A DNA stretch of 64,000 bases. Source: Sorghum bicolor. Lineage: Eukaryota > Streptophyta > Magnoliopsida > Poales > Poaceae. This document shows, in pieces, positions 1 to 64,000 of the stretch. Each line of letters starts with the position of its first letter. The stretch's first letter is position 1. Under the pieces are notes generated by a model. It saw only the letters and a program-made list of their open reading frames with translations, ran no database searches and was not told where the DNA came from. Made by a program: the position numbers and the translations under genes. Location of the stretch: positions 21,218,771 through 21,282,770 of the forward strand of contig NC_012878.2 of NCBI RefSeq assembly GCF_000003195.3, written 5' to 3'.

Positions 1-275
1 GGGCAAGAATGATGGCGGAAGGCGGAAGGAGTAATGGCTAAGAGACCCAACAATATTTATAGATGTCCAACCTCCAACGGGTAGATCCGGCGAATACGGT
101 AACCTCCCTAGTAAATGCGCCGTCTAACGGCCCTGATTGCTCTCACCAACCTCCAAGGGCCTTCTCTTGCCCGAACTAGGATAAATCTCTGTCTTTCTTG
201 CATCACCATCTGGGAAAGGGAACACACACACAAGTTTACTCGTTGGTGTGACCCCCCGGGGGTAAAACATAGACA
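1..275 (+). mobile_element. TatL: 3' end of a Tat-type LTR (5' part outside window)
   Basis: The last ~115 bases match the ends of the LTRs at 24040-25109 and 61697-62742: the same run from the CTTCTCTTGCCCGAAC stretch through TTGCATCACCATCT and ACTCGTTGGTGTG to a terminal GACA. Bases 1-160 are more diverged. The LTR ends at 275. From 276 the sequence is coding sequence of another element, so this LTR (solo or part of a larger element to the left) is inserted in the reverse transcriptase of Tat-1. The bases after it, CAACA, would be the target-site duplication; the other copy is outside the window. Confidence 0.75.
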
Positions 276-280
276 CAACA

Positions 281-1439
281 ATTAACCGATTTGTTAAAGG
301 AATATAAAGATTGCTTTGCTTGGGATTATACCGAAATGCCTAGTTTAGACCGATCGATTGTTGAACATCGGTTACCTATCAAATCTAGATTTCGGCCGCA
401 TCAGCAGCCAACTCGCCGATGCAATCCTAATATTCTTCCTGATATTAAGGCTGAAATAACTAAACTTATTGAAGCTAAATTTATTCAGCAATGTCAGTAT
501 GCCGACTGGATTTCTAATGTTGTTCCAGTTTACAAGAAGAATGGGAAGCTTCGTGTCAACATTGATTTCAGGAATCATAATAAGGCTACGCTGATGGATG
601 GTTACCCAATGCCGGTTGTCGATTTGTTGGTTGACGCTGCAGCTGGACATCGGATTATTGGCTTTATGGATGGCAATGCAGGATACAATCAAATATTCAT
701 GTCTGAGGAAGATATTCCCAAGACTGCATTTAGATGTCCTGGTCATGTTGGATTGTTTGAATGGATAGTCATGACCTTTGGTTTAAAGAACACTGGTGCT
801 ACTTATCAAAGAGTCATGAATTTTATCTTTCATGAATTTATCAGCAAAATAGTTGAAATCTACATTGATGATGTGGTGATTAAGTCTGGAGATTTCATAA
901 AGCATCTTGCCGATCTACGAGAAGTGTTGGAGTGCACAAGGAAACATGGTTTAAAGATGAATCCTAATAAATGTGCATTTGGTGTATCGGCAGGACAATT
1001 TCTTGGTTCCATGGTGCACCAGAGAGGGATTGAAATTAGTAGGAGATCTATTGATGCCATTAACAAGATAGTTGCTCCCACCAATAAAACTGAGCTTCAA
1101 TCATTGATCGGCAAGATAAATTTCTTCAGACGATTTATATATAATTTGTCTGGTAAGATTTGTGCTTTCAGTCCTGTGCTTAAGTTGAAAGCCGATCAAG
1201 AGTTTGTATGGGGAAGAGAGCAACAATCAGTATTGGATGAAATTAAGAATTATTTGACAAATCCTCCAGTTCTGATTCCACCTCAGCAAGGGAAGCCTTT
1301 CAAATTGTATTTGTCTACTGATGGGATGGTCATCGGTTCGGCTCTAATTCAAGAATTTGAAGGGAAAGAGCGTGTGATTAATTATCTAAGTAGAAGACTG
1401 GTGGATGCTGAGACAAGGTATTCGGCAATTGAATAATTA
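281..1439 (+). pseudogene. Tat-1 reverse transcriptase (start cut by TatL)
   Basis: The frame is open from 281 to the stop at 1437-1439 and starts in mid-protein (LTDLLKEYKDCFAW), because the LTR at 1-275 was inserted here. The block from about residue 20 to 280 is the RT palm and fingers: KLRVNIDFR, the VMTFGLKNTGATYQR region and the catalytic YIDD box (EIYIDDVVIKS, about residue 190) are intact. After the thumb, the first RNase H domain begins with an FKLYLSTDGMVIGSAL stretch and ends at a stop after RRLVDAETRYSAIE. The normal polyprotein would continue, so the stop and later shifts mark it as dead. It would copy element RNA in virus-like particles. Confidence 0.85.
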
Positions 1440-2239
1440 TGCTTATGCTTATACTTTTCATGTATCAAGTTAAGGCACTATTTGTTATCAGCCGAATGCA
1501 CTGTTATATGCAAATATGATGTAGTCCGATACATGCTATCAATGCCGATTATGAGTGGTAGAATCGGCAAGTGGATTTTAGCGTTGTCGGAATTTGATCT
1601 ACGTTATGAATCGGCTAAGGTAGTTAAGGGGTAGATTATGGCTGAACATTGTGGTGTAGTGAATACCTTGGAAACTGTTCCTTGGACACTCTTCTTTGAT
1701 GGATCGATGTGTGACTGAGGGGCAGGAATCGGCAAAGTACTAATTTCTCCTCAAGGAAAGAAGTATGAGTTTTCTTTGCCGATTGTTGCCACGTCGACAA
1801 CTAATCAAGCTGAGTACCAAGCTCTAATCAAGGGGTTGGAATTGTTAAAAGGGGTTCATGCCGATGCTGTTGAGATATTCGGCGATTCTATGCTTGTTAT
1901 AAATCAATTGGCTAGAATTTATGAATGCCGAAGTGAAGTTTTGATAACCTATTATGAAAAGAGCATACAACTGTTGAGGGAATTCAAAGGTTTCCAATTG
2001 GAGTATGTTCCTCGATTACATAATGAAGAGGCTAATCGGTTGGCTCAACACGCCTCGGGATATCAACCCGTCTTGAATATGTTATCGACAGTCAGTGCCG
2101 ATGATTGGAGAAAAGAAATTATTGATTATTTAAAAGATTCATCTAAAAAGGTTGACAGACGTGTCAGGTTTCAAGCTACCAAGTATGTACTCCTTGGAGA
2201 AGAGTTATATTATCGAACGTTAGATGGGGTTTTACTCAA
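1440..2239 (+). pseudogene. Tat-1 RNase H tail and second RNase H-like domain
   Basis: Translation continues in pieces with stops and shifts. A segment with the WTLFFDGS box (about 1682-1707) supplies the first acidic residue. NQAEYQALIKGLE (1804 on) supplies the glutamate and EIFGDSMLVINQL (1873 on) the third acid. This spacing is that of the additional, archaeal-like RNase H found in Tat elements, lying between the ordinary RNase H and the integrase. A TGA follows the first box (SMCD then stop). The longest open piece runs 1776-2387 and joins the integrase zinc region. Confidence 0.75.
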
Positions 2240-3362
2240 GTGCTTGGGTGATGATGAGGCTAGGAGCCTGATGGGAGAAATCCATGAAGGAGTATGTGGA
2301 GCACATCAATCGGCTTTCAAGATGAAATTGATGATTCGAAGAAACAGATACTATTGGTCGAATATACTTGAAGATTGCTTTAAATAATTCAAGGGATGCC
2401 AGGGATGTCAGAAGTTTTGCAATATTCAAAGGGCACCCGCATCGGCCATGAATCCTATTATTAAACCTTGGCCATTTCGAGGATGGGCTATTGATCTCAT
2501 CGTCCAGATTTATCCGCCATCAAGCAAGGGGCATAAATTTATCTTATTTGCCATTGATTATTTTACTAAATGGGTTGAAGCTATTCCTTTTAAAAAAGTG
2601 ACATCGGCTAACAAGATTGATTTCGTGAAAGAGCATATTGTTTACCGATTTGGTATTCCTCAAACAATTACTACAGATCAAGGTACCATGTTCACATCTA
2701 GAGAGTTTGATGAATTTGCAATCGGTATGGGGATTAAAGTATTGAATTCTTCTCCTTATTATGCTCAAGCCAATGGACAAGCCGAAGCGTCTAACAAAGG
2801 GATTATTAAGCTCATCAAGCGAAAGATTGAAGAAAATCCTAGAAGATGGCACACATTGTTGAATGAAGCTTTGTGGTCATATCGGATGGCGTGTCATGGA
2901 TCGACCAAAGTTTCGCCCTATCAATTGGTGTATGAGCACGATGCAGTGTTGCCATGGGAGATTAAGACTGGATCAAGACGGGTCTCTTTTTAATATCAGT
3001 TGGCTGCCGATGACTATGCAACTTTGATGAGAGATGAGTTGGATGATTTGGCAGAGCATCAATTGAGAGCTTTGATAAGTATAGAAGAAAATAAAAAGAG
3101 AGTTGCTAAATGGTATGATAAAAAAGTAAAACCTAAGGAGTTTGCCGACGGGGACTTGGTATGGAAATTAATTATACCGATTGGCACTAAAAGTTCAAAA
3201 TTTGGAAAATGGTCTCCTAATTGGGAAGGACCTTATTGGATAAATCAGTCCACTCCTGGTAATGCTTATATTTTAGAAACTCTCGAAGGAGTCGAATTTC
3301 ACAAAGCGTTAAATGGAAAGTATCTAAAGAAGTATTACCCAAGCATCTGGGTTGATGCATAG
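2240..3362 (+). pseudogene. Tat-1 integrase
   Basis: The zinc-binding HHCC region starts near 2275 (IHEGVCGAHQSAF) and its cysteines (GCQGCQKF) follow a TAA at about 2385. The catalytic core, 2448-2993, shows the first Asp (WAIDLIVQIYP), the second Asp (ITTDQGTMF) and the Glu in the NGQAEASNKGIIKLIK helix, so D-D-E is preserved. A stop at 2991-2993 separates the C-terminal domain (3000-3362), which has the GDLVWK and GPYWI strands typical of Gypsy integrases. The pol frame ends at 3362 and no chromodomain is visible, as expected for Tat. The gene is broken by two stops but otherwise recognisable. Confidence 0.85.
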
Positions 3363-5148
3363 AAATTTAAGTGCCGATAACAATCCTATCACTTGGACGA
3401 AATGTATCTCGGATCAGGCATAATGTTTTAAAAGTGCCGATAACAGTTCTATCGGCTAGATCAGAATGAACAAAAGATTCTAAGGGCAGAAATAAAACAG
3501 ACTGCCGATGAAGAGTTCACAGATTCAGCAAGACTTGAATGGTCAATATGGCGCAGATGAATCTGGTTGGCCTCTTCTATCTCCCGGATGTCTTCATCGG
3601 CAGAACCCTCTACTGGCTTCAGCTTCTTTTTCATCTGCAGGGCCTTACGAGTCAGGATGTTTTGTTCTTGCTGAAGAGTCTTGAGCATCTCAGACAACTG
3701 GCTTTCTTCTTGCTGAGCTTGAGTCAGAGCCTCTTCTACTTGTTTAGCTCAGCTAGCAGAGCTTCCCTTCTTGCCGATAGATCGGAAATCTTTTGTTTCA
3801 GTGTCTCCCCTGAGGACTGCAGAATGCCGATGCTCTTATGTTTCTCATCGGCAAGTCGTTTTACTTGCATTACTTCCTCTATGAGTTGGGCATGAGCAGC
3901 TCTATCAGCAAGACATTGGGTAGCTTTCTGGTATTGGAGCTGACGGCATTCTAGATGGGCAGCTTGGAAAAGAATCTCTTCAGCATCGGCTGTAATTTGG
4001 CCTCGAAGGGTCTTAAACAAAGCTTTGGCTGGATCAGAATCATCAACCAACTGAGCAGTATCTTGATGCAGCAGGGCTAACAGGTCTTCCAGCTTGGCTT
4101 TGATTTCTGCCGATGACATCCCTACTACTTGGGAGGAGCTCGCTTCTTCGCCCTCATCATCGGAAATATCGATGGTGAAGGAAAATAAGTTGTCTCGGGA
4201 GTCCTGTTCTTGAAAGAGAATAAAGATAAGTTATTTGATCATCAAATATTGGTAATGTAAAGGATGGAAATCAGATAACTTACTTGCTTCAGTGCAATTT
4301 CACGCCTATGGCTTGATGATACTGTCGGCACTATGGGTTGATCGGCTGAAGCTGCCGATGGAATGGTATCAACTGAGAAATTACGAGGGTGATTATGATT
4401 AGAAAAAATAAGAGTCATCGGTAATAATGTTATGATCAGTACTTTACCTCGAGGGGGGATAGTGCTTGTTTGTTCTAGGGGAACAACCGATGATACGCTC
4501 AAATCAGCTGGATCGGCAGTCTGCTCAGGTACATCGGCTGGTGCTTCTTGTGGCTGAGGTGCTGATCGAGGAGAGGACGGTACTTGTTGTGTCTGCATTT
4601 CTGGTGAAGAGGGGGATGATTCCACATGAATCGGCGACACTGGACAAGGAGGAGAAGGTGGTGATGTCCTCTAGCGCTTTGGTTGTGACTTGGTGCTCTT
4701 GGGGCCTTTTCACTTGGCTTGGCTGGGCTGGGGGGCATCGACACTTGTTTGGGCGCTTCTAGTCTTCACCGATTTCCCAGTTTGCTGTTACAACAAGCCA
4801 GATTTCATGAATAACAGTATGAAAGAATATTGATAAAATCTTGTTAAAAGATAAAGTTACTGATGAAGTTCCCATAACAGCCGATCCTGAAAAGATTATG
4901 TGACTATGGGACAGAATCGATATAAGTAAAGGAAATTAAGAGTCTATCTTGAAAGCCTGTGCCAGAGTGGCAGCAGCAACCAATGGGGAAGTATTCAACC
5001 GCTTGGTGGTCGTCTTCTTGAAGCGAACGTTCCGTTGTGCCAGGGCTGCTAAACTCGGTGTGTCATGACCGATCAGAGAAATCGGACCTGATGGAAGAAG
5101 TTCGATCGGTCTTCCACTCCTGCTGACTATTGGGACTAGATTGTCAAC

Positions 5149-5225
5149 CTGTCAAAATGAAAACAAGTAAGTTGCCGATAGGAATAAAAGAGATAAAGGA
5201 ATTAAGGAATCGGTCGAAGACTTAC
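5149..5225 (-). other. Intron in the antisense plant-mobile-domain gene
   Basis: On the minus strand, coding sequence for NYKVPDNI ends at 5226 and is followed by GTAAGTC. The next exon starts at 5148 after a TTTTGACAG acceptor and continues VDNLVPIVSRSGRPIELLP. The 77-base length, GTAAG donor and pyrimidine-AG acceptor are canonical for plants. This supports a genuine minus-strand, spliced gene rather than a chance frame. Confidence 0.7.
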
Positions 5226-5401
5226 AATGTTATCGGGAACCTTATAGTTGGGGTCGATCATGCCGCGATATGTTAGAGCTGATGTACTGAATAGGTGTTC
5301 CTTCCATTCTTCCCACCACTGCTTGTACATCTGAGTGAAGAGGGCTGGGATCCATGTCAATAGATCAATATCTGACGTATCGGCATTTGGCTGAAGCTGA
5401 G

Positions 5402-6640
5402 TGTTGACGGTCCTTAATGCTCACATTTAACCGTCAACTAATCATGGAAAAGGATCCAAATGCAACCAACACCCAGACTTAGGGTTTTATCTGACAGAAT
5501 TCCATGAATTTTGGTGTTTGTCTATTTCTGCAGGGGGTTATCAGGAAATACGAAGGAAAGGCCCACACGTCGAGTTTACATAGAGATATTAACGTGCCGC
5601 GCAATTTTCTATCATCTAGAAGACTCCAGAAGCCACGGGAACGAAGCGGAGGTAGGACGGGGCCTGGCCCAGGGTGCCCACCCTAGAGACTAGGGCGCCC
5701 GCCCACCTTCTGTGCCCAATCAGGGTCAACTTTGCTGATCGTGCTCCACCGACCTAAGGGATAAAGGAAAACCGTGCGATTAATGTCGGTTTGATCCGAC
5801 GGCTCAGATTCATCTGAAAAGACTATATAAGCAAGGCCCCCTGGCCCCTGGAGAACATACCTCTTCTACAGAATTAAAGCTAGGGTTTCAATTCTTCATC
5901 CAAGTAGATAGGATCCCTCTAATTCATCTAGTTCTAGTTCTAGTTTCTCTAGTTCTAGTTCTAGTTAGTTCTAGTTGTAATCTAGAAAATAGGGAGAGAG
6001 AAGAGGAGAGCGGAGGAGGAGCCGGGTCTGCCGGATCTTCCTCAACATTGTACTTTTGTAGCAACTGGTTCGTTCTTCATCGTTCTCCAGGTTCTTCAAT
6101 TCATAATTCCTGAGTTCTTTAATTACTTTTATTTACATTCAAGTTATTTACTGGATTCCCGCTTGCATCAAGTGCTCTAGTCTTTATGACGCTAGAGTAG
6201 TAATTAATAGATTAGACGTGGTGTTTAGTCTTGCAATTACCTGGAATTGCACCCAATCCTACGGATTGTTGTGGTAGCCCTATGGTAGTGACAGCCCAAA
6301 CGGTCGACGTATTCCACCTCGTTCGGGTCGGTGTTTGTAGGACCGTAGTCAGAGCTTCCTAGCCCCCTTCTCATATCTTTCTATGGTTAGTGTTCTGATG
6401 TCCCAAAATAAATAATCTTTGAAGTAATTCTTGATTCTTAGATCAACTAGAGAACTCTCAGGAAACTTCCTCTCTTCCCACCAAAAATAATTATATAGTT
6501 ATCCTTGGACGATCTTGAATCTTAATTAGTACACTCACGTTCCCTGTGGAAACTCTATACTCTGGAAGAATCCTGGGTGAAAGCTATATCGGTATCCGTG
6601 CACTTGTGGATTTTTCTGTTTGCGTTTAAAATACCCAACA
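5402..6640 (+). mobile_element. Solo LTR (Ath-2 family) with target-site duplication CTGAG
   Basis: The 1239-base unit starts TGTTGACGGT and ends ACCCAACA, and is flanked by CTGAG at 5397-5401 and 6641-6645. It is clearly homologous to the Ath-2 5' LTR (34105-35328): both share the GGGGGTTATCAGGAAATA stretch, a TATATAAGCAAGGCCCC promoter and a GGGCGCCCGCCC block. No internal sequence is present, so it is a recombination product of a full element. A short TCTAGT-type repeat lies at 5926-5976. The start has an inverted repeat (TGTTGACGGT at 5402 with ACCGTCAAC at 5430). Confidence 0.9.
5824..5830 (+). promoter_or_regulatory. TATA box of the solo LTR
   Basis: TATATAA precedes GCAAGGCCCC. The same arrangement is found at 34525-34531 in Ath-2, so it is the likely U3/R promoter of this LTR family. 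Confidence 0.6.
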
Positions 6641-8218
6641 CTGAGCTATTCTTATCCACACGAGTCCACTGGTTATAGTCTCCCTTGGCTTCACCACATC
6701 GGCATAACAGAGTTTAATCGGTAGCTGCCCAAAAGCTAGTTGACGAGCCAGTGCCGATGGGTTGTAAAATTCATAAGTGGGGTTGGTATTCTTCCCACTG
6801 CCGAAAATATTCACTGGGATGGCCCTTGGAGTGATGATTGCCATCATTAGGTCAATGTCTTTGTTGAGAGCATCATCAAAAGGGTGAAAAGTAAGCGGGA
6901 ATCTGATTTCTGGATCCTCATAAGGCATCCATGCCCGCTAATCTTTGGGAAGCCATCATATAAAGTCTGGAAAAATCACTGACTTGGTCTTCGTTGCCAC
7001 CAGTACTAGGTAGAACTATAGCAGCCTCACCATAGTTCAGGGGTGGGTGAGTTGCCGATTCTTCATCAGCCAGTTCATGATCTTCGGCGATGTCTCTAGG
7101 AAATCACTGTGCGAAGATGTCGAATCGGAGGCGTTTGTGCATGTGAACATTGAGCCACATGTTGATGAACCACCAAGGGCCTCCTAAGTTGCCGATGGGT
7201 TGGCCTAACAGAAGCTTCTCAGCTACCTTGTGAAGGAGGTGATAAACAGGGCCTAGCAAGTATCGGCCAAGAGGGAAGCGACCACCGCCGGCTAGTTTCT
7301 CTGCTGCCGATAGATAAACATAAGTTGGCCCTACCGATCGGCCACAGAAGACAAATTTATCTAGCCACATGTTCAGAAAGATGGCGTGCTCCCTTTGCCC
7401 AACTGGTCCTATTTTCCGATACTTCTGGATGTACCCCGACCAGCCGCCGATGTTGCGAGTTTCTACTTTACGTTCAGGCTTACTATCAAACAGGTGACTA
7501 TCATCGGCAGTTGTTATTTCCAGACCAGTAAGCATAAGCACATCGGCAAGGGTAGGAGAAGCGGGGCCGTGGCCAAACAAGAAAGCGTTGAGAGTGTCTG
7601 ACCAGAAATACGAGGCCGCTATCAATAGTGATTCATTTCTCTCCTTGTCGGCAATGGATAGCCTGATACACTAGTCTAGCTTACGCTCACCCCATTGGAC
7701 TGCATTTGAGTTACCGATTCTCAGGAACCAATCCTTCCATCCCTTGGTAGAACTGGGCCAGTATCGGAAAGTATCTTTCCACAGATCTAATGAAAAGTTC
7801 TCAGCTCTAAAGGGGATCCTATTTGTTTCTACATTTATCAAATCAGTAGGATCTGGATTTCCCCAGTGGGCCAAGGCATTGAAAGTGGGGTTGATCGGTT
7901 GGAATGACAATTTTCTCGACCAATTCCTAAAAGGTTTGAAGGTTGGAAAAACAAGGAAAAGAAAGAGAGAGAATACCAAGTAAATAACCATGCAAAAGAT
8001 CAAAAGTACGGTAAAAAGGAGAAAGGTAATGCTGAATTGACCTCAGGGACGACGAAGTTGATATCCATTTCTTCCCGAAAGGAGGAAGAGATCGAGGGCT
8101 CAAAGAATCGTTGGAGGAGGTCCTTGCTGGAGTTCTTGAGTTTCTCGAACGACGCCGCTGCCAGGAAGGTGGGTTTGAGGATGTAGAATGACAAGGTGGA
8201 GGAAGAGTGCCAAGGAAG

Positions 8219-8226
8219 TATTTATA
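8219..8226 (-). promoter_or_regulatory. TATA box of the antisense gene
   Basis: Reading the minus strand, CCCTATAAATAC lies about 150 bases upstream of the proposed ATG at 8068 and just inside the polypurine tract. Its position suits a dedicated antisense promoter that fires toward pol, opposite to the LTR promoter. This is inferred from the motif only. Confidence 0.5.
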
Positions 8227-8337
8227 GGGTAAAGTGAGCAGGGGCAATTCTGACTTATCTCTTCACCGTATCCATGAAATCCGAGGGTGTTCAGGTGGAT
8301 ATGAAGAGAATTTTGGAGCATTAATAATTTTATACTC

Positions 8338-8354
8338 CAAATTTGGGGGGCATG
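8338..8354 (+). other. Polypurine tract of Tat-1
   Basis: A purine-rich run, AAATTTGGGGGGCATG, lies directly before the TGTTGATG that starts the 3' LTR. It is the expected primer for plus-strand DNA synthesis. Confidence 0.7.
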
Positions 8355-9083
8355 TGTTGATGCCGTTTTTGGACACGTATCTTTGGACGCGTATCTGGGA
8401 GTTAATGAAATATAGATCGGCAGATGAAAGAGTGGCCACTGGCTATCAAGGGAGTTGCTGATGGGATTAATGCCGATGTAGAGACAGCAGGGTATAGCCA
8501 TGTCCAACGGTGGTGGTCGATCTATGCTGATGACTGATGCTGGTGATTGCCGATGCCGATGGAAGGTGATCTGCCGATGATAAGCAAGGGAAAGCGTAGG
8601 ATTGATAACGAAGGTGATGACGATGTGCCAATCACCTAGGTTGGATACATTAATAACTTCCATAGATGTTAGACTCTGTTTTGTATACAAATTCCGTTCA
8701 ATTTGGAATTAGAGTCCTAGTCGTGTCTGGTTGTACTTCTTTTGGATAGGGTATAAATATAAACCCCGTGGAAATGTAATATACACAATCAATCAAACAC
8801 AAGTTTTTATCTATTCCAGCATCTACTTTTTTCGACGACTTCGTCAATTCGCCTATTTTCTTTTTACCTACGAGTTCTTAGGGATTCATCGAGTCAACCT
8901 CGGCGAGTTCTCAAGTTCCGCGTGAATACCTCTTGGCCGTGACATCCGGGTGCATCGCAGTTGTCGGGACCAAAGTATTCGAGTTATCACCTTTGTCGAT
9001 TGTAAGGTCAAATCGGCTGGCACGCCTTAACGTTGAATCGGGTATTAGCCCTTTGTGTTTGGAGATCTACTTTTGCACCAACA
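8355..9083 (+). mobile_element. 3' LTR of Tat-1
   Basis: The 729-base LTR starts TGTTGATGCCGTTTTTGGACAC and ends GCACCAACA, giving matching TGTTG...CAACA ends. A TATAAATA box is at 8752-8759. Directly after it (9084) the RNase H frame of Ath-1 begins in mid-domain, which fixes the right boundary. GCCGAT copies continue into its first 230 bases. Confidence 0.85.
8752..8759 (+). promoter_or_regulatory. TATA box of the Tat-1 LTR
   Basis: TATAAATA within GGGTATAAATATAAACCCC, about two-thirds into the LTR, is the likely core promoter for element RNA. Confidence 0.6.
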
Positions 9084-9700
9084 GAGATAATGTGTGATGC
9101 TAGTGATTATGCTGTAGGTGCTGTCTTAGGACAGACCAAAGATAAAAAGCATCACGCTATCTCTTATGCTAGCAAAACACTAACTAGCCCACAGCTAAAC
9201 TATGCAACAATAGAAAAGGAACTTTTAGCTGTAGTTTTTGCTATAGACAAGTTTAGACCTTACTTAGTAGGAGCAAAAGTGATTGTTTACACCAATCACG
9301 CTGCACTCAAATACCTACTCAATAAGAAAGATGCTAAACCAAGGCTAATAAAATGGATCTTGCTACTCCAAGAATTTGACATAGAAATAAAAGATAAAAA
9401 TGGAGTAGAGAACTCGGTCGCAGACCACTTGTCTAGAATGCAGATTGAGGATAAACATGATCTACCAATCAACGACTATCTTCAAGATGACACACTCCTC
9501 AAGGTGTCAGACGCCTACCCGTGGTACACAAACATCGTCAACTACATGGTTTCTGGTTATGTGCCACTGGGGGTAGATAAGAAGAAGCTGATAAAGGAGA
9601 GCCGAGTGCGCCTTTGGGATGACCCCTACCTCTATAGGGTGTGCCATGATGGTGTGCTAAGAAGATGTGTCCCTATGGAAGAAGCCATCCAAATCGTTGA
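9084..9700 (+). pseudogene. Ath-1 RNase H and integrase zinc region
   Basis: The frame begins in mid-domain at [17 protein letters not shown], which carries the first catalytic Asp. It continues with [15 protein letters not shown] (Glu) and [14 protein letters not shown], where the usual Asp before His is Asn (TNHAAL instead of TDHAAL). DHLSRM marks the end of RNase H. The linker and [12 protein letters not shown] lead into the integrase zinc finger, which is then lost to frame shifts near 9710. An ATG 51 bases upstream belongs to the Tat-1 LTR, so the apparent start there is an artefact of insertion. Confidence 0.8.
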
Positions 9701-10761
9701 GAAGCACATGGAGCTGAATATGGAGGCCATTATGGTACATTTAGAACCCATGCCAAAATTTGGCAAAGTGGATTCTATTGGCCTACTATGTACCAAGACA
9801 CTCAAGACTTCAACAAGAGGTGTGGGAGGTGTTAGCGACTTGAGAATATCAATACCCATGATGCCATGCCTCTTACAAACAACCTTCAAGTGGAGTTGTT
9901 TGATGTTTGAGGAATATACTACATGGGTCCATTCTCGCCATGTTAAGGCTACGAGTACATCTTGGTGGTAGTGGACTACGTGTCCAAATGGTTTCAAGCA
10001 CTGCCTTGCAGAGCAGCTGACTCAAAACATGCCAAAAAGATGTTCTAGGAGAACATCTTCCCAAGATTTGGCACCCCAAGGTTGGTTATTAGTGATGGGG
10101 GCAGCCACTTTATTGACAGGAGATTCCGTGAATTCCTAACTAAAGTGGGGATAAGGCACAATGTGGGTACACCTTATCATCCCCAAACAAGCGGACAGGC
10201 AGAAACCTCAAATAAGCAAATCAAGAACATTCTGCAAAAGACTGTCAAGGAAATGGGGAGAGGATGGGTGAACAAACTCCATGATGCACTTTGGGCATAT
10301 CAGACCACATACAAGACTCCCATTGGTATGTCACCATACCAGCTTGTATACGGAAAGACATGCCACTTACCAGTTGAGCTCGAGCATAGGGCACATTGGG
10401 CCATAAAAAGATGGAATTTGGACCTGCCCTCAACCGGCCTCAATCAAAAGTTTCAAATCTCAGAACTAGAAGAATGGAGAGAGAAAGCTTAACACAATGC
10501 TAGAATCTACAAGGAAAGAACCAAAAATGGCATGATAAGCAAATCAAGTAAAAAGAGATCCATCCTGGGAACAAGGTTCTTTTGTTCAACTCCAGGGTCA
10601 AACTTTTTGGCCATGGGAAGCTGAGAAGCAAGTGGGAAGGCCCGTACCTGGTGATCGACGCCGTGACACATGGAGCCGTAACGCTTCAGGACAACAATGG
10701 CAACGTCGTCTTTAAGGTAAATGGTCAGCGCCTAAGGTCTTTTATGAACATGAACCTTTAG
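9701..10761 (+). pseudogene. Ath-1 integrase
   Basis: The zinc region is spread over several frames up to 9910. The core follows: a [12 protein letters not shown] strand at about 9950, a stop after AKKMF (about 10048), then RLVISDGGSHFI (second Asp) and [17 protein letters not shown] (Glu) in the open piece 10082-10492. A stop splits off the C-terminal domain, which reads FNSRVKLFGHGKL, KWEGPYLVI and FKVNGQRLRSF and ends at a TAG at 10759-10761. Catalytic positions are present but the frame is broken at several sites. Confidence 0.8.
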
Positions 10762-11393
10762 AAAAAAGAAGTAGACATGATAGACTTTGTTCTAAACCCC
10801 ATCAACTAAAATCTATATGTCATTTTATTTCTTTCTTGTTTGCTTGATCACTAGATTGAATGTAGACCTAGCACAATTAGGGGTCAGGCCACCCAACAAT
10901 ATAAGCCTCTTGGGTGGCCCGAGAGACACACCTAGTCGAGCCAGACTCCCACTAAGGGGTTCGATCGACTGAGGTAAGTGTTGATCCATAGGACACCACA
11001 CCTGTCACGACTAAGGGAGGCTGGGGCAAAAACCCCAGTCGAGCCAGGCCATAAGGAGGGGGTCGACCGACCCACATATGGTGCAACTGGGCACCTTGTC
11101 ACGTTCAGAACAGAGTGTGGAAGGTGGCCATGAAATCGAAATTTCAAAATTTTGAAATTGGCCAGTCGACCGATCCCACTTTGGTGGGATTCAAACAGTC
11201 TCGGATCCCTCTCATCCCTCCTGATTATCCCTCCGATGCTCCAGGCTGATTTTGAATTCGTACGGCCAGGAGCGTCCTCCTAAGCCTTCAAGTAGCTCCC
11301 CCACTTCTTATTCTTCCTCCCATTGCCTTCCACCTCGAACCAAGAGCCATTATACACTCTTGAACACCTCACCATCACCACCAACACCTTGCC
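10762..11393 (+). other. Ath-1 post-pol spacer with GC-rich palindromes
   Basis: No supported gene. The stretch holds several TCGACCGA-type palindromes: around 10962 (GTTCGATCGACTG), 11060-11075 (GGGTCGACCGACCC) and 11164-11175 (GTCGACCGATCCC followed by ACTTTGGTGGG). These resemble elements in Ath-3 and lie between pol and the next ORF. Confidence 0.6.
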
Positions 11394-12208
11394 ATGGCCC
11401 CTCCATCGAAAAATAACCAGATCGTCCGTCCCCCTGACTCACCAATGCCTGCCTTCTCCCTCACGGAGAATTTGGAGCAACTTCTTGCGGTGGATGTCAT
11501 CGAGGTAGAGCCTCTAGCCATGGTGCCACCCACCAGAGGGCTGTCGGGGCCAAACACCCAGTCAGTCGCCAATGTCTTTGGGTCGCTCGACCTAGGGCGT
11601 GGTCACCCAAGGACCCCCCAGCATTTCTCCAAGTCGAGATCCTCGTCGCGTTCTCTCACTCTGATGAGAACGTTTGGGAAATCTCCGACAAGGGCGATCA
11701 TGCCAAAGTGGCCTACCACAGGCCAATTGGCATTGAAGGGCACCAGCAAGGCCCCCATCGATGTCTCCTTCAACACCACGGGCAGCTCAGCGTTCACGCC
11801 TTCCTACACCCCGGCCTCACCTCCGTTTCACAACATTCTGAGCGCAGGGCCCGGGATGGGGAAGAAACTCATCCTGTTCCTAGACACCGAAGAGCGGAGG
11901 GCCCTGAGGGAGTCCAATGACTCCACCAGTGGCTCTGTTCGCCATCGGCTATATCTGCCTCCCATCAGGGTCCCTCCTAGCCAATTCCAGGGGGAGCAGG
12001 AGAAGAGCGAAGTGGAGAAGCTCCTCCACGTCACGGGTATCCTACACAAGATGAACACGGCCCTCATGGAGATCTTGTCAGAGCTAAAGATGGCCTACTA
12101 GGATTTGGAAGACTAGTTCAACCATCTTCGCGTTAGCAATAATGCGAAGATCAAGAGGATCGCTAAGGCTATCAATAGAGAGGATCTACTAGAGATCCCC
12201 TCTCCCTA
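11394..12208 (+). pseudogene. Ath-1 post-pol ORF, function unknown (env position)
   Basis: The ATG at 11394 (MAPPSKNNQIV) opens 235 codons to a TAG at 12099-12101. The same frame continues through one more TAG to a final stop at about 12208, so about 270 codons once existed. Both internal TAGs fall where CAG (Gln) would fit a charged helical C-terminus (LHKMNTALMEILSELKMAY, then NHLRVSNNAKIKRIAKAI). I see no signal peptide or membrane segment, and no clear match to the ATHILA ORF-1-like gene of Ath-3. Its place downstream of pol is where Athila elements carry env-like or ORF-1 genes. I do not recognise the protein. Confidence 0.45.
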
Positions 12209-13865
12209 GTTTAATTTAGTTAGACTCTTAGGCACTTAGTTTGGATTATTCCATTTTGATTTCTCTAGTTCTATTTCCCTTTCAATTTTCCCTTTCTCAA
12301 ATGTAAAAGAGCCTTCCAATATTTGAATTTACAATTATGAATAAAAAGTTTAGTTTGAATAAAATAAAACTTTAAGTTCTGCTGGTGTGTTGCCACCAAC
12401 AGAGCATGTGCACGTGACGTCTCTTCATGTTCTTGAAATTCAGAACACAGAAAACCTCGAGTGTGGGGGATCGGCTGATCCCCCAATATCATCACTGGAC
12501 ACAACGAAGCACGCCCATTGGTCAGGAGCACAGTGTCGAGTTGATACGCCAAATATCGACCTAAAATTTGGGTCGGTCGACCGAAGGTTTTGCACCATCC
12601 GAAAAATGGACATCACAGCAACCCTCCACGCATCAAGGGGGACACATGGCCACCCTGGGTACACCAGGTTACGGTTGGTCGACCCCACCTAGTGTCCCCA
12701 GGCCCACCAGCCAGCATTAGAATGATGACCCGCATCTTCTTGTCTGGTTTGAACTCTTTACTCCCTCTCGTCCTTAATTTTCTCCTCCTCTATTCTAAAT
12801 GTTTAAAATGAAATTTAATTCACATGACTAACTCATGTCTTGGCATTTAAAGATCCATATGTGACACATAATTCATTCTGGCATATGTTTATGCTTATGG
12901 GTACAAAAATTATATAGGAATGCATTTTGACTAAGTTGTTAATGAAAGTGACATAGTTTGAAGCTCATGAATCACACCCATCCTGTTCAAGTTACTTGGA
13001 ATTTTATTTTTTTAAGTATCATAAAACTATAGTTTTATTCACTCCTCATTAGGAATGAAATTCCTACCAGAGCCAAAATACGTATGTCTGAAACAACCCT
13101 TGTGTGCAACTTGCATATGTATTAAGTTTGGTCAAATCATGTAGATCATAGTGAGATTTTTTCTCATATTCCTAAGATCAAGATCGCACACACCACATCT
13201 TTTGCCACTCCTACGCTGGGAGCACGCAACACCCCATTCCATCCCACAAAATATAGATGCTCCACATGCTAAATAGTGTAGAATCTCTCTATAAGAGTTA
13301 ATTATAGATGAGACACAAAAGCAGAGGCTATAAAAAATGCTAGCCTTGTCTCATAGAAACAAAGAAATAGAGAGAGCATAGTCAATAAAGGAGTTATCTA
13401 GTCATCATTTTCATATCACACTCACTTGCACATCTTGATCTCGGACTATGACACTCCTCTCCTTAGATCATTGTTTTGACATTACAATAAATACAATGCA
13501 TGATATGCTGCCTTGTTTTCCCCTACCAAGCTCAACATAAGCCTGATAGATGTAGGATGTAACATGAAGGGCTGAGAGTTATGCCTTGGTAAGATTGCTT
13601 TACAAACTGAGGAATTTGAGAGAGTGATAAATGAGGAGTCAGAATAAACTATGTGCTTTCTTTTGAACTATCATGAAAACTCTAAGTACCAAGAGTAAAA
13701 GTTTGGGAGCTGATTTTGTCTTAGGATTGTTCCTCTTATCAACTCCTCAAGGAAATCTGCTAGACACTTACCACATAACCCATTTGCATGACCGATGTCC
13801 TGAATGCAACTATATGCACTATGATCTTTAACTTCTCTCTAACCTTTACTCGAGGACGAGTAAAG
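12209..13865 (+). other. Ath-1 3' non-coding module
   Basis: No coding frame is supported. An internal polypurine-like tract with a hairpin lies at 12456-12484. From about 13150 to 13830 the sequence matches Ath-3 at 57260-58060 in the same order: AAGATCAAGATC, the CACACCACAT block, a GAGACAC stretch, CACATCTTGATCT and TATGACACT landmarks, and the CATAAGCCT stretch. Conservation without an ORF suggests cis-acting function or a non-coding RNA. Confidence 0.65.
12456..12484 (+). other. Internal polypurine-like tract with perfect hairpin (Ath-1)
   Basis: TCGAGTGTGGGGGATC at 12457-12472 differs by one base from the true polypurine tract before the 3' LTR (TCAAGTGTGGGGGATC, 13868-13883). It continues into a perfect 8-base stem: GGGGGATC, loop GGCT, GATCCCCC (12465-12484). 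Confidence 0.7.
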
Positions 13866-13884
13866 ACTCAAGTGTGGGGGATCT
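13866..13884 (+). other. Polypurine tract of Ath-1
   Basis: ACTCAAGTGTGGGGGATCT lies immediately before the TGTTGACG that starts the 3' LTR. Confidence 0.75.
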
Positions 13885-14351
13885 TGTTGACGATATTTTC
13901 ACTATGATTTTTGACCACTAAAACCATCAACAATGGTTAAGTTTTGGGGATAACACCAAGCAACTAAGTAGTGACATAAGTACAATTCACTTGGTTCCAC
14001 ATGTACATGTCATTATTTGGATGCAGGTGCAAACAACCACTCATCAAGCTCAAATTAAGCAAAGATGATCAAGAACCAAAACCACAACATATCAACAAAA
14101 ATTTAAAGATGACAAGTGGGGACAACATGTGGAGCAAGGTGGTGGGCCAACCCCCCAAGGGTAGGTCGGCCGACACACATTTGGTGGCCCCCACCTGGCC
14201 CACACTCCCACCGACCTCGACACCTTCTAGAAGCTTGGTGGGGCCCACATGGAAGCAATAGGTCGGTCAACCAACCTATGATGTTGGCCCACCTAAAGTC
14301 GATTCACTCCCACCGACGTCCCTATAATGAATATGTGATGGAAACCCCCAC
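13885..14351 (+). mobile_element. Ath-1 3' LTR, first part
   Basis: It begins TGTTGACGATATTTTC and contains CCATCAACA within the first 50 bases, an imperfect inverted repeat of the start. A GGTCGGCCGACA palindrome followed by CATTTGGTGGCCCCCACC lies at 14163-14190. It is cut at 14351/14352 by Tek-1. The continuation is at 29806. Confidence 0.8.
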
Positions 14352-14352
14352 C

Positions 14353-17300
14353 TGTAACAGAACTGCCCAATTATAAGAGATTAAGCCTAATAGTGACCAT
14401 TTGCACAGTCAAGCCATCGAGCTTAAGCCCATATAATCCCGGTAGTCCGTGATATCTTGAAGGATTTCAAACCACATATCGTACGTACAGCCAAGATCAT
14501 AATAAGTTCCACGGTCACCATTCACAATTACATCCAGTTCGCATCATTCGTCAAATACATCGGAGTACTTAAAGTTATTACAAACCAAGTTCTCAAGTAG
14601 TGGAAGCTTCATAGTTTGAAAGTAACACACACACATTTAGTCTGATACAGTGCCATAATTTGATAATTCCCACAAAAGCAAAAGAGAAGGAAGAGTGACC
14701 ATCGCCCTTGGTCTAGTTATCACCCATCGCTGGGTACAGGCAGAGGATGCAATAACCATAGTACATTTGCCCATCTGCAAAACAATATGGGGATAGAACC
14801 CTGAGTACGAGAATGTACTCAGCTAGCCTTACCCGACATAAATCAAAATAAAGACTCTTCAAGGATCATGAAGGCTGTATAGTGGGGTAGCTGAGACTTT
14901 TTGCGAAAAGCACCACTCACTAGAAGTACATCCTGACAGTACTCTCCTTTCTTTTAATTAGCTCAGGTTAGGTATTATTACCTATCATCTAGATTTGCAC
15001 CTGTACTATTTCAAACAAATGTAGTAATATGATGGTACCTCATCATAGCATTCATAAACATTAATCGCCACACAAACCACACTCACCGATCAAGTGAGCT
15101 ACAGATCACCGTATTACACTATCCAGGACCAAATCGCAGGTTCGGCAGGCACCGCCAGTACCCGAGGACCGTTCCGGCGACCGAGGTATCCAAGGTATAC
15201 GAAGGTTGCGCGCCGCACCCTCGTCGTTCTCCTCAACCATTACCAATACAGGGCATGGCGGCTCGACTCCCGGCCCGGATAGTGTTCAGGCTTCGCGGTC
15301 GGAACGACTTATCCTTCCAGCTAAGTGTGGGTCATGCGTTCAACATGACAAGAGGGCCGTCAACGATCGGTCCTTAATCGACACAGGCAGGGGCACTATG
15401 GTCAACCCCACCATAAGACCCTGCCCAGTCTCAATTTCCTTTCCACACTTGGTTACCTTTCTCCATAGCATTATGGCTAATCAAATAGGTGTCCACCTAT
15501 ATCTCGCAGGTGACAGGGAATCACCTAACTTCTACCGGACTAAGCAAGCTAAGCATAGACTCCGCGCTTATCTACATAGGACAAGATAGATAACAAGGGG
15601 TGATATCAAGGAGTAAGTAAGCATCAACGGCGTCAAGCAATTCCTATCACTTAAATGCAACATAGTAGAACAAGCATAATATAACAATTAAGTTAGCGAG
15701 AATAGGGAGGCTTAGAATGCTCTGGGGCTTGCCTTTCTCAAACGTGCTCAGCTTGTGGTCCGGGGACTCCTGCAGCTCTTCTCCTGGCTCTGGTCCTCCC
15801 AGAAGTTCCTGCTCCTCGGTCTCCTCCTGCTCCTCGGGTCCCACATCGTTCTCCTGCGAGCCTGTATGATGCATGTGTGCTCATGAGTGGAGTGCGAGAT
15901 GCCCGGGGTGCAATGCTTATGCAAGTGGGTACCAGACGACCATGACATGGTGCATAGATGACATATGTGGTTATTTCTACAAGGTAGTCAACATCATCCA
16001 AGAACATGTACTTGGATTGAGCATCTATTGCATTCTCTTCTACCAATTGCTTTCATGGTTAACCAGCAAGCTAACATGATGCTTCAAAGATACACCAAAC
16101 ACCCTTTTATTCTATTTAATTTATACACAACAATTCTTATTTTATTTAATCGCTTTTGGACCCACAAAAGTAGCATATGTTTCTGTTTATCAATAAATTC
16201 CATAAAAATTACAGCAGATCACTAGTCAACGATAAAGTCTACCATAAATTTCTCATAATATTTGGACATTTATTTTGGGCTACAAAAATTACAAGATTAT
16301 TCAATATAATTAAGTACAAATACCCTACTGTTGTCTAAGTGTCAAACAACAGATTTCATATTTTTATAAAATACTTGTTAACATAAGAAACACTCACAAA
16401 AATTTCCAGATTAATTGCATGATCCAATTATTTATTAAAAATCATAAACCACTGCCATGCAAGCATTTAAATCATCATAAATCAATTTATACAGCAATTA
16501 ATATGTGACATATTTTTCCCAAAGGCCAATCATCCATGCAGAGCCAACAAAACAAGTCTCCTATTTTTCTGAGTCATATTTTAATTACTATGCATTTTCC
16601 AATTTTCAGCAAAAAACATGGATTAAATATATTTGTACAGAAAAATTGTTTAAACATAACATGCAACCACACCGAACTGTAGATTTAGAATTATAGAACA
16701 CACTACAATTTATTTCACCATTTTTTGAGCCCTGGATCTCAAGATATAGATTTAATACCATTTAAACTATTTTCAGGAAATTATTTTCTGAAAAACCAAT
16801 TCAAATCCGGAACGAAAAACACTAAAGACAACCGGATCTCTACCCGCCTCGGTCCCCCTACGGCTGACAGTGGGTCCCCGACACCACTGGTCAGCGTGAC
16901 CGAGAGGGAGAGCACCTCTGACGAGCGGATCTCGTCGGCGGTGAGGTCTCCGGCCATGGGGTGAGCAGCAACGTGCTCCCCGCAGCGAGGCGGACCCAAG
17001 GGTGCCCTTGGTTCGGCCGGAGGATGACCGGAGCACTCTCGCCGGCATGCATGGCGGCACGGCGGCGCTGCTTGCCGTGGCCAGGCCGCTCCGGTGGAGT
17101 AGAGCGCGCACGGAGTACCGTCTACGCTTCCTCATCTCACTCCGAACCTAACGCGCTAAAGAACAGGCAAAACGGGACAGAAACGGGGAAGTTCCAACGC
17201 GGCGGAGCTCTACGACGAGCTCGGGCGAACTCCGGCGAGAGATTCAGGGTTCACGGAGGGTTTTCACATCGGTAGAGCGTGCGCAGGGGCTTACCGCGGC

Positions 17301-18153
17301 GAAGACGAGCACGGCGGTGGTCTTGGCGCAGATAAAGGGCCACTAACGCGGCCTGCGGCGAGCGGCAGAGCGCTGGCCGGCAATGGCGCCGCGGTGGTTG
17401 CTGCTGCTGCGGCTGCGCTAGCGAGCGGAGAAGAAGAGAGGGAGCGGGAGGGGACAGTATGGCGCCTGGGGGCGCGGGGTGCCGTCCCGACCGGGGTAAG
17501 CCGGTCGGCCAGCGGCGCATCCACGACGCCGGCGTACGGCCGCCACATGGCCGGCGTCAGGTGGAGCAAGACGGGCACCCGCGTGCGGGAGAGGGGAGGG
17601 GGAAACTGGGCGGCGCGGCTTGGCTCGGCCGAAAGGGAGGCGGTTGGCCCAGCAGCGCCTGCCCCTTTTTCTTTTTTCTTTTTTTTTAATTTCTTTTCTC
17701 CAAAAAGCTCAAATAAGATTTGTGAAGCCTTTGCAAATCATTTTAGGGGTTGGAGTAAAAAGAAGAAAGGTTCCCCACAAAATTTCCTGCAATTTTTCTT
17801 TAACATGTAAATTCAAATTCCAAACAGAATTTGAATCACACACCAAAACTAGTTCTAGGTTTTCAATTAAATTCATTTTAGGGAATTTTGTATAAAATCC
17901 ATTCCTCAATTTCCATAGCTCCAAAAATTTCACAAAATTACTCTTAATTCTTCTAACACCTATTTCAACTTGTTTTAGGCATCACAAGGGTTTTTGAACA
18001 AACATACTATTTCTATCATATTTAGTTCATATGAAATAAAGCACATAAAATCACACTTGAATGAATGGCATGCTCATGGATGCTATGCTTGATGAGAATG
18101 CTTATGGATGAGTTTATGAGACTAAGTGCATGCTTAACACCTAGGGTGTTACA
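14353..18153 (-). mobile_element. Tek-1 3' LTR
   Basis: The 3801-base LTR runs from TGTAACAGAAC (minus-strand 3' end) to GGGTGTTACA (minus-strand start). Compared with the 5' copy it lacks about 108 bases near 15066, where the right copy has a CATAACCCAAGTGTTCC stretch. It holds a GC- and CpG-rich island at about 16850-17650 with AT-rich sequence on both sides. Open frames inside it are not conserved as proteins. Confidence 0.9.
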
Positions 18154-18190
18154 ACCCTTCCCCCCTTAGGGAAATCTCGTCCCGAGATTT
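18154..18190 (-). other. Tek-1 polypurine tract and adjacent hairpin
   Basis: On the minus strand CCTAAGGGGGGAAGGGT abuts the 3' LTR. Directly upstream is a perfect 8-base stem with a 3-base loop (AAATCTCG, TCC, CGAGATTT; 18172-18190). Tek-2 has the identical hairpin at 44333-44351. Confidence 0.75.
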
Positions 18191-19530
18191 TGGGTTACTA
18201 ACCATTTCTTATGAAATTTTGGGTAAACTGTTTTTAGGTAATCCTCGGTTTCCCAGGTGGCATCTCTATCACCGTGATGACTCCACACCACCTTGTAAGT
18301 CTTGACAACTCTATTCCGGGTTACCTGCTCCTTGGTATCTACGATACCCACCGGTTGTTCTTTAGACTCCAAGTCTGCCTTTATCTTGATTCCTCGAGGT
18401 TCGATTCTTTGCTCAGGCACTTCGTAGCTGGGACACATGGAAAATCGGAAAGATTGAGCTTAATTCCCCAGTTAACTGAATCTTGTAGGCCACAGGGCCC
18501 TTCCTTTCTAGTATCTGATACGGTCCCACATATCTAGGTGCAAGTTTGCTTCGAACTCGGAAACGTTGAACTTTCTTCATTAGCGTAACCTTGAGGTAAA
18601 CATAGTCTCCTATATTGAACTTCAGTGGCCTTCTTCTCTTATCGGCATAACTCTTCTATCGTGATTGTGCCGCTTTCATATGTTGTTGTATGATTTGCAC
18701 CTTTTTCTCAGCCTCGTTCATGAAGTCGATACCATAGTATCTCCTTTCACCAGGCTCGACCCAGTTTAATGGAGTTCTACACTTACGACCATACAACGCT
18801 TCGAACAAAGCCATCTTGATACTTTCTTGATAGCTATTATTGTACGAGAATTCGGCTAAAGGTAACGATGATTCCCATGATCCTTTGGATGATAACACAC
18901 AAGCCCTCAGCATATCTTCGATCACTTGATGGAGTCTTTCCGTTTGACCCGAGGTTTGGGGATGATATGTTGTACTTCTTATCAGACTAGTCCCCAAACT
19001 CTTATGCATTCGCTCCCAGAAATGAGCGGTGAACTGTGGTCCTCTGTGTGATATGATGGTCTTGGGAATACCATGCAACTTGACAATCTCATCTAGATAC
19101 AGATCAGCATACTCAGGAGGTCTGTAACGAGTCTTAACAAGAATGAAATGAGCCGACTTGGTCAATCGATCTATGATTACCCAAATCGAGTCATTCCACT
19201 TTCATGTAGTCGGCAGACCTGTGATGAAGTCCATACTGACCTCTTCCCACTTCCACTCTGGAACTGATAACGGTTGCAACAGACCTGCAGGTTTCGTATG
19301 TATAGCTTTGACTCTGCAACACGTGTCACAACGGACCACATATGCTGCTATTTCTTTCTTCATTTTGGTCCACCAAAAGTGAGACCTCAGGTCTTGATAC
19401 ATCTTACTACTGCTAGGATGGATAGACAGCTTTGAGAGATGCGCTTCATCCATGATGCGATTCTTTAATTCTCGATTCTTCGGAACTACCAACCGATGCT
19501 GAAACTACAATACCCCTTTTTCATCAACTC
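18166..19530 (-). pseudogene. Tek-1 integrase with chromodomain-like tail
   Basis: From the right: the zinc region ([15 protein letters not shown] with CDTCCRVKA, about 19450-19300), then the core. The core shows SMDFITGLP, and IISHRGPQF in which the second catalytic Asp is His. The Glu region HPQTSGQTERLHQVIEDML is intact. The last part, 18438-18166, reads VVKTYKVVWSHHGDRDATWE and ends PKFHKKW: aromatic and acidic spacing of the chromodomain-like tail of Tekay chromoviruses. Several shifts and stops separate the pieces. A one-base difference near the end (ATTTTGGG against ATTTGGG in Tek-2) stops the frame before the LTR. Confidence 0.85.
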
Positions 19531-21060
19531 GGAACTGAGTCTTTGGGTCGTTTTTGATCTTTTCTTTGATGTAGAAAATACCCTTGTCTATTTTTTGACC
19601 TTTGATGACTTGACTTTCAAGTGAACAACTGAGCTGTATGTGACATAAGACTTCAGGATGCATGAGATTAAAACCATCTTCAAACAAAGGTTGAACTACT
19701 TGATAGTGTGGTTTGCGACTTAAGGCGTGTGCTACCACATTAGCCTTGCCTGGATGATAGTGGACCTCCAGATCGTAATCCTTGATCAGTTATAACCATC
19801 TTCGTTGCCTCATATTCAGCTCGGACTGATTGAAGATGTACTTTAGACTTTTATGATCAGTGTAGATATGACACTTGTTTCCTAACAAATAGTGCCTCCA
19901 GATCTTCAGAGCGTGCACTACTGCTGCTAGTTCGAGGTCATGAGTCGGGTAGTTGACTTCATGCTTCCTCAACTGTCGTGAAGCGTAAGCTATAACTCTG
20001 CCTTCTTGCATTAGCACACATCGTAAACCACTTTTCGATGCGTCGCAAAACACATCAAAAGGCTTCTCGATATTGGATTGCGCTAGAACAGGAGCGGTGG
20101 TTAGCAACTTTCACAAGGTGCGGAAGGCTATCTCACACCCTTCCGTCTAGACAAACTTATGATCCTTTTGTAGCAAACTGGTCATTGGCTTAGCAATCTT
20201 GGAGAAGTCGGGTATGAAACGACATTAATACCCGGCCAGACCAAGAAAACTTCGAACTTCCGAGACAGAAGTTGGTGCCTTCGAGTCCATGACTTCCTGT
20301 ACCTTTGACGGATCCACAGCAATCCCTTCTTCAGACAGAATGTGCCCTAGGAAAGGAACTTTCTTCAGCCAGAACTCGCACTTGCTGAACTTTGCATATA
20401 ACTGATGCTCTCGCAGTCGTGTTAGCACGACTCTTAGATGCTCGGCGTGATCTTGCTCATTTTCTGAATAGACCAGAATGCCATCGATGAACACCACAAC
20501 AAACTTGACTAACTCTGGCATAAAGACTGAGTTCATCAGATACATAAAGTATGCAGGAGCATTTGTCAACCCAAAGGACATGAAAAGATACTCATACAAC
20601 CCATATCTGGTGGCAAAAGCAGTCTTCGGGATATCTTGCGGACGGATCTTGATTTGGTGATACCCGGACCTCAAATCTATTTTGGAAAACACCTTTGCCT
20701 TGGATAGCTGATCAAACAAGATATTAATCCTTGGCAACACATACTTATTCTTGATTGTCACCGCATTGAGTGGACGATAGTCCACGCACATGCGCAGCGA
20801 TTGATCCTTCTATTTCACAAACAACGCCGGACAACCCCATTCTGATGAACTTGGCCGGATGAACCCTTTATCCAACAATTCCTTTAGTTGATTCTTCAAT
20901 TCAGCGAGTTCATTAGGCGGCATCTGGTACGGCCTTCTAGACATTGGTGTGGTACTTGGTATCAACTCTATTGCAAACTCTACTTCCCTATCTAGGGGAA
21001 GTCCTGGCAACTCTTCGGGAAAAACATCAGGGAACTCGCATACCACTGGGATCTGTGGCT
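19531..21060 (-). pseudogene. Tek-1 reverse transcriptase and RNase H
   Basis: RT occupies about 21046-20225: [48 protein letters not shown] and [12 protein letters not shown] are clear. The catalytic FIDD box reads FIDGILVYS, so the second Asp is replaced by Gly and the enzyme should be dead. RNase H follows ([37 protein letters not shown]) with its acids present. Stops fall at the RT-thumb junction (about 20224) and after HMKQRRW-like sequence at 19790. The domain order and DHKSL motif are of the Tekay/Del type. Confidence 0.85.
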
Positions 21061-21480
21061 AAGGAACCGCGTGCGTAGCACAATTGATGCTAGCTAAGTC
21101 GAATCGACGAGGCAGAGGTACTTGAAAAGACCCGCTGCCCTGAGGTTCCCTGAGAGATAACACCCTTTTCCCGGCATCTATGACAGCGTCCCACTCTTTC
21201 ATCCAGTTCATGCCTATGATAACATCTAAAACTAACCTAGGCATGACTACCAGATTTACTCGAAACACCTAGTTACTTATATCCAGGGTTGCCCCGCGGA
21301 CCACTCTATTTGTCAACACATCTGCCCCTGCTGAGCTGATGCGATAGCCATAACCCAAATCTGTAACTACTTGGTCATGCTTTTGTGTGAATGCTTGGCT
21401 CATGAATGAATGCGATGATCCAGGATCAAACAAAACAACTGCAAGATGTTGGTTCACAGGAAACATACCAGCTGTTACCA
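21061..21480 (-). pseudogene. Tek-1 protease
   Basis: The aspartic protease region includes VVLFDPGSSHSFMSQAF, where the usual DSG triad reads DPG. It is followed by [13 protein letters not shown] and the hydrophobic [12 protein letters not shown] flap-side strand. Stops at about 21268 and 21060 divide the frame. Tek-2 keeps DSG. Confidence 0.75.
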
Positions 21481-22635
21481 GTTCTCCTTCCAGGATCTCC
21501 TCTGTTGAGGTATGGTGCACACGAGCCGGGTAGGTTGCCTGCTGCTTCTTGGGGTAGGGACACTCCTTAGCAAAGTGCCCCATCTTGTGGTAGTTGTAGC
21601 ATGGCCCCTTGGTCATGTTGTTGGTGGCAGGTGCTGCACCTTGAATTGCCTTTGGCTTGGCAGGAGCAATGGCTACCTTGTACGGCTTCTGCTGCGTTAG
21701 ATGCCCTACGTTCCTTCTCTGCGGCGGTCGGAACCTAGCACCTAGGGTAGGGGGACGATACTGCTGACGCCCTGCCACTGGTGCCCTGGACTGAGACGAT
21801 CCAGCTTCAAAAGCCCTCTTGTGGGACTTGGATGCACTATAGTTGTTGTTATTGTTTTCCTAGGTCAGACACTCACTGATGTAGGCATTGAAGGTAGCCC
21901 GGGTTCCTGTACCCATGGTCTTTAGCATCTTTGGGCTCAAGCCCCTCTGGAAACTAGCGATCTTCTTGGCCTTTGTGTTAACAAATTCAGGAGCGTAACG
22001 GGCGAGATTGTTAAAAGCGTGCAGATACTCCTTCACGGACTTCGTTCCATGGGACAGCCTCATGAACTCTCCAACCTTCATTTCCACCACACCCAGAGGA
22101 ATATAATTTCCTCGAAAGGCGGTGGTGAAGCGGTTCCAAGTGATAGGGGTCCCCTCTAGGTAGGTGGTACGATGATGGGACCACCAAATCCCAGCAGGCC
22201 CTTGCAACTGATGCGCTGCATACTCTGCCTTGAGCTCTTCGGTCATCCGAAGAAGACGGAACTTTTGCTATATGGTGTTGATCCACTCATCTGCCTCGAG
22301 CGGTTCCAAGGCCTCCTTAAAGACCGGTGGTTTAGTGTCCATGAAGTCCTTGAAAGAGCTGTAGTGATTGACTTCACGACCGCCCTGGTTATCCCCACGG
22401 CGGGTATTGTCAGCGATATTGCGCAAGGCCTTCTCCATGTTGCGCTGCATCTGCTCCATGTTGCGTTGGCTCCCCAGAAACTGCGTGAAAAAAACACGTC
22501 CACAGTGTACAGAGGAGGGGGTGGTAGTGGTGGTGATGGTGCTCTCTCCTCATTCCTTTGAGCCCCACCTCCGAAAGTACCTGCTCTAAGACCAGGGTTG
22601 CTGTTACCCCCGCCATGTGTTTGCACCATCTGCAT
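21481..22635 (-). pseudogene. Tek-1 gag
   Basis: The start ATG at 22635 is in the context ATGCAGATGGTGCAAAC, as in Tek-2. The central gag domain (GIWWSHHRTTYLEG, FNNLARYAPEFVN, ASFQRGLSPKMLKTM) lies at 22246-21860. The nucleocapsid knuckle reads CYNYHKMGHFAKEC: the second Cys of CX2CX4HX4C is Tyr, so zinc binding should fail. Shifts near 22250 and stops near 21780 and 21860 break it. Gag would form the particle core. Confidence 0.8.
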
Positions 22636-22953
22636 GCGTCAATGATAAGCAGCCGTTAGGAGTTGCCATCAATGGTAGACATATGTAGAATTATGTCGTA
22701 CTGAATTTACTGAGGAAATAAATTCGCATAATAAATAGAGGCACAACAATTCATCATCCACACACACAACATCACTAACAGATTACTTAACATTCGAGCA
22801 ACAAGGTTCGCATACATCCAAAATTGCCACCATACATACACTGGACTTTCAGCATCATCACATAAAGTTTTACACATCCAAGATCCAACAGATTACAAGA
22901 CATGTCATGCAACAACAACATCAAAAGAAGGACTAGCTCTAGAGCTCTAGCAT
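22636..22953 (-). other. Tek-1 spacer between ORF0 and gag
   Basis: About 320 bases with no supported ORF. It is similar to 48802-49115 of Tek-2 and AT-rich in the middle. The side next to gag ends in a GCATGCAG that might act as a splice acceptor. Confidence 0.5.
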
Positions 22954-23995
22954 CTACTCGCTATGGTCACTGTACATGACGGAGCCTTCCTTGTCCTCAT
23001 CTCCACTAGCAGCTACCTCCAACTCTAGATCCTCATCCATCTCATCCTCAGAGTCTAACTCAGCTGCTCCAGGTAGGTGGTGAGGGTGGAGCTAGTTATG
23101 CAGCTGGTGGATCTCCTCATGCAGGTTCTCATTGTACTCCTCAGTATTAGCTAGCTGCTGCTCAAGCTCTAGTTGTCGGGCCCTCAGGGTGTCCTCCTCG
23201 TGCCAGGATTCATTCCTCTGACCAAGCACATGAACTAGCATGCGCTCGCTGTTCCTATGAGTGGTGGCCACCTTGTCTCTCTACTCTCTCACTGCGAGCA
23301 GGTCCTGATTCAGCTCACTGTTCTTCTAGACTGCCTGATACCTCTCTCGGGGTACGCGGGCCAACTCTGCCTGTAACCTCTCAACCTCAGTGTCAAACTC
23401 GCGTTGCAACTGACGCTTCTCATCCTGAACTGTGAGAAGGGACCCAGACAAGCATCAAACAATGCTCCAGACCCCCATAGGTCTTCATCAAAGCGAATAT
23501 AGCACTCATAGCTGCACTGTCACTGTGCTGATCCTCACCCGCACTCCTCTCTAGAGCGATCACTTCGGACTGATCCCACACTGAAGTGTAGGGGTCGCCC
23601 TGAGGAAACACCCCAGCGAAGGCATGGGCTAGCTCCTGCAGAAAACTCTCCATGATGTACCTCAAAACAGCAAAAGCTGCACTACTGGCACCCTGGAAAG
23701 GCGTGGTACCGTGGGACTCGTACACCCAGCCACCCCAGGCGGGGTCACCTCCACTGGTAGGGACTACTGCCTCGATCCCCACTAGGGTCCCATCACCAAG
23801 CTGCTCCTTGTTCTAATAGTAGTGAGGTTCCCTTCCTTCGGGATGCCCCATCGAGCTGAGGACCCACCAAAGCAAGGTGGGCATCCCAAACTCCTCCAGG
23901 AACTTGCTCTTATGACGTGAGCTCCTAGCTGCCAACTGATGGCGAGGGGCCCACCCACCAGTGGACTTGAGAGCGGTGAGCCTAGTGCGTGCCAT
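22954..23995 (-). pseudogene. Tek-1 ORF0: histone H3-tail-like protein, frame-shifted copy
   Basis: The ATG at 23995 opens MARTRLTALKSTGGWAPRHQ, aligned to residues 1-19 of histone H3 (ARTKQTARKSTGGKAPRKQ). It continues LAARSSRHKSKF. Here Arg8 is Leu and Lys14 is Trp, but APRHQLA is closer to H3 than the Tek-2 copy. A stop at 23813 and shifts near 23450 break the rest: a globular segment (GIEAVVPTSGGDPAWGGWVYES) and a coiled coil. The final acidic stretch (GDEDKEGSVMYSDHSE) ends at 22954. The span is 1042 bases, not a multiple of three. There is no histone fold. Confidence 0.75.
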
Positions 23996-24039
23996 CTGCT
24001 GAAAATAGAGTACCTTGGGTAAGATTGAGGATTATCTGT

Positions 24040-25109
24040 TGTCGAGGGTATCAGTAAGGGGTACCCTAACTGATGTACATAACGAAATCGCCTGTACGCA
24101 AGTCAAGGCCCCCAACTCGACGCTCTACCCAATCGCGCGTATAATCATCGACGGCCGCAGCCTCGAAGACGGAAAGGGCGTCGAGCGAATCGATCAGGGC
24201 TCGAGCGCCGACTACCATTGAATATGAAAACAGGCTCGAGCGAACCAGAGGGCGTCGAGCGCAAGGACGCCGCCCGCTGCCTGACGCGCGCACGGGAATC
24301 AGGGCATTTAATGCACCTGTCGCGTTCTCACCTAACACGCCAGTCACGGGAAACGTGATGGGCGACAGGCACCCATCCCGTCATTCTTTTTGCAGCCTTC
24401 CCCACCAAAAGATCTAGAGCCTGTCAGGACGCAGGAAGCAGGATTGGGACGTCTAATCAAGACCCCCTCGAGACATCCAAGGTCAACGCTCTGGATAGCA
24501 AGGCGCTACATGGCATACGACCCTCGACCGGACATGTTTCCTTCCTAGGGAAGGGATGGACGTCGAGTGACAACACTGCAACCACTCCGGCTTATCAGCC
24601 GCCATGACGTACAGGCGTGCAGCAGATAAGCCAGTCCAAGACGGCGCACAGAGCAGGATATAGGGGCACGCGTAATCATCATCAGGCTACCAAGACAGGA
24701 TGGCTCGAGACCACACCGGAATGGAGGCCTCGAGTAGGTCGGCGTGCCATACCTCTATCGACCCCTACTCTGATGCCTATACTAGTACCCTAGGCTCCTC
24801 CTTGGAACTATAAAAGGGGAGACCCGGGAAGAGATAAGACATCACACAATACACCACAACAACCCAACTCACCAGCCATACGTAGTAGTGCTACTCACAT
24901 CGCTACACCCCATACTACGCTTGTATTCACCCCTGTACAAGCACTTAGGTGCAGAATAATACAAATTCTCCTCCCCCGCTGGACGTAGGGCCTTCTCTTG
25001 CCCGAACCAGGATAAATCTTTGTGTCTTTTTGCATCACCATCTAGAAAGAGGAGCACGCATACAAATTCACTCGTTGGTGTGCCCCCCCCCATGGGGAAA
25101 ACACCGACA
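24040..25109 (+). mobile_element. Solo Tat-type LTR with target-site duplication TCTGT
   Basis: The 1070-base unit starts TGTCGAGGGTATC and ends ACACCGACA, flanked by TCTGT at 24035-24039 and 25110-25114. It matches the Tat-2 5' LTR (61697-62742) along its length. A TATAAAA box is at 24809-24815. It lies in the Tek-1 leader: flanking sequence (GAGGATTATCTGT and the AATTGGGACAGA stretch) is continuous in Tek-2 near 50190-50230. No internal part remains. Confidence 0.92.
24809..24815 (+). promoter_or_regulatory. TATA box of the solo Tat LTR
   Basis: TATAAAA followed by GGGGAGACCC, at the position equivalent to 62464-62470 in Tat-2. Confidence 0.6.
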
Positions 25110-25871
25110 TCTGTTATGATCTTAATTGAAATTGGGACAGATTTAATTAAGGGGAGGAAGTAAGCATTGATATGGAGTGAACATGATGCATGCACGAACT
25201 TACGATCTCACAAACTTAAAAGCAAAAGTTAACACTAATTGGTATATGCGGTGGCACACAACGTTCTCTCATAACGTAACTAGTGTTCTAGGCGAGAACG
25301 TGGTTAGCGTACCTGCAGAAAACTCATTTCAGCCCAACCACAGTATGAACATGCAAAACAAGAATTTAAAGCTATACACCCCACACACATAGACACCACG
25401 TCCATGCATATGGTGTGTTTCTACCCACATCATCGCCCTAGTGACGGCATCGCCTCTCAGGATAGAATCTCCCAACATGCGGTACTGTTTCCAAGCACAC
25501 CAAACATGTGTGCATGACACAACACCTAAGATCACTTCCCTAGATCGGCAGTGTATCCGATCATGCTCTGACAGCTCCCACTTACCGAGGAGTAGAGGAA
25601 GAATTGATCCATACATTACCACTCAAATGAATGGCACTCATACTATTGCACGCTGTATGAGCGACGAAATAGAAATATGATGGATAACCCCCAAGTCAGT
25701 ACTTAACTAGCCACCTTAGAGTCCTTATCTAGGCATAAAGGATATGACCATGGCACACTGTGTAGTTTTCCAAAACTCATTTTAACACCTTGATTATCAT
25801 TAATCGCATAGTTAACTTTTATTAATCAGTGTAAGTTTAATTAAGAACGTACTTATGAACAGTAACTCGCT
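25110..25871 (-). other. Tek-1 leader (between primer-binding site and ORF0)
   Basis: About 760 bases without a supported ORF, continuing to 23996 once the solo LTR is removed. It is homologous to the Tek-2 leader, which is split by Ath-3 (50169-50598 and 59690-60052). A long untranslated leader before ORF0 is thus common to both copies. Confidence 0.6.
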
Positions 25872-25890
25872 AAACCTTGCTCCGATGCCA
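25872..25890 (-). other. Tek-1 primer-binding site (initiator tRNA-Met, mutated)
   Basis: On the minus strand TGGCATCGGAGCAAGGTTT lies 2 bases inside the 5' LTR. It differs at two positions from the TGGTATCAGAGC of Tek-2, which pairs with the 3' end of initiator tRNA-Met. Confidence 0.75.
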
Positions 25891-25892
25891 GC

Positions 25893-28800
25893 TGTAACAG
25901 AACCACCCAAATTATAAGAGATTAAGCCTAATAGTGACCATTTGCACAGTCAAACCATCGAGCTTAAGCCCATATAATCCTGGTAGTCCGTGAAATCTGG
26001 AAGCATTTCAAACCACATATCGTACGTACAGCCAAGATTGTAATAAGTTCAGTGGTCACCATTCACAATTACATCCAGTTCGCATCATTCATCAAATACA
26101 TCAGAGTACTTGAAGTTATTACAAACCAAGTTCTCAAGTAGCGGGAGCTTCATAGTTTGAAAGTAACACACACACATTTAGTCTGATACAGTGCCATAAT
26201 TTGATCATTCCCACAAAAGCAAAAGAGAAGGAAGAGTAACCATCGCCCTTGGTCTAGTCATCACCCATCGCTGGGTACAGGCAGAGGATGCAATAACCAT
26301 AGTACATTTGCCCATCTGCAAAACAACATGGGGATAGAACCCTGAGTACGAGAATGTACTCAGCTAGACTTACCTGACATAAATCAAAATAAAGACTCTT
26401 CAAGGATCATGAAGGCTGTATAGTGGGGTAGCTGAGACTTTTTGCGAAAAGCACCACTCACTAGAAGTACATCTTGACAGTACTCTCCTTTCTTTTAATT
26501 AGCTTGAGGTTAGGTATTATTACCTATCATCTAGATTTGCACCTGTATTATTTCAAACAAATGTAGAAATATGATGGTACCTCATCATAGCATTCATAAA
26601 CATTAATCATCATAACCCAAGTGTTCCATAGTCCTTACTATGAGGACAGGGTCATGTCAAGTGCTCACTACCTAGGAGCGATGGCGATTCGAATCGATTT
26701 TTGACCAGCTGGCGAGTTTATTCCCCACACAAACCACACTCACCGATCAAGTGAGCTACAGATAACCGTATTACACTATCCAGGACCAAATCGCGGGTTC
26801 GGCAGGCACCACCAGTACCCGAGGACCGTTCCGGCGACCGAGGTATCCAAGGTATACGAAGGTTGCGCGCCGCGCCCTCATCGTTCTCCTCAACCATCAC
26901 TAATACAGCGCATGGCGGCTCGACTCCCGGCCCGGATAGTGTTCAGGCTTCGCGGTCGGAACGACTTATCCTTCCAGCTAAGTGTGGGGCATGCGTTCAA
27001 CATGACAAGAGGGCCGTCAACGATCGGTCCTTAATCGACACAGACAGGGGCACTATAGTCAATCCCACCATAAGACCCTGCCCGTTCTCAATTTCCTTTC
27101 CACACTTGGTTACCTTTCTCCATAGCATTATGGCTAATCAAACAGGTGTCCACCTATATCTCGCAGGTGACAGGGAATCACCCGACTTCTACCGTACTAA
27201 GCAAGCTAAGCATAGACTCCGCGCTTATCTACATAGGACAAAATAGATAACAAGGGGTGATATCAAGGAGTAAGTATGCATCAACGGCGTCAAGCAATTC
27301 CTATCACTTAAATGCAACATAGTAGAACAAGCATAATATAACAATTAAGTTAGCGAGAATAGGGAGGCTTAGAATGCTCCGAGGCTTGCCTTTCTCAATT
27401 GTGCTCGGCTTGTGGTCCGGGCACTCCTGCAGCACTTCTCCTGGCTCTGGTCCTCCTAGAAGTTCCTGCTCCTGGGTCTCCTCCTACTCCTCGGGTCCCA
27501 CCTCGTTATCCTGCGAGCCTGTATGATGCATGTGTGCTCATAAGTGGAGTGCGAGATGCCCGGGGTGCAATGCTTATGCAAGTGGGTACCAGACGACCAT
27601 GACATGGTGCATAGATGACATAGGTGGTTATTTCTACAAGGTAGTCAACATCATCCAAGAACATGTACTTGGATTGAGCATCTATTGCATTCTCTTCTAC
27701 CAATTGCTTTCATGGTTAACCAGCAAGCTAACATGATGCTTCAAAGATACACCAAACACCCTTTTATTCTATTTAATTTATACACAACAATTCTTAATTT
27801 ATTTAATCGCTTTTGGACCCACAAAAGTAGCATATGTTTCTGTTTATCAATAAATTCCATAAAAATTACAGCAGATCACTAGTCAACCATAAAGTCTACC
27901 ATAAATTTCTCATAATATTTGGACATTTATTTTGGGCTACAAAAATTACAAGATTATTCAATATAATTAAGTACAAATACCCTACTGTTGTCTAAGTGTC
28001 AAACAGCAAATTTCATATTTTTATAAAATACTTGTTAACATAAGAAACACTCACAAAAATTTCCAGATTAATTGCATGATCCAATTATTTATTAAAAACC
28101 ATAAACCACTGCCATGCAAGCATTTAAATCATCATAAATCAATTTATACAACAATTAATATGTGACATATTTTTCCCAAAGGCCAATCATCCATGCAGAG
28201 CCAACAAAATACGTCTCCTATTTTTCTGAGTCATATTTTAATTACTATGCATTTTCCAATTTTCAGCAAAAACATAGATTAAATATATTTGTACAGAAAA
28301 GTTGTTTAAACATGACATACAACCACACCGAACTGTAGATCTAGAATTATAGAACACACTACTATTTATTTCACCATTTTTGGAGCCCTGGATCTCAAGA
28401 TATAGATTTAATACCATTTAAACTATTTTCTAGAAATTATTTTCTGAAAAACCAATTCAAATCCGGAACGAAAAACACAAAAGACACCCGGATCTCTACC
28501 CGCCTTGGTCCCCCTGCGGCTGACAGTGGGTCCCCGACCCCACTGGTCAGCGTGACCGAGAGGGAGAGCACCTCCGACGAGCGGATCTCGTCGGCGGTGA
28601 GGTCTCCGGCCACGGGGTGAGCACCAACGTGCTCCCCGCAGCAAGGCGCACCCAAGGGTGCCCTTGGTTCAGCCGGAGGATGACCGGAGCACTCCCGCTG
28701 GCATGCATGGCGGCACGGCGGCGCTGCTCGCCTTGGCCAGGCCGCTCCGGTGGAGTAGAGCGCGCACAGAGTACCGTCTACGCTTCCTCATCTCACTCCG

Positions 28801-29804
28801 AACCTAACGCGCTAAAGAACAGGCAAAACAGGGAAGAAATGGGGAAGTTCCGACACGGCGGAGCTCTCCGATGAGCTCGGGCGAACTCCGGCGAGAGATT
28901 CAGGGTTCGTGGAGGGTTTTCACCTCGGTAGAGCGTGCGCAGTGGCTTACCGCGGCGAAGACGAGCACGACGGTGGTCTTGGCGCAGAGAAAGGGCCACT
29001 AACGCGGCCTGCGACGAGCGGCGGAGCGCTGGCCGGCAATGGCGCCACGGTGGTCACTGCTGCTGCGGCTGCGCTCGTGAGCGGAGAAGAAGAGAGGGAG
29101 CGGGAGGGGACAGAATGGCGCCTGGGGGCGCGGGGTGCCGTCCCGACCGGGGTAAGCCGGTCGGCCAGCGGCGCGTCCACGACGCCGGCGTATGGCCGCC
29201 ATGTGGCCGGCGTCGGGTGGAGCAAGGTGGGCGCCCGCGCACGGGAGAGGGGAGGGGGAAACTAGGCCACGCGGCTTGGCTGGGCCGAAAGGGAGGCGGT
29301 CGGCCCAGCAGCGCCTGCCCCTTTTTCTTTTTTTTTGAATTTCTTTTCTCCAAAAAGCTCAAATAAGATTTTTGAAGCCTTTGCAAATCATTTCAAGGGT
29401 TGGAGTAAAAAGAAGAAAGGTTGCCCACAAAATTCCCTACAACTTTGCTTTAACATGTAAATTCAAATTCCAAACAGAATTTGAATCACACACCAAAACT
29501 AGTTCTAGGTTTTCAATTAAATTCATTTTAGGGAATTTTGTATAAAATCCATTCCTCAATTTCCATAGGTCCAAAAATTTCACAGAATTACTCTTAATTC
29601 TTCTAACACCTATTTCAACTTGTTTTAGGCATCACAAGGGTTTTTGAACAAGCATACTATTTCTATCATATTTAGTTCATATGAAAAAAAGCACATAAAA
29701 TCACACTTGAACGAATGGCATGCTCATGTGATGCTATGCTTGATGAGAATGCTTATGGATGAGTTTATGAGACTAAGTGCATGCTTAACACCTAGGGTGT
29801 TACA
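25893..29804 (-). mobile_element. Tek-1 5' LTR
   Basis: 3912 bases between TGTAACAGAACC and GGGTGTTACA. It matches 14353-18153 closely apart from the 108-base segment the other copy lacks. The GC-rich island is at about 28480-29330. Confidence 0.9.
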
Positions 29805-29805
29805 G

Positions 29806-30740
29806 CCCACCCTTGATCTATGGCGGTGGGAAGGTCGTTTGATCCAACGGTGGAGAAGAGGGAGCACGCGGATCGCTGACGTGGCGTTGGAGTAGCTCCT
29901 ACTCCATCTCTCCCCTATAAATACCCCCTTAGAGAGCCTAGTTAAGCATGATGTATCTTAGGAAGAGATACTCTTAGCTAAGTGTGAGAATAGAGAGAAG
30001 AGAGTGAGGAGTTCCCCGAGGAGGAGTCCTGACCTGTCGGGAGTCTTCCTCTAGGAGCGCCTCAGCGGATCCTTATCTTCTAGTAAGTCTTCCTTCTAGT
30101 TGCCTTTCATTTGTGTACTTATAGTATTTACTTTCTGCCTTTGTTTATTTTAAGTATACAATCGGCCTACTGGCACATTGCTTTGCCTTGTGTGAAGTGC
30201 TCGAAACCTTAGATAGGTCTAGAGTAGTAGAATTAGTGTAGACGTGGTGTCTAGACTAAGTCTGCCCTTGTGGACTTCTTGTCGCACCTAAAGAACACCA
30301 ACAATGAAGCGTGATAGGCCTCTGCTAGACATTAGGAGTTCTCTTTAGTGTGTTGTTAGGCAAGTTGTAAATAATAGGTTGCCTGCATGGTAGCTGCCTA
30401 GGGAAGTGTTTCGCCACACCCTTTTCACCTATCGGCCACAGTAGGAAGGGAGTTAACTCTCACTATACTTACGGTAGCTTAGCCAGAAGCCAAATACTAT
30501 AAATACCTCTCCACACAATCCTAAGCCCTTTGATCATCATCCGACGACTCAATTGGTCTAGTTAATCCACTTCTCATTCCCCTTGGAAAATATGATACCT
30601 GGAATACTCCTAGTGAAGTGCTGCATTGACCACCATCCGCTTGCGGTTAAACCGTTTGCCACTTCTGGTGTCACACAAGCATTTCTAGTTCTGTACTAAG
30701 GACTGACAATCCTAGGCAGTAACACTAAGAAGAGTCAACA
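29806..30740 (+). mobile_element. Ath-1 3' LTR, second part
   Basis: Continuation of the LTR cut at 14351, giving about 1402 bases in all. It matches the Ath-3 LTR: the GGTTTGATCCAA-like stretch, TCCTACTCCA, a TATAAATA box at 29916-29923 and the final AAGAAG...CAACA. Near its end (30677) AAGCATTTCTAG resembles the start of a primer-binding region (see the fossil-site finding). Confidence 0.85.
29916..29923 (+). promoter_or_regulatory. TATA box of the Ath-1 LTR
   Basis: TATAAATA after CTCTCCCC, equivalent to 51133-51140 in Ath-3. Confidence 0.6.
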
Positions 30741-31859
30741 CCCAGTCTTTACAATTACCCCTAAGCCGCACTACAAGGTAGCGAAAATATAATCAATTAG
30801 AGAAGACTACATCAATAGTCTGGTTCCAACCTAAGGTAAGCTATGAGACTATTGCTGTATGGGGACGTACCGTTGGAGAAGAGACACCACAGAGGATGCT
30901 TGACCTAGGCACTTAGGTCCTACCAAACCATTTGGAGGAAGCTCCGAAGGTAACAATGTGATTGTCACGTCCCATGCTACTACACACTGATCCAGACAGA
31001 CCAATGATTTCTACGAGTATTCTAGCCCAAGCACCACCCTTACACTACGAATGATTACTCTATTCCCTATGCAAAGCAAATAAAGTAAACTCTTAAACAA
31101 AAGAACAATAATAACAACATACTTACTTAGTATTAGAAGTTGAATTGCCAAAGAATCCTAGAACCAAGGAGACTTAATCCCACAGGTACAAGGCGAAGAG
31201 GAGACACCCACATGTCGGACATCCTCTAAACTATCCCTCCACTCTAACTCTCTTAATCTAGAAGAAAAACTTTAATCTCACATAGAGACTACAAAGCTAA
31301 TCTCTCTTGTATGTGCCCTATGAGAAAGATCCATTCAAGGGACCCCCCTCATGCAAATTTTCTTTGGAAAATATGAATTAGGGTTTCTTAATTCCTCTAA
31401 CCTAGCTGTCAGGGGCCTTGCTTATATAGCCCTCTAGGAAGCACAACAATCCTCGGATCAAACAAACCTTGATCTATGATTATTATTGATCCCCAATGGC
31501 GGTGGAGGCAGGATCCAGGAGATTGCTCCTAATTGGCTCTCGAGGTGGGGCAGCCCTGCGGCCGCCAAAGGCAAGGGGCGCCCACCCCTGTCATCGTGAC
31601 TGCTAGGTCCCACCTTCTAGGGGGTGGCTTCTCGAGTCTTCTAGATTATTCTTTTTTGGTACGTGGTCTTTTCTCTCTATGTAAACCTGACATGTGGATC
31701 ATCTTTGGTTGTTTTCAGCTGATGCCCTACAGAAATAGATATTCACCAAAACTCATGCAATTCTGTCAGGTAAACCCCTAGTCTATGCTGATAATTATTT
31801 CTATAACATTCTTTTGATTAAGTTGACGGTTTAAAATTTATAGTTAACTACCATCAACA
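30741..31859 (-). mobile_element. M1: minus-strand LTR of the Ath-2 family, truncated on the left by Ath-1
   Basis: Its reverse complement starts TGTTGATGGTAGTTAAC and follows the Ath-2 LTR: the CTGACAGAATTG-like stretch, a GGGCGCCC block (31584-31600), a TATATAAGCAAGG promoter (31412-31424, minus) and the CTAGTAAG region. The last ~150 bases expected on the left are missing because Ath-1 is inserted there. To the right, from 31860, integrase coding sequence resumes in mid-domain, so M1 was inserted in Gyp-R. No internal region is seen on this side. Confidence 0.75.
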
Positions 31860-32115
31860 TCGAGGTTGTGAATAGAATTTCGTCTACTTTGTTAAGGGCT
31901 ATTTAAAGAAAATTAAGATGTGGGAAGAGTGCTTTCCTCATATTAAATTTGCTTATAAACATTTACTGCATTCTACTACAAAAATGTACCCATTTCAGAT
32001 TGTTTCCGGTTTGTTGCCACGAGCTCCAATTGATGTAATGCCTTTGCCATCTTCTAAAATACTAAATTTCCATGCTACTAAGTGTGTTGAGTTGATAATG
32101 AAACTATATTAAACA
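31860..32115 (+). pseudogene. Gyp-R integrase core remnant
   Basis: The first bases read EVVNRISSTLLRAI, the helix just after the catalytic Glu position of a Gypsy integrase. After a stop, MWEECFPHIKFAYKHLLHST and PFQIVSGLLPRAPIDVMPLP follow (31918-32060). The upstream core is cut off by LTR M1. It is a fragment only and cannot act. Confidence 0.7.
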
Positions 32116-33943
32116 ACTAAACAAAACATAGAATGATAAATATAAGCTTGCTGGTGATAAAAGTAGAAAAGTATAAAAATTTAAACTTAGAGATTTACTT
32201 TGGGTGCATTTAACAAATCAAAGATTTCTTGAGTTGTGCAAATCCAAATTGCTACCTCGGGTTAAAGGACCATTTAAAGTGCTAGAAAAAGTTAATGACA
32301 ATGCATATAGCTGGAATTGCTGGTAGATTTTGGGGTTAGTCCCACATTTAACATTACAGATATGAGGCTACATTTGGGAGATGAGGATGAGTTTGATTCT
32401 TGAATGACTCAAATGCAACAAGGATGGTGACGAGGATATCAACACCAATGATGCATCCACACCGACACTAGTACCTATTGCTGGTCCTCTTACTCATGCT
32501 CGTGCTTGTGATCGTAAACTTAATCATCAATTGAGTTCCCTCTAGAGCTCCTGTTCATGTTGTTCATACCTTAGAAATGTGTGCAGTCCTATTTTGTTAG
32601 GAACCAAGGAGAATACCGCACGGGAAAAGGACTCGCGCAAGCTGGATTCAGACTGCAGCACAACTCCATTTTGTGACAGTCACCACGGATGCATACGGAG
32701 TCAGATTTAGGCATTTTAGGACTTGATGGAAACCTTATTGAGTTTGGTATTATATTGATCCAGTTTCATATCGATATCTTCTCGAAAGCAGCGCCAATGA
32801 TCCAAATATCATTGAGAGATATTCCTGTCCATGGTGCTGCGTCACCTTAACATAGCCCAACAGGTTCTGTATCGTCTTAGGGTCTGTTACCGACATGTTG
32901 TAAGGTTGGAGTATGACCGAAATACGCTTCTTGTCATCCTCCCCACATCATATACACCTTAGCCACCACCAGGAACACTCAGGTCTTGTTTAGATCAAGT
33001 TTAGCTTTTGCTACTTTCTACTAAGCATGCTGAGTTGATGTTGTCACTGCATGATACAATATAACAAAACATAGAGCTTATGAATGATAAATATACGCTT
33101 GCTGATGATAAAGGTAGAAAGGAATTAAAATTTAAACCTAAAAATTTAGTTTGGGTGCATTTAACAAAGGAAAGATTTCTTGAGCTGTGCAAATTCAAAT
33201 TACTACCTCCGGTAAAATGACCATTTAACATGTTAGAGAATGTTAATAACAATGCATATAAGCTGAAATTGCGTACATATTTTAGGGTTAGTCCCACATT
33301 TAGTATTGTAGATTTAATGCCATATTTAGGAGAGGTGGATGACTTTGAGTCATGGATGACTCAAATGTAAGAAGGGGATGATGAGGACATCACCACCAAC
33401 GATGCATCGACGCCGACACCAGTACATATTGCTGGTCCTCTTACTCGTGCTTGTAAACTTAATCATTAAGTGAGTTCCCTATAGAGCTCCTATTCATCTT
33501 GTTTAGATCTTGGATACATTTGCACTATTGTTTTGATTAGAAACCAAGGAGAATACCAAATAGGAAAAGGACCCGCGTAGGTTGGATTCGGACTACAACA
33601 TAACTCTAATTTGTGAGTCACCACGGTTGCATACGGAGTTAGATTTGGGCATTTTTGGAGTTGATGGAACCTTATGAAGTCTACTTTTATATGTATCCAG
33701 TCTTATATCCATATCTTCTTGGAAGCAGCAGCAATAATCCAAATATGACTGAGATATTTTCCTGTCTAGGGTGCTACATCACCTTAACTGAGCCCAATGG
33801 GTTTTGTATCGTCTTAGGATCCATTACCATCACGTCCTACGGTTGGAGCATGATCCAAACACCCGTGTGGTCATCCTTCGCCCATCATATACTCCTTGGC
33901 TACCACCACGAACACTCATGTTTTGTTTAAATCATGTTTAGCT
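32062..33943 (+). repeat. Tandem duplication of about 940 bases in Gyp-R
   Basis: Unit 1 (32062-33004) and unit 2 (33005-33943) align from a CTACTAAG...TGAGTTGAT start to a CTTGTTTAGATCA...TTTAGC end. Each contains an integrase C-terminal remnant (WVHLTKERFLELCKFK in unit 2; NNAYKLKL, VSPTFSIVDLMPYLGE) and a GPLTRA-type tail. They differ by many substitutions and small indels, so the duplication is old. Confidence 0.75.
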
Positions 33944-34104
33944 TTCTTACTTGCTTGGAAACACGCATGCTAGATCAGTCGCCCGTCTTCTTGTCTTATG
34001 AACCCCACTTCATTGGATTGTGCTTGAAACCATCATTAACAACTAGTAATTCAGTACTTGTTTTAGTTTTTATTGTTGGTTCTTCTATTGCTTGCGGGAC
34101 GAGG

Positions 34105-35328
34105 GTTGACGGTCCTTAAGCATCAATTTTAATCATCATATAAACAAGGAAAAGGACCTATATGCAAGCAACACCTAGAATGAGGGTTTGATCTGATAGA
34201 ATTCCATGAGTTTTGTTGTTTATCTATTTGTGCAGGGGGTTATCAGGAAATATGGAGGCAAGGCCCACACGTTAGGTTTACATAGAGATATTAATGTGTG
34301 TGCCAATTTTTCGGCAACTAGAAGAGTCCAGAAACCACACGAACGAGTGGAAGACCGAGCGGGCCCAGCCATAGGGTGCCCACCCTACCCCCAAGGCGCC
34401 CGCCCTCCTCTGCTGACCAATCAGCACGAGTCTCACGGATTATGCTCCACCGCCTCTGAGGATCAAGGAAAACCGTTCGATCAAGGTCGGTTTGATCCGA
34501 CAGCCCACGTTCATTTGAGAGGGCTATATAAGCAAGGCCCCTGGCCCCTGAAGGAGAGCAATCCCATTATTCATTAGCATATTTTCAGAGAGGATTGAGA
34601 GAGAGAGAGGTTCCTTAGTGTTCCAACCTCCTAGGGCTTAGCATCCAACATGAGATTAGAATTAGTTCTTCTAGATTGAGAGAGATAGAGTGGAGGTCAG
34701 AGGAAGCCCGGCCTGTCGGTGTCTACTCTGAGGTTGTACCTGCGGGATCAAGTCTCCTAACCCGAGGCTTGCTTCTAGGATTCTTTAGTATTTCGACTTC
34801 AAAATTCTAGTAAGTTCTTTGTTTTATTGTTCTTTGGTTTATCAGTTTACTTTAATCTCTTTGCGTAGAGTTTAGAGTAATCATCACTAGTGTAAATGTG
34901 GTGTTTGGGCTAGGATACTCAAAGATATCCCTTGTCTAGCCGGACCATGGTAGTAGCGAGGAACGTGACATTTCCGTAGCTACCTTTGTAGCCAATAATC
35001 CTGTTAGCAGGATCAGTAGGGTTTATATGTGCGGGTTGAACATCCTTTGTGGTGTCTAGATTCCGTAAGCCTCCCCGATAGAACAGTAGATCATCGTTAC
35101 CAAGGTTAGAACGAGGGTGCAGTCGTAATCTTCTCTATACATTGCTCACATCAAATCACAGTGGTTATAGCCTAAAGGTTAGTAGTAATAGATTTGGTTA
35201 GTTAGATGCAGGTTTTCTCTTAGTGGTAAAATATAAATATGATACTCTGGATAACCTCCCGGGTGATGTGCTCACCGATATCCGTGCGCTTGCGGATCAT
35301 TTCCTAATTGCGTTACCAAATATCAACA
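34105..35328 (+). mobile_element. Ath-2 5' LTR
   Basis: About 1224 bases, from (G)GTTGACGGTCC (expected TGTTGACGG, first base mutated) to AAATATCAACA. Homologous to the solo LTR at 5402 and, reversed, to M1 and M2. TATATAA is at 34525-34531, followed by GCAAGGCCCC. A GGGTGCCC / GGCGCCCGCCC block lies at 34374-34405. Confidence 0.85.
34525..34531 (+). promoter_or_regulatory. TATA box of the Ath-2 LTR
   Basis: TATATAA in GGGCTATATAAGCAAGG, same context as 5824-5830. Confidence 0.6.
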
Positions 35329-35336
35329 ATCATTTC

Positions 35337-35354
35337 TGGCACCATTGCTGGGGA
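35337..35354 (+). other. Ath-2 primer-binding site (tRNA-Asp type, mutated)
   Basis: TGGCACCATTGCTGGGGA lies 8 bases after the LTR. It differs at three positions from the intact site of Ath-3 (TGGCGCCGTTGCCGGGGA), which pairs with the 3' end of tRNA-Asp. Confidence 0.7.
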
Positions 35355-35585
35355 GAAAGATGGTTTGCTAAGATAACCTTGAGTCTTGCTACTAGCTTGT
35401 ATCTATACTTTTACTTTTTCTTATTTTTTTATATTATTTAATTTCTTTATTCTTACCTTGTGGAAAACCAAGATTCTAAATCGATTTATCAATTTGCAAA
35501 ACCTTCGGAAGCTGACCTTTTACCATGGGAGTCATCACAGCCTATCCGAACATCCTAGTATAGGTTATGTTCGAGGTTAATTGCC

Positions 35586-36003
35586 ATGATGGAGAAGCTA
35601 TCTTTTTCGGGAAAGGAAGATGAAAACCCTTACCTTCATATTAGAGATTTTGAGCAAACATGCGATTGTCTTCACATTGAAGGCATTTCTGATAAAACTT
35701 TACTTTGGAAGCTTTTTCTTTTTTCTTTAAGGGGAGAAGCTAGACAATGGTATATATAGAAGGTAAGTCAGCAACGAGGTGAATGTGGAGTTTTACGAGC
35801 CATCTTTTGCCTAGATTTTTATTCCCTCGACCGTATCGATGACCTTAGACTCGAAGTTCTATCTTTTAAATAAAAAAAATGAAACTGGGGGAAAATCCTA
35901 AAAACGTTTTTCTGATCTTTTAGAATCTGGTCCAAAACTAAATCTTGAAGACCCTATTCTTCTTTTTAATTTCTTTAGAGGTCTTCAGAAAGATCATAAA
36001 CAA
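35586..36003 (+). pseudogene. Ath-2 gag remnant
   Basis: The ATG pair at 35586-35591 opens MMEKLSFSGKEDENPYLHI. The gag core KTLLWKLFLFSLRGEARQWY follows and a stop comes at about 35757. Further pieces are in other frames up to 36003, where RGSFFRIFTNEARAILD belongs to the next ORF. The match to Ath-3 gag (LRLFPFSLLGKAKQWFY) confirms the family. Confidence 0.75.
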
Positions 36004-37470
36004 ATGCTACATACAATGTCTAGAGGTTCTTTCTTTCGTATCTTTACTAATGAAGCTAGGGCGATCTTAGATATAATCCTAGAAGCTGAGATGGATAATG
36101 CCCTCCATGATCAAACCTATGAAGCCAAAGTAGACACTCTGCCAAATTTTTCACCTACTTCAGCTACCCCAAGTTCGGAGCCACAAAAGGAAGAAATTCC
36201 ACCACCTGATTTCATGTTGGATATAGAATCTGATCTTTTTGCTGATTTTGGAAACATTTCAAACTACCATTCTTTAGACAAACCCCAAAGCGGCCAATCT
36301 AGCATTTGTTTGCCAAATGAATATCAATTGAGAGAACTTATTTCAGTCATGAGTAGCGAATGGTTGAAGGAGTCAGAGCATTCCTCTACAGTGATCTGTT
36401 TGGATACACCTCCTATATCTATACGTTGTGCTTATGATTCCGATCAATTTGATGCTCTCTATAATCCTATTGTGGGGATCAACATCATGTCTGAAGCTTT
36501 TGCACATAAATTATTTGGAAAACTGATTTTAACCCCCACAACAAAGTTCATAAAGGAATCTTCGGGACGATTAGTCCCCAGTCTTGGAATTGTGAATGTC
36601 CTACCCTTTATGGTAGAAGGCTCCATGGTTCATTTGAACTTTTATATCTTTGATACATGGGACTTCGACCTGTTGATAGGACAACCTTTTAGAAGACTCC
36701 TTTATGAAGGTCAAACTGGAAAGCTACATATTTCTTTTGGAAAAGATTTTAAATTTCGTATAACAATTTCTCATTCCTTGAATAATAAAACTGAAACATA
36801 TCTTTTGCCTGATCCTTTGGAAGAGGTAAAGGCTGTGTCTCTAGAGCTTTTAAATGAACTAGATTTAGAAGAAGAAGCCATGTTCTTTATAGAAGAAGAG
36901 GCTGAACCTTCTGAACCTGAACCCTTAGATGAGTTTGTAGAAACACCTAGACCTCCCATAGAGCTTAAAACTTTACCATCCGGTCTTACCTATGCTTTCC
37001 TCAATAATAATCTAGAGTTCCCTATAATCATTAGTGATAAACTCACTCAGGAGCAAACTCTACGATTAATGACCGTTCTAGAAAAACATCACTCAGTCTT
37101 TGGCTACTCACTCCAAGATCTTACAGGAATCATTCCTATGATTTGTACCCATCGCATTCCGATAGATCCTTCTGTTTCACCTTCTCGAGAGCCCCAACGT
37201 AGACTTAATAACACGATGAGGAAAGTAGTTAAAAAGGAAGTTATAAAGCTGCTGCATGTAGGGATTATATATCCTGTGCCGCATAGTGAGTGGGTAAGCC
37301 CAGTTCAAGTTGTGCCTAAGAAGGGTGGCATGACTGTTGTTACAAATGAAAAGAACGAGCTAATTCCGCAACGCACCGTCATAGGATGGTGGATTTGCAT
37401 AGACTATAGAAAATTGAACAAAGCCACGAAAAAGGATCACTTTCCTTTACCTTTTATAGATGAGTACTAG
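36004..37470 (+). pseudogene. Ath-2 gag end, protease and RT start (488 codons)
   Basis: The start is a LHTM segment in the gag C-terminus, not a real initiator. From about residue 140 comes a protease-like domain: YNPIVGINIMSEAFA stands where the catalytic Asp motif should be, with Asn in place of Asp, and DFDLLIGQPFRRLL is the second conserved strand. An acidic linker (residues 275-320) leads to RT: HRIPIDPSVSPSREPQRRL, VSPVQVVPKKGG and WICIDYRKLNKATKKDHFPLPF. A TAG at 37468-37470 follows FIDEY, where RT normally continues. The frame is long but the protease is probably inactive. Confidence 0.8.
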
Positions 37471-38111
37471 AGCGGTTAGCAAACCACTCGTTCTTCTATT
37501 TCTTAGATGGATATTCAGGGTACCACCAGATCCCGATCCATCCCGATGATCAAAGCAAAACCACTTTTACATGGCCTTATGGAACGTATACTTACCGTAG
37601 AATGTCTTTTGGGTTATGTAATGCACCAGCTTCTTTTCAAAGATGCATGATGTCTATATTTTCTGATAAGAGAAGATATTATGGAAGTTTTTATGGATAA
37701 TTTCTCTGTATATGGAAAAACTTTTGATAGTTGTCTTGAAAACTTAGACAAGGTTTTGCAAAGATGTGAAGAAAAGCACTTAGTACTTAATTGGGAAAAT
37801 GTCATTTTATGGTTAGGGAAGGAGTAGTGCTGGGACACCTAGTGTCTGAAAGAGGTATTGAGGTAGACAAAGCTAAAATTGAAGTAATTGAACAACTACC
37901 TCGACCTGTGAATGTAAAAGGAATTCGAAGCTTTCTGGGCCATGCTGGTTTTTATCACACATTCATAAAAGATTTTTCATTTATTGCTAGACCACTTACT
38001 CTTTTGCTAGCCAAGGATGCTCCTTTCGAATTTTATGATGCATGTTTAACAGCTTTTGAATTATTGAAAAAATCACTCATCTCTGCACCAATCATTCAAC
38101 CCCCTGATTAG
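37471..38111 (+). pseudogene. Ath-2 reverse transcriptase, second part
   Basis: FLDGYSGYHQIPIHPDDQSK and RRMSFGLCNAPASFQRCM are in one frame to about 37665. After a shift, VFMDNFSVYGKTF replaces the usual FMDD, so the second catalytic Asp is Asn. A further shift precedes the open piece 37791-38111 with GIEVDKAKIEVIEQLP and GIRSFLGHAGFYHTFIKDF (thumb). Not functional. Confidence 0.8.
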
Positions 38112-38570
38112 TCATTGCCTTTTAAAATTATGTGTGATGCTAGTGATTATGCTGTGGGGGCAGTTTTTGGGACAAACTAAAGATAAGAAGCATCATGCAA
38201 TTGCTTACGCCAGTAAAACTTTGACAGGAGCTTAGCTTAATTATGCAACCATTGAAAAAGGGCTCTTGGCTGTTGTCATTGCCATTGATAAATTTAGATC
38301 TTATTTAGTTGGAGCTAAAATAATTGTTTACACTGATCATGCTGCACTGAAATATCTGCTCACTAAAAAAGATGCTAAACCTCGCTTAATTAGATGGATC
38401 TTATTACTCCAAGAATTTGACTTAGAAATAAAAGATAAAAAGGGAGTAGAAAATTTTGTTGCTGATCACTTGTCTAGAATGCACTTTAAGAATCCACAGG
38501 AACCACCCATCAATGATTCACTCCGAGATGACATGCTCTATGAATCAATAGGTCTGACCCCTGGTATGCA
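38112..38570 (+). pseudogene. Ath-2 RNase H
   Basis: After a [20 protein letters not shown] gives the first Asp, a shift follows, and [17 protein letters not shown] carries Gly where the catalytic Glu (EKEL) is expected. [19 protein letters not shown] keeps the third Asp. [10 protein letters not shown] ends the domain. It aligns almost word for word with 9084-9440 of Ath-1. Confidence 0.8.
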
Positions 38571-39843
38571 GATATTGTTAATTTTATTGTTTCAGGTTAT
38601 GTACCACCAGGAGCGAACAAGAAGAAGATTATTCAAGAAAGTCGTTCACACATATGGGATGAGCCATACCTCTTCTGAGTATGCTCTGATGGCTTACTCA
38701 GAAAATGTGTGACCACTGAGGAAGGATGGAAGATCATCGATAGATGCCATTCATCACCATACGGAGGTCATTATGGAGCATTCCGTACACATTCAAAGAT
38801 CTACCAGTGTGGATTCTACTAGCCTACAATGTATGAAGACACGAAGCAATATATCAGAAGATGTGGGCCATGTCAAAGGCACAGAAACATAAATACAAGA
38901 GATGCTATGCCACTCATCAACAACCTTCAGATTGAGCTATTTGATTTCTGGGGATAGACTACATGGGTCCATTTCCTCCATCAAAGAAGTGTGAGTTCAT
39001 CTTGGTGGCAGTTGACTACGTCTCCAAGTGGGTAGATGCAGCACCTTGCAAGCATGCCGACAACATAAGTTCAAAGAGGTTGTTTGAAGAAATCATATTT
39101 TCAAGATTTGGAGTCCCTAGAGTAGTGATAAGTGATGGAGGAGCACACTTCATAGACAAACGCTTCGAGCACTATCTATCAAGACATGGAATCCGTCACA
39201 ACGTCGCTACCCCCTATCATCCTCAGACAAGTGGCCAAGCAGAGACATCCAACAAGCAAATCAAGAACATTCTTCAGAAGACAGTAAATGAGATGGGAAC
39301 GGCATGGAAGGACAAGTTACCCGATGCACTATGGGCATATCGGACAACATACAAGACCCCAATTGGGATGCCTCCATACCAATTGGTGTACGGGAAGACT
39401 TGCCACCTACCTGTTGAACTACAGTTCAAACACACTGGGCCATAAGGAGATGGAATATGGACCTAGATGTTGCTGGAGATCATAGAGGAATGCAATTATT
39501 GGAATTGGAAGAATGGCGAGAGAAAGCATATCACAATTCAAAGACCTACAAAGATAGAGTCAAAAGATGGCACGACAACAGAATCAAGAAGGAGTTCTCA
39601 CCCGGAGATAAGGTATTACTTTTTAATTCCAGGGTGAAGCTTTTCGGGCATGGAAAACTCTGGAGTAAATGGGAAGGACCATATAAGGTAATCAATTCAT
39701 CATCCCACGGAGCGATCACACTTCAAAACGACGAAGGTACGTTATTCAAGGTAAATGGTCAACGTCTTAAATTATTTTTAGAACCCAATAAAGAATTAGA
39801 GGAAATAGATGTGATCCATTTTTACCTTCCGATGGAGAATTAG
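38571..39843 (+). pseudogene. Ath-2 integrase
   Basis: The zinc region (about 38740-38890) is in several frames: a HSSPYGGHYG-like stretch, then CGPCQRHRN. The core, 38963-39445, reads [33 protein letters not shown] (second Asp) and [17 protein letters not shown] (Glu). Stops at about 38956 and 39443 flank it. The C-terminal domain (39457-39843) has GDKVLLFNSRVKLFGHGKL, KWEGPYKVI and FKVNGQRLKLFLE and ends at 39841-39843. The core D-D-E positions look preserved. Confidence 0.85.
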
Positions 39844-40391
39844 AGCCCGACCTTTTTAATCTGACATTTTTGGGCCATGTATATATTTTTCGAGACAATT
39901 ATACTTCTAGAAACACGCACGAGCAAGCGGGCACGTAGAGGAGGCAGGCCCAGGGCAGGCGCCCTAGAGATGAGGGCGGGTGCCCTGCCCCTGGCTCCCC
40001 TCACCGCCGACTTTTTCCGTTACGATAATCTCGCCCATGTCTATCCAAAAAACCCTACGGATGGATTGTTACGCAAGTATGGCGGCGGGATTAACCCATG
40101 GAAATCCCTAGAGGCACTTTTTGACCCCTATATAAACAGACCCCTGACGTTAGCTTTCAACACCAATTCATTCAATCATTCTTTCCTTCCTCAATTAGAG
40201 CTTGCTTAGTCCCTCGCTGCTCGAATGGTCGACGAGTTCAACCTCGACTAGGAGATCATTCCCTAGGTCCCAGCCAACACAAAGCGACAGCTAGGAGCCA
40301 TGCCATCACGCCAACGCAGCTCCACCCAATCCTACTATGCCCAACTAGTTCTCACTGCGCCGCCATCGTCAAGGTGCCAGCCGGCACAAGG
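39844..40391 (+). other. Ath-2 post-pol region with internal TATA box
   Basis: No complete gene. A pair of GGCGCCC / GGGTGCCC boxes is at about 39957-39990. TATATAAA at 40129-40136 is followed after ~90 bases by an ATG at 40225 (MVDEFNLD then stop). The layout, TATA plus leader plus ATG after integrase, suggests a separate promoter for the post-pol gene that Tek-2 has displaced. Confidence 0.5.
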
Positions 40392-43300
40392 TGTAACAGA
40401 ACCGCCCAAATTATAAGAGATTAAGCCTAATAGTGACCACTTGCATAGTCAAACCATCGAGCTTAAGCCTATATAATCCCGGTAGTCCGTGAAATCTCGA
40501 AGGATTTCAAACCACATGTCGTACATACAGCCAAGATCGTAATAAGTTCAGTGGTTACCATCCATAGTTACATCCAGTTTCGAAAACATTCATACGATAC
40601 ATCGGAGTGCTTAAAGTTATTACAAGCCAAGTTCATAAGTAGCGGAAGCTTCATAGTTCGAAAATAACACACACATACTTAGTCTGATACAGTGCCATAA
40701 TTCAGTCATTCCCACAAAAGCAAAAGAAGAGACGGAGTGACCATCGCCCTTGGTCTACTCATCGCCCATAGCTGGGTACAGGCAGAGGATGCAATAACCA
40801 TAGTACATTTGACCATCTACAAAACAACATGGGAATAGAACCCTGAGTACGAGAACGTACTCAGCTAGACTTACCCGTCATAAACTAAAAAAATAAAGAC
40901 TCATCAAGGATCATGAAGGCTATATAGTGGGGTAGCTGACAACCTTTTTGCATAAAAGCACTCTTCTGTTAACCAAAATTCTATAGAGGTCCTCCTTCTT
41001 TTAACTAGCTCAAGTTGAAGTATCATTACCTATTCTCTAGGTTTGCACCTGTACTATTACAAGCAAGTATAGTAATATGATGGTACCTCATCATAGCATT
41101 CATGCAACCACTTATCATTATAACCCAAGTGTTCCATAGTCCTTACTACGAGGACGAAGCTCATGTCAAGTGCTCACTATCCAGGAGCGATGGCGATTCG
41201 AATCGATTTCTAACCAGCTGGCGAGTTTATTCCCCACACAAACCACACTCACTGATCAAGTGAGCTACAGATCACCGTATTGCACTATCCAGGACCAATT
41301 CGCGGGTTCGACAGGCACCGCCCATACCTGAGGACCGTTCCGGCGACCGAGGTATCCAAGGTATACAAAGGTTGCACGTCGCGCCCTCGTCGTTCTCCTC
41401 AACCATCACCAATACAGCACGTACATCGAGCTGATTCCCGGCCCGGATAGTGCTCAGGCTTCGCGGTCGGAACAACTTATCCTTCCAGCTAAATGTGGGG
41501 CATGCGTTCAAATGACAAGAGGGCCGTCAACGATCAGTCCTTAATCGACACAGGCAGGGGCACTACAGTCAACCCACCATAAGACCGTGCCCGGTCTCAA
41601 ATTTCCATTCCACACTTGGTTATCCTTTCCCAAAGCAATCACTGCTTAAATCAAGCAGGTATCCACCTATAACTCGCAGGTGACAGGAAATCACCCGACT
41701 TCTACCGGACTAAGCAAGCTAAGCATAGACTCCGTGCCTATCTACATGGGACAAGGTAGATAAACGAGTAGGGATAGCAAGGAGTACATATGCATCAACG
41801 GTATCAAGCAATTCCTATCACTTAAATGCAACATAGTAGAACAAGCATAATATATACTGTAAGTTAGCGAGAATAGGGAGACTTAGAATGCTCCGGGGCT
41901 TGCCTTTCTCAAACGTGCTGGGTCTGTGATCCGGACACTCCTGCAGTTCTTCTCCGGGTTCCGGTGCTCCCAGAGGTTCCTGCTCCTGGGTCTTCTTTGG
42001 CTCCTCGGGTCCCACTTCGTTCTCCTGCGAGCCTGTATGATGCATGTGTGCTCATGAGTGGAGTGCGAGATGCCCGAGTGGATGTTTGTATGAGAAAGTA
42101 CCAAATGACCATGACATAATGCATAGGTGATTTAATTGGTCATGCTCTTTACAAGGTAGTCAACATCATCCAAGAACATGTAATTACACTAAGCATCCAT
42201 TTCCTTCTTTCCTACAGAATTATTTTCAAGTGTAACCAGCAACTCACAAGATACTTCAAAGATACACCAAACCCCTTTTATTCTACTTAATCTACATATA
42301 ACAATTCATAATTTCTTTATTCATTTCTAGGCCCATCAAAATAGCATGTGGTTATGTTTATCAATAAATTCCACAAAAATTACAGGAGACTACCAGTCAA
42401 GCATAAAGTCCACTATGAATTTTTCATAATTTTTGGATACTTATTTTGAGCTACAAAAATCACAAGATTAATTAATAAAGGCAAGTACCATTACTCTACT
42501 GTGGTATATGTGTCAAACAGCAGATTTCATATTTTTATAATTTGCCTAATGTCATAAGAAATACCCACAAAAATTTCCAGATTAATTGCATGATGCAATT
42601 ATTTATTAAAAATCATAAACCACTGCCATGCAAGCATTTAAATCATCATAAATTCATTTACTCAGCAAATAATGTGTAGCAACATTTTCCTAGTGATTAA
42701 ACATACATGCAGAGCCAAGAAAACAAGTTTCACATTTTTCCGAGTCATATTTTAATTACTATGCATTTTCCAAATTCAGCAAAAACATGGATTAAATATA
42801 TTTGTACCGAAAAGTTACTCAAACATGACATGCAATTACATCAAACCGTAGATCTGAGAATAGAGAGCATACCAAAATTTATTTCACCTGATTTGGAACT
42901 GTAGAACTCAAGATATGGATTTTACAAGTTTTAAATCAATTTCTGAAAAATCTTTATTTAAGAAAACCGACGGAAAACGCTAGATTCACCCGGATCCACA
43001 CCGGCACAGGCGCGGACAGGTGGGATCCAGGGGTCGAGGCCCCACAGGTCAGCCATGCAGAGCTCCGGCCAACTTCGGTCGGCCGGCTTTCGCCGACGGC
43101 GAGGTCTCCGGCCACGAGGTGAGCATCAGCGTGCTCCCCGCAGCGAGGCGCATCCAGGGGTACCCTCAGATTGGCCGGAGGATGACCGGAACACCTCCGA
43201 CGAGCGTGCATGACGGCGCTGCTCGCCGTGGCTAGGCCGCTCCGGTGTGGTAGAGCGCGCGCAAAAGGTCCTCCGAGCTTCCCCATCGAGCTACGGACCT

Positions 43301-44315
43301 AACGCGCTAAAGAGCGAGCGAAACTAGGCAGGATATCGCAGGATCCGCCGCGGTGGAGCACTCCGGTGAGGTCGGAGCAACCCCGGCGAGCGATTCACGG
43401 TGCACGGCTGCTTCTCACCTCGGTAGAGCGTACGCAGGGGCTTACCGCGGCGACGGCGAGTGCGCTGGTGCTCTTGGCGTCGAGGTTAGAGCTCTGGTGC
43501 GACCGGCGGCGACCGGCGGAGCTTTCTCCGGCAATGGCACGGGTGGAGCTGCTGCTGCTGCTGCTGTTGCGCGTGCGCGGGGAGGAAGAAGAGAGAGGGG
43601 GAGGCAGGCGACAGAATGGAGGGAGTGGTCTGGGGGCGCGGGGCGGCGTCCCGACCAGGGGGGTGGAGGTGGCCGGCCGCGGCGCGTCCAACGCCGGCGT
43701 ACGGCCGCCACGTGGCCGGCGCCGGGTGGAGCGAGGCGGGCGCCGCGTGGGCGGGAGAGAGGGGAGGGGGAGCGGGCCGCGCTGTCTAGCTAGGCCGAAA
43801 GGGAGGCGGGTCGGCCCAGCAGCGCCTGTCCCCTTTCCCTTTTTTTTGAATTTCTTTTCTCAAATTCTTTCTAAATTCATTTGGACTATTTAGAAATCAT
43901 TTTCACCCTTTTCCCCCAAATGCAAAGTTGTTCCAAAACAAAAATCTTACAACTTTGTTTTAATAAGCAAGACCAAATTCCAAATAGAATTTGACTTACA
44001 GATTAAAACTAACTCTAGGTTTTCAAATAAATTCATTTTGGGGATTTTTGTATAAATACCATTTCTCAAATTCTGTGGCTCCAAAAATTGCACAAAAATA
44101 TTCTTAAATCTTCTTACACACCATTCAACCTAGTTTGAATATTTCACAATTTTAGAAGCAAGCATCATATTTTTAACACATTTAAATCACATGGAATAAA
44201 GTACATAAAATCATATTTTAGATGGATGACATGCTTATGTGATGCTATGCTTGATGAGAATGCTTATGAATGCTTTGGTAAGACTAAGTGCATGCATAAC
44301 ACCTAGGGTGTGACA
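40392..44315 (-). mobile_element. Tek-2 3' LTR
   Basis: 3924 bases between TGTAACAGAACCGCCC and GGGTGTGACA (the family end is TGTTACA; one base changed). The GC-rich island is at about 42950-43850. The pol frame of the element runs about 10 codons into this LTR (see findings). Confidence 0.9.
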
Positions 44316-45700
44316 GCCCTTCCCCCTTAGGGAAATCTCGTCCCGAGATTTGGGTTACTAACCATTTCTTATGAAACTTGGGATAAACTGTTTTTAGATA
44401 ATCCTCGGTTTCCCAGGTGGCATCCCTATCGTCATGATGACTCCATACCACCTTGTATGTTTTGACAACTCTGTTTCGGGTTACTCGCTCCTTGGTATCC
44501 ACGATTCCCACTGGCTGCTCTTTATACTCCAAGTCTGCTTTTATTTTGATCCCTCGGGGTTCAATTCTTTGCTCAGGCACTTTCAAACATTTCCGTAGTT
44601 GCGACACATGGAAAACTGGAAAGATCGAGCTCATCTCTTCAGGTAGCTGAATCTTATAGGCCACTGGGCCTTTCCTCTCTAGCACTTGGTACGGTCCCAC
44701 ATATCTGGGTGCAAGCTTGTTTCGAACTCGGAAACGTTGAACTTTCTTCATTGGCGTAACCTTGAGGTACACATAGTCACCTATGTTGAATTCAAGTGGC
44801 CTTCTTCTCTTATCAGCATAACTCTTTTGTCGTGATTGTGCCGCTTGCATATGTTGCTGTATAATCTGCACCTTTTTCTCGGCATCATTCACAAAGTCGA
44901 TACCATAGTATCTCCTTTCACCAGGTTCCACCCAGTTTAACGGAGTTCGACATCTCCGCCCATACAAAGCTTCGAACGGGGCCATCTTGATGCTCTCTTG
45001 ATAACTATTATTGTATGAGAATTCAGCCAGAGGTAACCATGATTCCCACGATCCCCTGGATGATAGCACACAGGCCCTAGCATATCTTCTAACACTTGAT
45101 TTAACCTTTCAGTTTGACCCGAGGTCTGGGGATGATACGCCGTGCTTCATATCAGACTGGTCCCCAAACTCTTATGCATTCACTCCCAGAAGTGAGCGGT
45201 GAACTGTGGTCCTCTATCTGATATGATGGTCTTGGGAATACCATGCAACTTGACAATCTCAGCCATATATATATCAGCATACTCAGGAGGTCTGTATGTG
45301 TTCTTAACTAGAATGAAATGAGCCGACTTGGTCAATCGATCTACGATTACCCAAATCGAGTCATTCCCTTTCCTCGTTGCTGGTAAACCTATGATAAAGT
45401 CTATACTGACCTCTTCCCATTTCCACTCTGGAACTGATAACGGTTGCAACAGACCTGCAGGTTTCATATGTATAGCCTTGACTCTGCAACACGTGTCGCA
45501 ACGGGTTACATATGCGGCTATTTCTTTCTTCATCTTGGTCCACCAAAAGTGGGGTCTTAGGTCTTGATACATTTTACTACTGCCAGGATGAATAGAAAGC
45601 TTAGAGAGATGGGCTTCATCCATGATGCGATTCTTCAATTCACGATCTTTCGGGACTACTAACCGATGTTGAGACCACAGTACCCCTTTCTCATCGACTC
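44284..45700 (-). pseudogene. Tek-2 integrase with chromodomain-like tail
   Basis: The zinc region [18 protein letters not shown] with CDTCCRVKA lies at about 45620-45470. The core carries SIDFIIGLP (Asp) and [15 protein letters not shown] (Asp). A break at 45070-45180 with stops removes the clean frame around the Glu helix. The C-terminal piece (45069-44284) is open: GERRYYGIDFVNDAEKKVQ, FNIGDYVYLKVTPMK, FPVFHVSQLRKCLKVPEQR and then VVKTYKVVWSHHDDRDATWE, a chromodomain-like tail. The frame ends at 44284, inside the 3' LTR. One damaged stretch separates it from function. Confidence 0.85.
44316..44351 (-). other. Tek-2 polypurine tract and adjacent hairpin
   Basis: Minus strand CTAAGGGGGAAGGGC abuts the LTR. 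The hairpin AAATCTCG-TCC-CGAGATTT is at 44333-44351, as in Tek-1. Confidence 0.75.
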
Positions 45701-47230
45701 GAAATTGAGTTTTTGGGTCATCCTTGATCTTCTCTTTGATGTGGAAAATACCCTTGTCTATCTTCTGACCTTCAATGACTTGACTCTCGAGTGAACAACT
45801 GAGCTGTATGTGACATAAGACTTCAGGATGCATGAGATTGAAACCATCTTCAAACAACGGTTGAACCACTTGATAGTGCGGTTTACGGCTCAAAGCATCT
45901 GCTACTACATTAGCTTTGCCTGGATGATAGTGAACCTCTAGGTCATAGTCCTTGATTAACTCTAACCACCGTCGTTGCCTCATATTCAGCTCGGACTGAG
46001 TGAAGATATACTTCAAACTCTTATGATCGGTATAGATATGACACTTATTTCCCAGCAGATAGTGTCTCCAAATCTTCAAAGCATGCACTACTGCTGCTAA
46101 CTCGAGGTCGTGAGTTGGGTAGTTGCCTTCGTGCTTTCTCAACTGTCATGAAGCGTAAGCTATCACCCTGCCATCTTGCATCAACACACACCCCAAGCCA
46201 CTTTTCGACGCGTCGCAAAACACATCAAAAGGCTTCTCGATATTGGGTTGCGCCAGAACGGGAGCAGTGGTTAGCAACTTTCGCAAGGTGCAGAAGGCTA
46301 GCTCACACCCTTCCGTCCAGACAAACTTATGATCCTTTTGTAGCAAACTAGTCATCGGCTTAGCAATCTTGGAGAAGTCGGGTATGAAACGACGATAATA
46401 CCCGGCCAGACCAAGAAAACTTCTAACTTCCGAGACAGAAGTTTGTGCCTTCCAGTCCATGACTTCCTGCACTTTTGATGGATCCACAGCAATCCCTTCT
46501 TCAGATAAAATGTGTCCTAGAAAAGGAACTTTCTTCAACCAGAACTCACACTTGCTGAACTTGGCATATAACTGGTGCTCTCGTAATCGTGTTAACACGA
46601 TTCTCAGATGCTCGGCGTGATCTTGCTCATTTTCTGAATAAACCAGAATATCATCGATAAACACCACAACAAACTTATCCAATTCTGGCATAAAGACTGA
46701 ATTCATCAGATACATGAAGTATGCAGGAGCATTCGTCAACCCAAAGGACATGACAAGATACTCATACAACCCATATCTGGTGGAAAAAGCAGTCTTCGGG
46801 ATATCTTGTGGACGAATCTTGATTTGGTGATACCCAGACCTCAAATGTATCTGGGAAAACACTTTTCCTTGGATAACTGATCAAATAGGATATCAATCCT
46901 CGGCAAAGGATACTTATTCTTGATTGTCACTGCATTGAGCGGACGATAGTCCACGCACATGCGCAAAGATTGATCCTTCTTTTTCACAAACAACGTCGGA
47001 CAACCCCATTCTGATGAGCTTGGCTGGATGAACCCTTATCCAGTAACTCTTTTAGTTGATTCTTCAACTCCGCGAGTTCATTCGGCGGCATCCGGTACGG
47101 CCTTCTAGATATTGGTGCTGTACCCAGTATCAACTCGATTGCAAACTCTACCTCCCTGTCTGGTGGAAGTCCTGATAATTCCTCGGGAAAAACATCAGGG
47201 AACTTACATACCACGGGTATGTGTTCTAGT
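45701..47230 (-). pseudogene. Tek-2 reverse transcriptase and RNase H
   Basis: RT starts after [20 protein letters not shown]. It has a shift near 47000 and another near 46865, then an open block 46862-46146: [32 protein letters not shown], and an intact [12 protein letters not shown] catalytic box. RNase H begins [22 protein letters not shown] at 46143-46145 replaces a codon that is CGA in Tek-1 (ASR against AS-stop), a C-to-T change. The rest ([25 protein letters not shown]) is open. Catalytic acids are all present. Confidence 0.85.
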
Positions 47231-47650
47231 GGAACCACCTGTACTGCACATGAAAGACTAGCGAAGTCTAACCGTCGGGGTAGCTTGACCTGAAGCACAC
47301 TTTCCCCCTGCGGGTCTTTGAGGGAAAGAGTTCTATTCTCGGCATCTATAACTGCACCCCAGTCAGTCATCTTATTCATTCCAATGATGACATCCAGAAC
47401 CAGCCCTGGCTTGGCCACAAGGTTCACACGAAACCTTCGGCCACTGATATCCAAGGTAACTCCTGTTACTGTTTTGTTAGTCAACACATCAGCCCCGGCT
47501 GAGCTGATGCGATAGCCATAACCCAACTAAGTAACTGGCTGGTCATGCTTTTGTGCAAATGCTTGGCTCATGAATGAATGCGATGATCCAGAATCAAACA
47601 AAACAACTGCAAGATGTTGGTTGACAGGAAACATACCAGCTGTTACCGGT
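47231..47650 (-). pseudogene. Tek-2 protease
   Basis: VVLFDSGSSHSFMSQAF has the catalytic DSG. A TAG at 47527-47529 follows QKHDQPVT, then [17 protein letters not shown] and [12 protein letters not shown] continue in frame. Apart from that stop, the domain matches the retropepsin pattern of this family. Confidence 0.8.
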
Positions 47651-48801
47651 TCTCCTTCTGGGATCTCCTCGATCGAGGTATGATGCACACGAGCTGGATA
47701 GGTTGGCTGTTGCCTCTTGGGGTAGGGACATTCCTTAGCAAAGTGCCTCATCTTGTGGCAGTTGTAGCATGGACCCTTGGTCGCATTGTTGGCGGCAGGT
47801 GCCGCAGCATGAATTGCTTTTGGCTTGGCAGGAGCTATCGCCACCTTGTACGGCTTCTGCTGCGTTGGGTGTCCGGTGTTCCTTCTCTGCGGCGGCCGGA
47901 ACCTAGCACCCGGGGCAGGAGGACGATACTGCTGTCGCCCTGCCACTGGTGCCCTGAACTGGGATGACCCGGCTTCGAAAGCCCTCTTACGAGACTTGGA
48001 TGCACTATAGCTATTGTTATTGTTCTCCTAGGTCAGACAGTCACTGATATAAGCATTGAAGGTAGCCCTGGCTCCTGTACCCATGGTCTTCAGCATCTTT
48101 GGGTTCAAGCCTCTCTGAAAACTAGCAATCTTCTTGGCCTCCGTGTTCACAAACTCAGGGGCGTAGCGAGCGAGATTGTTAAAAGCGTGTAGATACTCCT
48201 TTACAGATTTTGTCCCCTGGGACAGCCTCATGAACTCCCCAACCTTCATTTCCACCACACCTGGAGGAATATAATTTCCCCGAAATGCAGTGGTGAAGCG
48301 GTTCTAGGTGATTGGGGTCCCCTCTGGGTAGGTAGTACGATGATGGGACCACCAAATTCCAGCGGGTCCTTGCAACTGGTGTGCTGCATACTCAGCCTTG
48401 AGTTCTTCTATCATCCGAAGAAGACAGAACTTCTGCTCCATAGTGTTGATCCACTCATCTGCTTCAAGCGGTTCCAGAGCCTCCTTGAAGACTGGTGGCT
48501 TGGTATCCATGAAGTCCTTGAAAGAGCTCTACTGGTTGACTTCACGACCGCCCTGGTTATCCCCACGGCGGGTGTTGTCAGCTATGTTGCATAGGGCTTC
48601 TTCCATGTTGTGTTGCATTTGTTCCATGTTGCGTTGACTCCCCAGAAACTGCGCGAAAAACACATCCGTAGTATACGGAGGAGGCGGTGGTGGTGGGTGT
48701 GATGGTGCTCTCTCCTCGTTCCGTTGAGCCCCACCTCCGGAGGCACCTGCTCCAAGACCGGGGTTGCTGTTACCCCCGCCACGCGTTTGCACCATCTGCA
48801 T
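47651..48801 (-). pseudogene. Tek-2 gag
   Basis: The ATG at 48801 opens MQMVQTRGGGNSNPG, in the same context as Tek-1. The gag core (GIWWSHHRTTYPEG, HAFNNLARYAPEFVN, SFQRGLNPKMLKTM) lies at 48510-48028. A complete zinc knuckle CYNCHKMRHFAKEC (CX2CX4HX4C) is near 47765-47724. Three stops break the frame, at about 48528, 48303 and 48027. Only 6 bases separate the second ATG (MVQTRGG) from the first, so either could be the start. Confidence 0.8.
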
Positions 48802-49115
48802 GCGTCAACGATAAGCATTCGTTAGGAGTTGCCATTAACGGTAGACATATGTAGAGTTATGCCGTACTGAATTTACTGAGGAAATAAATTCGCACAATAA
48901 AAAGAGGCACAACAATTCATCATCCACATACAACATCACTAACAGATTACTTAACATTCAAGCAACAAGGTTCGCATACATCCAAACTTGCCAGCATACA
49001 TACACTGGACTTTCAGCGCCATCTCATAAAGTTTTACATGGCCCAGATCCAAAAGTACAAGACATGCCATGCAACAACAATAACAAAAGAAGGACTAGCT
49101 CTAGGGTCCTAGCCT
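48802..49115 (-). other. Tek-2 spacer between ORF0 and gag
   Basis: About 314 bases with no supported ORF, conserved in outline with 22636-22953. The gag ATG follows a GCATGCAG that could be a splice acceptor. Confidence 0.5.
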
Positions 49116-50159
49116 CTACTCGCTATGGTCACTGTCCATGCCGGAGCCCTCCTCGTCCTCATCTCCACTAGCAGCTGCTCCTATCTCGGGATCCGTGTCA
49201 ATCTATTCCTTAGATTCTAGCTCAGCTGCCCCAGGCAGAGGGTGAGGGTGGAGCTGGTTATGGAGCTGGTGGATCTCCTCATGCAAGTTCTCATTGTACT
49301 CCTCGGCATTAGCTAGCTGCTGCTCTAGCTCTAGCTGTCGGGCCCTCAAAGTGTCCTCCTCGTGCCAGGCTTCATTCCTCTGACCAAGCACATGGACTAA
49401 CATGCGCTCGCAGTTCCTGTGAGCAGTAGTCACCCTGTCTCTATGCTCTCTCACAGCAAGTAGGTCCTGGCTCAGCTCACTGTTCTTCTGAACCGCCTGA
49501 TCCCTCTCTTGGGTCACGCGGGCCAACTCTGCCTGCAGCCTCTCAACCTCAGTGTCGAACTCACGCTGCAGCTGGCACTTCTCATCCTGGACAGTGAGAA
49601 GGGACCCAGATAAGCACCCCAAACAACGCTCCAGGCCTCCATAGGTCTTCATCAAAGCGTACATAGCACTCATAGCTATGCTGTCACTGTGCTGGTCCTT
49701 ATCCGCACTCCTCTCTAGAGCAATCACCTTGGACTGATCCCACATCGAAGTGTAGGGGTCACCCCGGGGAAACACCCCAGCGAAGGCGTGGGCCAGCTCC
49801 TGTGGAAACCTCTCCATGAGGTCCCTCAGAACTGCAAAAGCTGCCCTGCTGGCACCGTGGAAAGGCGTGACACCTCGGGACTCGTACACCCAGCCGCCCC
49901 AGGCGGGGTCACCTCCACTGGTAGGGACAACTGCCTCAATCCCCACCAGGGTCTCATCCCCAAGCGGCTCCTTATCCCAATAGTAGCGAGGCTCCCTTCC
50001 TTTGGGATACCCCATCGAACTGAGCACCCTCCAAAGCAAAGTGGGCATCCCAAACTCCTCTAGGAACTTGCTCTTATGTCGTGAGCTCCTGGCTGCCAAC
50101 GGATGGTGAGGGGCCCGCCCACCAGTGGACTTACGAGCGGTGAGCCTTGTGCGTGCCAT
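49116..50159 (-). CDS. Tek-2 ORF0: histone H3-tail-like, coiled-coil protein (one internal TAG)
   Basis: I chose the ATG at 50159; an upstream TTG is in frame but the protein clearly starts MARTRLTARKSTGG. Residues after Met align with the histone H3 tail: ART, TARKSTGG, AP and LA are identical, with Lys9 in its exact A-R-K-S context. Lys4, Lys14 and Lys23 are Arg; residue 27 is His. Then come a globular part (about residues 32-190, FLEEFGMPTLLWRVLSSMGY, PAWGGWVYES, MSAMYALMKTYGGLERCL) and a heptad-rich coiled coil (about 200-300: LQREFDTEVERLQAELARV and on). A TAG at 49203-49205 interrupts; the same frame then gives an acidic tail (ASGDEDEEGSGMDSDHSE) and stops at 49116-49118, 348 codons in all. 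No histone fold is present. The function is unknown. It lies upstream of gag, after a CCCTTTGCAG splice-acceptor-like site. Confidence 0.8.
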
Positions 50160-50168
50160 CTGCTGCAA

Positions 50169-50598
50169 AGGGAATACCCTGAGTAAGATGGAGGATTATC
50201 TTTAATTATTTTATTCAGAATTGGGACAGATTAAATTAAGGGGGAAAGTAAGCAATGATATGAAATGAACATGATGCATGCACGGACTTACGATCTCACA
50301 AACTTAGAAACAAAAGTTAACACTAAGCAGTATATGTGGTGGCACACAGCGTTCTCTCATAACGTAACTAGCGTTCTAAGCAAGAACGTGATTAGTGTAC
50401 CTGCAGAAAACTCATTTCAGCCCAACCACAGTATGCTCATGCAGAATAAGAATTTAAAGCTATACACCCCACATACACAGACACCCGTCCATGCATATGA
50501 CGTGTTACTACCCACATCATCGCCCTAATGACGGCATCGCCTCTCAGGACGGAATTCCCAACATGCGGTACTGTTCCCAAGCACACAAACCATGGGTG
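50169..50598 (-). other. Tek-2 leader, part next to ORF0
   Basis: 430 bases without a supported ORF, similar to the Tek-1 leader. It ends at the Ath-3 insertion; GGGTG at 50594-50598 is the left target-site duplication. Confidence 0.6.
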
Positions 50599-52188
50599 TG
50601 TTGACGGTGGATATATCATAGAAATCCACATACAAAACACCGTCAACATGCCTCGGTTGCAAGGGGAAATGACATGACATGAACATATTTTATCCATAAC
50701 TAGTTCCACTTGTACTCTTAGCTTGTTTATGCAGGAACAACAAATTCAAGACATTATTTGACAAAGCCAACATCAGAATCATCAAGAGGAGATCGAGGGG
50801 ACAACAGGTGACACCCTGGGCCCACAGGGAGGGGGTCGCCCGACCCCTCTTTGGTGGGACCCAGGTGTGCCACCTACTCCACCGACATAAGGGACCATTG
50901 TGGACACTGCTGGTGGGCCCAGGTGGTCAGGAGTGGGGTCGCCCGACCCCACATGTAAGGCAGTTTTAGGGTCGGTGGCCTCCCACCGACCTTCCCCACA
51001 TGTCTAACGTGTTGGTTTGCCCCTGCCGTTGATCAAATGGCGGTTGTGAAGTCGGTTTGATCCAAGGGTGGAGAGGCATGATCACACGGATCGATGACGT
51101 GGCGGTGGAGTAGCCCCTACTCCACCTCTCCCTATAAATAGAGGCTGATTTCACCCTTCCAAGGCATGATGAATTCAAGGTTCAAGTATCCAAGCTAGAT
51201 ACAAGTGAGTAGTAGTAGTAGTAGTCTAGTGTGGGAGTTAGAGTTGAGTCGAGCGAAGCTCGGGGTCTCCGGAGTCGTCTTCTTGAGAGTCTGGTATAGC
51301 TCTTGTATCTTTTCTCCTGTAAGACTTGTTTTCTTAATATATTCTCTTTCTACTTTTCTAAGTATTACTTTGTGCAATATTATTCTTGCAATAGTATTGT
51401 AGTGTTCTATCTTGTCCTTTAGTGGTTACATATTAGATTGTGATCCTGTAACAAGCTCGTGGCTGTTTCCCATCGCCTTTAGCAAGGTGCTATAGTTGTT
51501 TGATCGCAGCTAGAGTAGTGAGAGTTAGCGTAAGCGCGGTGCTTAGGCTAGGTCTTGCCTTTGGGTGTCGCTGGCTCGGACGGAAAGTAGGGGCGCACTC
51601 CCTAGTAGGTGACAGATCGTGGGCGGCATTAGGTTCTCCTCACGTACGAGCTAGTTCTTAAAAGATAAGGCGTCCATAAGCCCAATAGTCGCTTTCGGTA
51701 AGGGGTTAGGTGAAAAACCTTTTAAGCGTCTTACCAGCTCGGCTATCCCTGGCAGCCATTAGTAAGGTATCAATCTAGTGTGTCTCTGCTATTTGATTAA
51801 GATTAGTTCACGAGAGTAGAATTAGATATCATAGGAACCTGTACTCACTCGTTGTCCTCCCACCTAGCTACTCTACTCTAGTTATCTTGTAGTTATCCTT
51901 TTTGATTATCTCTGGATCATCATCATCCCTTCCTTCACCTTTCGTTACCACCTCTCTGCACTAGTTGTAACTAAGTTGAGATAGGATCTCTTTTCTTACA
52001 AACATTTCTTGCTATTGCTTTCCCTTGGGAAAATATAAATTACGATACCTTGGAATACTCCCGGGTGAAGTGCTACAGCGGTACCTTCTGTGCGCTTGCG
52101 GAATTATCCAATAGTTAATAGAGTTACCACACCAGGCATTTCTGGCGCCATCACCGATATCCGGTGGTTGCGTTAAGAAGTGCCAACA
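50599..52188 (+). mobile_element. Ath-3 5' LTR
   Basis: TGTTGACGGTG to GCCAACA, 1590 bases. The first 11 bases are repeated inverted at 50638-50648 (CACCGTCAACA). GC-rich palindromes are at 50832-50847 and 50935-50950. TATAAATA is at 51133-51140. An AGT microsatellite lies at about 51210-51225. A GCATTTCTGGCGCC copy of the primer-site region lies inside, 55 bases upstream of the real one. Confidence 0.93.
51133..51140 (+). promoter_or_regulatory. TATA box of the Ath-3 5' LTR
   Basis: TATAAATA after CACCTCTCCC, the likely promoter for the element RNA. Confidence 0.65.
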
Positions 52189-52196
52189 AGCATTTC

Positions 52197-52214
52197 TGGC
52201 GCCGTTGCCGGGGA
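52197..52214 (+). other. Ath-3 primer-binding site (tRNA-Asp)
   Basis: TGGCGCCGTTGCCGGGGA is complementary over 18 bases to the 3' end of plant tRNA-Asp as I know it. It begins 9 bases after the LTR end. It is unmutated. Confidence 0.85.
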
Positions 52215-52342
52215 AAGCATAGCCTAGAAATCTTAGTAAGAACGAATCCAAAAAAAAATATATCATCAACTTAGTATCAATTAGTTGTAGGGGGGGTTTA
52301 CCCCTTGCCTTTGTTTCTCTATATTGTGAAGCAGGGCATTGT

Positions 52343-54604
52343 ATGAGTGAGTTCCAATTCAAGGCCACATTAGAAAATCCTGAGACATCCCGACAGAGTC
52401 CTAGACACCGTCTAGTAACTTATCGGAGATCCAGCTCATACTTGAATTCACTCAAGGAAGGAGGCTTAGCACCGACACTCTACCAGTCAATGGCTTCCTC
52501 ATCGATCTCCGACTTCTCATCTCCATCAGTTGGCCATGTTACCATTGGACCGAGGGTGGAGGTCGAAGATGTGGACTTTGAGATTAAGCCATCACTTATC
52601 ACTATGGTGCAAGCAAGTACATTTAGTGGGAAGCCACATGAAGATGCAAATGCACATCTCCAACACTTTTTGGAAGTGTGTAGCACTATTGCCATCAGAG
52701 GGGTAACGGCCGACGCCATCCGCCTTCGCCTATTCCCATTCTCATTGCTTGGGAAGGCAAAGCAATGGTTTTACGCTCAACCCGATGATGTCAACACCTG
52801 GAGAAGATGTGCCAATGCATTTCTCAAGAAATTCTTCCCAATGGGCAAGACATCTGCTCTGAGGGCAAAGATTTCAAGCTTCCAACAGAAGGCAGACGAG
52901 ACTATTCCCGAAGCATGGGAACGTCTGCAGGAGTACATTCAAGAGTGTCCACATCATGGAATTAAAGAGTGGCTCCTGATTCAAGGTTTCTACCATGGGC
53001 TGACTCCAGTAGCTCGTAGCCACCTTGATGCCGCCGCAAGAGGAGCGTTTACCTCCCTCAATGTCACTCAAGCTAAAACTCTCATTGAGAACATAGTGAC
53101 AAATCAAACATGGAGAGAAGAACGCCCTCAACTCAAGAAGAGAAGCACGAAAACCATTGAAGAGGTAAATGAAATATCTCACAAGATGGAGTTCTTGTTG
53201 AAGAAGTTGGATGAACGAGCCAAGGTAAAGAAAGATCGAGAGGCCATCCAACAATATGCCACTGCACGTGCGAACCAACGGAGCAGGGTGCAAAATGCAA
53301 GCCATGAAGCTGTGCAATCCTTCAACAATGGACGACCAACTTCGCGCTTCCAGGGCCAAGGTAACTCTAGTAACTCTAACTGGCTTTCACTTAAAGAACT
53401 TGTCATTAATCAAGCTAAAATCAATGAAAGCATGAACAAAAGATTGTTAGCTAATGACAAGACTCTTGAATCATTAACTGCTAAAATGGATTCCCTTGTT
53501 TCTTCTGTTAAGGACCAATTAAACTTTAATAAAATTTTAGAGTCTCAAATAGCACAAATTGCTGCTACTGTTCCTTCTTCTGTAAATTCTTGCAATATCT
53601 TTAATGTGACCACGAGGGGGGGTAAGACCACTCGTGATCCACCATATCCTGACATGAAAAAAAAGACTGCAAGAAAAGATAAGGAAGTTGAGGAAGACAA
53701 GGAAGAAGCACCATCTAAGCAGGAAAACACCAAGTTCTATGGAAAGACAGCTCCGCACGAATTCTACGACACCAACATTCTGCTGCCATTTCCAAGAACA
53801 AGGAAGCCAACCACCGATGAACAATTCGGGAAGTTTGTTGAGGTAATTCGGCAATTATATGTCAATATTCCACTACTTGATGCAATGCAGGTTCCAACCT
53901 ATGCCAAGTATTTGAGAGACATCCTCAACAACAAACGCCCGCTGCCTACAACTGAGGTGATTAAGCTAACAGAAGAATGCAGCGCGGCGATACTAAACCA
54001 ACTACCAGAAAAGAAGAAGGACCCTGGATGTCCTACCATCGACTGCTCCATTGGGACACATCACTTCGAGCATGCACTGTGCGACTTGGGAGCAAGTGTC
54101 AGTGTCATGCCAAAGGTAATATTTGATAAACTAACCCATGCTGTTTTGTCCCCTACATCAATACATTTGCAGTTAGCGGATCAGTCAATTCGCCATCCTG
54201 CGGGGGTAGCTGAGAATATCCCCGTAAAGATACGCGAGTTCCTGGTCCCTGTGGATTTCGTGGTACTCGACATGGAGGTGGATGAAAAGACTCCACTTAT
54301 CCTGGGAAGACCATTTCTCAGCACTGCTAATGCACATATTTACGTTGGAGCCGGAGAAATTCAATTTACAATCAATGGGGCCCAGGAGAAGTTCAACTTC
54401 AAACCAAAGGTAGTGCAATGCTCACTAATCTTGGCAGTGGATGTGGCAACCGTCACATTCATAACTAGGCCAAAGAAAAAGACCAATCCAACGCCAAGAG
54501 CAAAGAGCAAGAAAATATGGAAGAAGAAGGTAATACAACCGATGACACCTCCGAAGAAAATTTCTGTATCAACTCAAGGAGGAGGTCCTGTTCTAAGGAC
54601 CTGA
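52343..54604 (+). CDS. Ath-3 gag-protease polyprotein (753 codons, intact)
   Basis: The ATG at 52343 is the first in the long frame and lies 129 bases after the primer-binding site. Residues about 95-255 are the gag capsid-type domain: FSGKPHEDANAHLQHFLEVC, LRLFPFSLLGKAKQWFYAQP, FLKKFFPMGKTSALRAKISS and LIQGFYHGLTPVARSHLDAA. Residues about 255-310 form a basic coiled coil. No CCHC zinc knuckle is visible. Around residue 580 ALCDLGASVSVMPKVIF gives a D-L-G-A protease active site, and PLILGRPFLSTANAHI the second strand. The C-terminus is rich in Lys and Pro and stops at 54602-54604 without entering RT. In pol-bearing relatives RT would follow here. It builds the particle and probably matures itself. 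Confidence 0.88.
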   Translation: MSEFQFKATLENPETSRQSPRHRLVTYRRSSSYLNSLKEGGLAPTLYQSMASSSISDFSSPSVGHVTIGPRVEVEDVDFEIKPSLITMVQASTFSGKPHEDANAHLQHFLEVCSTIAIRGVTADAIRLRLFPFSLLGKAKQWFYAQPDDVNTWRRCANAFLKKFFPMGKTSALRAKISSFQQKADETIPEAWERLQEYIQECPHHGIKEWLLIQGFYHGLTPVARSHLDAAARGAFTSLNVTQAKTLIENIVTNQTWREERPQLKKRSTKTIEEVNEISHKMEFLLKKLDERAKVKKDREAIQQYATARANQRSRVQNASHEAVQSFNNGRPTSRFQGQGNSSNSNWLSLKELVINQAKINESMNKRLLANDKTLESLTAKMDSLVSSVKDQLNFNKILESQIAQIAATVPSSVNSCNIFNVTTRGGKTTRDPPYPDMKKKTARKDKEVEEDKEEAPSKQENTKFYGKTAPHEFYDTNILLPFPRTRKPTTDEQFGKFVEVIRQLYVNIPLLDAMQVPTYAKYLRDILNNKRPLPTTEVIKLTEECSAAILNQLPEKKKDPGCPTIDCSIGTHHFEHALCDLGASVSVMPKVIFDKLTHAVLSPTSIHLQLADQSIRHPAGVAENIPVKIREFLVPVDFVVLDMEVDEKTPLILGRPFLSTANAHIYVGAGEIQFTINGAQEKFNFKPKVVQCSLILAVDVATVTFITRPKKKTNPTPRAKSKKIWKKKVIQPMTPPKKISVSTQGGGPVLRT

Positions 54605-55878
54605 GGTAACAGCTCTTCCATCAAGGTAAGCCCACTGACCTTTAACTTTAAGTTACTTATTAAACTTCCTTCATCTTTTCCAACCCTTCTATCAACTTGA
54701 GTTAAGACAAGTAAAGTAAAAATAAAAACTCACTGAGCAAGGTGGACACCAGGTGGGGCCCAAAGGGGGGTCGCCCGACCCCACTTTGGTGGCCCCCACC
54801 TATCATCTCGTGTCCTTTGCCACTTCCTGTCATGACATGCTATGCTCCATTCAAGAAAACACCAAAACATTACCATGTCAACTCATGTAATCCCACTTGA
54901 TCAACGAATTGAACCGTGCATGAGAATTCTCTAACTCTTTCATCTATTTTTCTTGCATGTGCTTGTTCTGTTACTCGTGTAGTGTGCCCAGCATTACTCA
55001 AGAGTGAGAGGAGGGGTCGGCCGACCCCATGGTTGGCCCCACTTCCTCCCCTCCTCTGGTGTATGGCAGCACAAGTAATGTAGGGAGAGTGAGTATAGAA
55101 ATAAAGACTCATAAACATCGACACTCACCCTAGGAGCTAGAGTTTCTAGTTCTCATCCCCTGCTTCCACTAAAACGTAAGTGAAATTAGGAGACACTGCT
55201 AACTTAACAAAAACCATCTTCTTCTTTCTAAAGTCACTTAAGCAACCCCTAGACAAATCACTCTTGCTAAGTATGGGAAAGATACTTGCTTAAAGCCTTA
55301 AGTAAATCAACATTTTGAGAAGCTCATCCCGTGAAGCATCTCATGAGCAAACATCCACCCATCTAGTCTTGTCTTGTTCCCTCCTTTCTCTTTCACCACA
55401 TTCCAAGAAGAGATTCTTTGAGAAAACATCCAAAAGAAAGGAGAGAGTGAGTGGAGATGGGGAACCAGCCATGGCACACATTCATCATCAATCTGGTGAA
55501 CAGCTAGCGCAAAGAGGAGGTGGTGATGGGGTTGCCCGACCCCCTCCCTGCAGCATTCCTTATTTCTTTCTTTCCCATCCATCTTTCCTTGACACAAGGT
55601 GTTGGCCATTTGTGGTTTCGTGGAAAAAGAGGGGTCGGCCGACCCTGACAAAGTGCCCTCTGCACTTGTCCTCTCTTCCATCCACTCACTCATTCACTCA
55701 CAACCATTTTCCTCTACTAGCAACTCAAGAAAATCATCAACACTCTTCCTTTCACTTTCCCTATTGCTCAAGTGTTCACCCGTCGAGAAATCAAGAGAGG
55801 TAATCAGCCGGTAAGAAGAGTTAAAATCTAAACTAACCTCTCTGGTGGAAGTGGTGTTCGTTATTTTCTTGATCTAGC
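54605..55878 (+). other. Ath-3 spacer where pol would be, with repeated palindromes
   Basis: 1274 bases. Short open frames here are weak. GGGGTCG-CC-CGACCCC or its perfect GGCC form occurs at 54767-54782, 55013-55028, 55528-55543 (one mismatch) and 55631-55646. No trace of RT, RNase H or integrase is visible, so pol was lost cleanly rather than decaying in place. Confidence 0.7.
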
Positions 55879-56733
55879 ATGAAGAATCCACTCAAGAACA
55901 TAGGGAAGAAAGTGCGTGGAGCGTTTAGCGGAAGCTCATCAAGGCACTCCCATGGCACCATGAGTTCGGTAGAAGAGTACTCCTCTCATCAGGGACTTCC
56001 CTCTGAGACTCATGAGGAGCAAGAGCATGAGGCCATGCCACAGCAAACACCACTTAATGAAGAAGCAGCACCTCTACGGATGCAAGATATAGAGACCGGA
56101 CTTTTGCTCACCGTAGAAGAAATGGAGAAGCTTAACCATCTACGCCACCGTGAATTCAAGCATACCAAGGTAATTGACCCTAAATTCCTCAAAGACACAG
56201 GTATGTATGAGGAATTCTTTGATGTCTTTGCTGCAATAGGATGGGGTGAATTTTGGGACTTTTCGGAACACCTAGGTAGCAAGATTCTCACTCTAGAATT
56301 TTTGAGCACCGTAAGGGTAACCGAAACAACCATTTACTTTCGCCTAAGAAACCACGATTATGATTTCACATGGGACCATCTAGCTGCATGTTTAGGCTTT
56401 ATGAATTTTAAAACCAACGTAGAAGTTGCCACAAGGGGTTTTAATAGACAAGAATTTTGGCATGAAATAACTGGGGAGAATCTAATTGGAAAGACTTACC
56501 CACGTACTAACCATGAAGCCATTCACACTCCCACTGTGGAAACCCAACAGCAAATCCAAAATTTTGAGGAGAGCAGCAATAGAAACTGGTGCCAAGCCTA
56601 CACATCATATCACCTGCCCGTACCACCATACATTCCTCAACCACCACATGCATATCCACCTCCTCCTGCACAATATCCTCCACAGCAATATCCTCCACCA
56701 TATCCACCATATCCATCGTATCCACCCCAGTGA
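55879..56733 (+). CDS. Ath-3 ATHILA ORF-1-like protein (284 codons, intact)
   Basis: The ATG at 55879 (MKNPLKNIGKKVRGAFSGSS) starts a basic N-terminus. Residues about 70-185 resemble the ATHILA ORF-1 family: FLKDTGMYEEFFDVFAAIGW, SKILTLEFLSTVRVTETTIY and FRLRNHDYDFTWDHLAACLG, the LTLEFLST box being the most telling. The last ~50 residues are a Pro/Tyr/Gln-rich tail (YPPQQYPPPYPPYPSYPPQ). There is no signal peptide or membrane segment, so nothing suggests an envelope protein. In Athila elements this family is coded after pol; its role is not known. That it stays intact in an element lacking pol suggests it still matters. Confidence 0.78.
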   Translation: MKNPLKNIGKKVRGAFSGSSSRHSHGTMSSVEEYSSHQGLPSETHEEQEHEAMPQQTPLNEEAAPLRMQDIETGLLLTVEEMEKLNHLRHREFKHTKVIDPKFLKDTGMYEEFFDVFAAIGWGEFWDFSEHLGSKILTLEFLSTVRVTETTIYFRLRNHDYDFTWDHLAACLGFMNFKTNVEVATRGFNRQEFWHEITGENLIGKTYPRTNHEAIHTPTVETQQQIQNFEESSNRNWCQAYTSYHLPVPPYIPQPPHAYPPPPAQYPPQQYPPPYPPYPSYPPQ

Positions 56734-56741
56734 GGAAGGAC

Positions 56742-56766
56742 AAGCTTGGGGGAGATCCTCTCCCCC
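56742..56766 (+). other. Internal polypurine-like tract with perfect hairpin (Ath-3)
   Basis: AAGCTTGGGGGAGATCC lies 9 bases after the ORF-1 stop and repeats the core of the true polypurine tract (AAGCTTGGGGGATCT, 58085-58099). It forms an 8-base stem: GGGGGAGA, loop TCC, TCTCCCCC (56748-56766). Confidence 0.7.
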
Positions 56767-58084
56767 ACCAAGGTAAGTATTCTATCCTATTTATTTCCAT
56801 GCATTTTATCATTCTTGCTCTAAAAAAAAATAATTAGCATTTCCCTTTAGCATATATGCTTCATGTATGTCTATATCCCTCATGGAAATGATGACTAGTT
56901 GCTTGTTAATGTTTCTCTAGTACCTAGTATACAACTTAGTATTTCTCCAAGTATGGATCACTTAGCTCACTTAAACTGCCATGAACCTGAAAACTTTGTG
57001 GGTTGCAAGTGCTAGAACTAAGTCTAAGTTGTTGTGGGACATGAGATAGTGAGACAAGAGCTGCTATAATATTATTCTAAGCATGCATGATTATCAGAAA
57101 TTTATTCTTAAAATGATCAAAACCTTAATTGTTCCTCAATGGTGATGAATTCCTACCACAACTATATCTACTTTACATGATTGCAACCTTTCCACATAAG
57201 CTATTTGCTTTGTGTTGAGTGTCGTCAAGTCTTGTTGACCCCTGTTAAGAGACTTTTCATGCTCCTAAGATCAAGATCACGTACACACCACATATATATA
57301 TGCTGCTTCTACACTGGAAGTACGCAACCACATGTATTTCGCATCCACTAAATAGGTTGCTCCACACTCTAAATGTTAGAACATCTCTCTAAGCATTATT
57401 TGGTAAATGAGACACCAAAAGCCTAGGCAAAATGAAATAAAAAGATGGACATGTGCAAGTCCACAGAAAAAGAAAATTGAGCACATAAAGCTCGAAGAAA
57501 AAGAAAATGCTAGCCATGTCTCAATACATAGAGAGTCTATCAAATAAAGGAGCAACCTAGTCCACCATATATCACACTTGCACATCTTGATCTGGGAGTA
57601 TGACACTTCTCTTCAAGGATCCGAGCTTTGACTTCGCAACACATGCAAAGTGAGTATGCTATCTCCTTTCATCCCTACCTTAAGCTCCACATAAGCCTTT
57701 TAGAAATAGGATGAAATAGAGAAGGCAACTCTATCATATGCCTTGGTGAGGAATTATACACCATTTGAGTGACATGAGAGAACCATATGAGGAACATTTA
57801 AGTTTTCTTTTGAAAATATCACAAAACCTCTGATATGAAACTTGCTAAGAATGAGAAAGTTAGTGCTCAAGTCAAACTGTTCTGTCTTTCAACCACCTAA
57901 GACAAAGGAAAAGCCATAAGCCCCATAAGGGACTAAGGTAATATGGGTAAGTTTACATAGCTAAATTTTTCATGCAAAGAGAAGAACTTTGTTGTACACA
58001 TGGTACTCTTGAAATGTGAACATAGTAACAATACCTGATCCACCGAGGCTAAGTTTGATTGTTTGCTTGGGACGAGCAAAGGTT
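56767..58084 (+). other. Ath-3 3' non-coding module
   Basis: No supported ORF in 1.3 kb. From about 57260 it matches the Ath-1 3' region in order and wording. Conservation between a pol-bearing and a pol-less element suggests cis functions such as packaging, RNA stability or a non-coding RNA. Confidence 0.65.
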
Positions 58085-58099
58085 AAGCTTGGGGGATCT
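58085..58099 (+). other. Polypurine tract of Ath-3
   Basis: AAGCTTGGGGGATCT directly precedes the TGTTGACGG of the 3' LTR. Confidence 0.8.
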
Positions 58100-59689
58100 T
58101 GTTGACGGTGGATATACCATAGAAATCCACATACAAAACACCGTCAACATGCCTCGGTTGCAAGGGGAAATGACATGACATGAACATATTTTATCCATAA
58201 CTAGTTCCACTTGTACTCTTAGCTTGTTTATGTAGGAACAACAAATTCAAGACATTATTTGACAAAGCCAACATCAGAATCATCAAGAGGAGATCGAGGG
58301 GACAACAGGTGACACCCTGGGCCCACAGGGAGGCGGTCGCCCGACCCCTCTTTGGTGGGACCCAGGTGTGCCACAGACTCCACCGACATAAGGGACCATT
58401 GTGGACACTGCTGGTGGGCCCAGGTGGTCAGGAGTGGGGTCGCCCGACCCCACATGTAAGGCAGTTTTAGGGTCGGTGGCCTCCCACCGACCTTCCCCAC
58501 ATGTCTCACGTGTTGGTTTGCCCCTGCCGTTGATCAAATGGCGGTTGTGAAGTCGGTTTGATCCAAGGGTGGAGAGGCATGATCACACGGATCGATGACG
58601 TGGCGGTGGAGTAGCCCCTACTCCACCTCTCCCTATAAATAGAGGCTGATTTCACCCTTCCAAGGCATGATGAATTCAAGGTTCAAGTATCCAAGCTAGA
58701 TACAAGTGAGTAGTAGTAGTAGTAGTCTAGTGTGGGAGTTAGAGTTGAGTCGAGCGAAGCTCGGGGTCTCCGGAGTCGTCTTCTGGAGAGTCTGGTATAG
58801 CTCTTGTATCTTTTCTCCTGTAAGACTTGTTTTCTTAATATATTCTCTTTCTACTTTTCTAAGTATTACTTTGTGCAATATTATTCTTGCAATAGTATTG
58901 TAGTGTTCTATCTTGTCCTTTAGTAGTTACATATTAGATTGTGATCCTGTAACAAGCTCGTGGCTGTTTCCCATCGCCTTTAGCAAGGTGCTATAGTTGT
59001 TTGATCACAGCTAGAGTAGTGAGAGTTAGCGTAAGCGCGGTGCTTACGCTAGGTCTTGCCTTTGGGTGTCGCTGGCTCGGATGGAAAGTAGGGGCGCACT
59101 CCCTAGTAGGTGACAGATCGTGGGCGGCATTAGGTTCTCCTCACGTACGAGCTAGTTCTTAAAAGATAAGGCGTCCATAAGCCCAATAGTCGCTTTCGGT
59201 AAGGGGTTAGGTGAAAAACCTTTTAAGCGTCTTACCAGCTCGGCTATCCCTGGCAGCCATTAGTAAGGTATCAATCTAGTGTGTCTCTGCTATTTGATTA
59301 AGATTAGTTCACGAGAGTAGAATTAGATATCATAGGAACCTGTACTCACTCGTTGTCCTCCCACCTAGCTACTCTACTCTAGTTATCTTGTAGTTATCCT
59401 TTTTGATTATCTCTGGATCATCATCATCCCTTCCTTCACCTTTCGTTACCACCTCTCTGCACTAGTTGTAACTAAGTTGAGATAGGATCTCTTTTCTTAC
59501 AAGTATTTCTAGCTATTGCTTTCCCTTGGGAAAATATAAATTACGATACCTTGGAATACTCCCGGGTGAAGTGCTACAGCGGTACCTTCTGTGCGCTTGC
59601 GGAATTATCCAATAGTTAATAGAGTTACCACACCAGGCATTTCTGGCGCCATCACCGATATCCGGTGGTTGCGTTAAGAAGTGCCAACA
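58100..59689 (+). mobile_element. Ath-3 3' LTR
   Basis: 1590 bases, same length as the 5' LTR with about 14 substitutions and no indel. Palindromes at 58333-58348 (one changed base) and 58436-58451. TATAAATA at 58634-58641. Confidence 0.93.
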
Positions 59690-60052
59690 GGGTGCATGAC
59701 CCAGCACCTAACAACACTCCCCTAGACTGGCAGTGTATCCGATCATGCTCTCACAACTCCCACTTACCAGGGCGTAGAGGAAAAATTGATCCATAAATTA
59801 CCACTCAAATGAATGGTACTCATACTATTGCACGCCGTATGAGCGACGAAATAGAAATATGATGCATTAACCCCCCAAGTCAGTACTTAACTAGCCACCT
59901 TAGAGTCCTTAACTGGGCATAAAGGATATGACCATGGCACACGAGATAGTTTTTCCAAAAACTTAGTTGACACCTTGATTATCATTAATAAAAATCTTTT
60001 ATTAAACCGGTTTAGATTTGGTTTAAAACGTGCTTATGAACAGTAACTTACT
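59690..60052 (-). other. Tek-2 leader, part next to the primer-binding site
   Basis: About 363 bases with no supported ORF. Homologous to 25515-25871 of Tek-1. Starts with the right copy of the Ath-3 target-site duplication GGGTG. Confidence 0.6.
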
Positions 60053-60071
60053 AAACCTTGCTCTGATACCA
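60053..60071 (-). other. Tek-2 primer-binding site (initiator tRNA-Met)
   Basis: On the minus strand TGGTATCAGAGCAAGGTTT lies 2 bases inside the LTR end. It starts with the standard TGGTATCAGAGC that pairs with initiator tRNA-Met. Confidence 0.85.
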
Positions 60072-60073
60072 GC

Positions 60074-60485
60074 TGTAACAGAACCGCCCAAATTATAAGA
60101 GATTAAGCCTAATAGTGACCACTTGCATAGTCAAACCATCGAGCTTAAGCCCATATAATCCCGGTAGTCCGTGAAATCTCGAAGGATTTCAAACCACATG
60201 TCGTACATACAGCCAAGATCGTAATAAGTTCAGTGGTTACCATCCATAGTTACATCCTGTTTCGAAAACATTCATACGATACATCGGAGTGCTTAAAGTT
60301 ATTACAAGCCAAGTTCATAAGTAGCGGAAGCTTCATAGTTCGAAAATAACACACACATACCTAGTCTGATACAGTGCTATAATTCAGTCATTCCCACAAA
60401 AGCAAAAGAAGAGACGGAGTGACCATCGCCCTTGGTCTAGTCATCGCCCATAGCAGGGTATAGGCAGAGGATGCAATAACCATAG
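60074..60485 (-). mobile_element. Tek-2 5' LTR, 3' end only
   Basis: 412 bases matching 40392-40803 with about 8 differences. Cut at 60485 by M2; CATAG (60481-60485) would be the target-site duplication of M2. Confidence 0.85.
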
Positions 60486-61696
60486 TGTTGATATTTGGTA
60501 ACGCAATTAGAAAATGATCCGCAAGCGCACGGATATCGGTGAGCATTTCACCCGGGAGGTTATCCAGAGTTATCGTATTTATATTTTTACCACTGGGAGA
60601 AAGGGTGCATCTGACTAACCAAATCTATTGCTACTACCCCTTTAGGCTACAAAGAATGTCTCTCGATGTGAGTGATGTATAGAGAAGACTGCAACCGTAG
60701 TCTCGTTCTAACCTTGGTAAGGATGATCTACTGTTCTATTGGGGAGGCTCACGGAATCTAGACAACACAAAGGATGTTCGACCCGCACCTATAAACCTAC
60801 CCGTCCTGCTAACGAGATGTGATCTGCAAAGGTAACTCGGAATTGTCACGTTCCTCGCTACTACCACGGTCCAGCTAGTCAGGGGATATCTATGAGTACC
60901 CTAGCCTAAACACCACGTTTACACTAACAAGTGATTACTCTAATACTCAACCGGAAGAGGATTAAAGTAAACTCATAAACCAAAGAACGATAAAACAAGA
61001 ACTTACTAGTATTAGAAGTCGAATTACTGAAGAATCTTAGAAGCAAGCCTCGGGTTAGGAGACTTGATCCCGCATGTACAACTCGGAGTAGACACCAACA
61101 GGCCGGCCTTCCTCCGATCTACACCTCCACTCTATCTCTCTCAATCTAGTAGAAACTAGAAGATCTATTTCTACTTTACATTGGTTGCTAAGCCTAAAAA
61201 GAAATATTATTTAGAGAAGAGGTTTTCCTTCGAGGGCACCCCTCAATCTCTATGATAATTTCTTGTCTCCTCCAGGGCCAGAGGGGGTCTCCTTATATAG
61301 TCCTCCCCTTCTATGCATTTTTGGGTCGATAGGCGAGGTGGTACTATGTTATTCTGGATCCAATAGGTTGGTGGAACGTCGTGTGCGAAGAGAGTCCGGA
61401 ACGGAGTCCAGAGGGGGGCGGGCGCCCAGGTCCTCAGGGCGGGCGCCCTGGGCCTGGCCCCTTTCGGGCTCCGCTTCCTTCCCATGGCTTCTTTAGTCTT
61501 CTAGATGGTAGAAAATTGCGCGATGGGTTGATATCTCTATGTAATCCCGACATGTGGGCCTTTCTTCCTTATTTCCTGATAACCCCCTGTAGAAATAGAC
61601 AAACACCAAAACTCGTGGAATTCTGTCAGATAAAACCCTAAGTCTAGATGTTGATTTCATTTGGATCCTTTTCTTTATTTATTTGATAATTAAATT
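60486..61696 (-). mobile_element. M2: minus-strand LTR of the Ath-2 family, cut by Tat-2
   Basis: It reads TGTTGATATTTGGTAACGC, the reverse complement of the Ath-2 LTR end, and follows that LTR throughout: a GATCCGCAAGCGCACGGATA stretch, a CCTTATATAGTC promoter (about 61288, minus) and two GGGCGCCC boxes (61418-61450). Only the last ~40 bases of the LTR are missing, lost behind Tat-2. No internal region is seen. Confidence 0.85.
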
Positions 61697-62742
61697 TGTC
61701 GAGGGTATCGGTAAGGGCTACCCTCAGCAATGCACATTATGAGATTGCCCGTACGAAGGTCGAGACCCTTAATTCGACGCTCTAATCTTACGTATGCGCC
61801 GCCATCGACAGTCGCAGCCTCGAAGACGGAAATAGTCTCGAGCGAATCGGTTCAGGACTCGAACGACGACTGCCGTCGATGACGGGAGCGGGCTCGAGCG
61901 AACCAAGAGCTGTCGGGCGCGAGGACACTGTCCGCCGCCCGACGCGCGCACGCGAGCCGGAGCATTAAATGCACCTGACGCTTCCCCACCTAACATACAG
62001 GTCATGGGAGGCGTGATAGGGAGCAAGCTTCTGTCCCATCGTTCTTTTTGCAGCCTTCCCACCGAACGACCCAGGGCGTGTCAGGACGCGGGAAACAAGG
62101 ATGGAACGTCTAATCGGGACCCCCTCGAGACACCCAAGGTCAGCGCTCCAGATATCAGCATATTACGCGACGCCCGACCCTCGACCGAACAAGGTCCCTT
62201 CCCAGGGACAAGTCGGGCGTCGACTGAAAACACCACAGCTGCTCCGCCGGATCCGCCACCATACCATACGAGCATGCGACCTCAGAACCAGCACAAGGCG
62301 GCTGGCAGGGCAGCTCGCAGGAGCACGCGTAATCATCACCAAGCTATCAAGATGGGACGGCTCGAGGCCATGCCGTACGGAAGCCTCGAATAGGTCAGCG
62401 CTCCATGCGGTATCGATCCCTACTCTAACATCTACGCATGTACCCTGTGTCTCTCCTTGGAGCTATAAAAGGAGGGACTCAGGAATAGAAGAGGGACATC
62501 TCAACACAAGAACACACACACATACGTAGTAGAGCTACACACTTCATACCACGCTTGTATTCGCCCCTGTACAAGCACTTAGGTGCAAGATAATACAAAC
62601 TCCCTCCCCCCGCTGGACGTAGGGCCTTCTCTTGCCCGAACCAGGATAAATTTCAGTGTCTTCTTGCATCACCATCCGAAAAGGGGAGCACGCATACAAA
62701 TTTACTCGTTGGTGTGACCCCTCGGGGGAAAAAACACCGACA
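61697..62742 (+). mobile_element. Tat-2 5' LTR
   Basis: 1046 bases, TGTCGAGGGTATC to AACACCGACA. Matches the solo LTR at 24040-25109 along its whole length. TATAAAA at 62464-62470. Confidence 0.9.
62464..62470 (+). promoter_or_regulatory. TATA box of the Tat-2 LTR
   Basis: TATAAAA followed by GGAGGGACTC, as in the solo LTR. Confidence 0.65.
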
Positions 62743-62744
62743 GT

Positions 62745-62762
62745 TGGCGCGCCAGGTAGGGG
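62745..62762 (+). other. Tat-2 primer-binding site
   Basis: TGGCGCGCCAGGTAGGGG starts 2 bases after the LTR. This string is the usual primer site of many grass Tat-type Gypsy elements. I do not assign the tRNA with certainty. Confidence 0.7.
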
Positions 62763-62863
62763 TCCTGCGTGTTTTTCACCAATTTCCCACCACTTTCCGG
62801 ATGGCTACTCCTGCCTCGCCGCTTCCGCGCTCCACGGTGATTTGGTTTGGGAGTCTCTAGTTC

Positions 62864-64000
62864 ATGTCTACGGGCTCCGGCTACGACATGATCTTGCTCT
62901 CAGTCAAAGGACCAGGAGGAGTCCGCGTTACGCCAGCACGGTTGAAGGCTCCAAGACGCCCTCGCCACCACGCCTCCCCGCCTAAGAAGAGGCGCGGGCA
63001 GCACCACCGCGGCCCCTCTGCTTCAGCGCGACCAACAACTCGCGCAAGGCAGGATGTGGGCCACAAGGCAGCGACACCGTGTGACCGAGCAACAAGCACG
63101 ACGACTCAGCGCCACGCGACGACGGGGGGAGACGCGTCTCGCACGCCCTCCCCCACCGCAGCTAGGCTACTCCCACACGGGTTGTTCTCCCCAAGGGCGG
63201 CACTGCCGTTCGGGTTGGACAACGCCGCGGCATCGCTCGCCAAGACGATATGCCCAAACGCTCAGACGTACGTGGAAAGACCAATGGTCATCCCACGTAG
63301 CTCTGAAGCGCGGCGGCCGACGTCCGAACTGCCGGACCTTTCCCGAGTACGAGGCCTCCGCCGTCTAGGCCCCGGACGATACTCGATCACCTCCCTCAGG
63401 CAACGATGGTTGGGGGAAGGACGTGGGTGTTTCCACGCTGTCGAACCGGACTCCGACTCCGAGACAGACAGCTATGACCCTACGAGGGAATGCTATCACC
63501 TCGACGGGGCGGCAGAAACCACCGACGAGACACGGGATGCTGCTGCAGGCGGTCGAGCCCCCGCGGCGCAAGAAGACCCCAGGACGCCTGGGAACGACGG
63601 ACGGCTCGACCCTCTTCCTCATGAAGATAGAACTGCGCAGCTCGCACAGCTGCGGGAGCTCAAGATGAAGCTCGACGAAGATCGCGAGCGCCTCGTCCTA
63701 CTCGAGCAAATCCTCGAACAAGACCTGCCCTACCCGCCGGGCGGAAGTGTCCGCAGACGCGCTCGAGAGGTACATCGACAGATCGTCGGCGACACAGAGG
63801 CGGAGCAACCTGTCAGCCGTTTCCCTCGAGCAGGCCAGAATGTAGTGGCAGCGACGATGCTGCTACGTAACATGCCAGAACCATCAAATTCCCAGGCCCG
63901 ACGAATTCGAGATGAAGTTCAGACATTGCTCCAGGTGGCAGCAGTGCAACAAGCCGAAAGTTCGGCATCTAGACGGCGAGGAGCTGCCACAGAGAAGCGC
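62864..64000 (+). CDS. Tat-2 gag, open to the window edge (at least 379 codons)
   Basis: A frame without stops runs from the ATG at 62864 (MSTGSGYDMILLSVKG) to 64000. An in-frame ATG at 62801 (MATPASPLPRSTVIW) is separated from it by one TAG at 62858-62860, so the original start was probably 62801. The N-terminal third is basic and low in complexity. From about residue 190 an acidic, Glu/Asp-rich part follows (VEPDSDSETDSYDPTRE), then heptads (LAQLRELKMKLDEDRERLVL) and RRRAREVHRQIVGD, PRAGQNVVAATMLLRNMPEP and LQVAAVQQAESSASRR. That last block is typical of grass Tat gag N-termini. The capsid domain would lie beyond the window. Confidence 0.75.
   Translation, partial: MSTGSGYDMILLSVKGPGGVRVTPARLKAPRRPRHHASPPKKRRGQHHRGPSASARPTTRARQDVGHKAATPCDRATSTTTQRHATTGGDASRTPSPTAARLLPHGLFSPRAALPFGLDNAAASLAKTICPNAQTYVERPMVIPRSSEARRPTSELPDLSRVRGLRRLGPGRYSITSLRQRWLGEGRGCFHAVEPDSDSETDSYDPTRECYHLDGAAETTDETRDAAAGGRAPAAQEDPRTPGNDGRLDPLPHEDRTAQLAQLRELKMKLDEDRERLVLLEQILEQDLPYPPGGSVRRRAREVHRQIVGDTEAEQPVSRFPRAGQNVVAATMLLRNMPEPSNSQARRIRDEVQTLLQVAAVQQAESSASRRRGAATEKR

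Follow-up and report, generated by a model that had tools for sequence, protein, structure and literature searches.

ORF0, the reading frame that lies upstream of gag in the Sorghum bicolor retrotransposon Tek-2, opens with a copy of the histone H3 N-terminal tail that is almost certainly a selected mimic of it. Comparison of copies and database relatives confirms that the tail is conserved in two large families of one genome and in several further lineages, with selection on it in one of the families, and we suggest that it may deceive the plant factors by which chromatin is read and elements of this kind are silenced. The window, meaning the whole stretch of 64,000 nucleotides analysed, carries on its minus strand a large-LTR Ty3-gypsy element in two copies, Tek-1 and Tek-2, and the features that concern ORF0 are as follows.

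49203..50159 (-): ORF0 of Tek-2, an open frame of 318 aa with TAG at codon 319
50067..50159 (-): H3-tail-like N-terminus of Tek-2 ORF0, residues 1-31, of low confidence in the structural model and read as disordered
49785..50051 (-): globular part of Tek-2 ORF0, residues 37-125, modelled as alpha-beta-beta-beta-alpha, a dsRBD-like fold
49251..49685 (-): modelled long helix of Tek-2 ORF0, residues 159-303, a probable coiled coil
49116..49202 (-): acidic tail of Tek-2 ORF0, behind the in-frame stop
50160..50178 (-): splice-acceptor-like stretch GGTATTCCCTTTGCAGCAG adjoining the ORF0 ATG
22954..23995 (-): ORF0 of Tek-1, the second copy in the window, with the H3-like tail present and the frame broken further on

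The Tek-2 product begins MARTRLTARKSTGGRAP, from an ATG at 50159 of the minus strand that opens MARTRLTARKSTGGRAPHHPLAARSSRHKSK. Aligned with histone H3 (ARTKQTARKSTGGKAP), its start (ARTRLTARKSTGGRAP) is identical at 13 of the 16 residues after Met, a count already made in the first-pass annotation and upheld here. The likeness runs further than the 16 residues to which it had been confined: in Tek-1, whose ORF0 (23995->22954) reads MARTRLTALKSTGGWAPRHQLAARSSRHKSK, the stretch ...APRHQLAARSSRHKS tracks H3 PRKQLATKAAR to about residue 26. By alignment, the resemblance thus covers about 22-26 residues and lies at the very N-terminus of the protein. A phmmer search of Tek-2 ORF0 residues 1-31 against 177,635 PDB sequences returned H3-type chains with a best E of 1.3e-5, and among the best 60 of the 132 matches at E <= 1 every one had an E of 2e-4 or better. 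For each of eight N-termini the local alignment score to H3 was reached by none of 20,000 composition-preserving shuffles; with a cruder measure, the number of ungapped identities, two of the eight were equalled, by 1 and by 2 of 20,000 shuffles.

The annotation placed ORF0 at 49116..50159. The ATG at 50159 stands; the open frame of this copy ends at 49203, where codon 319 is TAG (49203-49205), and the acidic-tail region down to 49116 lies beyond that stop. Elsewhere in the genome, numerous copies have a frame that is open across 347 codons. An in-frame stop occurs no more than 80 nt upstream of the ATG in all 124 distinct genome copies, which supports the start of ORF0 at this ATG.

The elements themselves are defined by the following features.

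14348..18157 (-): 3' LTR of Tek-1
25888..29808 (-): 5' LTR of Tek-1, beginning TGTAACACCC
about 40386..44319 (-): 3' LTR of Tek-2, beginning TGTCACACCC
60068..60486 (-): remnant of the 5' LTR of Tek-2, followed by the primer-site-like TGGTATCAGAGC
44284..47946 (-): Tek-2 pol region in several frames, with protease, RT, RNase H and integrase
44365..44502 (-): chromodomain-like tail of the Tek-2 integrase (Pfam Chromo E 4e-4, below the curated cut-off)

The LTRs, at 3.8-3.9 kb, exceed 3 kb, and the two of Tek-1 are about 96% identical across their aligned parts; we take TGGTATCAGAGC to be an initiator-tRNA primer site. Tek-2 has the Ty3-gypsy domain order in broken frames, with gag judged by its zinc knuckle alone, and a copy of the second ORF0 family described below (L133) has gag to integrase in the same order, its integrase ending in a Tekay-like chromodomain tail that itself contains a stop. 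The domains, the LTRs and the Pfam match all agree with the earlier description of a large-LTR chromovirus with a chromodomain-like integrase tail. In the passages of Gao et al. (2012; PMC3485330) that describe them, Retrosat2, RIRE3, RIRE8 and FRetro3 are, like Tek-2, Ty3-gypsy elements with LTRs longer than 3 kb and an ORF0 upstream of gag-pol, in keeping with the extra ORF before gag that the annotation had mentioned for RIRE3/RIRE8-type elements. The same passages give the LTR start TGTCACACCC, common to Tek-2, for Retrosat2 and RIRE8, and report ORF0 in elements of rice, maize, sorghum and Brachypodium.

Beyond its tail ORF0 is no histone: the model contains no histone fold, and there is no histone family among the Pfam matches of the window ORF0. 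A globular part, a coiled coil and an acidic tail had been described from the letters, and the model is consistent with this, predicting a domain with the alpha-beta-beta-beta-alpha order of the dsRBD fold and then a long helix. The best structural rows for the globular part are plant DRB7.2 and the second dsRBD of DCL4 (DCL4 dsRBD2); at the sequence level there is no match to a dsRBD family among the 25 of 109 families listed. The last helix of dsRBDs opens with the RNA-binding motif KKxAK. Placed by eye, the corresponding site reads FHGAS in Tek-2, and the relatives P0012, P0008 and P0024 keep the Ala without the lysine pair; the dsRBD-like fold apparently lacks the usual RNA-binding lysines. 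ORF0 and this fold were known: the 5' aORF proteins of maize Tekay and sorghum Sb7, as described in parts of PMC11728184 (2024), are the same kind of protein; a weak Foldseek match with a plant DRBM protein is given there, together with a proposed role in RNA silencing. Section 2.5 of that paper does not discuss the N-terminus of the aORF, and it is the H3 tail that is treated here.

Relatives of ORF0 were sought among 5.8 billion proteins, which gave 58 at E <= 1, and by an alignment search that gave 333, of which the best 120 were listed; 159 proteins were retrieved. The full tail is present in 37 of the 159, and the others begin inside or downstream of it, with the exception of P0111, a 139-aa fragment with 12 unrelated residues and no tail before its coil. 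For the 122 proteins without a full tail the starts alone were read; P0002, P0004, P0072 and P0145 begin inside the tail. Ten retrieved proteins begin at an internal MPTLLW, from which point alone the P0008- and P0024-type lineages were read; for one protein with this start, P0001, near-identical counterparts in the genome carry the tail upstream. The full-tail proteins comprise one whole long ORF0 (P0012) and many short ones, most of 186-210 aa, that have no globular domain and retain the H3-like tail together with the coiled region and the acidic end (for example MARTKRTARKSAGGRAPRHRLAPR in P0037 and MARTKKTPRKSTGPKGVPRHQLAPR in P0055). Lys9 is present in 36 of the 37, Lys or Arg at position 4 in all 37 and Ser10 in 35, the filter that defined the set itself demanding some tail residues and so biasing the counts for K/R4, T6, A/P7 and K9 upward. 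At position 7, 20 have Ala and 17 have Pro. Arg is found at position 2 in 27 and at position 8 in 29, and it is replaced mostly by His, Cys or Gln, as would fit the decay of methylated CpG. A search with ORF0 residues 1-60 alone found four fragments, all already known and none with a full tail, and tblastn confirmed no relative of ORF0 in viral contigs and genome contigs.

The genome from which the window comes (a 709-Mb assembly) was scanned with ORF0, giving 3255 first-look candidates; the best 125 were scored, and all of them align from residue 1. With P0055 as the query a second large family was found in the same genome (best 150 of 2396 candidates scored), and a third candidate set was represented by the best 123 of 3151; sampling by best score in this way favours copies with intact tails. 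After removal of 5 repeats from 132 loci and addition of the 2 window copies, there were 77 Tek-type and 52 second-family ORF0s, of which 72 and 52 are distinct. The second-family product has 234 aa and begins MARQKQTPRKRTGPKGVPRHQLAPR or MARWKQT..., keeping K4-Q5-T6 of H3. The tail is found in all 72 Tek-type and all 52 second-family ORF0s, one of the latter having a stop at tail position 3. Lys9 is kept in 72 of 72 and 52 of 52 (124 of 124 together) and Lys or Arg at position 4 in the same numbers, with Arg there in the Tek-type tail; R2 is kept in 71 of 72 and 50 of 52, and R8 in 68 of 72 and 51 of 52. The presence of the tail in the second window copy and in so many copies of the same genome rules out a single odd copy, and among the relatives examined no intact one that reaches the tail region is without the H3-like block whose loss the annotation had proposed to look for. 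At position 3 the second family has Gln, Trp, Ser or Leu and the neighbours to the right hardly change; this position may be under a different selection from that on its neighbours.

Eight representative tails (Tek, P0012, P0037, P0055, P0070, P0050 and two of the second family) show which residues hold. A1, T6, R8, G12, P16, L20 and A21 are also kept, and position 18, Lys in H3, is always His. A7 is changed to Pro and S10 to Arg in whole families, and T3, Q5, T11, G13 and K14 vary as well. The annotation had singled out the TARKSTGG block around Lys9; these changes make a focus on TARKS too narrow.

The nucleotides upstream of the ATG are also shared. An AG lies no more than 3 nt before it in all 124 copies, and the mean pyrimidine share of the preceding 20 nt is 64% in the Tek family and 70% in the second, where the upstream sequence is TTACTAAT and then CTTACCCTCTACAG, followed by G-ATG. 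This suggests a putative splice acceptor at the ORF0 ATG and a leader intron in both families. We also note a TACTAAT-like branch site before ORF0 in the second family (L029-L060).

Purifying selection on the tail, which the annotation had proposed to check by dN/dS, is shown in the second family, where neutral decay is not seen. In a Nei-Gojobori comparison of its Q-type (31) with its W/S/L-type (20) copies, tail codons 2-25 give a dS of 1.53 and a dN of 0.060 (ratio 0.039) and the rest of ORF0 a dS of 1.36 and a dN of 0.060 (ratio 0.044), with silent sites near saturation and copies picked by match score; the tail is under the same degree of constraint as the remainder of ORF0, and no greater. 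Variants common to at least three copies, taken as having passed through replication, comprise 2 nonsynonymous and 17 synonymous changes in the tail, of which codons 5-25 account for 0 and 15, as against 158 and 63 among singletons outside it (p 2e-7 for the whole tail). The two shared nonsynonymous variants are at position 1 (Ala to Gly, 11 copies) and position 3. Singletons within the tail are likewise poor in nonsynonymous changes (12:14 in the second family, 10:11 in Tek), as expected if picking the best-scoring copies enriches for intact tails; this sampling should affect the contrast of the two subfamilies less. In the Tek family, selection is evident outside the tail, with nonsynonymous to synonymous changes of 22:99 among shared variants and 145:90 among singletons (p 2.5e-15). 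The shared variants of the Tek tail (3:6) are too few and selection is not seen there (p 0.16), nor does this tail exceed the rest of ORF0 in constraint (p 0.60).

The tail was probably derived from a host H3 coding sequence. Each of the eight representatives matches H3 at 13-16 of 22 residues, while tails of different main groups match one another at 12-17, and those within the group of P0055, P0070 and the second family at 20-22 of 23; H3 thus falls inside the variation of the tails, as would be expected if the tail had been copied from H3 and had then drifted under constraint. Descent from H3 looks likelier than convergence since the eight jointly contain 20 of the first 22 H3 residues; the two that are missing are K18, which is replaced by His throughout, and T22. 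In the remainder of the protein these ORF0s are 24-52% identical, with three closer pairs at 69-88%. A CENH3 tail was provisionally set aside as the source on the basis of the CENH3 sequence.

These observations are best explained if ORF0 serves Tekay/Retrosat2-type chromoviruses as an accessory protein displaying a mimic of the H3 N-terminal tail. Cleavage of the initiator Met in front of Ala would give a free A1-R2-T3-K/R4 end like that of H3, and the long helix would oligomerize ORF0 such that each complex shows several tails. Lys9, perhaps methylated by host SUVH enzymes, could then let host H3-tail factors bind, whether readers of R2, K4 and K9me2 of the ADCP1 kind or H3K9 writers, and this binding might weaken the silencing of the element or carry its particles to heterochromatin. 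That the tail works through host readers or writers of the H3 tail seems to us somewhat the better bet. On sequence grounds an ADCP1-type reader is the best single candidate: passages of PMC6318295 describe ADCP1 as reading R2, K4 and K9me2 of H3 without direct contact to A7, R8 or S10, and it is R2, K/R4 and K9 that every ORF0 family keeps, while A7 and S10 vary between families. Against this, R8, T6, G12, P16 and L20 are kept though they are not among the ADCP1 contacts named in those passages, and T3 and Q5 vary; because the fit is only partial, we have slightly lowered our estimate for ADCP1 itself, which is now a tentative one. Classical chromodomain reading is disfavoured by the changes A7P and S10R, which perhaps also speak against the K9 methyltransferases, and a simple ARKS mimic is made less likely by the occurrence of such changes in whole families. 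A bolder form of the proposal, which we regard as possible and as yet speculative and which the partial fit to ADCP1 has likewise made us rate slightly lower, is that a grass retrotransposon lineage captured the 5' coding end of a host H3 gene and has retained it as a decoy, oligomeric and open to methylation at K9, for titrating the H3K9me2 reader ADCP1 and/or the SUVH-CMT3 loop, with the dsRBD-like domain acting on the DCL/DRB side, thus forming a two-armed anti-silencing protein in hundreds, perhaps thousands, of chromovirus copies.

The annotation had offered three binding partners for the tail: silencing enzymes, for which it would be a decoy, H3K9 readers, and the element's own chromodomain-like tail. 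A mimic at the true N-terminus suits this general idea, and the last of the three is the weakest. It belongs to a reading, rather unlikely in our judgement, in which the integrase chromodomain of the element binds the tail, or a host reader binds it and tethers the pre-integration complex to heterochromatin, the tail thereby helping to choose insertion sites without countering silencing. Elements with ORF0 in both families do have a chromodomain-like integrase tail. That of Tek-2 matches in the PDB 2m2l_A, annotated as uncharacterized (E 3e-4), and Clr4 (E 0.0044), the remaining chromodomain chains being at E 0.1 or weaker. In the Clr4 alignment, however, it keeps the cage Trp and has His as the third aromatic, the first lying outside the aligned part, and group II chromodomains are described, in the portion of PMC3350952 that deals with them, as being without the first and usually the third cage aromatic. 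On both counts we have given less weight to a main role in binding the chromodomain of the element itself.

Less probable still is that the tail is kept as a nuclear localization or importin-binding signal. The H3 tail itself may serve in this way, and the ORF0 tail is basic, N-terminal and read as disordered in the model; grass 5' ORFs are moreover predicted to be nuclear (PMC11728184, section 2.5). A plain signal, however, would need neither the retention of the non-basic A1, T6, G12, P16, L20 and A21 nor a His that always replaces K18. We consider it improbable that the tail, once captured, survives only as a basic arm for binding nucleic acid beside the dsRBD-like domain, with H3 readers uninvolved: the basic tail does adjoin that fold, but its conservation is specific to the order of residues and the dN/dS of 0.04 comes from the second family, which is without the dsRBD-like domain. 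Chance or compositional resemblance, for which it can be said only that the basic stretch is short, is rejected on the phmmer E of 1.3e-5, on the 0 of 20,000 shuffles and on conservation across families.

To our knowledge this would be the longest H3-tail mimic in a mobile element. As judged from its alignment, ORF0 is a histone mimic in the usual sense, an otherwise unrelated protein in which a modifiable stretch of histone sequence is copied; it shares R2, K4 (or R4) and K9 with H3 and differs in having no histone fold after the tail and His in place of K18 in the eight representatives. Viral proteins that similarly imitate a modifiable stretch of the H3 tail include influenza NS1 (ARSK), SARS-CoV-2 ORF8 (ARKS) and adenovirus protein VII (AKKRS), as listed in passages of PMC10208167; whereas these are motifs of 4-5 residues, the ORF0 mimic has about 22, stands at the true N-terminus, belongs to a plant LTR retrotransposon and is kept across lineages. 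The ORF0 products were assigned mostly to metabolic enzymes by homology modelling in the relevant part of PMC3485330, and the word 'histone' occurs neither in that paper nor in PMC11728184. In line with the annotation, which knew of no such report, we found none of an H3 tail in a retrotransposon ORF among the matches listed from open-access full texts. For the question of how very abundant retrotransposons of plants coexist with H3K9/CHG silencing or escape it, a selected copy of the H3 tail offers a concrete, peptide-sized test, and it would give a possible role to ORF0, which is without an accepted function in the literature.

Two further insertions are apparent in the window. A younger LTR element is nested in the leader of Tek-2 (50599-59689), with LTRs at 50599-52188 and 58100-59689 that are 99.1% identical and with ORFs of 753 aa (52343-54604) and 284 aa (55879-56733), both on the plus strand. 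The leader of Tek-1 contains an insertion of roughly 1.07 kb (24039-25109) that is absent from Tek-2, and a stretch 75.5% identical to it lies at 61696-62742.
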